64,000 nt of DNA from Spinacia oleracea (Eukaryota > Streptophyta > Magnoliopsida > Caryophyllales > Amaranthaceae): assembly GCF_020520425.1 (NCBI RefSeq), contig NC_079487.1, forward strand, positions 112,378,141-112,442,140, written 5' to 3'. The position numbers and the translations under genes were made by a program. The notes under the pieces were generated by a model, which saw only the letters and a program-made list of their open reading frames with translations, had not been told where the DNA came from and did not search any database. Shown piece by piece: positions 1 through 64,000 of this stretch; position 1 is the stretch's first letter, and every line of letters starts with the position of its first letter.

Positions 1-1786
1 GATCCTCAAGATATCACTTACATGTCTGGCATTCATCTTCTGATCCCCAAAAAATGGAAGGCAGATCATGGGGACCCCTTGGCAAATGCTTTCAATTGTT
101 GAGTTCCAGCCACAGTGTGTCCAGAATCCTCCAACACTTGGATGTGCCAAAACCTCTAGTTGTGGTGCCCATGTTACAGTATAGCCTCTCCCACTCACGG
201 TCTCCAGGAAACCGTTGGGGAATATATCATTATCATCCTTAACCAAGCCATTAATCATCTTAGGTCGAACCACCCATAAGAAGGGCTGTTGGCTTTTGGC
301 AAGACCCCAAGCTACCTCTAAAAACTGTTCCTTGCTTATAGCTGCAATTGTCCCAAAGCTCACATACAGTACAGAATTTGGTGCTTGGGTGTTTAGCCAG
401 GTGATGGAGCTGTGTTCTTCATCAAGTTTTTCGCCCATATAAGTTGAAGGGTACTTGTGCAGTGGGCCTATTGGAAATATAGGAGTACCAGGAAGACTTC
501 TACCAAATAGATCTAAAAAAGACCCTTCAAGTTCCTTGAATGTATTACAAATGTATCCAAGACGATAAGTCTTGGCTTCTTTAACCACGACAGCAAGTGT
601 ATCATGAATGGCCTCTGGTGGAAGGTCTTTCACTTTCAGTGGTGGAATCTCCGATACTGCTTCTTCTTGTTCACTCTCTGAAAGATAGTGGCACTTAGAG
701 GAAAGGAAGGGAATATAAAATACAGATGTATAGATTACATATGCCGATTAGTATGTTTTCTTCTTGTTTGCAGCACCCATATTGGTTAGAAATGATTGGA
801 GAGACTTTTATCTGTGTGTGCTTGTAGTAGTACAGTACAGTGATAGTAGGTTTATTCAAAAACTTATCAGGCCTTCATGTTGATCTTTTTTGTTTCACTT
901 TTTTTTCCATCTTTATTCTTTATACAGAGTGTTATTCTACTGTCTACATTGAAGAAAATGACTTGATTTGCATGTTTAATGTATAATAATGTCTTAGTTG
1001 TATTAGAACTGAGAAAAGCTAGTGATTATTAGATCTTTCAGCATTTGCTGACACTTAAGTCTTTTGTTGTATACAGGTCAGGATGAGTTACTTGAGGATA
1101 TAGAGGTTGAAAATTTTCCATGTCAATGGTACTCAGTTACAGTTGGGCCTAAAAAGCTGCTGTAATTTTGTTCATTTGGAGAATAAAATGAGCAAAAAAA
1201 AAACACCTATATATTTTGTATAGAAAGTTAGGAAGCATTGCATACCTTGGATGGGGTAGTAGCCCTTTTGCCGTAAAAGTGGCACTGAATCATACAGAAC
1301 AAAAGCCAACAGGCCACCAGTTCTTAGTGCAAGCCTTGGGAGGTTCAATTCATCAGCAATTGTTCCTGCAAAATCCCACAGTGGATCTGATATCAAACAG
1401 GCAACTGGCTCAATGTCCTTGGAAGCGTCCTCCAAAATCTGGGACAAGGAATCCCGAAAAGGCAACGGAAAACTCTTATTTAGTAAAGTTACAGCCTCCC
1501 AAGGATCCGGTACGGAAGCGAGAGCTTCTTGACTCCACAGTGCTTCTTCAATATAGTGGAAAGTGAAGTTGGGAAATGTAGTTTGATCTGATGAATTGAG
1601 ACGAGTTTGGATAACGGTGATGGAAAACCCCTTTGAGTAAAGGGCGTTTCCTAAATTGAACATCGGTGTTGTGTGCCCAACATATGGATAAGGAAACAAT
1701 AGCACTCTGCAACCCAGCTTGATTACTTGTTTCTCCATTGAAGCTGTTGCTGTTGCTGTTGCTGTTGCTATTGCTAGTTTACCCAT
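1..1786 (-). CDS. UDP-glycosyltransferase, UGT76-like (partial, runs off left edge)
   Basis: Two exons on the minus strand: 1786-1246 and 677 to beyond position 1. The intron (1245-678, GT..AG, 568 bp) splits a Gly-Glu junction in phase 1. The frame is open throughout, 406 codons visible. Family 1 plant UGTs transfer a sugar, usually glucose, from UDP-sugar to small acceptors in the cytosol. Exon 1 has the acceptor-binding half with the GHTTPM motif, whose His is the usual catalytic base. Exon 2 carries the whole 44-residue PSPG donor-binding box at about residues 350-393, from WAPQ through THCGWNS to FFGDQ. The closing Gln usually marks UDP-glucose preference. About 65 C-terminal residues lie outside the window. 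The first ATG (1786) adds an odd Ala-Thr repeat from a GCAACA hexamer repeat; a second ATG at 1738 gives a conventional N-terminus. The acceptor substrate cannot be told. Confidence 0.9.
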
Positions 1787-2143
1787 TTCAGATCATTTTA
1801 GCAACAATAAGACTTTTATTTGACAGTGACTGGTTTCTAAACTCCAAACAACTTTTGTTGGTTGTTTGGGTTTTTGTTTTTTAATGGTGCAAAGGTTGTC
1901 TTGGTTCATCGTATGAAAGGATAGGAACATAGGAATATGCTGCTGTCACTGCTGCTGTCATCTCGGCTTTGTGCCTGTAGGATTTGTAAAACGAAGTAAA
2001 TCAAAAATTTGCTACTACATCCTTTTGGGCCTCCTACATAGTAAAATTGCAAAAAGATGTTGGACTTCTGAAATCCTTGACAGCCCGTTTGGCTACCTTT
2101 AGTAATGAGGAGTAGGAAAATTTGTCTTGAACTTTGCGAATTA
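1787..2143. other. Intergenic, promoter side of the first UGT
   Basis: AT-rich sequence upstream of the partial UGT gene. No convincing gene, RNA or repeat seen. Confidence 0.5.
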
Positions 2144-2459
2144 CTCCCTCCGTATTTTTTTAAGAGATACACTTGGCCGGGCACGGATATTAAGAAGAAT
2201 AGTTGAATGAAATAAAATAATAAAGCAAGTGGGTTGGATAGATATTTTAATAATTAAATATGTGTGGACCATGTCATTTTGAAGGGTGGGGTGAGTTTAT
2301 GAAAATATTTGTTTAATATGATGGTGGGTGATAGGGTATATTAGATGTATTATTTAATTAGATGGTGGGGTTGATAAGTTACTAAAAATGGCAAGTGTAT
2401 CTCTTAAATAAATACGGCCGGAAAAAGCAAGTGTATCCCTTAAAAAAATACGGAGGGAG
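2144..2459. mobile_element. Stowaway-type MITE
   Basis: 316 bp with terminal inverted repeats of about 32 bp starting CTCCCTCCGTATTTTTTTAA and ending in the complementary ATACGGAGGGAG. It is flanked by TA on both sides (2142-2143 and 2460-2461). TA target duplication and these ends fit Tc1/mariner-derived Stowaway MITEs. A diverged internal copy of the terminal motif lies near 2393-2420. Confidence 0.9.
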
Positions 2460-2915
2460 TATTACCTATCTGGCTATCTTGTTATAAGTTGTCAATAACT
2501 TACTACCTAGGTGCTTAATCATTATTGTCAATTGCTACCTTAGCTTATATTCCAACCAATTAGTCACTAATCATTACTCGATTGTTAATCATTACTCGAT
2601 TTCTTAATTAATAAAATTTAATTTAAATTTAAAAATAATTCTAAAACTATTTAAATCAGAAAATCCATAAATACCCAAAAGTCAATTTGCTTAACAAATA
2701 TACCAATATGATTTAAATAGCTTAATATAACAAACACTTAGCTAGCATAGTTTTGGTTAAGGAGGGAGAGCATGGCATACTTTTCTCCCGCAACTAATTA
2801 CCACATTGTTAGACAATTAACCGAACTCGGTACAGAATTACAGAGTGAAAGGAGCAACTTTCACAACACATTTACGAAAACAGAGCAATGATTTGATCAA
2901 TATCCTCCAGAAGAT
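2460..2915. other. Intergenic, 3' flank of second UGT
   Basis: AT-rich. Holds the likely 3' untranslated region of the downstream minus-strand UGT and nothing else I can identify. Confidence 0.4.
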
Positions 2916-5866
2916 TCAAAATGACAAAATATGAGCAACTAAACTCTCCAAGGATTGGTAAGACGATCCACCTTTCTGTATGCAAACACTTGCGTTGTCT
3001 TTCAAAACAGCTAACCTTTGTATCATCTCTTTCCCTTCTTTCTCCACCATTATTCTTTTAATTCCCTTCTCTATATCTTCTTGTTTTAACCCTTTTTCAA
3101 ACCGCAATCCAACTCTCCAAACATCAGTTACATACCTTGCATTAGTCATCTGATCACCAAAGAAAGGAAGGCATATCATGGGCACTCCTTTACAGATACT
3201 TTCCAAAATCGAGTTCCATCCACAATGAGTCCAAAACCCCCCAATAGCAGGATGTGCTAACACCTCTTCTTGTGGAGCCCATCCAACTATCATGCTTCGG
3301 CCCGTGACCATCTCCAAGAATCCATTTGGCAATGGAGCCCCACGCCCATTTAGGCCCCGGACTAAACCAGGCCGAATGACCCATAAAAATGGCTGCTTGC
3401 TATGAGCTAGCCCCCACGCAATCTCATGAAATTGAGCCTCATCAATAGCAGCTATGCTTCCAAAGCTCACATAAAGCACAGACTTTGGTTGTTGAGCATT
3501 TAGCCAGGGTATGCAACTCCGATCCTCTGTCAACAAGCTACTAAAAGAGGCCTGAACCTGTTTCTGGAATGGCCCTACTGCAAAAACTGGGATTTGAAAG
3601 TGTTGACGAACCAATGTCAATGAAGAACCTTCAAGTTCTTCAAACGAGTTAAAGACAAGTCCTCTTGCAGCCTTGCTTGTTTCCATCATCTTACGAGATA
3701 CTTCATCGTTTAGCTCGGGAAAGCGAGTGTGAATCCTAGGAATATCTTTCTTTTTCAGAGGTGGAAGCTCCGGCACCGGTTCATCTAGCTTACTGCCTGA
3801 AACAGAATTACTATAAGAACATGATAATAAAAAGGATGAACACACTCACACTGGTCCCCCTAAACTCTGAAAGGTTACAGATCAGAGACATCAATGCACC
3901 AGTAAAGGTTTAATCTTCTCTTCCTTTTTATGGTTTGAATAAGATGCATATACCAGTAAATATATAAACATGCAACCTAAGATCTCTTTTCCCACTTGAT
4001 AGAATGATTAATGAACATGACGTATTGACATGTGCAATACTGGATTAACTAACTACAGAGGTAGTTGACAAGTAACAATCTATAGAGGTAAAAGCATGAG
4101 GCTTTCTGTTCTGAAACTTGAATGAGGTTGAGAGTTGGGACCAAACTAGAAATTAATTAAGTAATTCAAGGACCCAATGACGATAATGAAGTTTGTGCAA
4201 CGTTTTATTTCCTTTCTTTCTTATTTACTAATAGACCTAGCAAAACCGACTATTCCGAAGCTAGCTAACCTAAACCCGAAGTCCTGAACTAACCCATAAT
4301 TAACGTTGACTGATTTTTTATCGAACTGTATCATACGATCCAAATATTGACCCGTCAAGACAAAACATATCAACTCATCACTTGATGGCTCGAAACTTAA
4401 AGACAGATTTGCTAAACATGAAGATGATCAGTCCCCGGGAATTAACTTGCTATCTTGATTTCTCCTTCACTGTTTCTGCTAGGCTAGATAAGTTTTTTAT
4501 TTGATACAGTCTAATAGTTTATCACATATTAACATCTATAAAGTTTCATATCCCAACAAATAATACGCAACAAAATTCTGCAAAAATTCAACTAAAGTCA
4601 AGTCTTATACACAGAAAGCAAAGATACCATGCATGTTTATGTGCCAAAGCACTGACTCACAAAGCAGCACCAACTCCAAAGTTTCCAACCGATTATATCC
4701 GTCAATGATCACAAAATAATCAGTCTACTTACATTACATGTATTTACTAAGGCCCTATTTGGCAATTAGCAGATTACGGATTTTGACCAACATATTCTAA
4801 CAGTACTTTTATGTAAATGATTTTTTTTTTGGAGATTGAACTTTGAGAAATGAAAAGAATTAAACAAAAAATGTGTGTTTGAAATATAAATCGAGCAACA
4901 TATTTTTTTGATTTCTATCCGTACAATTGAAGAGAAATTTAACGTCAAAGTTAGACTTAAGTTCTTTAAGGACGCCTAATTAGAAACAAACACCAAAAGT
5001 GTTCTTCAATTAGGAGTTTCCTTTTAGGATGTATTGTATGACACAATGACACAAGTTTATTTTGTTTCTATATAGTAGCATAAGGTAAACAAAACACCAT
5101 TGGCCATTTTTCTTTATGATTGGTGCCTCGAAGGGAGGAGCAGCAATGTGCACTTGTGCAAGCTCTCAGAAACTCTACAGTCCTTTGCTTGATCTAGACA
5201 GAAATATCTGATCCAAGTTCTTTCTTCTCAAGTTCTATCCCTAAGGAAGCTTATATGCTTTATATGTTTGAAGAAGACGTTAGGGTTGAGAACAAAATAA
5301 CTGACTATGTAGCAAAGAAGCTTCTAAGGTTAAAACGTGTCAAAGAATACACCATCAGGCAAGGAGACTAAGAGTATAAGAATATTATAAATAACAAAGT
5401 TTCAGAATATACCTTGAGCAGAGAGGTAACCCTTTTCTCTAAAAAGTGGCAAGTAAGTGAAAGCTATGAAAGAAGATGGATTATTAGTCCGCAACACAAT
5501 CCTTGGAAGGTCAAGGCTGTCAGCAACAGCTTGTGTGAAATACCAGATAACATCTGTTATCAAGCAAGCAACACCCACTTCAGACATTATTTCTGATAAG
5601 ATAGCACTGAAAGGCACCAAACAGTTCATGTTGAGGTTATGCAAAAGCAGTGTAAGATCTTCGGTAGAAGCTTCACTTTCTGATAAGTTATCAGAGATAG
5701 AGTGGAAGGTAAAACTGGGATAATTAGCAGGATTAGGAGAGTTGAAATTGGTATGGATGATAGAAATGGAGAAGCCTTTAGAGTATAGGATGCTTGCTAA
5801 CTGAAGCATCGGAGTCTGGTGGCCTTGCAATGGCAAAGGGAAAAACACCAACCTTCGTTGATCCAT
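2916..5866 (-). CDS. UDP-glycosyltransferase, UGT76-like (complete)
   Basis: Exon 1 is 5866-5413 and exon 2 is 3796-2916, giving 444 residues, normal for a plant family 1 UGT. The intron (5412-3797, 1616 bp) is phase 1 at the same codon as in both neighbours. The N-terminal half starts at once with the GHQTPML motif, whose His16 is the expected catalytic base. It also has an LITD segment where the partner Asp of the catalytic pair is expected. The PSPG box spans about residues 324-367, with WAPQEEV, THCGWNS and a closing FFGDQ whose Gln suggests UDP-glucose. Soluble and cytosolic, with no signal peptide. It lies head-to-tail between two related genes and is transcribed on its own. UGT76 members glucosylate cytokinins, terpenoids or other small molecules; the acceptor here is unknown. 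Confidence 0.93.
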
Positions 5867-6372
5867 CCGTTATTGCACTACAGGCAGCCTGGATTCTAGG
5901 TTGAAGGATACTGGACAATGGTACCGCCCATCTTATTTAAGAAAAGCTTGCATCAGACATCAGTAACCCTGGACCACAGCTACCCTGTTTCTGTAGGTGG
6001 ACCAAAATTTTATTAGAACATTGAAAGCAGTAATTATAACACTTGTTGGAATATCTAGAAATTTTTACAAATGAAATTGATGGTACACTGTCAATCCGAA
6101 ATAAAGATGTGATTTTTGCAGTGGAATGAGCTGCTTAATTGCTTTGACATCAACATGTTTTTCTACAGACTGAGACCACCCTTTTATGATCAGAAAGACA
6201 GAAACTGCAGGGAAAGGGGCTAGTCATTACTTGAAAAAAGGCATAAAATAAGAGATCATTGCATTGGATAAAAATAGGGTACACTGAAAACAACATTTCA
6301 TCAGTTTGAAAGCTCACTTACACTAAACAAATGTCAAAGGAGAAGGTCCCAAAAGGATACGAAGTAAAATAT
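5867..6372. other. Intergenic between second and third UGT
   Basis: Contains the promoter of the second UGT near its right-strand start and the 3' flank of the third. No repeat or other gene recognised. Confidence 0.4.
5931..5937 (-). promoter_or_regulatory. Possible TATA element of second UGT
   Basis: Minus-strand TTAAATA about 65 nt upstream of the ATG at 5866. Position is plausible, but the motif is weak and common in AT-rich DNA. Confidence 0.3.
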
Positions 6373-9059
6373 TCAAAATGATGAGATATGAGCAACCAAA
6401 CTTTCCAAGGACCTGTGAGAGGATCCCCCAGCTGCTAGACAAAGACTTGCCTTCTCTTTCAAACATGTCAGCCTCTGTCTCATCTCATTGCCTTCTTTTT
6501 CCACCAGTAATCTTTTGATTGCGTTCTCTATATCTTCTCGATTAAGCCCATTCTCAAATCGTAAACCCACCTTCCACACATCAGTTACATGTCTAGCATT
6601 GACCATCTGATCACCGAAGCAAGGTAGGCAAATCATGGGCACACCTTCACAAATACTCTCCAAGGTCGAGTTCCATCCACTGTGAGTAAAAAATCCTCCA
6701 ACTGCAGGATGAGCCAAAACCTCGTCTTGTGGGGCCCATGTAACAATCCGGCCTTGCTTTGCAATTGTCTCTGAGAACCCATTTGGCAGTGGAGCAGGCC
6801 CATCTAAGCCACGGACCAACCCAGGCCGAATTGCCCATAAGAATGGTTGTTTGCTATTTGCTAAGCCCCATGCAATCTCAAGAAAATCTGTCTCATCAAC
6901 TGCAGCTATGCTTCCAAAGCTTATGTATAGCACTGACTTGGGTGCATGAACATTCAACCAGGAAATGCAGTCTCGTTCTTGTGTCAACAGGCTGCCTGAT
7001 GAAGCTTGAGCCTGTTTATAAAACGGTCCCACTGCAAAAAGGGGAATGTGAAAGTCTTTCTTAAGCATGGCCAGTGCAGGACCTTCAAGTTCCTCAAAGG
7101 AGTTGAATATGAGTCCTCTGGAGGCCTTAGTTTTTTCTACCATATTACAAACTAATCCATAAGTTGCTTCTAGATCACGTGTGCCAAGTATGGGAATGTC
7201 TTTCATTTTCAAAGGTGGAAGCTCTGGCACTTGTTCTTCCAACTGACTACCTGAGAAAACATAACAAGAACAAATAATTAAGTCCTATACCTCATCAAAA
7301 AACAAAAAAGTAATCCTATACTCCGATCCGGATCACTAAGAACCAAATGTTAAGAGAAAAATAAAAGGGACTGTAACTTGGACTGAGGAAAAACTGATTT
7401 TATATTTTGCTGCCTGCCTCTGAAACAGTTGCTCGTCTGCACACATTTTCCACAATAATACACTCTTATATATTTATTAGACTTGTACTGATATTTCCCT
7501 GCTTATTTTCAATTTGACAAGAGAGAACAATCTTGTAATCTGTAAAGAAAAAATTAGTACAGAAGCACCATATTTTCCTACATTATTTACTCACCAAAAG
7601 TGCTCGGACGTACAAGTTTAGGATTTGATGAAATAGTTTCTTAAATAATCTGCACATACCTATTAAACGATTCTCTATTGAAAGAAAAGGCAACACGTAG
7701 AATACAATGCTTATAATCAATGCAGCCTCCAGAAGAATTTGAAGCACAGAAGTAAATAACTATAGGGTCGATAGCAGAGCTTTGCTTAGTTTCATATTGT
7801 CAGTTCTTCATGGAAGGGAAGCAGAGGATTCAATAAGGGCATGGTCACCATTCCCCAATGTGATATTGGGTACATATTTATTTATATGATGAATCCATTA
7901 GCTCCAAAACTCAGTTTCAGAACAGCCAGATATAGGAAAATTTTGTTGATAACTTCTTTTTAAGTTGTTTCCAGATGAAACTTTCCATACAATGGAACAC
8001 AAATCTTAACAAGCCACTAGAAAACTCGGTTAGCTCAACTGCTCAAGGCCCAACTAAAATTTTCTTATGCTTGTTAGGGTTTTGAAGATGATTAAAATAG
8101 GAAGGGAACTATAGAGGAATACTTAGTTTATTTGGCATGAACTGAAAGGATTCCTTGTTTGATTAACTAATTATAGAGGATTTGAAAGAAATAATGAAGG
8201 AATTTCACGTAACAAACTTCCATCCTATCCAAATTATGTTGGTTTTCGAAAGGAAGAAAATAATGAGTTTAATAAACAAGTCATTTGGTATCATTTCCTA
8301 CAAACTTCATCACAAGTATATGTTAAATACAAACATGAGAACGCTAATTATGTACTTTGGATTCCCTTTTGTCATCCACTTCCTTCCTACCAAACAATTG
8401 AATAAGCAAAAAGATTGGTTAAAAAAATGGAGTTCAGAAATCAGCATATCACATATTCAATTTTTCTATTTCTCAAGGAAAATATCAACTTCTCAATTAA
8501 TATTTATGGATACATAATTATTAGCAAGGCAGTACAAACAAAAGTAGAACAAACCATTAGCTAGAGAACGTTTTGGTGGGATACCTTGAGAGGAGAGGTA
8601 ACCTTTTTCTCGAAAAAGCGACAGATATGTGAATGCAACAAAGGAGGATGGATTACTGGTCCGCAACACTATCCTCGGAAGCATAAGGCTATCTGCAACA
8701 TCTTGTGTGAAGTGCCACATAGCATCTGTAATTAAGCAAGAAACAGGCTCTTTGGCAGCATTCTCAGACAGTATCTGTGCCAAAAGATCCTTGAAAGGCA
8801 CGACACAGTTAATGTTAAGTGTATTCAGAAGTCCTATAACATCTGAAACAGAAGCTTTACAACCCAACAAGCTCTCAGGAATAGGATGGAAAGTGAAATG
8901 AGGATGATTAGCAGGATTAGGGGAGTTGAAATGTGTGTGGACAATAGAAATAAGGAAACCTTTGGAATGTAGGATGTTTGCTAGCTGAAGCATAGGAGTC
9001 TGATGGCCTTGCAATGGTAAGGGGAAAAGCACCAATCTTTGCCCCATCTTCTTATGCAT
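6373..9059 (-). CDS. UDP-glycosyltransferase, UGT76-like (complete)
   Basis: Exon 1 is 9059-8585 and exon 2 is 7250-6373, giving 450 residues from the first ATG. A second ATG four codons on (9047) lines up better with the neighbouring gene. The intron (8584-7251, 1334 bp) is in phase 1 at the conserved place. GHQTPML near residue 20 carries the catalytic His. The PSPG box lies at about 330-373 and ends in CFGDQ, suggesting UDP-glucose. In the core motif the usual THCGWNS is THSGWNS, and Phe replaces the preceding Trp; similar changes occur in active UGT76 proteins, so I do not read this as inactivation. The protein is clearly more like the 2916-5866 gene than the leftmost one, so the duplication of these two looks younger. 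Cytosolic small-molecule glucosyltransferase; acceptor unknown. Confidence 0.93.
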
Positions 9060-10147
9060 TTCACCGCCCTCTAGCTTTCTGGTGTAGATATGGTTATAAC
9101 TTGCTTGTATAATACAAGTAGAATAGTCTTAGATTTGAGTCCTGGTTGATGATTCCCTCTGGTCCTATAGATTAACATTAAACATTGAGATTGCAGACAA
9201 GACTGCAGAACAATGATTATTAAAATCATACTCCACTAACAATGATTATATTACTTGCATTGTACTTGCGTTAGCTTGCATTGGTCCTTGTTACATTTTG
9301 CTTACTTTAAGCTTGATTAAGAAAGCAATCAAAAAATTAATCATGAAAAAAAATAGCAAACATATCCTAACTAACTACATCAAATAGCAACCTGGAAAAT
9401 TTTCTAGTACATTTTATTGAAACGACCTCATCCTAACATGTTGCCTAACGCGTATGTACACTGTTAATTGCCATCCACATAACATGTCACAATGTCATGT
9501 ATCCGTATGGAGTACATTCATATACTCCTTACAACACTGCTTATTGTGACACCAATACCATATATTGAAAAGGAAGTAGTCCTAGTACAAAAGAAAAACT
9601 AAGGTTTTCAGCCAGAAAATACAGTATGTGTATGCAATTAGCAACAGTAAGCAGTAACCCACTATCCCAGTGTGGCTAATTAGGCATCTCTTAAAACACA
9701 TGGTTCAAACACATTGGTTCTTGTTATATCAATTGCATGTGGCAAATCTTGAGCAGAATTCAATGTCAAAATCAGAGTACAACTACAAACAGGCAATGAA
9801 ATGTAAATGAAAGTTCATGGAATCAGACAAGAAGGACAGCTGACACCTAGCAAAGGAAGAGGTAGTACCTCTTTTGAGGGACCATTCAATTCATATTGTT
9901 GGAAAGTTGCTGAAAGTGACTTGATTTAAAGAAATTCCAGAATTTTTTTGTTTGAACTCTGTACAAAACTCCATTGGCGTACTGTTGGATTTCCCTCTGT
10001 TTCTCTTAAGCATTTCATCGAACATGTGGTGGGCACTCAAATACTCGGCAAATGAGCGGGCTTCTGAACTATGCTCATTTGTTTTGGGGTTCAAACTTCA
10101 AAGTAACCTTAAAGGCCGCATTACCCCAATATATAACGGACATGTCA
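9060..10147. other. Intergenic, upstream of third UGT
   Basis: AT-rich upstream region of the UGT cluster. A stretch at 9891-10094 stays open on both strands but resembles no protein I know, so it is not called a gene. Confidence 0.4.
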
Positions 10148-10380
10148 GACTCTATTCTCTTCACCATAAGATAAGGTGAGGTAAATAAGATAAGATAAGA
10201 TGAGGGTCGATAAGATAAGATAAGGGTCAATAAGTTCAGATAAGTTAAGATAAAATAAGATAAGGGTCAATAACATAAGATAAGATAAAATAAGATAAGT
10301 TCATGGCAAGATAAGATAAGATAAGATAAGTGAAATTCAGGTGAAGAGAACACTAAATTCAGGTGAAGAGATACTACCTC
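10148..10380. mobile_element. Small TIR element with GATAA-rich interior
   Basis: Ends carry inverted TTCTCTTCACC / GGTGAAGAGA, and the interior is a run of GATAAGATAA repeats. The ends and interior resemble the elements at 19317-19580 and 47828-48066, the latter with a clear TAA duplication, so this is probably a diverged Tourist/Harbinger-type MITE. No clean target duplication is visible here and the right edge is uncertain. Confidence 0.55.
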
Positions 10381-10412
10381 AATCTCCTAAAATACGTATA
10401 ACTTTATAATTA

Positions 10413-10733
10413 CTCACTCCGTCCCTTAATACTCGCACCGCTTTCCTTTTCGGGTCGTCCTTTAATACTTGCACCGCTTTTATAAATGGAATTTTTACCA
10501 ATATTATATTATTTCTCACACTTACCTACTAACCCATCTACACCCCTACCTTATAAAAAATCATTTAAAAATTCACACCCCCACTCACCACTCCCCACCC
10601 CTTACACATTCCCACTAACTATACTAAAAAAATACCTCATTATCAACTAACATCCATTAAATTAATAAGTCAATTCAAGTATCTTAAACTCTACTCCGAC
10701 TAAACCGGTGCGAGTATTAAGGGACGGAGGGAG
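10413..10733. mobile_element. Stowaway-type MITE
   Basis: Terminal inverted repeat of about 28 bp (CTCACTCCGTCCCTTAATAC at left, its near complement ending GGACGGAGGGAG at right), flanked by TA at 10411-10412 and 10734-10735. Confidence 0.9.
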
Positions 10734-11274
10734 TATAAACTTATAATCCCATAGAACATTATTCACTTTATTAAGGAATATGGCAAAATTCTTGTGATGT
10801 TGCTGAAAATAATAGTGGGTGAAGGAACGCATGGTAAGGCCGCTATTTTAAATGGCATGGGCTAAACAAATAGACACAATTCAAAAAGAATTATGAGATA
10901 ATTTTTAAGGGAATACAAAATAAACGACCTATCATTACGGTTTTTCAAGGTCGAACCAAACCAAATAGAAAATCTAAAATTTGATAATTTAGGATTTTGA
11001 GATCGGATCGGTTAAATTCAAACTAAACTACATGGTCGTGTAGATCAATTTTAGACATTTCTCTAATCTCCATATTTAAAATGTTCGCTAAATAATATGG
11101 AATAAAATAGTTCATCTGAACATATCAAAATTTATATTTGTTGTAATTTCACTTAATTGGGTAACCTTATTTTTTCTGGACTTTTTTCTTTACTTATTTT
11201 TCTTCAAATTAGTGTAGATAACATGAACAAAACGCACCAGGAAAAAAAAATTAGTGTTCAATGTATATTTTCAT
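10734..11274. other. Intergenic, no feature seen
   Basis: AT-rich single-copy-looking sequence. No gene or repeat recognised. Confidence 0.4.
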
Positions 11275-11403
11275 AACCAATTGAGGCTGGCATGAGCGGT
11301 TAAGGGCCTCTTGTTCCTTAACTAAGGTCTCGGGTTCGAGCCTTGGGAATGGAGAGATTAATCCACTTGCCAAAAACGGTGGGAACTCCTCGTAGTAAAA
11401 AAA
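11275..11403 (+). mobile_element. tRNA-derived SINE
   Basis: A tRNA-like head with an A-box (TGGCATGAGCGGTTAAGG) and a B-box (GGGTTCGAGCC) is followed by a short body and an A-rich tail. A 14-15 bp direct repeat, AATGTATATT(T)TCAT, flanks it at 11260-11274 and 11404-11417. The internal pol III promoter, A tail and long target duplication identify a SINE rather than a working tRNA gene. Confidence 0.85.
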
Positions 11404-11744
11404 AATGTATATTTCATATGTTTTATTTTAATAGATGTATTAGTCAAACTATTACACTTATTCAGAGACAGATTTATTAGTCAAACTATTACACTTGTTC
11501 AGAAACGAGTAACAAACTACTACAAATTGCCCTAGTCCAAAACAGTTTATAGATGACTTTTGAATGGAGCAAAGCCAAAATTATGTCTGTTGGTCCGAAA
11601 AATCAGTCCGGCCCAATACGGTTCTTCTCATTTCCCATTATAGGTTTGGGATAAGTGCAAAACAAACTGGCCCAATAATGTTGGGGTTATGAAATTTGAG
11701 ATGTTTCTACATCTGCGTAGTACTTTACGGAATACTCCATAGAT

Positions 11745-11763
11745 TTCTAGCACTTTCTAGGCT
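11745..11763 (+). promoter_or_regulatory. Weak heat-shock element
   Basis: TTCtaGCActTTCtaGG has the alternating 5-bp spacing of a heat-shock element with two imperfect GAA units. It lies about 230 bp upstream of the small heat-shock protein start. Confidence 0.4.
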
Positions 11764-11800
11764 TTTCATCTTTAACCCACACTCCGCCACGTCACCGAAT

Positions 11801-11818
11801 TTCAAGAATCCTCATGAA
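11801..11818 (+). promoter_or_regulatory. Heat-shock element of the small HSP gene
   Basis: TTCaaGAAtcCTCatGAA consists of four alternating 5-bp units with one mismatch (CTC for TTC). It sits 33 bp upstream of the TATA box, the standard place for heat-shock factor binding in plant small HSP promoters. Confidence 0.8.
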
Positions 11819-11850
11819 ATATCTCCTCCTAAACAATCTTATTCTTCCTC

Positions 11851-11857
11851 TATAAAT
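11851..11857 (+). promoter_or_regulatory. TATA box of the small HSP gene
   Basis: TATAAAT, 121 bp before the ATG and just downstream of the heat-shock element, implying a leader of about 90 nt. Confidence 0.75.
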
Positions 11858-11977
11858 TTCATTCCTTCTCCATTTACACCCCATCTCAGAATCACAGCAA
11901 AACATCCCAGAAAACAAAGATAGTCTTTAAAAAAACAAAGCAATTTAATCAGATTAATCATCATCTAACTTTCAACA

Positions 11978-12460
11978 ATGTCGTTGATCCCATCCAACAT
12001 TTTCAACACCGGTCGACGCAGCAACATCTTCGACCCTTTCTCCCTCGACATATGGGACCCATTCTTCGGCCTCCCCTCCTCTCTCACCACCGCACCTCGA
12101 TCCGACACCGCAACTGAAACCGCCGCCTTCGCCAACGCCCGAATTGACTGGAAGGAGACGGACGAGGCCCACATCTTCAAGGCGGACCTTCCCGGTGTGA
12201 AGAAAGAGGAGGTCAAGGTTGAAGTCGAAGATGGGAACGTGCTTAGGATTAGCGGGCAGCGGGCAAGAGAGAAGGAGGAGAAGAACGACACTTGGCACCG
12301 TGTTGAGAGAAGCTCTGGGCAGTTTATGAGGAAGTTCAGGCTGCCCGACAATGCAAAGGTTGATGAGGTGAAAGCTGCTATGGATAATGGCGTTCTTACT
12401 GTTACTGTTCCCAAGAGTGAGGCTCCTAAGCCTGAAGTTAAATCTATCAACGTTTCTTGA
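11978..12460 (+). CDS. Class I cytosolic small heat-shock protein (about 18 kDa)
   Basis: Intronless gene for 160 residues, the usual size. These ATP-independent chaperones form cytosolic oligomers that hold unfolding proteins during heat stress. The N-terminus has the class I signature: MSLIPS, then [10 protein letters not shown] and WDPF. The alpha-crystallin domain (about residues 50-150) has the [16 protein letters not shown] block and, near the end, [20 protein letters not shown]. The C-terminal oligomerisation motif I-x-I appears as INV in a slightly shortened tail, SINVS. The start is the first ATG after the leader and matches the family. Codons in the first half are rich in G and C compared with the flanks, common for plant small HSPs. 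Heat-shock elements and a TATA box upstream support heat induction. Confidence 0.97.
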
Positions 12461-12624
12461 GCTTGTTTCAAGAAAATCGTCGAAGAAAATGTTGATGTCG
12501 ATGAATTTGTGTGTTACAGAGTTCTTAGTAGTGTGCTTCTATGTAACTCTGTTTTTATGGTTCTATGTTACTATGTTAGTATGTTATTTTCTTCTGTAAT
12601 ATGATCGACTGATCGTTCTTGTGT

Positions 12625-12630
12625 AATAAA
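12625..12630 (+). promoter_or_regulatory. Polyadenylation signal of the small HSP gene
   Basis: AATAAA 165 nt after the stop codon, in a T-rich 3' region. Confidence 0.55.
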
Positions 12631-12713
12631 AATACGGGTTTTGTGTTATACGAAGTATACTACTAGTAAAGATATGTAATTATTGTAAGTTTTAATCTCT
12701 CTTTTGTTTCGAA

Positions 12714-12885
12714 AAATTTTGTGTTTACCAGATGCAATATAAACAAACACTCAAAATATAGGTTCTAAGTGCGAAAAGATGTGACGAATTGTTCTCATAA
12801 ATTTTGTGTTTACCAGATGCAATATAAACAAACACTCAAAATATAGGTTCTAAGTGCGAAAAGATGTAACGAATTTGTTCTCATG
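12714..12885. repeat. Two-copy 85-bp tandem repeat
   Basis: The segment beginning AAATTTTGTGTTTACCAGAT at 12714 is repeated from 12799 with only a couple of differences (GTGACGAATTG versus GTAACGAATTTG). A recent local duplication in the 3' flank of the small HSP gene. Confidence 0.9.
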
Positions 12886-14011
12886 TTAATCGATGTAAAA
12901 ATGTTGGAGAATCGAGTATATTAGCTTATTTGATTGCGAATTGCGTTCCCGAGTTTTGCGGCATATTGCCACAAAGGCAAAATTTATAAAGTTAGGCTTA
13001 ACTATTCATGTTCGGAGTGTCAGGGACTCGAAGAAGTATTTTTGCATATGTGATATGTGTTTGCTAATGCTTATCATAGCATAAGATAACAATATGAAAA
13101 ATATAAAATAAATATTTTTTAAAAACAAAAATGGTATTTTTTTTAATGGTACTTCTTTTTTTACAAAATGGTATATTTTTTTACAGAATGATACTTCTTT
13201 TTAAGTTTTTTAGCTATTTATTTTTTAGTTGATATGTGTATTGCCACACATGTCTGATAGCGGAAAAAACGACCCCTCGGGGCGTGAATGCGTGATTATA
13301 GTTGTTACCGGTAGAGAGGTACTCCGTAGGTCTTAGCTATATGTAGTTATAGTTTTGTATAGCGTTACTCGGTAATTAGAGATATGATCGGTAGATCGGG
13401 TCAAATCCAACCCCTGACACAACCCATAAGTGTGTCCTAGTGTGTGTCATATGGTTTGTCCTACTATGATCCATGACATAATATGTCCAATTTGGATATA
13501 TGTTTAAATTGTTGAGGTTGAGTTTTCTAACAAAATTCATTTTTACCCACCTCATTCGACCCAACACAATCCACAACAGCATAATCAACCTCTCACCCAA
13601 CTCATGAAACACATCTACCCAACACAAGAACCAGTCCAATTATATTGTTAGTCTATGACTCATCTGTTCCGCCATCCTAACTTAAATTGTTTGTATGTTT
13701 AAAAATGCTAATAAATTTTAGTTTCATTGTTTAGATATACGTTAACTATATTTATGTGATCTATAGTATGTCATAGTATATACTATGAATTTTGTTCGTC
13801 AAACTCACCTGATCATATCATATCATCCTTGGAATTTATCAAAATTCACCTATCCCACCTGATCACTGGCGCCACATCATGCCCCATTGCTTGTTTGAAC
13901 CCAACCACCATGACCCATGTAACTCACATTCCATCACATATCGTGTCTTATTTTTTTCCGACACGACCATAACCATCTACCATGACTTTCACTGTGTAGA
14001 CTATGTGTTAA
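12886..14011. other. Intergenic, no feature seen
   Basis: AT-rich sequence between the small HSP gene and the solo LTR. Open stretches on the minus strand (13376-13639) look random. Confidence 0.4.
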
Positions 14012-15263
14012 TGTAACACCCACCCCGACTTCTAAACACCATTAATTAGGTTAATTATCTTTAATTAGCAGCGGAAACCCTAATTTAGTCGGAGCGTCAC
14101 TTGTCGTATCTCCCTCGTGGGAAATACAAGGCGACATAACCCTTTTTATATTTACTGACTACTGATGAGTAATAGTGATTATACTTTACTTCGATTAATT
14201 CTTTAATATTCACATCGAAATCTAAATGAAATTTAATGAATATTCCTAACATTGATTAATTATAAATATTAAAATCCAACTCAATAATTGAAATTTGACT
14301 TAGAGTTCAATTTGTTCATCCATTATTACTAGTGAAACATGATTATCTTTATTAAGCATCGATCGTGAATTTGATGGTTGCATCCTCACTCTAAGGCATC
14401 CCTTGATCTTCTTCGTACCTAAAACAAAAGCAACATCGTGAGCTGAGGCCCAGTAACATACTACCCTAACAGCGTAAACTCATTTCAATTCATTTTATTT
14501 ACTTTGCAATCAGGGAGAATAGAATATAGTAAAACACTTTCATAAATGCATTATAATAAAACATCATTTATAACTTGAAACTTTAATAGTTCCCATTATC
14601 TTTCATAAAACCTTCTTTTTACTTGGTAACTGACAAGTTAGCCTTGCGGGACGTCTCCCACCTTGCGATAGTCCTCAAGGAGCACTCTCCCTTGTTGGAC
14701 ATACGCCCGTACCTAAATAGTTTCTCTTTTAGCTTGCGGTAACCCTCAAGGAGCACTCTCCCTTGTTGGGTGTCCCGCGGTACGTGCACGACCTAGAAAT
14801 AGTAACCCCACTAACTGACAGAACCTGTTCCACTTTTATTTATCATGTTTCGTATATTATTCATAACTCATAAACATCATTCTTCATAAAATCATTCATA
14901 AACGTATTTGAATATCATCATGCATAAAACACACTTTATAAATACATTTCATATCCCACAATCCAATAAAAGCATATCATTATAAACACATTTCATAATC
15001 TCATAAAACACATTTCATAAGGGGATCGTGGGTGTTAGCAATAGATGTTACCTCAACCGTAGTTTATACTTCCTATTCGATGGATCGTTCGTCCTGAGCT
15101 TCAAGTCCGATTCTTTCAGAATATTAAATCAATGAATTAGTTATTGAAACGTTAAATAATCTCAAATCGATATTTATAAATCATAATGAATTTTATAATG
15201 AATTTTAATAAAAAGTATAATTTTATAATTTAACGAAAATATTATTAAACGAAATTTAAATCG

Positions 15264-15311
<48 letters not shown>

Positions 15312-16626
15312 CATAAATCGATTTACATAAAAAATATATTATTTAAATTCCATTTTTGACTTATAAAGCTAGTAAATTTATTATTTTTTGTAATCAATAA
15401 TTAAACCTGAAAAACAATAAGTAATTTTATTAGTAAATAATTATATAGTACAAATTTATTATAATATAAATATTAATTAATTGAAATCTGAAAATTTATA
15501 ATTGTCTTACCAAATGCCCAAGAGTTTAGAATTGGGCCAAGAGAATTGGGCTTGGCTTGAGAAATAAATAAAACAAAGTTCCTAAATGGAACTTGTGTTT
15601 CTTTTTCTGGAAAGGAAACACGGGAGCAGGGGAAGGGGAGGGCTCGAAGGAGGAGGGAAGCACGAAGAGGAAGGAGAGGGGAGATGGTGGGCGGCGGCTG
15701 GGCGGCGCAATGCGGAACCACGGCTGAGAGGCGACAGCGGTGGTGGTTGTTTCGCGGCGGTGAAGCAGCAAGGGAGAGGAGGTGGTCGAGCGAACAGGGG
15801 AAGCAGGGGAAACAGGTGTTTCCGGCTGTTTATGGGTGGCGACAGAGGTGTATAGGCGGTGAGGGTGGCTGGGAATGGTGGGCCGATATTGGGTGATGAT
15901 GGTGGTTGGTCTTGTGGTGGAGGAACAGCAGGGGGAAAGGGAGAGGGAGTACGAACAGGGGAGGGGAAGCAGGGGATGCGGGGGTGTGGTGGTGGTTCAG
16001 GTTAGCTGCGATGATGAAGGACAGTGGGTGGTGGAGGAGGCGTTGATTGGTGGTGGTTTCAGTGGCAACAACCACTGAGGGTGGTGGTGGTTCGCACGGA
16101 GCAGGAGCAAAAGGGAGTAAAAATTGGTTTGAATTTCTCTGATTTTTGATGTTGAAAATTCAATTGGAATTAGGATTGATTTGTATAGTCAAGTAGAGTG
16201 AAAGAGAAGCTGGAATCCTTGAGGAGCAAGGCATGAATCAAGACTGACTTGGGGGAAGGAGAGGAATGAAGAATTTTCTTCATTCTTGCAATGTACGTGG
16301 AGAGCAAAGGGAAGAGGAAAAATGGAATTTTTGATTTTCTAAGGGCATTTTTGTAATTTTACATGGTTGACTGAAATTCAGAAATTCTGTTTCTATTTTC
16401 GGAAATTACTAAAAATAGAAAATGTTTAATTAAAACAAAGTCTCGTGAAATATATCGTTAACGAAAAATAAATAAATTTTCGTTTATAAATTTATCGTTT
16501 AAATAAATCGTAAAAACGTTTAAAATAACGAAATTTTTAAATTATTTCTAATAGTTAAAACGAAATTACGTTAATAAAATATTATTAATTTTAATAAATC
16601 GAGTTTAAAAATTTCGGGGTATTACA
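14012..16626. mobile_element. Solo LTR (probably Ty3/Gypsy)
   Basis: 2615 bp beginning TGTAACACCC and ending GGGGTATTACA, short inverted ends typical of Gypsy LTRs. It is flanked by a perfect 5-bp duplication, GTTAA (14007-14011 and 16627-16631). No internal domain or second LTR lies between the duplications, so this is the product of LTR-LTR recombination. Inside are a twice-repeated block (AAGGAGCACTCTCCCTTGTT near 14680 and 14740), a TA microsatellite, and a G-rich stretch at 15590-16090. Open frames in the G-rich stretch are compositional, not genes. Confidence 0.88.
15266..15309. repeat. (AT)n microsatellite
   Basis: About 22 uninterrupted AT units inside the solo LTR. Confidence 0.97.
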
Positions 16627-19316
16627 GTTAACTATATATCCTCGACCCTCGACACACTAAATCATCTATAACCCGCCCAACCCGAATTTGTGGGACATTA
16701 GTAACGGGTTAAATAAATAAGAAGTGTTATAGTTTTTTCAATTTTTAATTTACTTTGTGTTTTTCCAAATTATTCGAGGGAAGAATTAGTAAGGCTCATG
16801 TTTTCATTCTTCACGCTTCATTACTCCTGGTATGGGTTATTTTCACGCCCCTACTTTACTATTGAAGATTGTAGGACATGCTTTGAGCGCGAATTGAACT
16901 AATGAAATTTAGGGTTTGACTTTTATGAATTAGGGTCAACAAAGGGTTAAAGAAGGAACCGCCAGTGAGTTAAATCAAAATCTCATAAATCTTTACCCGG
17001 TTTTGAATAGGGATCTAGGGACAAGTCATTATTAATTAAGGTTACATAAAGGTCCGTGTCAAATTCCAAGAGATAATGACAACAAAATGGTCAAGAATCA
17101 AAGATGGATTTGGGGACAAGAGTGCGAATTAATTTTGTATCTATTCGTACTTTCCGTCTCTACTTCAATGCACATAATCATTGGGAAATATTATGTGCCA
17201 TTTTTATAAAATTAGAAAGCTAATAAAAGAGTGCATTAGATATGATAAATATAGTTCTTAATAATGTTAGATAATTAAGACGTTAGTAGATACCTAAGAC
17301 AACATGTTATATTCTACAAAAGTGACATACTTCCTATTTTATAGTCTTTGGTAATTGACTTCGCTATATGTACTTCATTTCAATTTTGAATTTGCCGTAG
17401 CTATTTTCAAATATACTTATAGCAATAATTATAATAATGATATTTTTTATTTTACTGGTGTTTAGTTTATTTTTGTAAAAGAAATATTTTCTTAGTACTT
17501 ATTATCATATATTTATGTGTAATTTAATTGTCAAAGATGTGAATTTTTATAACTATATTTTGATTGATTACTTATACTATATAAGGAGGCGGTTGGGATG
17601 TGGTCTTCATGAGGGTAAGAGGACCGACCCACGTCTTTCCCTTAGATATTGTTTATGAACTCAAATTTATCATTCTCTTTCATCTGTCCTTTCCCTCAAA
17701 GTCGTCTACGCTGATTCTCCTCTCCCCTTGGTTTTTCCATTCCCTTTCTCCATAACCATTCACACCTTGTACCACCAACCACTTCCTTATCTCTCCTCTA
17801 TTTACTCAAAGGCCACCATAACCGTCAATGATCAACACATTGACCACCCCTACATTATCCCACCACCTCTCTACCCAACCACCTTAGCCAACATAATCAC
17901 CCACCTTTTAAACCCTCTATAACCAAACACGCGAACTGACACACTCAACCACCAAAAAACTCTATCCAACTACCAAACAAATCTCCCACCACCGACGAAA
18001 ATCAATCAACCAATTCAGCTGCAATCAAAATCTCACTGCATGGATAAAAAATCGGCAAACCTCAACCAATACCCAAGAAATAACCCCCTTAAAAACCCAT
18101 AAAAACAACCCTTTAAACCCCTCTATCCACCACAAACCACCCATCTACCACCCTTCCTGAAAAATAAAAAGTCACAAAGAAACATGAATATTGATAATAT
18201 TTAATATTTCAAAATCGATTGTAGTACATATTTGATCAAATTAGTCCCAAATTAAGTTCAAATAAAACTATCAAATAGGATTTACTGATACATGTGAATA
18301 TTTATTGAATATTTGATATTTTAGAAATTTTTTAATTTATTTGTAAATTTTATCAAGACAAAGTACAAATTATAATATTTTTTTATTAAACTTTAATATT
18401 TGATAACCATAATACCTCCTTTGTTACACTGAATTTGCGGTTTTATTCTAAGAAAATCAAGATTGACAATAATGTTGCATTTGACGTCTTCATTTAGGAA
18501 AATTAGAACTATGTCACAAACATTTGTATTTGCATATAGAATCATGCTAACATGTCGATTTGGGTTGGATGCAAGATTAAACATATTTTCATATTAAAAG
18601 GATTTTAATGCCCCTTGATTAGCACCAATTTTTATATATATATTTTTTAGTTTTTCTTATTTATTTGTAATTTATCCCATTTAGTGGCTAAAGAATTTAG
18701 TACCAATATTTTTTTCTTTTATTGGTAGTTTAGCTAAATCTATAATCAACTTTTATAAAAGTTTTCTTATAAGGATAATCGTAATTTTGGGAATTAATAG
18801 TGATGACGTGGAAGAGTTGTATGTTGAAAATTGGGTTTCTTAAGGCTCCTAATCCTCACCACTTTGCTTTGATAATATAGATTATTGCAACACAAAGTGA
18901 TAAAACCTACAAACATTAATTAAGTTCGAATCATTAAAAACAACTAATTAATTAAGTCCTAAGCATTAAAAGAACTAAGTTGGTTCACTTAAAACACGTA
19001 AAGACTAATTATTGTGACCACCTCAATTTAACATAAAATTACAAGGATCCTAAACCAAATGATGTTAGTAATGTATAAATACAACTACCTGCAAAGGTGA
19101 CTGAAAATTCATAATCTCTCACACTTTTTCATTGGGGCAATAATTTTTTCTCATTTTCCCAATATCAAAATTTTGATAAAGTGAAAACATTATAAATAAA
19201 CGTAATTTCCTTGTTTAAATAAAAAATAGATGAATTTTCCTATATTAATCAGTCGTTAAAGTACGTGTAAAATAACAAAAGTAAAGAACAAAAAGAAACG
19301 AAATATAATGTGACTG
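16627..19316. other. Long intergenic stretch
   Basis: AT-rich, with a C- and A-rich patch at about 17690-18170 that gives a meaningless open frame. No gene, RNA or bounded repeat recognised in 2.7 kb. Confidence 0.4.
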
Positions 19317-19580
19317 CGTTCTATTCACCTGATTTTCACTTATTTTTCTTGAACTTATCTTATCTGAACTTATCTGAACTTAACCGACTTATTAGAACTT
19401 ATCAGAACTTATCAGAACTTATCAAAACTTATTTTAGTTATAAATTGTACTTGACTAACCCTTATTTTTTCTGAACTTATCTGAACTTATTTTTCCTGAA
19501 CTTATCTGAACTTATTTTTGAACTTATTTTTCCTGAACTTATCTGAACTTATTTTTCCTGAAATGATGTGAGTATTATTG
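19317..19580. mobile_element. Tourist-like element with TGAACTTATC repeats
   Basis: The left end (TTCACCTGATTTTCACTTAT) is almost identical to that of the element at 47828-48066, and the interior is runs of TGAACTTATC-type units. The right end is decayed (CCTGAAATGATGTGAG). It sits about 400 bp upstream of the glucosidase II beta start codon. Confidence 0.65.
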
Positions 19581-19631
19581 GGCCAAAATTTAATTCCACA
19601 AAGCATGGTAGACGTCTCGAAACTCTACATT

Positions 19632-19651
19632 CTAAAACGACTACGTTTTAG
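19632..19651. promoter_or_regulatory. Perfect inverted repeat in glucosidase II beta promoter
   Basis: CTAAAACG and its exact complement CGTTTTAG are separated by ACTA, about 330 bp upstream of the start codon. A palindromic AGACGTCT lies 20 bp to the left. Could be a dimeric factor site; function unproven. Confidence 0.35.
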
Positions 19652-19983
19652 TGAAACTCGTCTTGCCTGCTCTAACAGTCACACTTGCTCCCGTACTTTG
19701 TAGGTTCCAAATCTACCGGTTACACCCTCTCCTCTCTTCCTCGTCTTCACCACTTCCAGATTTTCTGCAATCAAATTTAGCAATCATCATTTCAGCTTAA
19801 CATTTGTAGTTCTTCGATTCATACAATCCCAAAACCCTAATTTCTTCACCGGAACTTAGCTTCATTTCTTTTCAAATCAAAATTCAGAAGAAAACAAAAA
19901 CTGACAGCAGAAATTGCAAAGATAAATCATCAGATTCGAAAAGGAGCTTCAGTTTTCCAGATTTTAAATTGGGGGCGGGAAAG

Positions 19984-22900
19984 ATGAATTTGAAGCTGAT
20001 TCAATTCATTTGGATTGTTATCTTTGTAGCTCCCTCCGTCGTCAGATCAAATTCTCTCTCTTCTAATTCTCTTATCGGCATTTCCCCTGAAGGTTTGATA
20101 GTTCATTCATTTTCCCGTAATTTGATAAGTGTAACGATTGATTATGTATTTATGATTTTCGTAAATTCTCTTTGGAACAATCAGATGAGAAGTATTATAA
20201 CACAGCGTCAGAATTCATAAAATGCAAAGATGGATCCAAGAAAATTAGTCGGAATCAGCTTAACGACGATTACTGTGACTGCGCTGACGGTTCGGACGAA
20301 CCCGGTAAATCCCTTAATTGGTTGTAGAAAGCTTTTCAATTGGTTATTCTTTTAAGTACTAAATGATTAACATTACTGTAACTAGAACTTTCATATTATG
20401 TGTTACCCTTTGAATTGTGTCACTAGGGCTATTAGCTAGCTGCTGAGCTTGAACATTGCTTCATAGAATCCCATTTTCCAAAACAAAATGTCTAGAAGAT
20501 TCTGGAACAGATTGTCACTTTTACCCGAAGTTATGGTTGGATTTTCCCTGATGCCCCTCACCTGAAAACTTGAAATAAGTGAGGTAGGGAGGGTGGAGAA
20601 GGATATTTGGTGCAATCACATGAAAATTATGAAATCCTTGAATATGATGGTTAGAACTTAGAAATGTAAGAAGTCAGAACTACTCTTGATTGGGGCTAGT
20701 CGTGATTGATTAAACTGTACAATAATTATAAGTGAAGGGAGTATTTATCATGCTTAGAGATACAAGTTTGATGTGCACACATGCTGAACTTGCAGGGACG
20801 TCAGCGTGTCCAAATGGAAGATTCTACTGCCCCAATGCAGGGCATATCCCTGTTGTATTATTTTCTTCAAGAGTCAATGATGGTATTTGTGGTAAGAACT
20901 TGATTAATTGTATTCTGTATGATACGTTTTGTGCTCCTTATCTTTTTTGAGCAAATGAAGAAATTTATTGCCTTAGTGTAGATTGCTGTGATGGAAGTGA
21001 TGAGTATGATGGTAAAATTAAGTGCCAAAATACATGTTGGGAAGCTGGGAAAGCAGCTAGAGACAAGCTGACGAAGAAGATTGCAACATTTCAGGAGGGG
21101 GTTACCTTGCGGAAAAAGGAAATTGGTCTAGGGATGCTAGCTTTTGCCAAAGATGAGGCTGAGCTTTCTAAGATCAAGAGTGAGGAGAAAGTACTGAAGG
21201 GCCTGGTTCAACAGCTCAAGGGTAAGTACTGAATTGATTTGTTCTTTTTTAAAGATAAGAGTAAACAATAGAAGAACTGAACTGCAGTGAAGAATTTTGT
21301 GTCTGATGTTGGGAGCAAGATTCCCATCAGATCGATTAGTAATGATAGTTGGGACCATGTGTTTTTTTTTCAACTGATTGTGTTTCTCTTTTTTTTTGCT
21401 AATCTTATGTTCATATGGAACTACCATCAATTCTTGCATTTCAATTTCATAATCTTGAAGTGTCGTTAAAATGTTACAAAATTTGTTGATAAATTACATT
21501 AGTAAGGTTTTAAGAGAAGACAGCGGGTCTTTGTTGGGCCGGTCCATGTCCCCTATCCAAGTATCCAAACCTGTATTAGGCCCATGTGCTAATCAGGCTT
21601 TTTGGGACGGTTGATGCCTCAAGGTCCATCACTTCGTGCCCCTCTTACGCCATGCTAAACTCGTTCTGGACCTTGCTGTGGTTGGTACTGGCCCGGCCTA
21701 TTGACATCTCTACATACTTTGTGCTGCACCCGATGGAATCCTACAATTGGCACAGCAAGCCACAATTTAACATAGAGTGGTGTTATTATAAAATGAATCC
21801 CTGCTTTCCCAAAGCATATTCACGCAAACGAACAAAAAACATGATTTTTCAAGGTAATGTCTTTCTACTGCTGATAATACGAGATAGTAACTTACTATGA
21901 AGTTACTATCCAGAAGAAACATTGCACCAAATGTATATTCTAAATGGGGATTATTCATTATTGCCTCCAACTGGAAGCCTATTTTCTCCAACATATTCCT
22001 GTCAATTTTCATAAAAAAATAAAATGGTACTCCGTAACAAACTGACTTTGTATACATCACACCATGCCACCATTAACTAATAATTTCTGATGCACACAAT
22101 TTATATCAGTTGTAAGATTTTAAATTCTAGTTGCTTGACGGATTTAATATCCCTACCTGCTTAAATTTGCTAAATATTTTCTCCTGATTGAATGATATCA
22201 TGCTAAATTTTTGAATTCCCTGGTTTTTAGAAATATGCAAGGATTTGTTGGGTTATATATCTGAAGTTATCGATGTTTTACATCTTCTTTCTTGTAGAGC
22301 GCAAAGAGCAGATTGAGAAAGCGGAGGAGAAGGTACGTTTAGAGAAGGAAAAAGAAGAAAAGCTGAACGAGGTGAAAAATGAATCTGATCAGGAGAAAAC
22401 AGAAGATGAAGAGAAGGCGGAAAGTGGGAAGGAAAAACATGATGATACTACACATGACGATGTCATAGGCAATCTTGATGATTCCTCAGAGCAGGTTCAA
22501 TTAAACGTCTATTTTTTCTCTACATATTATGAACTCATGTGATCAGTTATTGCACCTTTTTGGTTGCAGTTTTCTGATTCCCTTTCTTTTGGTTGTTTAC
22601 TATACATGTGTTGAATTTGGTATTCTAAAGCACGTTGTTCCTTTTTTTTTCCTCTTTGTTTATTTCGCAGTAGATCGCTTCATTGTTCTAGTATCATTCC
22701 TTCCTCAGTTCTTCCTCTTCTATGGACAGTTCGTAGGAACATATTTTGTGATGATAGTATGATCTAGTTAGATTCTTTCACGATTACTTAAGTAGTACTT
22801 AATTTCAACCCATCTTCCTTTTGTTCCTCGCTTCTCATTTCTGAACATCTGATTTTTGTCAAATAATCCTTGGCAGGGAGTTGAAGAAGTGGATTCCAAA

Positions 22901-25900
22901 ATTGAGCATGTCGACGGGGCTCCTTACAATGAAGCTGAGCCGGTAAGTAGCAATTTATTATACACACCCATCCTCCACATCACCCCCCCTCCCCCCCCAA
23001 AAGAAGTTAATAAAGGTGATGTTTCTATAGAGACCACCTTATATTGCATCTTGCTGACACCTTATATTTATCATGTTAAGCCTGCAAAGGAGGACAATGA
23101 AGAGGATATTGTTGCATCTGAATCGGGATCTGAGCATGAAAAGGAGGTCTGTCTCTGAAACGCATTCCCTCATTATTTTGTCATTTTTAATATCACGTAA
23201 CAAATTAATATTCTGTGGTTTCCAATTGTATGGTGCTCATTCGGTTGGGTAACGTTGATGGAATGTGCCCATTTTATTTCTGTTATGGAGGTTTGAGGAT
23301 GCAGGAAAGGTGGTATTATAGGTAATAGGTTCAGGAAGGTGTTAACAATTGGAGTCCTCCTCTCCTCCGTCAAGTGGTGTTTGGATTTTGGCGGAGGAGT
23401 AGTTCTGGGTGTCGGTTTGAAGGACTGTACTGCCTTTGTTAGTGGTCTTGGGCCTGTTGATGGTTTCCAGGTTGGTCTTGGGCCTGTTGATGGTTTTTCA
23501 GGTGGGTTGATGAGGGTGGGAGTAAGAGTTGGTATTTTTGGGTCACTTCCCTTTTCAACCAGCATTGCTTGTTTGCGTTGTTTTGTCACTTCCCTTTTCG
23601 TCTCCAAGATTACAAATAGGTTCTCAAGGGCGCCTCTAGTGGTCTGTCACCCCTATTTTTGGATCACAAGGACTTTTCAACCAGCATTGCTTGTTTGTGT
23701 TGTTTTGTTACTTCCCTTTTCGTCTCCCAAGATTCATAGGTTCTCAAGGGCGCCTCTAGTGGTCTGTCACCCCTATTTTAGCTCGGCCTTTGTTAAGGAA
23801 ATCATTGTCTTTGATGGAAACAAAAAGGCATCAGAAAGCATACGTGGTTTATGCTTTGGCACGCTTACACTTCAAAGGTGTAATAAGCGAGGTTATCACG
23901 GCAATCAAGAGCTGGCAGAAGAAGGGAACTCCATCTCTACAAATCTTAGTGTATGTTATTTTGTTTGTAAGGGTCTTCCATGGCCCTAGTGATTTAGTTT
24001 TAGTTTGTAGTTGTAGTTTGTAATCCTTTTCTTTTATGCAAATTAAGCTTGTCAAAAAAAAAAAAAAACAAATTACTTTGAGTGACCAAATTTTGTGCGT
24101 ACAGTTACTAGTTATTTATTAATTTTAAACATCATTCTGTTGGCAAAGTGGGGGAAATATTATAATTGTCATGATGTTTTGGTGATATAGTCCTAGGCCA
24201 TCTTTTTTTCTCATTTGCTTCAAATGCAATGTGTAATTGTTTCCTTGACACCAAGCTTTGGGTTTGCTTTATCTATTGCAGCACGAGACAACTGAGTTGG
24301 AAAATACTGAAGGTTTATCCAAGGAAGAATTGGGTCGTCTAGTTGCTTCTCGTTGGACAGGAGGAAAATCTGACCATAAGCCTGAAGAATCTGATCATAA
24401 GCCTGAAGAATCTGATGATGTGAAAGATATTGATCATGTGGACGAGATACCTAAAGATGTGGATAAAGATGTAAACGAGGAAGATTATGATGGCTATGCT
24501 TCAGAATTTGACGAGAATGACCACAAATATGATGAAAATTATGCAAATGACCACAAGTACGATGAAAATGATGCTGATGAACACGTGGATGATGATTTTA
24601 CGGCAGGGGATCATGAGGATTCTGGGTCATACAGGTCAGATTCTGACGACGAATCAGTAGAGTCAGGTATATTTCTGTCCTAAGTTGGATTAGTGTACTT
24701 TTATCGCGCCTTTGTTATTAGACTGGACTTATGTCTTGTTTATTTGTTCTTTGCATGAAATCATTTTATGGCGCATTAGATGTAACAGCCTTGGGTAACC
24801 CATCTTGGTTGGAGAAAATACAAATTACAGTGAAAAACATCCTGCATGCTGTTAATTTGTTTCAGACTCCATTGAACATATCAGGTGCATTTTCTAATGG
24901 CCTGCTTTGATTTTCTTGGATGTCATTAATATTGCAAAGATATGCTCCTGAAGCATGGAATTGTCTATGTTGAATAACTTTAGTTTATTGCTTTATGCTG
25001 AATTTATTGCTTAATGACATCTTTAGATGCTGCTCAAGTTCGAAAGGAATATGATGAATCAAGTGCCAAATTATCGAAAATACAATCAAGAATCTCAAGC
25101 TTATCTGAAAAATTGAAACTTGACTTTGGTAAGCATATTGGTTGACTGCTACCTTTATCAACTCTTTTTGGTTGGAGATTATCAGTGATGATGTGATTAC
25201 CTTCTAACTATGACTGTTTACAGGACCTGAAAAGGAATTTTATTCTCTCTATGATCGCTGTTTCGAGACTAAGCAGAACAAGTAATTCCATATTATTTTC
25301 TTCATTCTATTAGACTTGTTAGTTGATACAAGTGACGAATCAAATGTGCAGTGATACGCAGTTGCTTATGTACTTATGTTTGAAAAATATTAGTGGAAAA
25401 GTGAGGTGAAAGATGCTAAGGCCCCATTAGCTGAAAGTTGACAAGGTTAGGTACTTAGGTGTAAAGGTTCGGTGGCTAAAACTCTAAAAGGATGTGAAAA
25501 TTGAAATGGTATTAAAGGACAAACTTATCTAGGCAAATTGGTCGAAAATAATCCATGTAAACTTTTCTCTAAGTAATACTGGACTACTTCATATTAACAT
25601 ATTTGTGCAAAATGATATAACTCAATTTCCGGTGGAATATTTTGGTAAAATTTTTTTATTCTTTATTTTAAAAATTAATCAAACTATTTTTTAGAAAAAA
25701 ATATCCAAAATTGTTAAAAAAATTATAGAATCCCCTACATATGTTACCTTCACTTAGAGGTGTTAAATGCACACCGTTGATGTGATATTTTGGTGTATTT
25801 TTAAGGTACGTTTACAAGGTCTGTCCATATAAAAAGGCTACCCAAGAGGAGGGACACATGACCACACGTTTGGGGTAAGCACTTATCTCCTTTTATTATT

Positions 25901-27337
25901 ATTATTCTCGTTATCGTTTCTTGTTCTACTTTAGAAAGAGTATCCAGTATAATTTACTGTAAAGGGGTAGCAAATTGTTAATTAAGAGAGAGTCGGGTAC
26001 TTTCATGGCTCAGAGAAATCAAGCCAAAGTGGGTAGTGACAGGAGTTTCTCTGTCTTTCTAACTTTGTTTCTTTCTACACTTAAGATCCTTAGCACACCA
26101 ATTCTCTTATTGTTCTTGTAGAATTGGTGTGCTTCTTCTGGGAAGCACTGAACGCCACCCTAGTTAGAGAGGCTGAAATGCAAAAGATCTCTAATTTTCT
26201 ACGTCATTGTAACTTTTTCATTCATATCTATGATATTGATGTCTACACTTGGTAATCTAGATAAGATATGGTAGTTGGAATTTTTCAAATTAAATCCACA
26301 CCTTGTAATCAATTTTTAACCTTGAGGTAGATAAGACTTAATAATTGAAATTGAATTTAGAACTATATACTTGACTTCATGACTTGTTACACTTTTACTG
26401 AACTTTTACTAAGATTTGTGTCAAACTATATACTCCATATATAATTTTATCAAATGACTAGGGAGTAATAAATTTGATTTCTTTGACTGCTGCTTCTACA
26501 GGCTTTTACATAGGAAGCAATTGGTTTTATGACATTGTAAAATTTCTGTTTAACTACAAAATTTTATTTTCAATAATTCAGGCAGTGGGAAAAATTTGAG
26601 GACTCATACAAAGTCATGGTCTTCTCAAGTGGTGATAAATGCTGGAATGGACCCGATAGGAGTTTGAAGGTATATCTTTAACAATTACATTGACGTGCTT
26701 TGGATTCTGAGAAGACTTCCAATTAGTTTGAAGTTATATCCCTATAAAATACTTTCTTGTTTCTCCTAGGTCAAACTCAGATGTGGTTTGAAGAATGAAG
26801 TTACTGATGTAGATGAACCAAGCCGCTGCGAGTACGTTCTATGACTTATCTCCCCCCCCCCCCCCCCCCCCCCCCCCCCAACAATTTCCTCCAAAAGAAA
26901 AAGCGTGTGTGTATATGTAGTGTTTTGCATATTCAAAGGTTTAAACAATAAACCCTGATTGGCTGATTTCCAGGGATTGGTGTAAGACACCAACCCCAGG
27001 GAAATTATGATTAAATTGGGTGAAATACAGGAATATAAACTGTCAAACTGGGTGGAAATATGGGACTAAAAGTAGTCAAAAAAAGAAATTAGATTGGACA
27101 GTTTCCTGCTAGTTTAACTCAATCTTGTTACAGGTATGTTGCTTTATTATCGACACCAGGTGTCTGTCGTGAAGAAAAGCTCAAGGTAATTCCCGTTCCT
27201 TATGTTTTAGATCTTGCTTATGCCTCATTGCCATGACAACCTATCTAATGCAAGTGGAGATCATTTGAATTTGGTAGGAGTTGCAAGATAAGTTGGATGC
27301 CTTGAACAGACAACCGCCCAAACATGATGAGCTATAG
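19984..27337 (+). CDS. PSL4: Glucosidase II beta subunit (PRKCSH/PSL4 type)
   Basis: Fifteen exons: 19984-20092, 20185-20304, 20796-20891, 20982-21221, 22298-22494, 22877-22942, 23081-23146, 24282-24666, 25027-25128, 25224-25281, 25806-25874, 26582-26669, 26770-26831, 27134-27185, 27278-27337. All junctions are GT..AG and the frame is open for 589 residues. The protein is the non-catalytic partner of ER glucosidase II, which trims glucose from N-glycans in glycoprotein quality control. In order: signal peptide (1-22); two LDL-receptor-like cysteine modules (about 40-118), each with a CDGSDE-type calcium site; a charged coiled coil (about 118-235); an acidic, repeat-rich middle (about 235-425); and an MRH mannose-binding lectin domain (about 465-570). 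The MRH domain keeps the sugar-contact Gln, Arg, Glu and Tyr (GQWEKF, GPDRS, CEYVALL). The last four residues are HDEL, the ER-retrieval signal. In Arabidopsis this subunit (PSL4) is needed for EFR receptor maturation. Introns 4 and 7 are the largest; intron 7 holds a retroinsertion. Confidence 0.95.
23208..24068 (+). mobile_element. Poly(A)-tailed retroinsertion in intron 7
   Basis: About 860 bp ending in 16 or more A residues, flanked by CAAATTA at 23201-23207 and 24069-24075 (9 bp if the adjacent AA is counted). This is the signature of LINE-machinery insertion. It contains a direct duplication (23551-23660 and 23673-23780). No recognisable reverse transcriptase is present. It is either a 5'-truncated LINE tail or a retrocopied transcript, in the same orientation as the gene. 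Confidence 0.65.
23551..23780. repeat. 110-bp direct duplication inside the retroinsertion
   Basis: CTTTTCAACCAGCATTGCTT starts both copies (23551 and 23673). Each ends in the same CTCTAGTGGTCTGTCACCCC block, with a few point differences. Confidence 0.9.
26852..26879. repeat. (C)28 homopolymer in intron 13
   Basis: Twenty-eight consecutive C, starting 21 bp after the exon 13 boundary of the glucosidase II beta gene. It may also be a sequencing-error hotspot. Confidence 0.95.
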
Positions 27338-28545
27338 AATCTGCGAGGATACCAAGATAGATTGGTTATTGCACTCTGAGATTGATACCTTATGTCCAAG
27401 TCTCGTTGGAAGCTAACAAAGTACGTGTGCTGATGCTTGATGTTTATGAGCAGTTTTTGCAGCTAGTAGTTCTATACAGATTTAGGCTCTCAGATGCTTA
27501 TATTGACAAAAGGTCAGGACCAGCTAATTTTGATCCTGATATTGATGACAGTGATAATTTGGACCATCGAGCATAAATGAAAGAATCTCACGGCATAATT
27601 TATTGTAACAGAGTTTAAAGATTTGAAATTATTGGAATTAGCCAATTAAATCATCAGAAAGCTGCAGTATGCTTATGGCCTGTCTTGTTTGGTATCAGAG
27701 AGTTACGGATGCCCATTGCCACAAACTGTGGTGCTATCATAAGAAAGCTTTAAACTTCTGTGAAACACTTTCTCGAGGGAAGCACAAATATTTGTGGTTG
27801 GTTACGGATGGCAATTTAGTAGTCCAACAAGAAAGTATGATCCATTAATACGTTGCTTAATTTTGTAGTCTTGACTGGATTAAATCCAAGAGAATGTTCA
27901 TCTGAGTCATCTGTGTGTTAGCCAAATAAACTCATCCTTGTACATTTCTTTTTGTTTTGCCCTTTGGGTAAATTCTAGAATCTTCGAATAAGGAGAAAAA
28001 ACAAATCTTAAAGAGTGACTACAACATCTTCCGAACTTCTGCCATAGTTTCTAAAGAACTCTCAATCCCAGTGTATCTTTAAGTTCCATTCTAATCCCAA
28101 ACGGGTTTCTCGGAACGCAGGTGCTAAATACAGTACAAAAAACGCTAAATACAAAATTGTTTAATAACTTAAAAAATAAAAGAAAGACAAAAATCCCCTT
28201 TTAAAATTTTAATAACCTCCCAAACAAAACAAAAACAAAAAAACTCACAAGATCTGAACAATACAAGTAGAGGAGACGAGAGAGAAAAAAAATATAAACA
28301 TAATGGTAATCAAATCGGAGGCCGAGCTCCCGCCAATAGCCAACATCCCACAGAAGTCTAACTTTAGTCTTATCCCCATAGAAACTCATAGTTTGCTCTC
28401 AGACTTTTTCTTAAGTTTCGGAAAAATTAACCTGTAGTTAAACAACATCTTCGGTTAAAAGTACCGAAGGTTATGCTAAGCTAATGGTCAAAATAATTAT
28501 GGGTACTCTCTTTAAGATTATGTCTCCTTTCTTTAATGAATGTAC
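27338..28545. other. 3' flank of glucosidase II beta gene
   Basis: Begins with the 3' untranslated region. A 64-codon open stretch at 27382-27576 follows the HDEL stop and has no recognisable domain. The rest is AT-rich and featureless. Confidence 0.4.
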
Positions 28546-28642
28546 TGTCAGGGGCTCTCGGGTACATTTTAAATAGATTGTCAGGGGCTCCCGGGTCTAT
28601 CTATTGTTTAGTAGATTGTCAGGGGCTCCCGGATCTACTTAG
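28546..28642. repeat. Three tandem copies of a GTCAGGGGCTC motif
   Basis: TGTCAGGGGCTCYCGGGT followed by an AT-rich spacer occurs three times at intervals of about 32-42 bp, immediately left of the Mutator-type element. Confidence 0.85.
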
Positions 28643-28819
28643 AATGGAGAATTCAAGGAATTAGGAATATAGAGAAACTTTTGTGTGAGACCGCCTCACA
28701 GGAAAGACCGCCTTGTTGGCAGTCTTGCTGGCAGCCCCGTTGGCGCATGTGCTGACGTCAGCATGTAAGTTTTTTTGAAAATTTTTTTTTCGAATTTTTT
28801 TTTTTTTGATTTTTTTTTT

Positions 28820-29650
28820 CAGGCTTAACTAATTGGACTTCAAGCTTAACTAATTGGATTTCAGACTTAACTAATTTGATTTCAGGCTTAAATTATTATT
28901 TTTTATTCAAATTTTTTTTTTTGATTTTTATTTTCCAGGCTTAACTAATTGGACTTCAGGCTTAACTAATTGGACTTTAAGCTTAACTAATTGTATACTA
29001 ATTGGACTTTAAGCTTAACTAATTGTATTTCAGGCTTAACTAATTGTATTTCAGGCTTAAATTTTTTTTTCGATTCCAATTTTTTTTGGGGTACTAACTA
29101 AACTAGTGTAAAACATAACTAAAAGTAATAAAATAATAACTAATTGAATAACAAAATAGTTAAGGTATAAAAACAAATAGTTAAACTTATGAGTCGAATA
29201 GTTATTAATTTTAAACAAACTTATTATTAACTAAAACTCATAAAATCTTAACTAATTAGTTGCAATGCTTAACTAATTGATTCCATTGCTTAACTAATTG
29301 GTTTCAGTGCTTAACTAATTGGTTCATTGCTTAACTAATTGGTTTCATTGCTTCACTAATTAGTTTCGTTACTTAACTAATTGAATCTCAAACTTAACTA
29401 TAATTAGTTCCAGTGGTTAATTAACTTAATTAAATCTATTGCATAACTAATTGCTTCCAGTGCTTCACTAATTGGTTTCGGTACTTCACTAATCAGTTGC
29501 ATGGTTTAACTAATATGTTACGTTACTTAACTAATTTATTACATTGTTTAACTAATTGGTTCCGAAACTTAACTTATTAGTTTAATTTTTTAACTAATTG
29601 ATTCAATTGCTTAACTAATTGGTTTCAATGCTTAAAATTTTGTATCTTAA
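28820..29650. repeat. Degenerate CTTAACTAATTGG array
   Basis: Several dozen diverged copies of a 13-20 bp unit with the core CTTAACTAATTG, separated by variable TTTCA/GGTT spacers. To the right (29650-30030) the array shifts to AACTAAAACTCAAAAAAT-type units. Confidence 0.85.
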
Positions 29651-30049
29651 CTAAAACTATGAAATTCGTTATCTGAACCTCAAAAATACATAACTAAAAC
29701 TCGAAAAATCTTAACTAAAACCAAGAAAATCGTAACTTAAACTGGTAAAATAATAACTAAAACTCAAAAAATCATAACTAAAGCCCTAAATAGAAAGTCA
29801 AAAATACGTAACTAAAGCTCAAAAAACCTTAACTAAAACCCAAAAAATCGTGACTAAAACTTAAAAAATCATAACTAAAACATAGAAAATCAGTCCAGCA
29901 ATTCCACTAAGAGACCATTATTTCAGAATTATAACTAAAACTAAAACATAATTATTCTTAACTAAATACAAAAAAAGTGTAACTAAAAAATTACGATTCT
30001 GAACTAAAACTAAAACGAAACTAAAACAACTAAAATCTGCAGTTTGCAG

Positions 30050-30900
30050 CGATTCTGTCGCAAGAGTTGACCTAATTTCTCCTCAAATCTTCACCGGCAG
30101 CAGCGAAGGCCTCCACTATCACCGCCATCGAATACTCCGCCTCCTCGTCCTTGACCTCCACTAGCTCATCTCCGACGAAGAAGCCTCGCCTACGCATATG
30201 TAACCACACAATCAAATTAAATCAAAACACAAAATCGAAACCAAAATCAAACCACAAAACAATTCGATTAACATTTGAATGATCAAACAAAATTGAAATC
30301 AAAGCAAAGCAAAACAATTTTATTCAAACCTGTATCAACTAGATCTGGCCTTCATCGACGGAATAAACGCCTTCGATTTGTTTCTCAATTAGAGCGGCGA
30401 CAAGGCCTAAAAAGTCAAAAACCTAAATCGATTGAAAAATCAATCGAACATCGACCATAAATCCAAGTCACACGATCTCCTTCCTTCGCCGCTGCATCTC
30501 CTTCGTTCGCCGTTGCAGCCACCGCGATAACGTCGAGGCCGAATCCAAGACCACAACGGATCGCCGCAGCTTTGTGAGGAGGTGAATCGGCGCCTCTGCT
30601 CTCCGCCTTCCTCTCCTTCCTTCGTCGTTCTCCTCCTTGTCGAATCTTTACGAGCAGCGCCGACGAGATCAAAAATCAGAATGGCGCGGTGGATCTTGCG
30701 GTGGCCTAAAACCTACAACCATTGAAGTGGAGAGAAAGGCGGCGATTTGAGGAGAGTGAGAAGCGGCGAGGATGAACGACGGCGACGGAGATTTGTGGAG
30801 AGTGAGAAGAGGCGAGGATGACCGACGGCGGCGGAGATTTTGAGGAGAGGGAGGGGCGGAGAGGTTGAGGGAGGAGAGAGAGGGAGAGGAGAAATTAGGG
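30050..30900. other. GC-rich, coding-like segment inside the Mutator-like element
   Basis: Clearly richer in G and C than its surroundings, with codon-like runs on the minus strand (for example 30672-30415). No protein family recognised. Could be captured host exon and promoter sequence, as in Pack-MULEs, or GC-rich subterminal DNA. Confidence 0.4.
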
Positions 30901-31048
30901 TTGAAAATGAAATGAAATGAAAAATAATGAAAAATATGTATTTATATTTATTTATTAAAAGTTCTCAGCTGACATCAGCGCTTAGTTGGCATCTTGGTTG
31001 CCAACAATGCGGTCTTTCCTGTGAGACCGCCTTATACAAAAGTTTGTA

Positions 31049-31607
31049 AGGAATATATGAGATAGGGTTTATACGATTAGAGAAGAACTCAAATAGAAAA
31101 TCATTAGAAATCCTCAAATACTCATTTTGTTTAATATTTTATTATTCAAAATTATTTGAGAACGATGTCTAGAACTTTTTTAATGTTATCCCCTTTGGGA
31201 TTGAACCTGCGACGACCCATTTAATTATGGTGAGCAGGAGATGCAGGTAATGGCGTTGAAATTTGGGTACACGTGAAGTAAAGTTGAGAACTTAGTTAAA
31301 GCGTATTTCTATGGAAGACTTTAATAAGTGTGTATAAGTTAATTGAATTCTCTTAGTTATGTAATATTATTAGTACTTAGATTTGCATCCGCTTTATAAG
31401 TAGGTGTAGCAGTAACACCCTGATGGGGTATTGGGAAACTTTTATATGTTGGAATGATATAATTGATGCAGTTTAAAGAAAATATGACGTAATATCCTAA
31501 ATAATATTTTATGTTGTCCATATTTAGGGGAAGTGCTGCCGAAATTTTTAATAATTAGTTAAGGTTAAAATTTAATTAGTGTCTTTAAGATAAGCTTAAA
31601 TAGAGGG
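31049..31607. other. Intergenic, no feature seen
   Basis: AT-rich sequence between the Mutator-like element and the Copia fragment. Confidence 0.4.
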
Positions 31608-32470
31608 GTGTTACGCCTTTGCTTTTCCTTTTTGATCAGTTTGACATCTGGGATGCCAGCTAGAATACTCTATCACAGTCCAACATTCTCCTTGACATTC
31701 ATGTCTTACCACAAGCTAGAAGTTTGCGCCCATGCCTTTGCTAAACGGCAACAACATCAGTTTCTCCTTCACAGGTTTGAGAATTTCTCTCTATATGACT
31801 CCTCTTGTTGCAGATACTACAAGCTATCTCAACTAAAGATAACATAGGCATCATCAAGATGTTTCTTCTTTGTGCTCCAAACACCTCATCTAAACCATGC
31901 ATTTAGAAATTGAACAATCTATTTTCCTCTTGTTGTTACTTAAGAGCCTGTATGAATGCATTAATTTTTGTACTCGGAGTAGTAATTGGTGGAAGAGAGT
32001 TCAGGTTTTCCAACTCTTCCCACATTACTCTCAGATAAATGTAATAATCAGAAATTAGCTTGCCCTTCTGTTTTGTTTCATATATTTACTTGTTCTACTT
32101 GTACTTTCTTGACCCATTTGTCACAATGTGCCTCTACTGTAACTGTTTCCAGATCTGCTCACAATTGTTAACCAACATAATAAAGTTCTTTATGGACTCA
32201 GATACATTTTCTATTATCCAAGATATCACCATGCTTTTGAAGTGTCCCAAGCTTAATTTATGTTTTACTTCATCGGCAGGGTTTCTCTTTACTACTCCAG
32301 TTACAAAATCTAACTTTCTTTTAGAGGCTACGCTAATCTCCATAGATCTCTGCCAATATCTAAAATTTCCTGGCCCTACTCATTTTCCTACTACAATAGC
32401 ATTACTGCTATCAGAAGGATGCAGATACAAAGAACTTGTTGATTATATTTTTGTAACCATTTTTTTTTAC
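31608..32470 (-). pseudogene. Decayed Ty1/Copia gag
   Basis: Read on the minus strand, fragments match the Copia gag pattern in the correct order: LYLHPSDSSNAIVV, then MEISVASKRKLDFVTG, VISWIIENVSESIK and EQIWKQL; then NGSRKYK, MWEELENLNSLPP, and DEVFGAQRRNILMM. Stop codons and frameshifts interrupt them repeatedly. Gag packages the element's RNA; this copy cannot be functional. Homology fades at about 31605, and no protease, integrase or RT follows. Confidence 0.85.
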
Positions 32471-32578
32471 TAAGCATATATTTCTAAGCAGTCCTAAAAA
32501 TCGATGCTTTATGAAAGATTAGAACTTTATGCTAGTTACTTTGAGTTGATTCAATCAAACATGTATGCTCTGATACCA

Positions 32579-32937
32579 TGAAAACTTTGATAAATATTTC
32601 AGCAGAATACATTTGCAAGAGATGTGTTTTGAGCAACCAGCTTTTAATTTGTGTTTGTTTCATTTCATAATTCCTTGATTGTGTGTTGCAATACAAGTGC
32701 TCCCTTTATATAGTGGAGCAACTAAACAAAGTTAAGCTACCAATGAGAATCATACACTTATCCCTAGAAAGATCCTATATATACACCTTCCTAGATAAGA
32801 CAAAAAAACAGCTAACACAAGATGACAAAATGCCATAAAGAACATATCACATGATCCTAGTACTGCTGTGATGGTTGCTGATATTTTAGCTCGGGCCGGC
32901 CTTCAACTGTGAGCTATACTACTGGACTCACTCAACA
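32579..32937 (-). mobile_element. LTR of the decayed Copia element
   Basis: 359 bp on the minus strand beginning TGTTGAGTGAGTCC and ending TTTTCA. A perfect initiator-methionine primer-binding site, TGGTATCAGAGC, follows directly (plus-strand 32567-32578). It is the 5' LTR of the gag remnant to its left; no 3' LTR is recognisable in the window. Confidence 0.82.
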
Positions 32938-35928
32938 ATACTAGTAGTAGTTGTTTTGATAAATTTTTATCTCTTGAGTGACAAAAAAAAACATGCACTT
33001 GAATAACTAAAACCATTTGCACCAGAAAAAACTAACCTCATTCAAAAATATACACTCTGAAGAACATATCTCTAAGTAAATAGAATTACTTAGAAAATAT
33101 ATGATTGTTTGAGGATAATGTACATTAGTTCAAAGGTAAGATGATGAGCATTAGGCGGCCCCAAACAAACCTTGATGTTTATGGGTTAAGAATGATAATT
33201 TAGAATGATAATTAATGTCGCATACGGTCTAACATTATTGCTACCCATGCCACGCCTTGGACTTTAGATGGCTGCCTCATCATGAGACCAATCTTTCACA
33301 TTTCTGTTTTGTTACATGCTACCGGTTGACTTTCTAGGCTGCATCCATCGTTTACATAATTGTGCTTCATTCTACACAAACTTAAGGGGACCTCTAAAAT
33401 GACAAATCCATCATCATGAACTTTTTTTTAAAAAACAAAAAAAGCATTTGAAATGTGTATAATATTCGTATATACGTTTGAATCACTCCTAAGCATTTCG
33501 CAGCTGATGGGGCTTGACCATGTGCATTAAGGTGATTTCCTCACCAACTCCACGGCTCCACTAAATTGTGTTTGTTGTATAAAATTCGTACTGTAAGATT
33601 TGAATGAATAGATATGCTCGTGCACAATCTCAATTAGCTTAGTAGGCCATACCTCGTTCAATACGTAAACAGATGAGTTTGGACAAAAAAATTAGTTTGT
33701 ACTCCATATTAATAATTAAACAAGTCTAACTCGAACAAATATGTGTTCCATATTCATTAAATTATGAATGCTCACTTATCAAAAGTTCAATCCGTTGGGT
33801 CTACCTTGCATGGCTCAAGCTCAATTCGAACTTAAATGAGCTACTTGTGAGATTACCTCGAACAATAAAAGATCCTAAACTAGGTAACCTAATTAAGGTT
33901 GAAGAAGCAAATAAATAAATTCTGGTTGAACTGGTATTCTTCTTATTTAACCTTGTTCGAACAACATACTAATATTCGGTTTTACTCGTAACTTGTTAAC
34001 ATCTCTATCCGTACTTATTTTCTATGTCCTTTTTAATCGTAAATTGGCCGTTCGATCGAGTACGTATCAAGTGATGATTACCAAGTACGACGTACTAGTA
34101 TTAATAATGGAAGCGTAATTCCTGACTTATGAAAGGATTTTGTTTGTGTTTAAATTAATTAGTACGGAGTATACTGTAAATAAAAGTCAGAGTCTGATCT
34201 TTCAACTACCTAAATGAGTGTTAACTAAAAGTCCTCCCTCCTTTTATTTTTAATGGCTTTAACTAATTTGCTCCATTCTTTTAAATTATCCCTTTTAAAT
34301 TATCAACTAGTGTGTTGTTTGGGCGATACTCCAGTTTCTACTTTGAATAATATAATTTAATTGTAGCATGAATAATTTTTATCTCTAACTATTTTCTTTA
34401 CTTAAAAATTATTTGGTGTCAAATTAAAATGTTTTGCCCATCAACATTTAGTGAAAGTATAAAATAATGGTAAGAGTTAGTACATAATACTTCGTAATAA
34501 ACATTCATTTTCCCAAGTTGTATATGTGCATGGAGTAATAATCATAACAAATAGTTGGCTAAGATAGTAAGACATCTACCTTTACATTTTGTTGGTCTCA
34601 TGCATGTTCGAGACCTAATATGCAAAATTTGTAAACGCATATTTCTTGCAAAGTTGATGACATGTCATACTTTTTATGAGAGGGGGTTCAACGTGGCACA
34701 TATACTTTGTTCCTTTTAATATATTAGTATAGATATGATTTTCACTTTTAATAACTTAAGTTATTTCACTAAAATATTGATCAGTTTTATAAATTGGAGT
34801 GACAAATATAAAATATGCTTAGAAGTATGGAAAAGTTAGATTATTTTCAAGAGAAATGTAAGAGAAATATTATTTGTAAGAGAATTTCAACATTACAATG
34901 TTACACTTTTAGTTTTTCTCCCCATAATAACCAGCAAAATATACGTTTATGGTTGCATGCATTATGAATATCAGAAATATCACATGGTATTGGTAGCCTT
35001 CAATCCTCCATATTGTGTTAATTAAGTTACATCATATCACATGGCTAGCTACTGTACTACGGACTCACAATTACTCCTTGTTTGCTCAATTAAGAATGCG
35101 TATTGGCTTTGGTTAGGTCTATCAAAATGTTGCACTCATTGTAAAGTAATTAATGTATAAATGATTAATAGACATCAATATGATTATATTAATAAGTATT
35201 GTGCCTCCTCTTTTTCTTTTATCCCAGATATTTGGTGGAGTTTATTAAGGAATCAAAACTTTTACGGAGTAATAGTTGCGTTATTGGTTTATTGGTTTTT
35301 TTTTATGAAAGGTATTTTTCGAGTTGGGATCTCATATAAATTAATTCAGATCTGATAATCTAGGAGGAAAACGTCAGATCCAAAGTGCTACTTATACATT
35401 TCATAAATTAAAGCTAAATAAGAATTGTAGATTGATCATAAAACACTTGTCAATTAAATACGGAGTAGAAGTACTATTCAACGATATGATTTTGTAAAAA
35501 ACAAATTAAAAAGAGTTGTTTTTTTTTTTTTGTAAGAGATAAGATAAGGGGATTGTATGATGAAGCAATAAAACAAGCTTGGTGACATAGATTTAATCAA
35601 AGCTGTGTTGGAAAGTAATGAGTCCAATGCTGAAAAACTTAAGCAACACGCTTAATCCAATTTGCTCCTAATTGAGTTCTCTTTTTTATTTTGTAATTTA
35701 TATTTTATTTAGTTTATGTGGATTCAGATTTCAGATATTTGTATTAAGTGTACTTTGCTTGGACTGCAAAATTGGGCCTATGATGTCAATCATGCACCTT
35801 TTGTGCTGGACCTTATCTTATAAATTTAATATGATTATTTGAGTATCCATTTGTGGACAATCATTCTCCCTTCACAAGTAACAAAAGGACCAAATAAAAA
35901 GGCTAAAACTTAATAGGACTACGGAGTA
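32938..35928. other. Intergenic, almost featureless
   Basis: AT-rich 3 kb without a credible gene. Around 34555-34640 a GTTCGAGACC motif 50 bp after TGGCTAAGATAG hints at an old tRNA-derived SINE head, too weak to call. Confidence 0.4.
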
Positions 35929-36233
35929 TTCCCTCCGTTCCTATTTATTTTGAGAGAATTCATGGTAATTAAGAAAATTAAAAAAGGGTAAGAAAAAAAA
36001 TGATTGAGAGTGTTTTTTGGAATGGGATAAAATAAATAATTGTTTATTGATAAAGTACAAATAAAAGTGAATGTGGGGTGAAAAAATGAAAAAAAAAATT
36101 GAAGAATATGTAAGGAAAAACAATTATGATTTATGGAAAAGTGAAAAAAGTTTATGTCCAAAAATAAAAAGTGGACACTTCTTAGAAAACGCCCGAAATA
36201 GAATAGTGGACGCTTATTTAGAAATGGAGGGAG
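35929..36233. mobile_element. Stowaway-type MITE
   Basis: Left end TTCCCTCCGTTCCTATTTAT, right end AAATGGAGGGAG, both flanked by TA (35927-35928, 36234-36235). About 305 bp. Confidence 0.85.
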
Positions 36234-36579
36234 TAATATTTTTCTTTGATTTTCTATTAGTCCTTCCGTCCCTAGATATTTGCTCGGGGGGAAGTTGATT
36301 GCAAATGATAGTTTTACCAAACAAATTTTTGGCTGTTTGATCAAGCCACATGAAAAAAACCATACGTCATTTAAGAAACAAGGCCAAAAGAAATTTAGTA
36401 TTGTCACTGATTGAGATTTGTGAGTAGAAATTAGTTAATACGAAGTACTATTGATTTATGATGGAACTTTATTCTATTGTTAAAGTGGTTGTCCTTCTAC
36501 ATGGATGCAACCCAAGCCCATTATCGATCCTTTATTATGCACTTCAACAATTGGAGCTACTTTATTCTTTTATGACTCA

Positions 36580-36870
36580 TTTTAGAGCGGATCATCATGG
36601 GCCTGGCCCGCTGGCCCGGTCCGACCCGGCCCAAAAATTAGCAGGTTTTGGTCTGTCTATTCTGGCTCGGCCCGAACTTTTTTTAAAAAATTATGGCCTT
36701 TGGACAACGCAAAATAACACTTTTAGTTATAAATTTGGGCCGGCCCGAAAAGCCCGCTTGTTTTGGCTCGAAATAGCGGATTTTGGGCACACAAAATTGG
36801 CCCGGCCCGACACAATGGGCAGTTTTTTATTCTTTCGGCCCGGTCCGGCCCGACTTTTGATCAGGTCTAA
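36580..36870 (+). repeat. GGCCCGGCCC-rich repeat, copy 1
   Basis: Dense in GGCCCGGCCC motifs. Its block AACACTTTTAGTTATAAATT, then GGGCCGGCCC and ATTTTGGGCACACA, recurs inverted at 37275-37475. No transposon ends defined. Confidence 0.65.
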
Positions 36871-37274
36871 CTCATTTATATTTTTCGTTTATCAATGCAG
36901 TATTTCAATTATTAATTATCAACGGATAAAATTTTAAAAAACTTGATACTATAAACCTATTTAATAGAATTACAACAAGACCTCACATGATTATAGGTTT
37001 TCTTAAATATATTTTAAAATATATAGTCAAAATAGATTATAAAATAGTGTCAAAAGTCAAACTGTATCAAATAAAAAAAGAAACAGAAAAAATACTCCGT
37101 AGTAAAATACCCTTTTTATTTATTGTTATACTCTCCTCGTTTCTTTTTTATGTTCTCATTTACTGTACAATTTTGTTTCGATGAGTAATGATTGGGGTAA
37201 TAGTGAGTAAGGTAGGGAAAATATGATGAAAATATGTAATTTTATGGGGAAAGGGGGTAAGAGAGTAAAATCAA

Positions 37275-37475
37275 CCCATTATGTCGGAGCGGACTGGATC
37301 GGGCCAAGCAGCTGGTTGATTATGTGTGCCCAAAATCAACTATTTCGGGTAAAAATATTGTGCTTTTTGGGCCGGCCCTAATTTAGAACTAAAAGTGTAA
37401 TATTACATTGCCAAAACCCGTCAAAAAAAATTAAAATTCGGGCCAGCAGGTAGAGCTTATGTTGACCAGGCCTGC
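37275..37475 (-). repeat. GGCCCGGCCC-rich repeat, copy 2 (inverted)
   Basis: Minus strand repeats the internal blocks of the 36580-36870 copy in the same order. The pair can form a large inverted repeat with a spacer of about 400 bp. Confidence 0.65.
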
Positions 37476-37488
37476 AAAAGTAAATGTA

Positions 37489-37821
37489 CTCCCTCCGTCC
37501 CAAAATATTTTTTACGTTTGGTATTTTGCACGTTATTTAATGACTAATTAATGTGAATTGATATTCCTCTATTATTTTATTTAAATAAGGGAAATTACGT
37601 TTATTTAAAATGTTTTCACTTTTATCAAAAATCTGACATTGGGGGAATGCCGAAATTTTAATGTCACAATGGAAAAGTGTGAGAAATTAAATACCGCAAT
37701 AATCATTGATGCAAATTTTGATAGAATGTTATAGCATTTATGTGATAATATAAAAGGAAATGTAAAGAATAGTTTGGACACCCGAAATAGAATACGTAAA
37801 ATAAAATTTTGAGACGGAGGG
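37489..37821. mobile_element. Stowaway-type MITE, right end disturbed
   Basis: Left end CTCCCTCCGTCCCAAAATAT after TA; right end ATTTTGAGACGGAGGGG without a clear TA. The right end was included in a later tandem duplication (37790-38173). Confidence 0.75.
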
Positions 37822-38173
37822 GCCGGGGTGGTTTACCATGGTGAGAAGTTGTAACTTCTTAATAAGTTGATGTGACACATTAAAGCAACAAAGGTTATTG
37901 CTTGCCATTGCTCATGCTCTACCACAACATTATGATTTAAGCCTTAGGCTCTTAGCCCTCGATATTTTTCTAGTATCACCCTCAATCAAATACGTAAAAT
38001 AACATTTTGAGACGGAGGGGGTGATATACCATGGTGAGAAGTTGTAACTTCTTAATAAGTTGATGTGACAAATTAAAGCAACAAAGGTTATTGCTTGTCA
38101 TTGCTCATGCTCTACCATAAAATTATGACTTAAGCCTTAGGCTCTTAGCCCTCGATATTTTTCTAGTATCACG
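37790..38173. repeat. Two-copy tandem duplication of about 190-198 bp
   Basis: From ATACGTAAAATAA through the MITE end and CCATGGTGAGAAGTTGTAAC to TTTTTCTAGTATCAC, the segment occurs at about 37790-37979 and 37988-38173 with few differences. It carries a duplicate of one MITE terminus. Confidence 0.88.
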
Positions 38174-38482
38174 AATTCATGATCATTTCGGTCCTGTTTG
38201 GTTAGGAGATGTTACTTGTTAGTTGTTAGCTGGTTTGACTAGTTGTTGGTTGTTTGTATTAGTTGGTTTGACTAACTAGTTGAATTAACTGCTTGTGTAA
38301 AGGTGTTTGGTAAATTAGTTGTTAATTAGTTGTTTAATATGTGAAATATTGAAATGACCATTAAAGATACTTTGTTGTTGGATACTTTGCTTCTTAGGCC
38401 TTGTTTAGTTCACCTTATTTCAGGACCTTCTTACTTATTTCAGATTTAATCAGATCAGATCAGAAAAAATAAGTTCAGATCA

Positions 38483-39011
38483 TGTCAAAGTACCAACTCA
38501 ACCAAAAGCTTAAGCTGATGGTTGAAGCCCCAAGATTAGTTTTATACTCTATCACGCCCCCTCACATGAAAGCCCCTTTTGGGCTTGAAGTGTGGATGCA
38601 GCATAGGCCTCCTCATACCCAGCGCGAAATATTCCACTATGAAAGGAGGGGTGGATGAGATTCGAACCCGTGACCTTTGCGTCACGTTGGCTCTGATACC
38701 ATGATAAAAGTGATAGAATAGTCACTTGCTTTTCTCATTAAACATAGTAGTATTTAAATGCAATTCTAAGTGTGGGGTATTTAATACATAACAGTTACAA
38801 AGTAAATCAAGCAAAATCAAAGGCCTAGCCTTAAAGTACAAAAACTATTCAGTATCCTAAATTAACTTCTTATACTCCCCCTCAAGTTGGAGCATGAGGG
38901 TCACGAACACCCAACTTGGATAACAAAAAACCAATACCATGTCAAAGTACCAACTCAACCAAAAGCTTAAGCTGATGGTTGAAGCCCCAAGATTAGTTTT
39001 ATACTCTATCA
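38483..39011 (-). mobile_element. TRIM-like miniature retrotransposon
   Basis: Identical 72-bp direct repeats beginning TG and ending CA (38483-38554, 38940-39011) enclose 385 bp, with a 5-bp duplication GATCA on both outer sides. The host sequence is itself rich in GATCA, so the duplication alone is weak. On the minus strand TGGTATTGG follows the first LTR as a degraded primer-binding site. A fuller TGGTATCAGAGCC and a GAGGGGGAGT polypurine-like tract inside suggest a mosaic or nested origin. Non-coding. Confidence 0.7.
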
Positions 39012-39055
39012 GATCAGAAAAAATAAATTTAGATTAGATCAGACCATATTATTTT

Positions 39056-39075
39056 TATTATTATTATTATTATTA

Positions 39076-39117
<42 letters not shown>
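39056..39117. repeat. (TTA)n microsatellite
   Basis: About 20 TTA units with one interruption. Confidence 0.95.
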
Positions 39118-39118
<1 letters not shown>

Positions 39119-39142
39119 CAAATGCTAATAAAGTCAAACATT

Positions 39143-40150
39143 TTACAAATAATTAGTGGGCAACCGAGATACAATCTGGGCCCCCACTCCTCTTGCTATA
39201 GAAAAACCTATCCTGGAGAAAATATGAGCAGCAGCACGAGCCCCAATGTCCTGTGTCCTAGAAAACTTCTGAATCCGCTTCAGCAACGCAAAAGCATCCT
39301 TATCCAACTCCCCCAAAGAGGAGAAAGAGAACGGAAGAAAGCCATAACCAATGGCCCTGCAACGTGTTTCGTACTTGACCCGCTTCTGAATAGCCGCATC
39401 AGTCACAACCCGACCCGGAGCAAAGCCAGACAACTCAGACTGTGTTAAAGGAGAAGATCATGTCAAGTCAACACACACATCACAACCCCGGTCCCAAGAG
39501 TAGAGCAGCACGTCTGCTGGACAGAGAGTTCCATCGTTCCCTCCAGAGAGACCAATATCAACCTATTTTCGCGCCGAGATCCTAGACCGATAACAAACAT
39601 CAACAAGGGTATCTCGAACCACATTATGCCGATGTACCCACGATACCAGCACATGACACCGCATGATAACCAAAGATATCTCCCGCAAAGACCCTGGAGC
39701 AAGTAGAACATGGCACCGTAACAGAGAACAAAGGAACCCCCAACCGGTAACACAACACACATCGATAAGCCTTAGCATTCATCGTCTGACCCAAACCTGA
39801 TATGGGGACCGCACGAAGCCAACAGAGGTGTGATCTCCCAGCTACGATTTCCACAAAGCCGACTGCCGAGACGATAAAGAGAAGGTGGATTCTGCAGATG
39901 CGGTAACCTTGGTGAAATATATATCTGCCAATTTCTTCATAAGTTTAGGGGCAGCGACCTCACTAGGGTTACTCATAATGTCATACTCCACCGTTCCACT
40001 AAATAGACTCAACGCATCTTCAAATGCTCGACCAAGACCAACAATATCAGCAAGCCGTAGAAGCTGTGTCTGCAAACCAAAAGACTGCAACCGAGAAGCA
40101 AGAAAAGCATAATGCCGAACATCACCCGCGGAATAAACACCAAGTCCGCC
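39143..40150 (-). pseudogene. 3' part of an R2-like reverse-transcriptase gene (broken)
   Basis: On the minus strand, three frames read in sequence give the C-terminal third of a plant RT-domain protein family: GGLGVYSAGDVRHYAFLASR, then FEDALSLF, WLRAVPISGLGQTMN and YRCVLCYRLGVPL. A Cys-Cys-His-Cys cluster follows (CSTCSRVF...HAVSC), then an RHNVVRDTLVDVC motif, and an endonuclease-like PADVLLYSWD...CVDLT segment. The tail is GYGFLPFSFSSLGELDKDAF...RGVGAQIVSRLP, with a stop at 39143. At least two frameshifts and several stops make it non-functional. The RT core is missing: homology ends at 40150, exactly where a TTG microsatellite begins. The family identification is from memory of related plant proteins. 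The cluster-RHN-endonuclease order is that of R2-type non-LTR retrotransposons, which is my inference. Confidence 0.75.
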
Positions 40151-40152
40151 AA

Positions 40153-40162
40153 CTGCTGCTGC

Positions 40163-40244
<82 letters not shown>
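40153..40244. repeat. (TTG)n microsatellite
   Basis: About 30 trinucleotide units (CTG then TTG). The long poly-leucine reading frame through it is an artefact. Confidence 0.96.
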
Positions 40245-40246
<2 letters not shown>

Positions 40247-40259
40247 AATTAAAACAATT

Positions 40260-41200
40260 AAGTCCAGATCATGAACGATATGATCAGATCATGTCCATAT
40301 CAGAACTGATTTTTTACAGATCAGAATCATTATATATCCCGATCAGAACCGGTATGATCACATAATATCCAGGTCGTAATTGATCTGTCTAGATCAGAAC
40401 TGATTCGTACAAATCATGTTCGGTCCTTACAGAACCAATATTTTCAGATCAGAACCGATTTGTACAGATCATGTCCAGATCAGAATCGATATATCCCAAT
40501 TAGAACTGTTCTAGATATCGACTCTGTACAGATTATGTTCAGATCAGAATTGATCTGAAGAGATCATGTCCACATCAGAATTTATTTGTAAAGATCATGT
40601 CCAGATCAGAACTGGTATGTAAAGATCATAACCAGACCAAAGTTGATCATGTCCATATCAGTTCTGATCTGATCTGTACAAATCATGTCCAGATCAGAAC
40701 TAATCTGCACAAATTATGTCTAGGTCAAAATTGATCTTTATAGATCATGTCTTGATCAGAATTGATATACAAAGATCATGTCCAGACCAGAACCCATACG
40801 TGTAGATCATAACTCGTATATTCGGATCGATCTATCTAGATCATGTCTAAATTTGTACTGATTTGTCAAGATCAAGCCCATATCAAAACCCGTATGTCCA
40901 TATCATTTCTAAATAATCGATCTATTTCGATCAAAATCGATCTGTCCAGATCATGTCCAAATCAGAACTTGTCTGTACAAATCATGTCCAGATCAAAACT
41001 TCTTTGTATAGATCATTTCAAGATCTGTACTGATCATGTCCAAATTAGGACTTATCCGTCCATATCATATCCAGATCAGAACTGAATTTGTACATATCAT
41101 CCCCATATCAGAACTGACCTGTACAGATCATATCCATATCAGAACTGATATGTCTAGATCATAACCCCTCTATCTAGATCATGTCTAGGTCTATCTAATA
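40260..41200. repeat. 31-32 bp degenerate satellite array
   Basis: About 29 diverged units of the type AGATCATGTCCAGATCAGAA plus a variable CTGATMTGTAC part, with period 31-32 bp. Because many units lack stops, short spurious frames appear; the array is not coding. Confidence 0.85.
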
Positions 41201-41432
41201 TAAGGAATAGTTAAATCATGAGCAAAGTCAAATAAATAATAACAATATTATAAATTTGTGTAACATTTATTTTACACGTAAGTCATTTAATATTAATAAA
41301 TGTAGATTTTTGTTTAAATTAATTCTAAAAAATCATATCAGATCGATCATATCAGATCAGAAAAAATAAGTTCAAATCAGATCATACCAGATCATATCAG
41401 ATCAGGAGAAATAAGGTGCACTAAATGGGGCC

Positions 41433-42305
41433 TTACTAGTACTAGATAAATAGTTTATTATGTATAATTATCTTCTCTTTAGTTTTTAATAAGCATAAAA
41501 TCAATAAAACAAATTTATTTTCCCTTTAAAAAAAATACATAAATTATTGATATGCAAATAGAGAAATTTTAGTAATGATATTACAAGAATAATTGCAATA
41601 GTTTTAATTACGTGATTCAACGTACTAATATAAATTTTAGTACAAGTAACGAGTAGTAAATGTGGTAAAGGAAATAATGTAGGATGCTAAGATTGGTAAG
41701 TGTTGTAAGTTTAGGCAATATTATGACAAAATAGTAATTTACATTCACTTTCTTAGACTTCTAATTGCAAAAGGCTCATATGTTGAGCTTTTTGAGAATA
41801 AGTTTTTTCATCCCAAAACTCTTTTCCAAAACTCTTCTAACCAAACACTCCCAAGTCCCAATTAGCCTTTCAAAACGTGAAACCTCTAATTCACCTCAAA
41901 AAATTATTTTCCCCTCAAAACTCTCCTAACCAAACACCCACAGTGTACTAGTATAATTTTATGATTTTTCATTAGATACCACTCACATAGTTATATGAGT
42001 TTTTGGAAATTGATTTTGATACCTTTGTATGAATAAAGCACAATTTTCTATTTCTTGGTTACTTATATATGAAATTGTTATAAATTCTTTTTTGGGCAAA
42101 TGAAGTTGTTATAATTTTTTTAGTTATAAATGAAACTCTAATAATGTAATAAACTAATAATCGATACTTTGTAACAATTATCATCATTAGATGAGGTTAA
42201 TCAAGACCAGTAAAAGTAGGTAGAGACTAATTGTCCTACGTGATAAAATAAGAGGAAAAATAACTAACATATTGTGCTGCTATTCTACCTATTACAGAGT
42301 ATCAA
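41433..42305. other. Intergenic with possible small MITE
   Basis: AT-rich. About 41760-41945 ends in CTCCTAACCAAACACC, the complement of GTTTGGTTAGGAG near 38197, a common plant MITE end, but no clean element can be bounded. Confidence 0.35.
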
Positions 42306-42314
42306 TTGATTTTA

Positions 42315-42690
42315 GGATATTTTGATATTTACCACCTTTTAAGGTTTATGTTTTTGTATTTATCACCTTATAAAATGCTATTTCATATTTACCACCTTAA
42401 TCTTATGAAATATTTTTAACTCACCACCTCTTAGCGGTTTTCATCAAATTTTCGGCCCATGTGAACCTTGTTTAACTAACTTCTTCGATTGAAAACCTAC
42501 TAAAAGATGAGGAAAGTTAAAGAAGTTGGTTAAGTGGAGTTCACATGGATGAAAAATCTGATGAAATTCGTTAAAAGGTGGTGAATACGAAACTTTTCAT
42601 AAAATTAAGGTGGTAAATATAAAATAACATTTTATAAGGTGATAAATACAAAAACATGAAAGTTAAAAGGTGGTAAATATGAAAAATTCC
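42315..42690. mobile_element. Mutator-type MITE with long inverted repeats
   Basis: 376 bp, nearly a palindrome: arms of about 165 bp repeat CATATTTACCACCTT and TTTTGTATTTATCACCTTAT on opposite strands. A perfect 9-bp duplication TTGATTTTA (42306-42314 and 42691-42699) flanks it. Confidence 0.92.
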
Positions 42691-42699
42691 TTGATTTTA

Positions 42700-43147
42700 A
42701 GATAGAATTCTACCGTCCTTATATGAACAAAGATCATTGTTGATTTCCTAAATAGAACGTGAGACACAAAAATAGGTGAAAGGGAAGTGTATTACACTAT
42801 TACCGTATACTTTCCGTAATTGAGAGGAAGAAATCTTAGGAGTAATACGTAGTTATTTGCAACAAAGATTACTTGTAAAAGCATTATACGGAGTACCACT
42901 GTAGATTCATCCAAGTTAGGTGCATGAAGTACACGTAATTGACGGCTAAATATGAGCATGATTTATGAAAAGATTAAGTAAATTCGATCAATTCCTTTAA
43001 CTAAACTCACACGAAAAGAATCTTCAACCATCATTATTGATGTTACTTTCCCATGTGCTTTCTTCTAAGTACCTTATTAGACCTTCGAGCTACCACGTTT
43101 GTATCCCGGTGCACTGTGAACTCTTACATTCTCTCTTTATATACTCC
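42700..43147. other. Intergenic, no feature seen
   Basis: AT-rich, no gene or repeat recognised. Confidence 0.4.
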
Positions 43148-43155
43148 GTACATGT

Positions 43156-43558
43156 AAATATGGTTGTGGGCCGGGCCGGGCCGGCCTGAAGCCCGACCCG
43201 ACCCGCCACGAAAAAAGCACGGCCCGACATGAGCACGCAAAAAGCACGGCACGGCACGGGCACAAAGTCGTGGGCCGTGGGCCGGGCCTGGACCTTACTT
43301 TTTAGGAAAAAGCACGACAAGGCACGGCACGACTCGACCCGACACGACAAAGCACGTTAAATTTAGTCAAATTAGCCTTAGGCACGACGGCACGACACGA
43401 AAGCACGTGGGCTTGGGCCGGGCCTGGGCCTTATTTTTAACTTTCCGGCCCGGCACGACACGAAACAAGTGGGCCTGCCGTGGGCCCGGCACGGTTAGGC
43501 CCACGACCCGTGGGCTCGGCACGAAGCACGGCCCGGCCCGGCCCACAACCATCTTTAC
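43156..43558. mobile_element. hAT-type MITE, GC-rich
   Basis: 403 bp with inverted ends containing ATGGTTGTGGGCCGGGCC, flanked by GTACATGT (43148-43155 and 43559-43566), an 8-bp duplication (9 if the preceding C is counted) as expected for hAT elements. The interior is full of GGCACGGCACGAC and GGCCCGGCC motifs. Confidence 0.85.
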
Positions 43559-43590
43559 GTACATGTGAGGAGAAAATGTGAGAGGAATTA

Positions 43591-43680
43591 CTCCATCCGT
43601 TCCTAAAAAATAGTCTCAAATTAAAATCTCACTTTATTAAGAATTGGTTGTAATCAAAAGCAAATGGGTAGTTAACCGAT
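43591..43680. mobile_element. Stowaway-type MITE, left half only
   Basis: Starts CTCCATCCGTTCCTAAAAAA after TA, then is cut off where the satellite-bearing element begins. Confidence 0.6.
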
Positions 43681-44540
43681 ATGTCTAGATCATGTCATAA
43701 TCATAACCGATATATCCATATTATAACCAATATGATCAGATCATGTCCTAATCATAACCAACTTGTTCAGATTATGTCCAGATCTAAACCAAAATGTGGA
43801 GATCAGGACCGATCAGTACAGATCTTGTTCAGATCAAAATCGATATGTTCATATCAGAATTGATCGTTCAGATCAGAACCGATCTATACAGAACATGTCT
43901 AGATCATAACCGATTTGCACAGATCATGTATGAATTAGAACCGGTATGATCGGTATGTGCAGATCATGTCCATGTTAGAACCATTATGTCCATATCAAAA
44001 TGAGTATGTGTTGATCACGTCTAGATCAAAATCGATTTATACAGCTCATGTCCAGATCAGAATCGATCTGTACATATCATGTCCAGATTTGAAACATCGG
44101 TCCAGATCGGAACCAGTATGTCCAAATAATGTCCAAGTCAGAACAATTATGTTCATATTAGAACCAGTATGTCCAAATCATGTCCAACTCATAACTGATT
44201 CTGTCTAGATCATGTCCAAATTAGAAACGATATATTCAGACCATGTTCAAGTCTATCTAATATATGAAATATTTATATAATGATTAAAGTCAAATAAATA
44301 ATTTATAATTATAAAAATATTATAAATTTTACTAAAATTTATTTTACATGTATATTATTTAATATTAATAATTCTAGTTTTAGTTATTTAAATCTTAATT
44401 ACGAGAAATCAGATCAGTTCTTATCATATCAGAAAAAAATAAGTTGAGATAAGATCATAAAAAATATGTTCAGATTAGAAAAAATATGTTCAGATCAAGT
44501 CAGACCAGATAAGGAGAAATAAGGTAACATCTAAATGGTA
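43681..44540. mobile_element. Truncated relative of the 38397-41432 element, with satellite
   Basis: About 18 units of the AGATCATGTCCAGATC satellite (43681-44250). A non-satellite tail follows that matches 41195-41430, including TATTTAATATTAATAA, ATCAGATCAG and the end motif GAGAAATAAGGT. The left terminus is missing. Confidence 0.8.
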
Positions 44541-44914
44541 ATAACATCTAGCATTTAGCAACAAAAACTTACTTTGGACGATACAAGTATAAGTTTCCAT
44601 TGTTTTGATGGAAACCACTTTTTCAAAAAATAATTTTCTCATTTTCTTTTGTTTGTTTTGTTAAGGATGGAAAATAATTTTTCCAAATGTGAAAAACAAC
44701 TTTTTCTAGGGGAAAACTAACTTTTTCCTTTGAAAATAAGGAATGCCATGTTTTTCACTATAATCCCTCACGTTTTCTTTTCTCACCTCTCATTCACATT
44801 CTATATTCTTTTTCTTTATAATTTTTTCTTGTAAGGAAACAAAAAAATGAAACCTATTTTCCCTTGATGTTTCTCCTTGAAAATTATTTTCCATGGAAAA
44901 TCATTTTCCTTTGA
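44541..44914. other. Intergenic, GGAAAA-rich
   Basis: Repeated TTTTCC and GGAAAA motifs in both orientations give weak hairpin potential. No bounded element found. Confidence 0.35.
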
Positions 44915-44923
44915 AACAAATTA

Positions 44924-45276
44924 GGAAAATTTGGTAATATTAATCCAACCTTTGACCGATTTTCTTTTATTAAGCCCACCTACGACATATTTTTTAATAA
45001 TCCCACCTTTATTACCCAACACCTTTTATTGGGCCCAACAGGTCATAAAACTGTTGTAAGCGGCATTATTTCTCTACATGGCAGTACTCTCTCTCGATAT
45101 ATTCAGTCATCATCATCAATTCATCACCATCTCGTTGACTTTTTCACCGATTACCGGCCACTTAAGCCCAATAAAAGTCGTCGGGTAGTAAAGGTGGGAT
45201 TATTAAAAAATATGTCGTAGGTGAGATTAATAAAAGAAAATCGGCCAAAGGTTGGATTAATATTACCAAATTTTCC
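44924..45276. mobile_element. Mutator-type MITE with long inverted repeats
   Basis: 353 bp. Arms of about 108 bp start GGAAAATTTGGTAATATTAA and include CACCTACGACATATTTTTTA on both strands. Perfect 9-bp duplication AACAAATTA at 44915-44923 and 45277-45285. Confidence 0.93.
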
Positions 45277-45309
45277 AACAAATTAAAGGGAGACTAGCTA
45301 AAAGATTGC

Positions 45310-45510
45310 CGCATATTCCAATAGGTACCATTCACTGGAAAGGACTCTACTGTAGATGGTACCTCGCACAGATATTTATGTGCTAGATCTGCAGGTCATA
45401 CTCATTGGAAGTCCTCACATTCAAAGAGCCCCTAGTGAAATTTGATCCCATAACCTTGAGGTTATGAGGTTAAGCATTTACCACTAGGTCAAGCCTTGCT
45501 TGATAGTACT
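45310..45510 (-). mobile_element. tRNA-derived SINE, probable
   Basis: On the minus strand GCTTGACCTAGTGGTAAATG resembles an A-box region and AGGTTATGGGATCAAATTT a decayed B-box, followed by a non-tRNA body. No poly(A) or target duplication seen, so the ends are approximate. Confidence 0.5.
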
Positions 45511-45599
45511 AGAAATACTTGTGTTTTGCCAATTATAAGCAATACGAAGTACGGGGCAAATATTAATTAACCGGAATCTCAGCTAATGCGTATATTATA

Positions 45600-45858
45600 C
45601 TTCCTCCAATTTTTAATACTCGCAACGTTTGTGTATTTTACACAATTTACATATCCTATTTTGACTAATGTTGGTGATTAATATGTAAGATAAAACATAA
45701 TCACTTGGGATCTTGTTAGATTCGTCTCAATTTGTATTTTCAAAATATTAACTTTTTATAATTTTTGCTTTAAAAAAACTAAAGATATTAATAATCAAAG
45801 TTGTGCTTATGTATGCGTGAAAATGACCAACGTTGCAAGTATTAAAAATCGGAAAAAG
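45600..45858. mobile_element. Stowaway-type MITE
   Basis: Inverted ends CTTCCTCCAATTTTTAATAC and the complementary GTATTAAAAATCGGAAAAAG, TA on both sides (45598-45599, 45859-45860). Confidence 0.82.
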
Positions 45859-45860
45859 TA

Positions 45861-47210
45861 TATACAAGCATACACTAATGTATTATGTGCGCGATTGTAC
45901 TTGTGTTTTATTTTGTAGATAAGTGTAGGTATGGGTAGGGTGGAGTATGGACAAGCAACTTGAGAGAGGGAAATAGATTAGATTAATGGCAAAATTAGTT
46001 TATTAGTTGTGTCATATTCAAATATGGGTTTAACAAATTAATAATAATTTATTAAAACTAGATAATTGTGTTAATTAAGCAAGCTACGGTTATGAAGGAT
46101 TATGTTTCTTATAATGGAGTTTATCTCCTTGTTTTATGCTACTGGACAAACATTGTCTAATCCAATTTCTTTTTATCTAATTAAAATGTTCTACACTACA
46201 TATTTTAATTTTAATTACAATTACACATCTCCTTTATTCTTTATTATTTCTTTTTCTCATAAAAAGTAAAATATGTCATTATTTTCACTTGCACATTGAT
46301 TTATTCATTTTCATGTATTATCCATAATATTTCATAAAATAATGCGTACATACAAGTGTTATTAGTACTATGTATTCAGTAACGGAGGAAACTTTAAATA
46401 ATGAATTAGTTTAGCTAATCAATTACTAAATTACAGAATCTTACCTAATGGGTATCTTCTCAGTTAATTAAACAAATGAGTTCATAATTCTTTTATTATA
46501 TATTAAAAAAAAGGGTAATAATAATTTCATGTAAGAACAAAAAAGAAGTGAACAAAATGTTAGTAAGACCAAAGAAGGTTGCATGTCTGTCAAGTCAAAA
46601 GAAATGAAAGCATTGGATCTTGAGCAATATGAGCAACACCAGATTCTTAATTCTCTGTTAATGAGTTTATTCTTATGCTTCATCAGATGGAATTCACGGG
46701 CTAGATTATACATCATATGATCCACCGAAAATTATACCTTTTTTAGGGTCAAAAGTTCCTAATTAAACAATTAGATTCATAATTAATTATATTACACAGC
46801 ACTAGTTACAAAATACAAATAGTAGACGATTTGCACTACAGTTCCAGACTGTTTTCGTTAATTTAAAAAAACTGACAAAACTTTCTTTAATTTTTCTTAA
46901 GTTGCAATGTTGGGTGATGGCACTTGTTCAGGCTTTATCTACAGTAAAAGTGAAATGAGCTATATTCATGCAATTTTAGGTCCTGGTAATCTGGTATCCA
47001 TGTTCATTGTTCAGTACTCAGATCATATACTTTCTTTTGCTCTGTTTTTGTGAAATAAACTACAGATCAGAGGAACTACCCCCGTATGTTTATGTGTCAA
47101 TACGATGTAAAAAGTGAACGGAGCATTTTGCTAGTAACTAGTAATACAAGATTTATTTAAGATATAGTGGTAAGTGGTTTGTAAATTCTCGTAGAAGACC
47201 GACTAATAAT
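45861..47210. other. Intergenic, no feature seen
   Basis: AT-rich 1.35 kb. An 85-codon minus-strand open stretch at 46725-46468 shows no known domain. Confidence 0.4.
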
Positions 47211-47213
47211 TTA

Positions 47214-47510
47214 GAGCAACTCCAATGGTGAGCTATAAGATGTTGCGGCTAAGTTTGACACGTCAAATTTATAGCTACAATTAATTAAAACTACAAGTTA
47301 TCACATTGGTGGGCTACAATACTTTGTAGCTCCTTAAATATTTAATTTAAATAATTTATTTATTAGAGCTATATTTTTTTTTTGAGCTACGTAACCCAAA
47401 ATAGCTACAAGATTTTAACCGTTGCTTATGTCATTGTTGTACCAATGGTGGGCTACCTGCTCACATGTTTTTTTTTGTGAGCAGGTCCATTTTGTAACCA
47501 TTGGAGTTGC
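47214..47510. mobile_element. Harbinger/Tourist-type MITE
   Basis: Ends GAGCAACTCCAATGGT and complementary ACCATTGGAGTTGC, with TTA on both sides. The right end seems to have lost two bases. Interior has repeated GTGGGCTAC motifs. Confidence 0.72.
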
Positions 47511-47554
47511 TTATGTAATTGTTGTACCAATGGTAGGCTAACTGTTAAATCCTA

Positions 47555-47805
47555 CTCCATCCGTTTAGAAATAGTTGCACCGTTTTGATTTTTATGTTTG
47601 TAAATACACAACTTTGACTGTTAGTTTCTTTAATTATTTTATAAATATGACATTTTTATATAATTTGAAAATAAACATTGAGACTAATCCAATAACTTTT
47701 TTATATGAGAACATTTATTTTGTATGTACGCGTAAAAGAGAGTCAAACTTAATATACAAGTAGGGAACAAAATCAAACCGTGCAACCATTTCTAAACGGA
47801 GGAAG
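47555..47805. mobile_element. Stowaway-type MITE
   Basis: Ends CTCCATCCGTTTAGAAATAG and complementary ATTTCTAAACGGAGGAAG, TA at 47553-47554 and 47806-47807. Confidence 0.9.
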
Positions 47806-47827
47806 TACCGTGTTGACATAGTATTAA

Positions 47828-48066
47828 GGGTGTGTTTTGTTCACCTGATTTTCACTTATTTTTTTGAACTTATCTTATCTGAACTTAACTGACTTTATCT
47901 GAACTTATCAAAACTTAGTTTAGTTATAAATTGTACTTGGTCAACCCTTATTTTTTTGAACTTATATTATGTGATTTATCTTATCTGAACTTGTCTGAAC
48001 TTAACTGAACTTATCTGAACTTATTTTTCCCGAAATAAGTGAAGATAAGGTGAACATAACAGAGTC
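47828..48066. mobile_element. Tourist-type MITE with TGAACTTATC repeats
   Basis: 239 bp with imperfect inverted ends of about 35 bp (TGTTCACCTGATTTTCACTT versus TGTTCACCTTATCTTCACTT) and TAA on both sides. The best preserved copy of the family seen at 10148 and 19317. Confidence 0.85.
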
Positions 48067-48192
48067 TAAGTATGGTATGATATTTAACTAAGTGTGAGAC
48101 GGTTTATAGGAGACTAACCATGATCACAAGTGATGACCCGTGAATCCATAACCCTGCAAATTGTAAATTTACCTACAGTAATACCCATCTTA

Positions 48193-48569
48193 GAGCATCA
48201 ATTATAGATGACTCTTAACCCTCTCTTAAGGAGAGAGGAACTGTAAGAGTTACCTCTTAGCAAAAACAAGGTAACTCTTAGCTCCCTCTTATTTAGAGGT
48301 TGATGGAGACATCCTCTAAATAAGAGGTAGCTCTTAGAAAATAAGAGGGGGTTGAGGTGGCACATTGTGGGAGTATCATGCTTAATTTTTGGTATTTTTG
48401 TTATAAAATTAAATTTAAAATGTGAAAAAGTTAAATAAGAGGTAGTGTATAAGAGTTAGTGTATTTCTTGGAATTTTTAATAGCTAACTCTTAATAAGAG
48501 TGGTAATGAGGTGGATGAGGAGAGAGACTAAGAGTTGGAAAATAAGAGATAGCACCACTATTAATGCTC
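48193..48569. mobile_element. Harbinger/Tourist-type MITE
   Basis: 377 bp; ends GAGCATCAATTATAG and complementary CTATTAATGCTC, TTA at 48190-48192 and 48570-48572. The interior is rich in AAGAGGTAGCTCTTA-like palindromes. Confidence 0.85.
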
Positions 48570-48579
48570 TTACATTTTA

Positions 48580-49196
48580 GAGTGGTTTTTGGGAAATGTG
48601 CTAAAAGATGTCAAAATTCCCGAAATTCAACTATGTTTCAATTAATTATCAATTTACCGCCCACGTCAAAAAAGAAACCTATATTTTTTTTTAACGAGTC
48701 GGGACTACTTCGCCAACTCAATTGGTGATGTAATAGGACTACATCACTAATTGAGTTGGCGACGTACATAGTACTATTTTTCACCTTTATAGTCAACAGA
48801 ACTGGACAAACAAAATCGGCAACACAACTTAGCAGTGAAAGTAGACAAACAAAGTTGTCAATTGAATCGGCGATGTTATATAGAGAAATCGCCAACTCAA
48901 TTTATCAGTAAAAGTGGACAAACAAATTCGCCAATTGAATCGGCGACGTTGTATAGCACAACCGCCAAGTGAAATGGTGATGATGTCAGGTAACTCGTCA
49001 ATTCCATTGGCGATTTTACTGAACAATATTGCCATTGAATTGGCAATTTTGCTTACAACATCACCAATTCAACTGACGATTAGTGTTGAAGTGTTTAAAC
49101 CAACATTGACGTGGATTGTAGATTGAGAATTTATTGAAAGAGGAGCGTATTTTATGGAACTTGAACATCTTTTAACATTTTTGCCGGAAACCTCTC
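48580..49196. mobile_element. Mutator-type non-autonomous element with palindromic interior
   Basis: 617 bp. Inverted ends of about 43 bp are about 75% identical (GAGTGGTTTTTGGG versus GAGAGGTTTCCGGC, both followed by TTAAAAGATGT-like sequence). A perfect 9-bp duplication TACATTTTA lies at 48571-48579 and 49197-49205. The interior repeats TCGCCAA(C/T)T(C/G)AATTGGCGATGT-like half-palindromes at least eight times. Confidence 0.82.
48710..48762. repeat. Strong hairpin within the Mutator-type element
   Basis: Arms of 23 nt (from TCGCCAACTCAATTGGTGAT) pair with one mismatch across a 7-nt loop. Confidence 0.85.
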
Positions 49197-49205
49197 TACA
49201 TTTTA

Positions 49206-50280
49206 ACATAAATATATCTTTGTTTAAATATTTCTTTTTAGTGAATGCATTTTCTCAAATCGGAAAATAATTAAGTAATAAAGAGTTGTACGGCATCTAC
49301 GGACAAATACATGATAAAATGAAATAAAAGTTTCTTTCATTAAAACTACAGTCGTTAAATAGATCTTGCACTATAGAATGTTTCCTGTGTATAACGTTAG
49401 AACATGCAACATTAATAATTTCTTGCAGTCACGAGAATGATTTTCACTTGATTCCTCTGGATGTACTCGAAAATTGATATTTGTTGTTATTCCGCGTAAA
49501 ACTTTATCAATGAACCAATTCTATAAAAATTTGCTACGAAGTAACGACAAATTGGACATATTAAAACTCACCAACAGAAGACTACGAAAAAGTATGATTG
49601 TATGAACTCTGCCCAAATGGTGAAGATTTGTTGAAAATTAAGAGAATTAACTGAATTAAATATAGGAAAATGATCGAAAATATTCTAATTTCTCCCTATA
49701 AGGATTACAAAAAATAAACCCTACAAAAGGAAAGGGAGAGAGTGAATATTTTACTCTTCTATTGTTCTACATTACCTCGATTTTTTAATTTCAAAAAATA
49801 ATACTTCAGTAATAAAACGTTAAAAAATAATTAATGACGTGAATTCCGAGGCCAAATGTATTTTGCTATTATTAGTACGTGCGGCATGACAAGGCCAACA
49901 TCCAATGCAAAATACAATTACCGAAACGTATGCATTAAAACTAAATTATAGTGGATGTATTGCATAACTATTTTTTGCTGTTTGACCAAGTCAACAAATG
50001 GGGTTAGAAAAGAAAAACCACCGAACTAGCACAAAAATCACAACCACCAAGCATGTCTTTGTCTTTATCTGGATTTACAGTCTCCGAAACATCCAAAAGC
50101 TAAACCATTTTTATTTTTATTTTATTTTATTTTAAATGAAATAATAAGGGGGGTTTATAATGTTACCAAAATAAATTGGAACTATTTACTCGTATAATTT
50201 AAGTGGGATCAGAGGAAAACAGAGGAAAGTAAAATATACTTTAATACTCCGTAAATAATTGAAGAGTAGGGTAAAAGATA
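49206..50280. other. Intergenic, no feature seen
   Basis: AT-rich, no gene or bounded repeat. Confidence 0.4.
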
Positions 50281-50535
50281 CTCTTCTTTCTCTTAATACT
50301 CTATTTTGATCGGATACGCTTGTCAATGCACAAATTTGACTATCAATTTCTTTAACTATATATTATAGAAACTTATAAAAATATTAATATTTTGAAAATA
50401 TATATTAAGATGAAGACAACAATATATTATATACTAACATTTGTTTTCATATACTAAAAATAAAATAGGGTCAAGATAAAATATGTGAATAGTGCAAAAA
50501 GTCAAAGTAGATCGAATATTAAGGGACGAAGGGAG
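50281..50535. mobile_element. Stowaway-type MITE
   Basis: Ends CTCTTCTTTCTCTTAATACT and complementary ATATTAAGGGACGAAGGGAG, flanked by TA (50279-50280, 50536-50537). Confidence 0.78.
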
Positions 50536-51049
50536 TATCAAAAATGGAATTATGACTTTTTGAGGAGACTCTGTAACAATTTAAAATGACTCCCAAAAAA
50601 ATACGAAGGGAGTACTATATATTCATGTTTCTTCCATCTTTAAAAGATTTCCTCATATTTCCTATGTCTCTTTTTATTTGTCTCATTTTCTCTTTAGCAT
50701 GGCCCTTTAAAATTGTTCCCTACTTTAAATAGGTACTCCGTAAGTTTTTTCACTTGTTTTCTTTGTATCCCTCAAATCATGAGGAGTTGGGGACCACTTA
50801 CTAACTCATATGCGCGCGTTATGTTTACATTCAATCCTCAATAAAGTAGAGTTTCTTCAACGAAACAATAAAAAAGAAACAGAAGGAGAAACTCTTTTCA
50901 CTTGTTCTTTTTCTACCGCTTTCCTCGAAGATTATTTTATTAATCTATGTGCTCATTTTACACCGTAATATCAGTGAAGTAAAATTTGCTCGATAAAATA
51001 ATCTTGTAGGGGCACAAGGAGTAATAGAGAGAACCAAAAAGGGTAAATA
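50536..51049. other. Intergenic with MITE scraps
   Basis: A stray AAATACGAAGGGAGTAC end at about 50598 and a CCTATGTCTCTTTTTATTTG start at about 50660 look like Stowaway fragments. Nothing else seen. Confidence 0.35.
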
Positions 51050-51117
51050 GGAAGAAAAAAAACGAGATTTGAACTCATTGTGAATAGCATCCCATAATTT
51101 TAACCAACTACGCCGGT
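51050..51117 (-). repeat. tRNA-like relic (SINE head or tRNA pseudogene)
   Basis: Minus strand GGCGTAGTTGGTTAAAATTA resembles a D-arm/A-box and GAGTTCAAATCTC a B-box/T-arm. The structure is too decayed for a working tRNA. Confidence 0.4.
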
Positions 51118-51255
51118 ACTATTGTTGCGAAAAAACGGTAAAAATGAGAGAAGGAAAACTTGGGGAGGGCAGTAAATTGGGAAGATATGGTAGGAGTATC
51201 GTCCCACAAAATCAGACATGTTACAGGGGTGCAGCAACCAGTGGGCACTCTGCAC

Positions 51256-51293
51256 TTCCCCATCCCCATCCCCATCCCCATCCCCATCCCCAC
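51256..51293. repeat. (CCCCAT)n minisatellite
   Basis: Six units of CCCCAT. Confidence 0.95.
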
Positions 51294-51894
51294 CTTTGTA
51301 TGTAAGTTGTGAAATTGTAAACTTGCCCTTCTGGCACAAGCAATGTTGATTTTATTTTCATTTTGATCTTCACCCTTAACCCATGCATGCTACTTACTAT
51401 TTTTAGCTTTTATGACCCAACATATCATATCTTTTCATGCCCCTCTTGTTCTTTTCCTTCATCTACACTACATGATCCACTCTTAACTCTAGTCACTTCT
51501 TGAGTTTTTTCCTAACTTGTACATGCATCAAAAGTTTGATTCTAACACCCAACTTCATCAAATCCATGTGTGTACATAATGACACTAGAAAGGTAACACC
51601 AATTATATAGGCTTGTATGTCACGCGTCATTTCTTAATTTGACATACTCCGTAGTATACATGTGTTGGCCTCAAATTGGAGTATATTATGTACTGAATAA
51701 TTTATCATGCCTATATGGATTTCACGCTCTAAATTGATCGTTGAAACTTAGTTACTACCTATTTGTAACTTACTTATCTAATGTGATAAACATTAAAAAA
51801 TGATACTTACATTAAAAAGATGTGAATGTAATAGGGCTCAACAAGTTGTAGCTACTCTTATTTAAGGGAGGAGTAATGTATTCATTCATCCCGT

Positions 51895-51898
<4 letters not shown>
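51294..51898. other. Intergenic, no feature seen
   Basis: AT-rich, nothing recognised. Confidence 0.4.

Positions 51899-51967
<69 letters not shown>
51899..51967. repeat. (AT)n microsatellite
   Basis: About 34 uninterrupted AT units. Confidence 0.98.
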
Positions 51968-51970
<3 letters not shown>

Positions 51971-52393
51971 TCATAAAATGTTACTCCTCAAATTTATAAA
52001 ACAACCATGTATAAAACAAATCATGAAATATAATTTCAAATTTAACTGCAATAGCTACATGTTTAAAGTGGGAGAAATGATTAAAATAGAATTCAAAATC
52101 ATAACTAAACAACACCTACCAATTTGGATTGAGACGCTATTTACAAGTGTCTCAGTCTCAATTACATATGAAACCTGTTTGCATGTATGTCATGCCTAAC
52201 AAAGCAACAATCACTTTAATAAATGGTAAAAACTCTCACCAAAAAAGAAAGTTACAAACAAACTACTCCGTACTTAGCATCAACATATTGCTTAATCTTA
52301 GTGTGATTGACTAACTTATCATACGTTACCTTATTTTCAAAAGGATAGCTACTCTGTAACTCTGATTTCAAAATACAAGTCTAAACTCAACTA
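51968..52393. other. Intergenic, no feature seen
   Basis: AT-rich, no gene. Confidence 0.4.
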
Positions 52394-52652
52394 CTCCCTC
52401 CGTCCCAGAATACTTGAAACGGTTTGATTTTTTGCACTATTTACATAATTCACTTTAACCCTATTTTATTTCAAGTATATGAAAACAAATGTTAGTATAT
52501 AATATATTGTTGGCTTCATCTTAATATATATTTTCAAAATATTAATATTTTGTAAATTTTTATAATAAATAGTTAAAGATATTGGTGGTCAAATTTGTGC
52601 ATTGAAAAGCGTGTCCAGTTAAAACGTTGCGAGTTTTCCGGGACAGATGGAG
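52394..52652. mobile_element. Stowaway-type MITE
   Basis: Left end CTCCCTCCGTCCCAGAATAC; right end GGGACAGATGGAG is partly decayed. TA at 52392-52393 and 52653-52654. Confidence 0.83.
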
Positions 52653-53745
52653 TATAAAGTTATCAAGTGGAGTAGCTCTATCGATGAAACTTCGACCTAA
52701 TTGTTAAAATCGAGAGTCATTGTATGATAAATTGTCATCTACTCTCGTATCAAATAATTTGGTGTCAAAATTACCAAATTTAACCATAAAAGTCATTTAC
52801 AAATTGCCTAATATAGCCAATTATTTTGAAATAGAGAGTACAATGAAAGCGAAATGGTATACTTCATGCGCTTTTCAAACCATCTTTAAGATAGTCTCAT
52901 TCACGGGAATATCCCTAAATTATTGAAGTTGAAATTCACTTCATTATACTCATTGATTGCCAATTTCTTCACATGATAGACGCAGTTCATGAATCGTCCA
53001 ATCAATCTTATGCATCAAACCAACTGCTAACCAATACCGCGTATTTCTAACATTTCACTCAGACTTCGAATCCAATTTTTACCAATTAAGCTAGTCGGCA
53101 ACCACCACATCACTAATAAAAACACGAATGAAGACAACCATTATGATTTCATTATTGAATTATAAACCCCAGCAAAGGGGAAAATTACATGAAACTAATG
53201 CCATCACCCCAAATCACTTTATATAATCACTAATGAAAAGGGGGGGAAATTAACAAAATCCACCTTTTCCTTGATTAAGCAAGCTAATTAAACCTAAAAC
53301 AACACCTAATAATACTACAATCTCCTAATCATAATAGTAATCTCATTCCTCCCAAACTTTATTACAAATCACAATTTGCATGGAAATTTAAAAAACTTGC
53401 ATTTCCTGCCTACTTGTTGTATTTCTTCTTCTTCGTCTAATCCCCATCTTTTGAAATCTACCTTTCAAAAGCAAAGCTTGTTTCGCCCAAAAGCTGCTGC
53501 AACTCTGCTTTTAATAAAGACTTCTACAAAAACCCAAAAATATTAAAAAGAAAATAACTGGATTTTCCTTATTCCTTTCATTTCCATTTTCCCATTTCTA
53601 CTTTTCCTTTTTTTCAATTTTTTTTCTCATCATCCTAAAAATAAAAAACCATATACTATACTCAATAAAAACAATCCAACCCCCAAATCTCTCTTTCCAA
53701 CAAAGAACCCTAGGAGAGAGAAAATGAGTGCCAAACCCTCGCAAA
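52653..53745. other. 3' flank of the 53746-55526 gene
   Basis: Low-complexity T- and A-rich sequence. The right part (about 53400-53745) probably includes the 3' untranslated region of the minus-strand gene. Confidence 0.4.
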
Positions 53746-55526
53746 TCAGTAAGTCCAGTCACTCGGTAGCCGGATTTCATGACCCATCATTGTTGCCGCC
53801 GTTGCTTCATTCCTTATCAAATTCCTCCTTTGTTCCAGAATCGCATTTCTTCTCGCCATTATTATCTCTGTAACATTTTCCCCAAATTCAGTTAATTTCC
53901 TTGAAAATAATATTGATTAGTAAAAATATTTGTTTAAATAACAAAAAAAATTAAAGAAATTACCACGGTCAGATAATAATCCAGAACCAAATCGTGAATG
54001 TTGGATGTTACCAGTGACTTCCTCGAAATCTCGATTGATAGCTTGAAATACTCTCGCAGGATGCATCACTGTTTAACAGAAACAAATTAAATTATAAAAA
54101 TGAAGAGATTACAGATCTGGGATTATGCGGGGATTTATTTCATTTTTCAGAAACAACCAAAAATAAGAACATTGGAATTTTTTTTCTAACAGGTAAAACG
54201 ACAAAAAGTAACTAACGAATTGGACACGAGAAATGGATTGTGATTCCACAACACAAGGAACAAATAATACAAGTATTTACCAGCTGGTTTTTTGCGAGGT
54301 TCGGGTGGTGGTGTTGTTCCAGCACGCCTCGGAAGGAAAACTCCGGTTCCGGTTGACTGCCTTTTCAAAGCGGGCATGGACCTTGACCCGGGACCGTTCA
54401 GGAAGTGTGGCTGCATCAATGGTCCGCTGTTTGGTTGGCGGTGCTGGTTGGGTCTCAGAGAAGGCCATGCAGACTGTGGAAGTCCAAGAGGTGCACCACC
54501 GCAGCTTCGCCTTTGCTGGTGGTGGTTGTGGTGTTGGCAGTAGATGTTTCCGGTGTTCCCCTGTCTCTTCACTTGCTCATACTGAAATTCCTGAATAATA
54601 ACGCCAAGAATCAGAAATCAAATCCAAAACAAAAGAGATATGAGAAAGAAATACAGCAGAGCATGTTGTGGTGAATTTAATTTTACCGGAGGAAAGTCGT
54701 AGAAGGAGTTGAGTTGGCGTTGGTGGTGCGACTTTGAAGGAAGAGAAACGCTTCGTGGCGCAGCGAGAAGTCCTCTGTTCGGCAGGTTGTTGCTATGGTG
54801 GTGGTTCACTTGTGCGGCGAGCGCATTCATTTTCAATCTAGCAACTTGACCGGCGGCCTCGTACAAAAGCTCCCACGCGGCATCGCTTTTGGGTGGAGGA
54901 GTCACCGGCGGTGAAGGAACTCGAGGTGAAGGTCCATTTGGGCTTCCTCCGTTGCTTGAAACCCCGCTCCGAGTCGACCAGGGACCGAATCCGGACAGCG
55001 TCGATTGTGGAGACGTCGAGAATAGCCATGGTTTCTAACAACAGAAAGTTACAAATTAAGTTAAAATCAAAATCAGATCTATGAGTATTATTTAAATAAA
55101 GTTTATAGAGAAAATATCCTATACCTCGGTGGTGGAGTTGGGGGAGGAGTCCTTGAGAGTGGACTGGGCGAGGTGGCGAGTTAACTCAGCTAAGAAATCG
55201 TCGTCGTCTTCATTAATATTGCGGCGCTCGTCGTTATTGCTGTCACCGCGCTCAGTCTCGGTTGAACTCACCGGCGAGTCAAGGGACGAGTTAAGGTCAA
55301 AACCGAGCGAGTTAGAGAAGATGTCGTTGAGGTTATTCTTCCCACAGTATTCGTCCTTCTTGAAGTTTCGGTGATGGGTCTCTTTGGCAAGAAAGTCGTT
55401 GAAGTTGTTCTTCCCACAGTTTCCGTCCTTCATGCAGCTCCTGTCGTCGGTGAGAAAGTCGTCGTCGGTGAGGAAATGAGAGGGTAGCCAAAACGCAGCG
55501 TTCTCCGAATCCATACTCTCGCCCAT
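53746..55526 (-). CDS. Plant-specific protein of unknown function (At3g54000-like)
   Basis: Five exons, 55526-55125, 55034-54687, 54590-54281, 54068-53964 and 53867-53746, all with GT..AG junctions, give 428 residues. I recognise no catalytic domain. Short conserved blocks sit in otherwise disordered sequence: FWLPSHFLTDDDFL near the N-terminus, LAELTRHLAQSTL (about 112-124), KPWLFSTSPQSTLSG (from 135), WELLYEAAGQVARLKM (about 189-204), TGVFLPRR with PRKKPA (about 330-352), and a terminal LPSDWTY. This pattern matches what I recall of an uncharacterised Arabidopsis family including At3g54000 and At5g59050; that match is from memory. No signal peptide or membrane segment; the acidic N-terminus and Ser/Pro/His-rich middle suggest a soluble, perhaps nuclear, regulatory or scaffold protein. 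That last point is inference. Confidence 0.85.
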
Positions 55527-55650
55527 GGTAGCAAAACAGAGTAGTAGCAGAAGAAGAAGTAGTGTCTGTCAGCTTGAAATTGAAGAGAGAGAGAGAAAGG
55601 CGAAAGAGGGAGAGGAGTTATGAGTGGGTATGTTGCTGCGTGAAGAAGAT

Positions 55651-55660
55651 TTAATTATAA
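55651..55660 (-). promoter_or_regulatory. Possible TATA box of the 53746-55526 gene
   Basis: Minus-strand TTATAATTAA about 125 nt upstream of the ATG. A CT-rich leader (minus strand) with a GA/CT microsatellite lies between, as in many plant genes. Confidence 0.45.
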
Positions 55661-55663
55661 GGG

Positions 55664-56519
55664 GAGGAGAAGTGAGGGAGGGGATGCTTTGTAGCTGATG
55701 AGGTTGCAGGCCGGGGGACCCACTCAGCTACAGAGAAGAGAAAAAAGCAAAAGGTGGAGAGGAGGAGGAGGAGAGAGAAAGATGGGGGAGGGTGAGAATG
55801 TTGAAGACAATCTGCTTTTATTAAGGTTTCTTTGATAGGGGAAAGGGGCTCGGATTATTTATTTTTTATTTTTTATTTTTCATTAATACTTCGTATTAGA
55901 TTATTAGGGAATTCAAAATTGAAGCTTAAAACAGATTGAGAGGGGTGATAGATTGATAATAATATGCTAATTGGAGTGGGGAATACCGTTGATGTTCATA
56001 AGTAATTTTTATCTTTGATGCTGCATGATATTCTCTTCATTCTTTAATGTAAACTATTACTTCGTAAAAAATTATGAAAATAGTACGAAATATATGAAAT
56101 GATAAGTGTCTAACAGTAAAAATTCGTGAAACGCCTCATCTACGAAAACTAGACCCAAAAAATAGTGATTAAGGGCCGGATTAGATGAATTGTCGTCAGA
56201 AAATCATTTTACTGAAACAAGAACCCTTAATTTCTAATGAGAATTTTGAAGAGATGAAATGGTTGTGACAAAATTATCTAAAAAAACAGTGAAAAGTTGA
56301 TACTAGTACAAATATTTTGCAATTTATTTATTATTTATTTAGATTTAAAAAGAGGGGCCAGAAACATGGAAACAACAGTGGAGGAATTGGGCCTAGTAGT
56401 TGGGGACATTTGTTCTTTTGTGTGGACACCCACCTGCCACCTGTGCAGCTTATTTTGAAACCAGAAGAAGAGGGTTTATTTTTATTTTACTTTTGTAAAT
56501 ATACAATAATAATAATAAT
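55664..56519. other. Intergenic, promoter side of the 53746-55526 gene
   Basis: GA-rich near 55740-55790, then AT-rich. Nothing else recognised. Confidence 0.4.
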
Positions 56520-57153
56520 ATTATTCTCGTTCAGCGTTTTTGAAGCTCGGTTCTGTTTGTTTGTTGGGCACGGTGGTTCTGTTGGTCGTGGTTCTGTTGG
56601 TCTGCAGTGGTTCTGTTTGTTGGTCGCGGTGCTTCGTCAAGGTAACGGTGGTTTCGGTGGTTCGTCGGTGGTGGTTCGTTTGGTGTTGGCATTGTGTTGG
56701 TGTCATATTCGTTGGTTCGTTGCTGCACAATTATTGGCGGTATTGTTTGGTTTTGCGTTTGGTATTGGTTTTGCGATTTGGTATTGGTTTTGCGATTTGG
56801 TATTGCGAGTTGATCATTGTTATTTCAATGGTATTTGGAATTGAATATTGCTGCTTCTCTCGGATCAGGTTTTCGGAGTGATTATTGCTGCAGTGTTGGT
56901 GTGATTGTCGCTGTGTTTGTTGCTGCAGCTCCGTTGGTGTTTGGTGTGATTGTTGCGACAGTGTTCAAGGCATTGTGATTGTTGATGTTCGTTTCAGCGT
57001 GGTAGTGTGTTGATATTGTTGAGGTCAGAGGGTGTATTGTTTCAGGGTTATTTTAGTGCCGCGTTGTGTTTGTTGGCATTGTGTGGTTGGTGCGTTGTGA
57101 GGTTGCGTTTCTTGGCGGAGGTTTCAGGTTCAGTGCGGTTGAAGTGCCTTCAT
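56520..57153 (+). other. G/T-rich leader of the R2-like RT gene
   Basis: Dense GGTTCTGTTGGT and TTGGTATTGGTTTTGCG repeats with very few A residues on this strand. They lead without a break into the RT gene start, so they are likely its 5' untranslated region. The open frames are compositional. Confidence 0.5.
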
Positions 57154-58285
57154 ATGGCAGCGTCCGTGGAGAAATTTCATTGCCCTTTTGTGGGTCTTAG
57201 CGGGTGCCAGGATGGAGGTGGGCGTGGTATGGTAAGGAGTTCTCTGATCACTCACTTACGGGATCGTCATTGTTGCTCTGGTGTGCGGGATGTAACCCGT
57301 CATTCCCTTACTACCAATCCGCAGGTTTTTTCTACGGCTGAGGTGACCTTTCGTCGTATGGAAATTTGGCTGTGTGGAGATTGTTTCAAGACACATACTC
57401 ATCGTACTAGGTGTCGACATGGCAGTGGTTCTAGTACTGTATTTGTAGACCCACCTAATTCTGGGGATGGTATTATTCGTTTTATTCTCTACGGTATTCA
57501 AAAGCCTCAAGCTCCTACTGCCGAGCTGTCTTCTTCTGATGCGCCTCGAGAACATCATTTTTCTTTTGATGTTGCTCTTCTAGACACTTTATTGTCTAAG
57601 CGGTTGCGTTCTGTGAAATCCATCCCTCCCAAATGTCGTTTGGGTTTTTCGCGAGTTCTAAAAGGGGCGCTTGATAAGGTGATTTGCAGACCAGATGACA
57701 TCGCTTGTTGGGTTCAGTTGCTCGTGTTGCCTCTTTGTGTGCTCTCGACTTTTTCTCCGCGAAGTAATCGTGAGTGTTCCTCTAGTGTTAGGCAGCGACG
57801 ACAAGAAGAGAGTATCACCTCTGCTATTTGTTCTTGGGGTGAGCCTGGTGGTTCTGAGCAACTTGTTATCGACACATTGGCCAGCGTGTCTCCATTGGAT
57901 GTTGACGAAGACCATGATTTGGCGGAGCGTAATATTAAGCAATGCAAGAGAAAGATTTCTGACGGTCACTACACTGCTACGGTTAGAATTCTTTCGTCCT
58001 CGGGTCTTGCCCCTTACAGTGATGCTACTCTGGCAGATTTGCAAGCAAAACACCCTTCCTTTCCGGTCCCTACCTTACCGGATATCCCTGTTGATCATCA
58101 CCTGACTGCTACCTCCGTTGTTGTGTTGGAGCAGATTAGGGGCTTTCCGCGGGGTACTTCGTGCGGTAGAGATGGCTTGCGTGCTCAACACCTTTTGGAT
58201 TGCTTGGGTGGTGCTGCTGTAGCTGTTTCTGATGAGTTGGTGGATGCTATTACTCAGGTAGTTAATCTCTTTCTTGCTGGTAAGT
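57154..58285 (+). pseudogene. 5' part of an R2-like reverse-transcriptase gene, cut by a Copia insertion
   Basis: The open frame starts upstream at a non-ATG codon; the first good ATG is at 57154 (MAASVEKFHCPF). About 377 residues are intact. A C2H2-like finger lies at residues 10-39 (C10, C18, H34, H39), and a Cys/His-rich knuckle at about 74-89 (CGDCFKTHTHRTRCRH). A long linker follows, with the start of a reverse-transcriptase domain near residue 332 (RGTSCGRDGLRAQHL). The protein stops matching the family after FLAGK, where the Copia LTR begins; the frame then runs into the LTR and ends at 58329. The catalytic RT core would lie beyond the insertion, outside the window. Family membership is from memory of plant RT-domain proteins; the R2-like reading is inference. 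It complements the C-terminal fragment at 39143-40150. Confidence 0.75.
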
Positions 58286-58601
58286 TGAAGGAAATAATGC
58301 CCTTGGTCCAAGTATGCATTCTATGTTAAGTCTAATAAATGCGGTTCAGTATTAATTAACAAGTTAATAATTCAGTGAGATCAAGTGAGCTGAATGCCTA
58401 GCTAGAGGCCGCTTCAGTTCAAGTGGAATTAATGATATTAATCCACAGCTTACTCTTGACTGAACCCGTAGGGTCACACAAAAAGTACGTAAACGGATCA
58501 AGTATTTAATGGCATTAAATACTCCATCTATGAATATTCGGAACCGACGGATCTTGGTTTCAGTGGGAGCTAAGATCGTCACAGGCAAGAAATGAATACT
58601 C

Positions 58602-58920
58602 CGGAAACGATGATATTGCCGGAAACAGAAATATGGATCGTATCGGAAATATGAATATTATCCAAGTCGTAGATGTTGCCGGAAACGGAAACATGGTACG
58701 TATCGGAAAATATTATTGGAAATGGAAATATTACCAGAATCGGAAATATTGCCGGAAACGGAAATATTGTCAGAATCGGAAATATTACCGGAATCGGAAA
58801 ATAATTCCGGAAACGGAAATATTAAATATTTGTTCGAATCGGAAATTAATTCCGGAATCGGAAATATTAAATATTGTTCGTATCGGAAATAGATTCCGGA
58901 AATGGAAATTTAATCGGAAG
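58602..58920. repeat. GGAAATATTGCCGGAA tandem array in the LTR
   Basis: About 17 units of 16-21 bp on the theme CGGAAATATTRCCGGAAWCGG lie upstream of the LTR TATA box, in the usual enhancer position. Confidence 0.85.
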
Positions 58921-59264
58921 CGTATCGTACGAATTAGCATCGGACGAGGCCTGCCGGACGAAGGCCCAGCACGAAGCCGGGCCATCGCCCAGCAAGCACG
59001 CACGCCACAAGCCCAGCGCGCACCAAGGCCACGGATGCGTGGGCCGCGCTGCATGGGCTGCTGCTCGCATGCGCATGGGCAGCCCTTGTGGCTGCCGTGT
59101 GTGTGTGTGAGTTTGTGCTCATGCGTGATTCCTAAAACTGCAAGAGTTAGTGTGTGATTAAATTCCTATTCCTAATTAGATAAATTAATTAAATAGAATT
59201 CATGTAGGATTCTAATTTCAATTAATTCGTATCCTACTAGGATTGCGATTCCTTTTCCATAACT

Positions 59265-59273
59265 CTATAAATA
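59265..59273 (+). promoter_or_regulatory. TATA box of the Copia LTR
   Basis: TATAAATAA about 360 bp before the LTR end, the expected place for the retrotransposon promoter. Confidence 0.6.
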
Positions 59274-59629
59274 AAGGCCTAGGGGTCATTATTTACATAC
59301 AAGTTTTTAAGTATTCAAAACTAAGATTTTTAAGCAGAAAAATCAGCCAATATTCTTGCCTACCCAACCGAAAATATTAGAACCTTAAGGGCGATTCTAG
59401 TTGGTCAATCTTAAGGCGGATCCGGACGTGCTGTGGACTATCTACGGAGGGACGACACTTGGAGTCCTAAAGACTTGTTCTTGTTCGGTTCGGGCGCAGC
59501 TAGGGAAGGCACGCAACAAAGAGTATGCATCTAAACTATGCTAAATGATTATGTGTAAATAATATGTTTCCTGACTTTATGGTTTTTCCGCATGATTTAT
59601 GAACTGTCATATGAATCATAACCTAACAG

Positions 59630-59643
59630 TGGTATCACGAGCC
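59630..59643 (+). other. Primer-binding site (initiator tRNA-Met)
   Basis: TGGTATCACGAGCC begins one base after the LTR end and matches the usual TGGTATCAGAGCC primer site apart from one inserted or changed base. Confidence 0.85.
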
Positions 59644-62496
59644 CCTTATTATTTTCATAATCTAAATTGCATGAACATGGTTAAATATTACAAATTTGCA
59701 AGAATTAAAAGGGGTGATTAATTTTCGTAATTGTTAATTAATTGCAAATTGCGTTTATTTAATTATACGTACGCAGTTTTTCGGCAGTTTCTTCATTACT
59801 CATCCGAATTGAGTGATTTTTGTGTCAATTCCGCATGTAAAAGGCATTCTAAAATTTTGACAAAAATAGTATTTTTCTGCCGAACCCAGAATTCTCAAAT
59901 TCGAAGCCTAACTATGACTTTTCGAAGGTTTTAGTTTTTCGAATGCAAAATTTCGTAAATTTAAGATGTTAAATTAAATATTTGCGATTCTTGTTGATAA
60001 ATCTTGAATTTTTGATTGACCTACTGCATATGTTTAACAAGTTTGAATGCCTAGTCTTGTTAATTATGCAATCTAATTTGTAATTATGATTAATTTGTTG
60101 AAAATTAGAATAATTTAGAATTAATTTGATTTTCATAATTAATTGTAATTTAATTAGAAACCTATGATTAAAAACCACCATAAAAATTGTAAATTTACGA
60201 TAAATTTTAAATTTTTATGACCTAGACTTGAATCCATATCAATCGGAAATCAATTGGATAATAAATTTTCGATTTTTCGCCCTAAAATTATGAAATTAAT
60301 ATTATTTATTAATTTGTCATTAATTTTAAATATAAATTTTAAATTTTTATGCGATTCGTTCAAATAACTTGCACGCACGAAGCAATGGACGCTTCGTGTT
60401 ACCCTTAAGGGGTGTTGTATAATGCGGGCATGCGACGACGAGCAAGGGAGCTCGTCGCCCGTGCGGCACGAATGCAATGAGCAAGGGCGTAGTGCACGAG
60501 CACAAGGCAGCAGCCCTGCCTTGTGTCGTGTGCCACGAGCAATGAACGAATGGGCATGGGCGAGGGGCGAGCCAAGGCAGTCGCGTGTGGGCAGCAAGCG
60601 AGCTGCGCCACAACGCGCGCTGCCTCGCACAAGTGCGCGCAGCCTCGCGCGCAGCGAGCGCAAGCTCGCGTGCCACGAGCGCTGCGCCCAGCACTACTCG
60701 CGCGCACAGCGCGCGATGTCGCTCGCCCAGCGAGCGATGTCGCGCCCCAGCGAGCGATGGCTCGCGCGCACAGCGCGCGATGTCGCCCGCCCAGCGAGCG
60801 ATGTCGCGCCCCAGCGAGCGATGGCTCGCGCGCACAGCGAGCGAGCCAGCGCGCCCAGCGAGCGATGTCGCGCGCCCAGCGAGCGATCTCGCGCGCGCGC
60901 ACTGCGAGCGATAGCTCGCGTGCGATGGGGCGCTGTGCGGAGGCTTGCGATAGGACAGCAGCAGCTATGCGACGAGCGCATGGGCTGCGCGCACATGGCC
61001 AGCAATGGCTGTGTGCGTACGGCCCATGGGCGTGCAACGCGTAGGGTGTTTGCGTTACGATTAGATCGTTTTGAATGTTTAATTTGAAAATTTCAGTTCA
61101 CGTAATTTTAATTAATTTTAAAATTAATAATTTGAATTAATTTCTTGGATTTTAATTTTGAATATTATAATTATAATAAATGGAATTTATTCTAATTATT
61201 TTACTAAAATTAAAATCATGAATTAATTTAAATGCGACTGAAATTAAATTAAATTTTTGGATTCAATTATAAATTTATATGAGCTTTAAATTTTAATTAA
61301 ATTTGTATGTTTCCGGTTAGACTAGAAATACAATTTTATGTTTAAAATTAGTAAAGCATATGAATTTATTGGTTTAAGTGGGAGCGCTTTTTAGTCATAA
61401 ACTCTTGATTAGGTCTACAAATCCTTAAGGTTAAAACAACTTGATTAGAATTAATAAGGACTGAATAATTGGTAGATTATTGGTGCCCTTGATTAATTGC
61501 TGCAAATGTTTACGTGATGCATAATGTGTTTTACTAACCAGCTATGTGGGCCATTCATGATAATGAATGGGTGAATGGTATATATTGTATATGTACTGCT
61601 TTGCAGGTTATGAAGTGACTAGTATGGCCCAAATAGGATAGAAAATATGGTCTGCGTACCATTAATTTGAATGTAATTGGTCTAAAGCACCAAAGTTATT
61701 TTTCAATTCAAATATGGTCTGCGTACCATCAAATAGTTGTAATTAGTTATAGCTTATCCTATTTGAAGAAAATGGTGCCTCCCACGGAGATTTTCAAGAC
61801 GGACTTTGAAGTCAAAGCTTCAAGATGAAGTCGGGCCATACTAGATCACAAATATCTTATGCATGTTTTAAGTTATTTATTGTTTTAAATATGTCTTAAA
61901 ATGCATGAGATCAAAAGCTTGATTATGTTGCATGATTAAGGATTTTAGTTCACTTAAAATCTAACCAACATAGTAAGAGCCTTAAGTTCCAAACTTAAAA
62001 AAAATTGAGTTAAAAGGTGCCATGCCAAAATATACACTTGCTTGGATATCCTTTACATCAATCTAGTAATAGTTTTCGCTCAGCGAGGTGTTACTTATTG
62101 GTCCTAAAGGGGCAAGGTACACAAATAATTGTGAGTACATGTTAGTTTTGGTGAAACTCAATGATATAAGTAAGGAGTCCTTTTATGTCGTGGCAAATTC
62201 GATAGGTTTACCTAATAAGTTCTTAGACGTACCTATCAACCAAGAATAGTTTCTAGACTATTAGCAAAAGGCTTTTGCTTACCTAAGATGTTCTAGGATT
62301 AAGTCGACAAACTGTGCTTAGTTCTTCAATGATTTTAGGATCTTGGAATCATTTTATTCACACCTGCCGGAACACATAACTTGAATAAAATGCTTAATAA
62401 ACATTGAATTATGCATGTATGCTAGAATTTAAGTTTATTAAGAGAAACTGTGAATGGTTATTTATTTGTTTATTCTTTTCAATTGTAGTTTTTAAT
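59644..62496 (+). other. Long Copia leader between primer site and gag
   Basis: 2.85 kb, much longer than usual for Copia. AT-rich apart from the GC-rich array at 60360-61045. No intact gene. TATGGTCTGCGTACCAT occurs twice near 61650 and 61715, and each occurrence is palindromic (ATGGT..ACCAT). Confidence 0.6.
60360..61045. repeat. GC-rich GCGAGCGATG array in the Copia leader
   Basis: Very GC-rich island in AT-rich DNA. Its core (60700-60910) is a tandem of CCCAGCGAGCGATGTCGCG and GGCTCGCGCGCACAGCG units of about 18-54 bp. All six frames are largely open because of composition, giving Ala/Arg/Ser-rich spurious proteins. Confidence 0.85.
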
Positions 62497-64000
62497 ATGG
62501 CAAACAACAATTCATTCAACATTCGATCAATTCTCGAAAAGGAGAAGTTGAACGGGAAAAACTTCCTTGACTGGCAAAGGAACTTGCAAATAGTTCTTAT
62601 GCAGGAAGAAAAGGAGTATGTCCTAGATGAGGCGATGCCCGAAGCTGCAGGCGACGGGGTCACTCAGGCAGCCCTCAATCGTTGGATTGATGCCAACAAG
62701 GATGTGAAATGTCTAATGCTCGCCACCATGAGTGCGGATCTGCAGAAAACGTTCATCAACTCAGATGCTTTCACAATCATCAGTGAGTTGAAGAACATGT
62801 TCCAAGATCTGGCTCGAGTCGAAAGATTCGAGACTCATAGGCAAATTCTTGAGACCAAGCTTAAGAAAGGCGAGCCCGTAAGTCCACATGTTCTCAAAAT
62901 GATTGGACTCATTGAGAATATGAGTCGGCTGGATCAGCAATTTTCTCAGGAAATGGCTATAGACACCATCCTCCATTCTCTTCATAGCGGGTATGATCAG
63001 TTCAAACTGAACTACAGTATGAATAGTCTGGACAAAACGCTCACTGAGCTTCACGGTATGCTGAAGACCGCTGAAAAGACGCTCAAAAGTGATAAGCAGG
63101 ATGTGCTTATGGTGCGTGGGGGCAAGTTCAAGAAATCTGGAAAGAAGAGGAATGCTAAGAAAGGTGGCAACAAGGCCAGCCCAACTAAGCAAACTGGCGC
63201 CAAATCTGCAAAGAGGAAGGTCAGTCAACCCACTTCTGAATCCGAATGCTTCTACTACAAGAAGAAGGGGCATTGGAAGAGAGATTGCTTGAAGCTAAAG
63301 GAAGATCAGAAGAACGGAACAGTCGTTCCATCTTCAGGTATTTTTGTTATAGACTGTATACTTGCTAATTCAACTTCTTGGGTATTAGATACAGGTTGTG
63401 GCTCACACTTATGTTCCAATCCACAGGGACTAAGAAGAAGTAGAAAGTTAAGCAAGGGTGAAGTCGACCTACGAGTGGGAAATGGAGCACGGATTGCTGC
63501 ATTAGCTGTAGGAACTTACTATTTGTCGTTGCCCTCCGGGCTAGTTTTGGAACTGGAAGAATGTTTCCATGTTCCAAGTCTTACTAAAAACATCATTTCA
63601 GTTTCTTGCTTAGATGCTAAGGGATTTTCCTTTATAATAAAAGACAATAGTTGTTCGTTTTATTTTAAAGAGATGTTTTATGGATCTGCTAGATTAGTCA
63701 ATGGACTTTATTTATTAGATCACGACAAACAAGTATATAACATAAATACCAAAAAGGCCAAAAAGGATGATTCAGATCTCACCTATCTGTGGCATTGTCG
63801 ATTAGGCCATATAAACTTGAAACGCTTAGAAAGACTTCAAAGAGAAGGAATTCTAGAACCATTTGACTTAGAGGATTATGGTAAATGCGAATCATGTTTA
63901 CTTGGCAAAATGACAAAGCAACCTTTCTCTAAAGTTGGAGAAAGAGCAAATGAACTATTGGGTTTAATCCATACAGATGTATGTGGACCAATGAGTACAA
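62497..64000 (+). CDS. Copia gag-pol polyprotein, 5' part (runs off right edge)
   Basis: One open frame of 501 codons with no stop, continuing past the window. Gag (about 1-250) packages the element's RNA. A zinc knuckle at 251-264 reads CFYYKKKGHWKRDC; the second cysteine of the CX2CX4HX4C pattern is Tyr, which should weaken zinc binding. The aspartic protease active site is D298-T-G in WVLDTGCGSH. The integrase pre-domain begins at about 431 (LWHCRLGHINLKRL), with His433 and His439 pairing with the CESC cysteines near 463-466. HTDVCGPMS, at the very edge, is the start of the integrase core with its first catalytic Asp. RT and RNase H must lie outside. The intact frame and well-preserved LTR suggest a fairly recent insertion. 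Lineage looks like the Angela/Tork side of Copia; that is inference. Confidence 0.93.
   Translation, partial: MANNNSFNIRSILEKEKLNGKNFLDWQRNLQIVLMQEEKEYVLDEAMPEAAGDGVTQAALNRWIDANKDVKCLMLATMSADLQKTFINSDAFTIISELKNMFQDLARVERFETHRQILETKLKKGEPVSPHVLKMIGLIENMSRLDQQFSQEMAIDTILHSLHSGYDQFKLNYSMNSLDKTLTELHGMLKTAEKTLKSDKQDVLMVRGGKFKKSGKKRNAKKGGNKASPTKQTGAKSAKRKVSQPTSESECFYYKKKGHWKRDCLKLKEDQKNGTVVPSSGIFVIDCILANSTSWVLDTGCGSHLCSNPQGLRRSRKLSKGEVDLRVGNGARIAALAVGTYYLSLPSGLVLELEECFHVPSLTKNIISVSCLDAKGFSFIIKDNSCSFYFKEMFYGSARLVNGLYLLDHDKQVYNINTKKAKKDDSDLTYLWHCRLGHINLKRLERLQREGILEPFDLEDYGKCESCLLGKMTKQPFSKVGERANELLGLIHTDVCGPMST

Follow-up and report, generated by a model that had tools for sequence, protein, structure and literature searches.

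Non-LTR retrotransposons that encode a restriction-like endonuclease, RLE (RLE LINEs), share a common order of domains, in which zinc fingers stand ahead of an RT0 loop and a thumb-like region is followed by a CCHC knuckle, an RHN motif, the acids of a PxD...D motif and a KX2KY motif (PMC5678591). According to the same source the knuckle of these proteins is spaced CX2-3CX7-8HX4C, the RT0 loop reads PGPD, and the catalytic lysine is the first K of KX2KY and lies far from the acids. Several groups of such elements have been described. R2 is reported from animals (PMC12203849), while Utopia, of the Utopia/NeSL type, is described with one to three N-terminal zinc fingers, an RT, one zinc finger and an RLE, and some HERO and Togen families are said there to target microsatellites (PMC4640811). 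In Dong, which belongs to the RLE elements of the R4 group, the 5' junction carries TAA repeats and the RNA self-cleaves via a 5' HDV-like ribozyme (PMC3774820), Dualen/RandI encodes an APE in addition to the RLE (PMC3636483), and a further clade, Ambal, is listed in Repbase (PMC5753468, PMC4455052). Plant LINEs are assigned to L1 and RTE both in a 2022 review (PMC9033089) and in a 2024 research paper (PMC11288735), and no RLE LINE in a plant was found among the matches listed from the titles and abstract openings of the open-licence literature.

In the present analysis a stretch of 64,000 nucleotides from Spinacia oleracea (the window) was examined, in which two pieces of a protein-coding element lie about 17 kb apart on opposite strands. 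Judged from their sequence, both pieces are probably (at roughly 75%) dead or interrupted copies of a non-LTR retrotransposon of the R2-group type, that is, RLE-encoding, in a plant genome. Copy 1 on the plus strand corresponds to the N-terminal half of the element protein and copy 2 on the minus strand to the C-terminal half. The two copies presumably belong to one family and the middle part missing between the halves would be the RT, the link of the halves being unproven within the window because the copies share no overlapping sequence.

Copy 1 (57154-58284, plus strand) was delimited by its frame and by an insertion point. Starting with the ATG at 57154, the frame is intact over 377 codons up to the insertion point (about 58286) and belongs to a stop-free frame of 447 codons (56986-58329), the last ~15 of which are inside an inserted LTR; no stop-free run exceeded 197 codons when the window was dinucleotide-shuffled 100 times. 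Two finger-like stretches were recognized by pattern match, namely a C2H2-like zinc finger CPFVGLSGCQDGGGRGMVRSSLITHLRDRHC at residues 10-40 (57181-57273) and a second Cys/His finger CGDCFKTHTHRTRCRH at residues 74-89 (57373-57420). With patterns composed post hoc, the stretches having already been seen, the loose pattern of the first finger recurred in 775 of 5000 residue shuffles and is therefore weak, while that of the second recurred in 6 of 5000 and both together in 1 of 5000. Further downstream a candidate RT0-like loop FPRGTSCGRDGL (58144-58179), comparable to the PGPD loop of R2, was indicated by local alignment scores. Of 1000 shuffled queries, 2 reached the score of this end of copy 1 against R2Bm, 27 that against R2Tg and 75 that against 9nl2, and a profile of three R2 RT0 sequences run over six frames had no entry for copy 1 at E values up to 10. 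The PDB search with copy 1 likewise returned nothing up to E 10, and its AlphaFold model, computed without alignment, was uninformative (pLDDT 35.2). Of the original prediction of zinc fingers ahead of an RT start, the two finger-like stretches are located at the stated residues and an RT0-like loop may follow, but the frame of copy 1 contains no catalytic RT motif and the RT core is absent from it.

The region upstream of copy 1 consists of a G/T-rich leader (56521-57153, plus strand), considered from its sequence as the presumptive 5' UTR. No match to an HDV-like ribozyme up to E 5 was obtained at the presumed 5' end of the element, and the sole RNA-family match in the leader was mir-7927 at E 1.9, far under the gathering score.

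The frame of copy 1 falls short of the catalytic RT motifs because an LTR retrotransposon begins at about 58286. Its 5' LTR (58286-59629, plus strand), which interrupts copy 1, has ends placed by the TG...CA termini and by the PBS-like site TGGTATCA at 59630. Copia gag and pre-integrase domains were detected by Pfam within 62491-63999, and the internal part of the element extends to the window end; neither the 3' LTR nor the remainder of copy 1 was found within the window. The position 58285, taken previously as the end of a gene at 57154..58285, was rejected as such and is the edge of the LTR insertion: the frame is real, but it is cut off by the inserted element. The Copia LTR also contains tandem CGGAAATATT-like repeats at 58654-58913, and its leader contains GC-rich 21/64-bp tandem repeats at 60697-60912.

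Copy 2 (39143-40153, minus strand) is a 5'-truncated and decayed C-terminal half, traced by its frames and stops from the thumb-like region to the stop codon at 39145-39143. Four in-frame stops interrupt it (TAG 39844, TGA 39781, TAG 39565, and TGA 39460). At the truncation point the motif GGLGV (40136-40150) is seen in the sequence, which we take to resemble the thumbs of LINEs. It is followed by the CCHC knuckle CSTCSRVFAGDIFGYHAVSC (39651-39710), which is spaced Cx2Cx11Hx3C (CSTC-x11-HAVSC), outside the published CX2-3CX7-8HX4C, and lies just upstream of the RHN motif in a frame other than that of RHN and the nuclease tail. The ~165 codons past the knuckle hold the RHN motif as the putative start of the endonuclease (39623-39631), the stretch P-A-D-x14-D with the putative catalytic acids of PD-(D/E)XK type (39467-39520), both located by pattern and alignment, and KRVKY (39371-39385), found by pattern, which corresponds to KX2KY and occupies the place of the displaced catalytic lysine of RLE LINEs. 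All these features are on the minus strand. The RT core is absent from copy 2 as well as from copy 1, and the AlphaFold model of copy 2 without alignment was uninformative (pLDDT 32.5). The region 39143-40150 had been proposed as the C-terminal half of the gene at copy 1; it does carry a CCHC cluster, an RHN motif and a nuclease-like tail, but its role as the continuation of copy 1 was rejected, as it is a separate copy on the opposite strand without overlap, with four stops and with the CCHC cluster in another frame.

The 3' end of copy 2 is formed by a 3' UTR of 26 nt (39117-39142, minus strand, from the sequence), located between the stop codon and a (TAA)n stretch (39047-39116, minus strand), which was found by repeat search and may be either a tail or a target microsatellite. 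At the other end a (CAA)27 array (40163-40244, minus strand, also by repeat search) is close to the 5' truncation point. Non-LTR insertions are usually marked by truncation of the 5' end, a short UTR and a tail of simple repeats. The truncation at GGLG, the stop codon, the 26-nt UTR and the (TAA)n stretch are such marks of retroposition, and the end structure of copy 2 fits a non-LTR insertion, as after target-primed insertion; no target-site duplication was identified at copy 2. The surroundings of this copy are repetitive: two identical 74-nt direct repeats (38481-38554 and 38938-39011) flank a 383-nt insert beside it, perhaps a TRIM-like element, and degenerate 31-bp repeats similar to CAGATCAGAATTGATCTGTACAGATCATGTC occupy two blocks with a gap of ~2.5 kb at 40250-44300, with copy 2 at their edge.

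The evidence for the endonuclease was obtained at several levels. The strict pattern K/R-P-D...KX2KY gave no matches in the window, yet was found in 3 of 200 shuffles. The patterns were then loosened to fit, after copy 2 had been seen, and stops were scored as residues both in the window and in the shuffles; under these rules RHN, PxD, D/E and KX2KY in series (acid motif P.?D) occurred once in the window and in none of 200 and none of a further 1218 shuffles. The same pattern without RHN gave two window matches, one of them outside copy 2, and occurred in 28 of 200 shuffles, and with RHN kept and a single K at the end it gave one window match and occurred in 11 of 200 shuffles. Pieces cut by hand to start at RHN were also aligned, and all three solved R2 nucleases share with copy 2 the residues R, H and N, the two D and the K. 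A profile built from these three nucleases placed the copy 2 piece 39778-39566 fifth among 1924 stop-to-stop pieces at E 6.5, which is not significant; stretches of copy 2 that were read through their stops scored no better than E 17. The pairwise scores of copy 2 against the three R2 nucleases were equalled by 119, 427, and 487 of 1000 shuffled queries. Pfam matched neither piece with any family, APE, RNase H, integrase and gag included; the nuclease piece of R2Bm likewise had no match. In the PDB search with copy 2 four capsid sequences at E 0.91-1.4 were returned and rejected. A putative PD-(D/E)XK-type nuclease with a displaced lysine is supported in copy 2 by its motifs, with P-A-D in place of PD, but not by homology across the whole domain; the nuclease activity of this C-terminal domain would follow by analogy.

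Among the described systems, the R2 proteins (R2Bm, 8gh6; R2Tg, 9dou) present, in the same succession, a zinc finger, an RT0 loop, a CCHC knuckle, RHN, acids, and KX2KY, and in R2 as in the copies described here the two catalytic acids are 12-14 residues apart. In contrast, R2 has K-P-D where P-A-D is found here and a knuckle of Cx2-3Cx7-8Hx4C instead of Cx2Cx11Hx3C, and the whole-domain similarity is not significant, as among six pairwise comparisons only that of RT0 with R2Bm stands out. The searches of the window with Rfam gave no match to rRNA or to snRNA, including U2, at the gathering score, and the tRNA search of the window returned none; copy 2 sits between microsatellites and not in 28S rRNA genes. 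Thus, the predicted R2-type architecture is retained as the motif order of RLE LINEs, but assignment to the R2 clade proper is not supported by the sequence, given the different spacings, the similarity to solved R2 proteins below significance and the window free of rRNA matches. Utopia/NeSL elements, compared by description, resemble the proposed element in their arrangement of zinc fingers, RT, zinc finger and RLE, while their target is U2 snRNA, to which the window has no match. Dong/R4, also set against the copies by description, shares the TAA repeats, as (AAT)n adjoins or is near both copies here, whereas the HDV-like ribozyme of Dong was not found. Dualen/RandI likewise encodes an RLE, but no APE corresponding to its second nuclease was found here up to RT0.

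Perfect trinucleotide runs of at least 13 bp number six in the window and are distributed over five loci, three of which are of the AAT type (25893-25906, 39055-39116, and 56505-56520). One of them (39055-39116) borders copy 2 at its 3' end. Another (56505-56520, plus strand) precedes the ATG of copy 1 by 633 nt and could mark a 5' junction formed with a microsatellite target, and that at 25893-25906 is near neither copy. At both copy-adjacent arrays AAT is on the sense strand of the element. With one copy of each end, a (TAA)n tail and a (TAA)n target look alike, and a preference of the element for (TAA)n microsatellites would be a tentative reading.

Relatives were sought in viral, prokaryote, plasmid, and phage collections, none of them plant. 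Viral contigs searched with copy 1, with copy 2 and with an alignment of copy 2 and a provisional coral and sponge sequence yielded no confirmed relative, the same was observed for contigs of prokaryote genomes in two scans, and the phages gave none with copy 2 as query. The tblastn search of plasmids with copy 1 produced 37 weakly matching records, which were rejected as chance (the best 20 of 37 at E 3, mostly phage tail genes). An RLE family of corals and sponges with the putative signature RPADxLxxxWxxGxxxxxDxTxxSPL may be a counterpart of copy 2, which is 32% identical over ~125 residues to a provisional sequence for this family; no real sequence of it was found in viral contigs or plasmids. 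Plant database proteins without a name may carry both halves, and related coral and sponge proteins may exist. If so, the family would be widespread and merely unnamed.

The distribution of the evidence over two separate pieces permits several other interpretations. It is unlikely that two unrelated families are involved, copy 2 alone being an RLE LINE and copy 1 either a different element or a protein with zinc fingers: the absence of overlap in sequence and the position of the pieces 17 kb apart on opposite strands speak for it, but the halves are complementary in order without any duplicated domain, and (AAT)n, oriented alike with respect to the sense strand, is present by both copies. The plant database proteins presumed to bear both halves would also argue against two families. 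That the pieces derive from a divergent L1 or RTE element of plants, in which the knuckle and the tail are merely RLE-like, is distinctly improbable, even though plant LINEs are placed in these clades (PMC9033089, PMC11288735) and APE LINEs also carry a CCHC knuckle (PMC5678591). This origin is argued against because neither APE nor RNase H was detected by Pfam in the pieces, the APE being missing from the 377 residues that run through the RT0-like loop; the long tail past the knuckle with its RHN, PxD...D, and KX2KY and the N-terminal finger-like stretches speak against it as well.

The original prediction had also allowed for a domesticated plant RT gene rather than a mobile element, and the frame of copy 1, intact over 377 codons, is in accordance with it. 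This explanation is very improbable and is not supported for these copies, as copy 1 is cut by Copia and copy 2 is decayed, being 5'-truncated with four stops and a (TAA)n end as in retrotransposed copies. Finally, Cys/His-rich and motif-like stretches arising by chance, with no related protein behind them, would agree with the failure to match any database family and with the R2 profiles below significance, but the frame is far longer than in the shuffles and the motif string was absent from all 1218 of them, so that hardly any weight can be given to chance. An RLE-encoding non-LTR retrotransposon of the R2-group type is accordingly preferred for both copies.

Such an element would encode a single protein, in which N-terminal zinc fingers would bind the target DNA and a central reverse transcriptase would be followed by the CCHC knuckle and a C-terminal endonuclease of PD-(D/E)XK type. 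By analogy with R2 the endonuclease would nick the target, and onto the nicked strand the RT would copy the element RNA, starting at its 3' end. Where this copying stays incomplete, 5'-truncated inserts like copy 2 would result.

The rest of the window is occupied by other sequences. In its recognizable content the window resembles nuclear DNA of a plant, with Pfam matches to UDP-glycosyltransferase (two pieces), to HSP20 (one gene) and to the Copia-type domains. Repeats similar to UDP-glycosyltransferase are located on the minus strand at 262-9128 with a spacing of ~3.1-3.5 kb, and of three pieces submitted to Pfam, those at 2916-3845 and 6373-7284 matched the UDPGT domain, whereas that at 1172-1792 did not. 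Dense 21-bp tandem repeats of the CTTAACTAATTGGTTTCATTG and AAACTCAAAAAATCATAACTA types are present at 28780-29900.

It is possible, although doubtful at present, that flowering plants harbor an unrecognised R2-like lineage of RLE LINEs that inserts into (TAA)n and branches deeply, outside R2, R4, NeSL, CRE, and Hero. A plant RLE LINE would be an addition to the L1 and RTE elements of the published plant surveys. R2 proteins are under engineering into an all-RNA system for DNA insertion (PMC12222951), and if such a lineage is true, it would provide an endonuclease whose target may differ and be a microsatellite. Since neither half has a Pfam match, standard annotation would in that case leave a lineage of plant LINEs without a name. 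The list of plant LINEs would then exceed L1 and RTE, and the early evolution of LINEs would gain a new point of reference.
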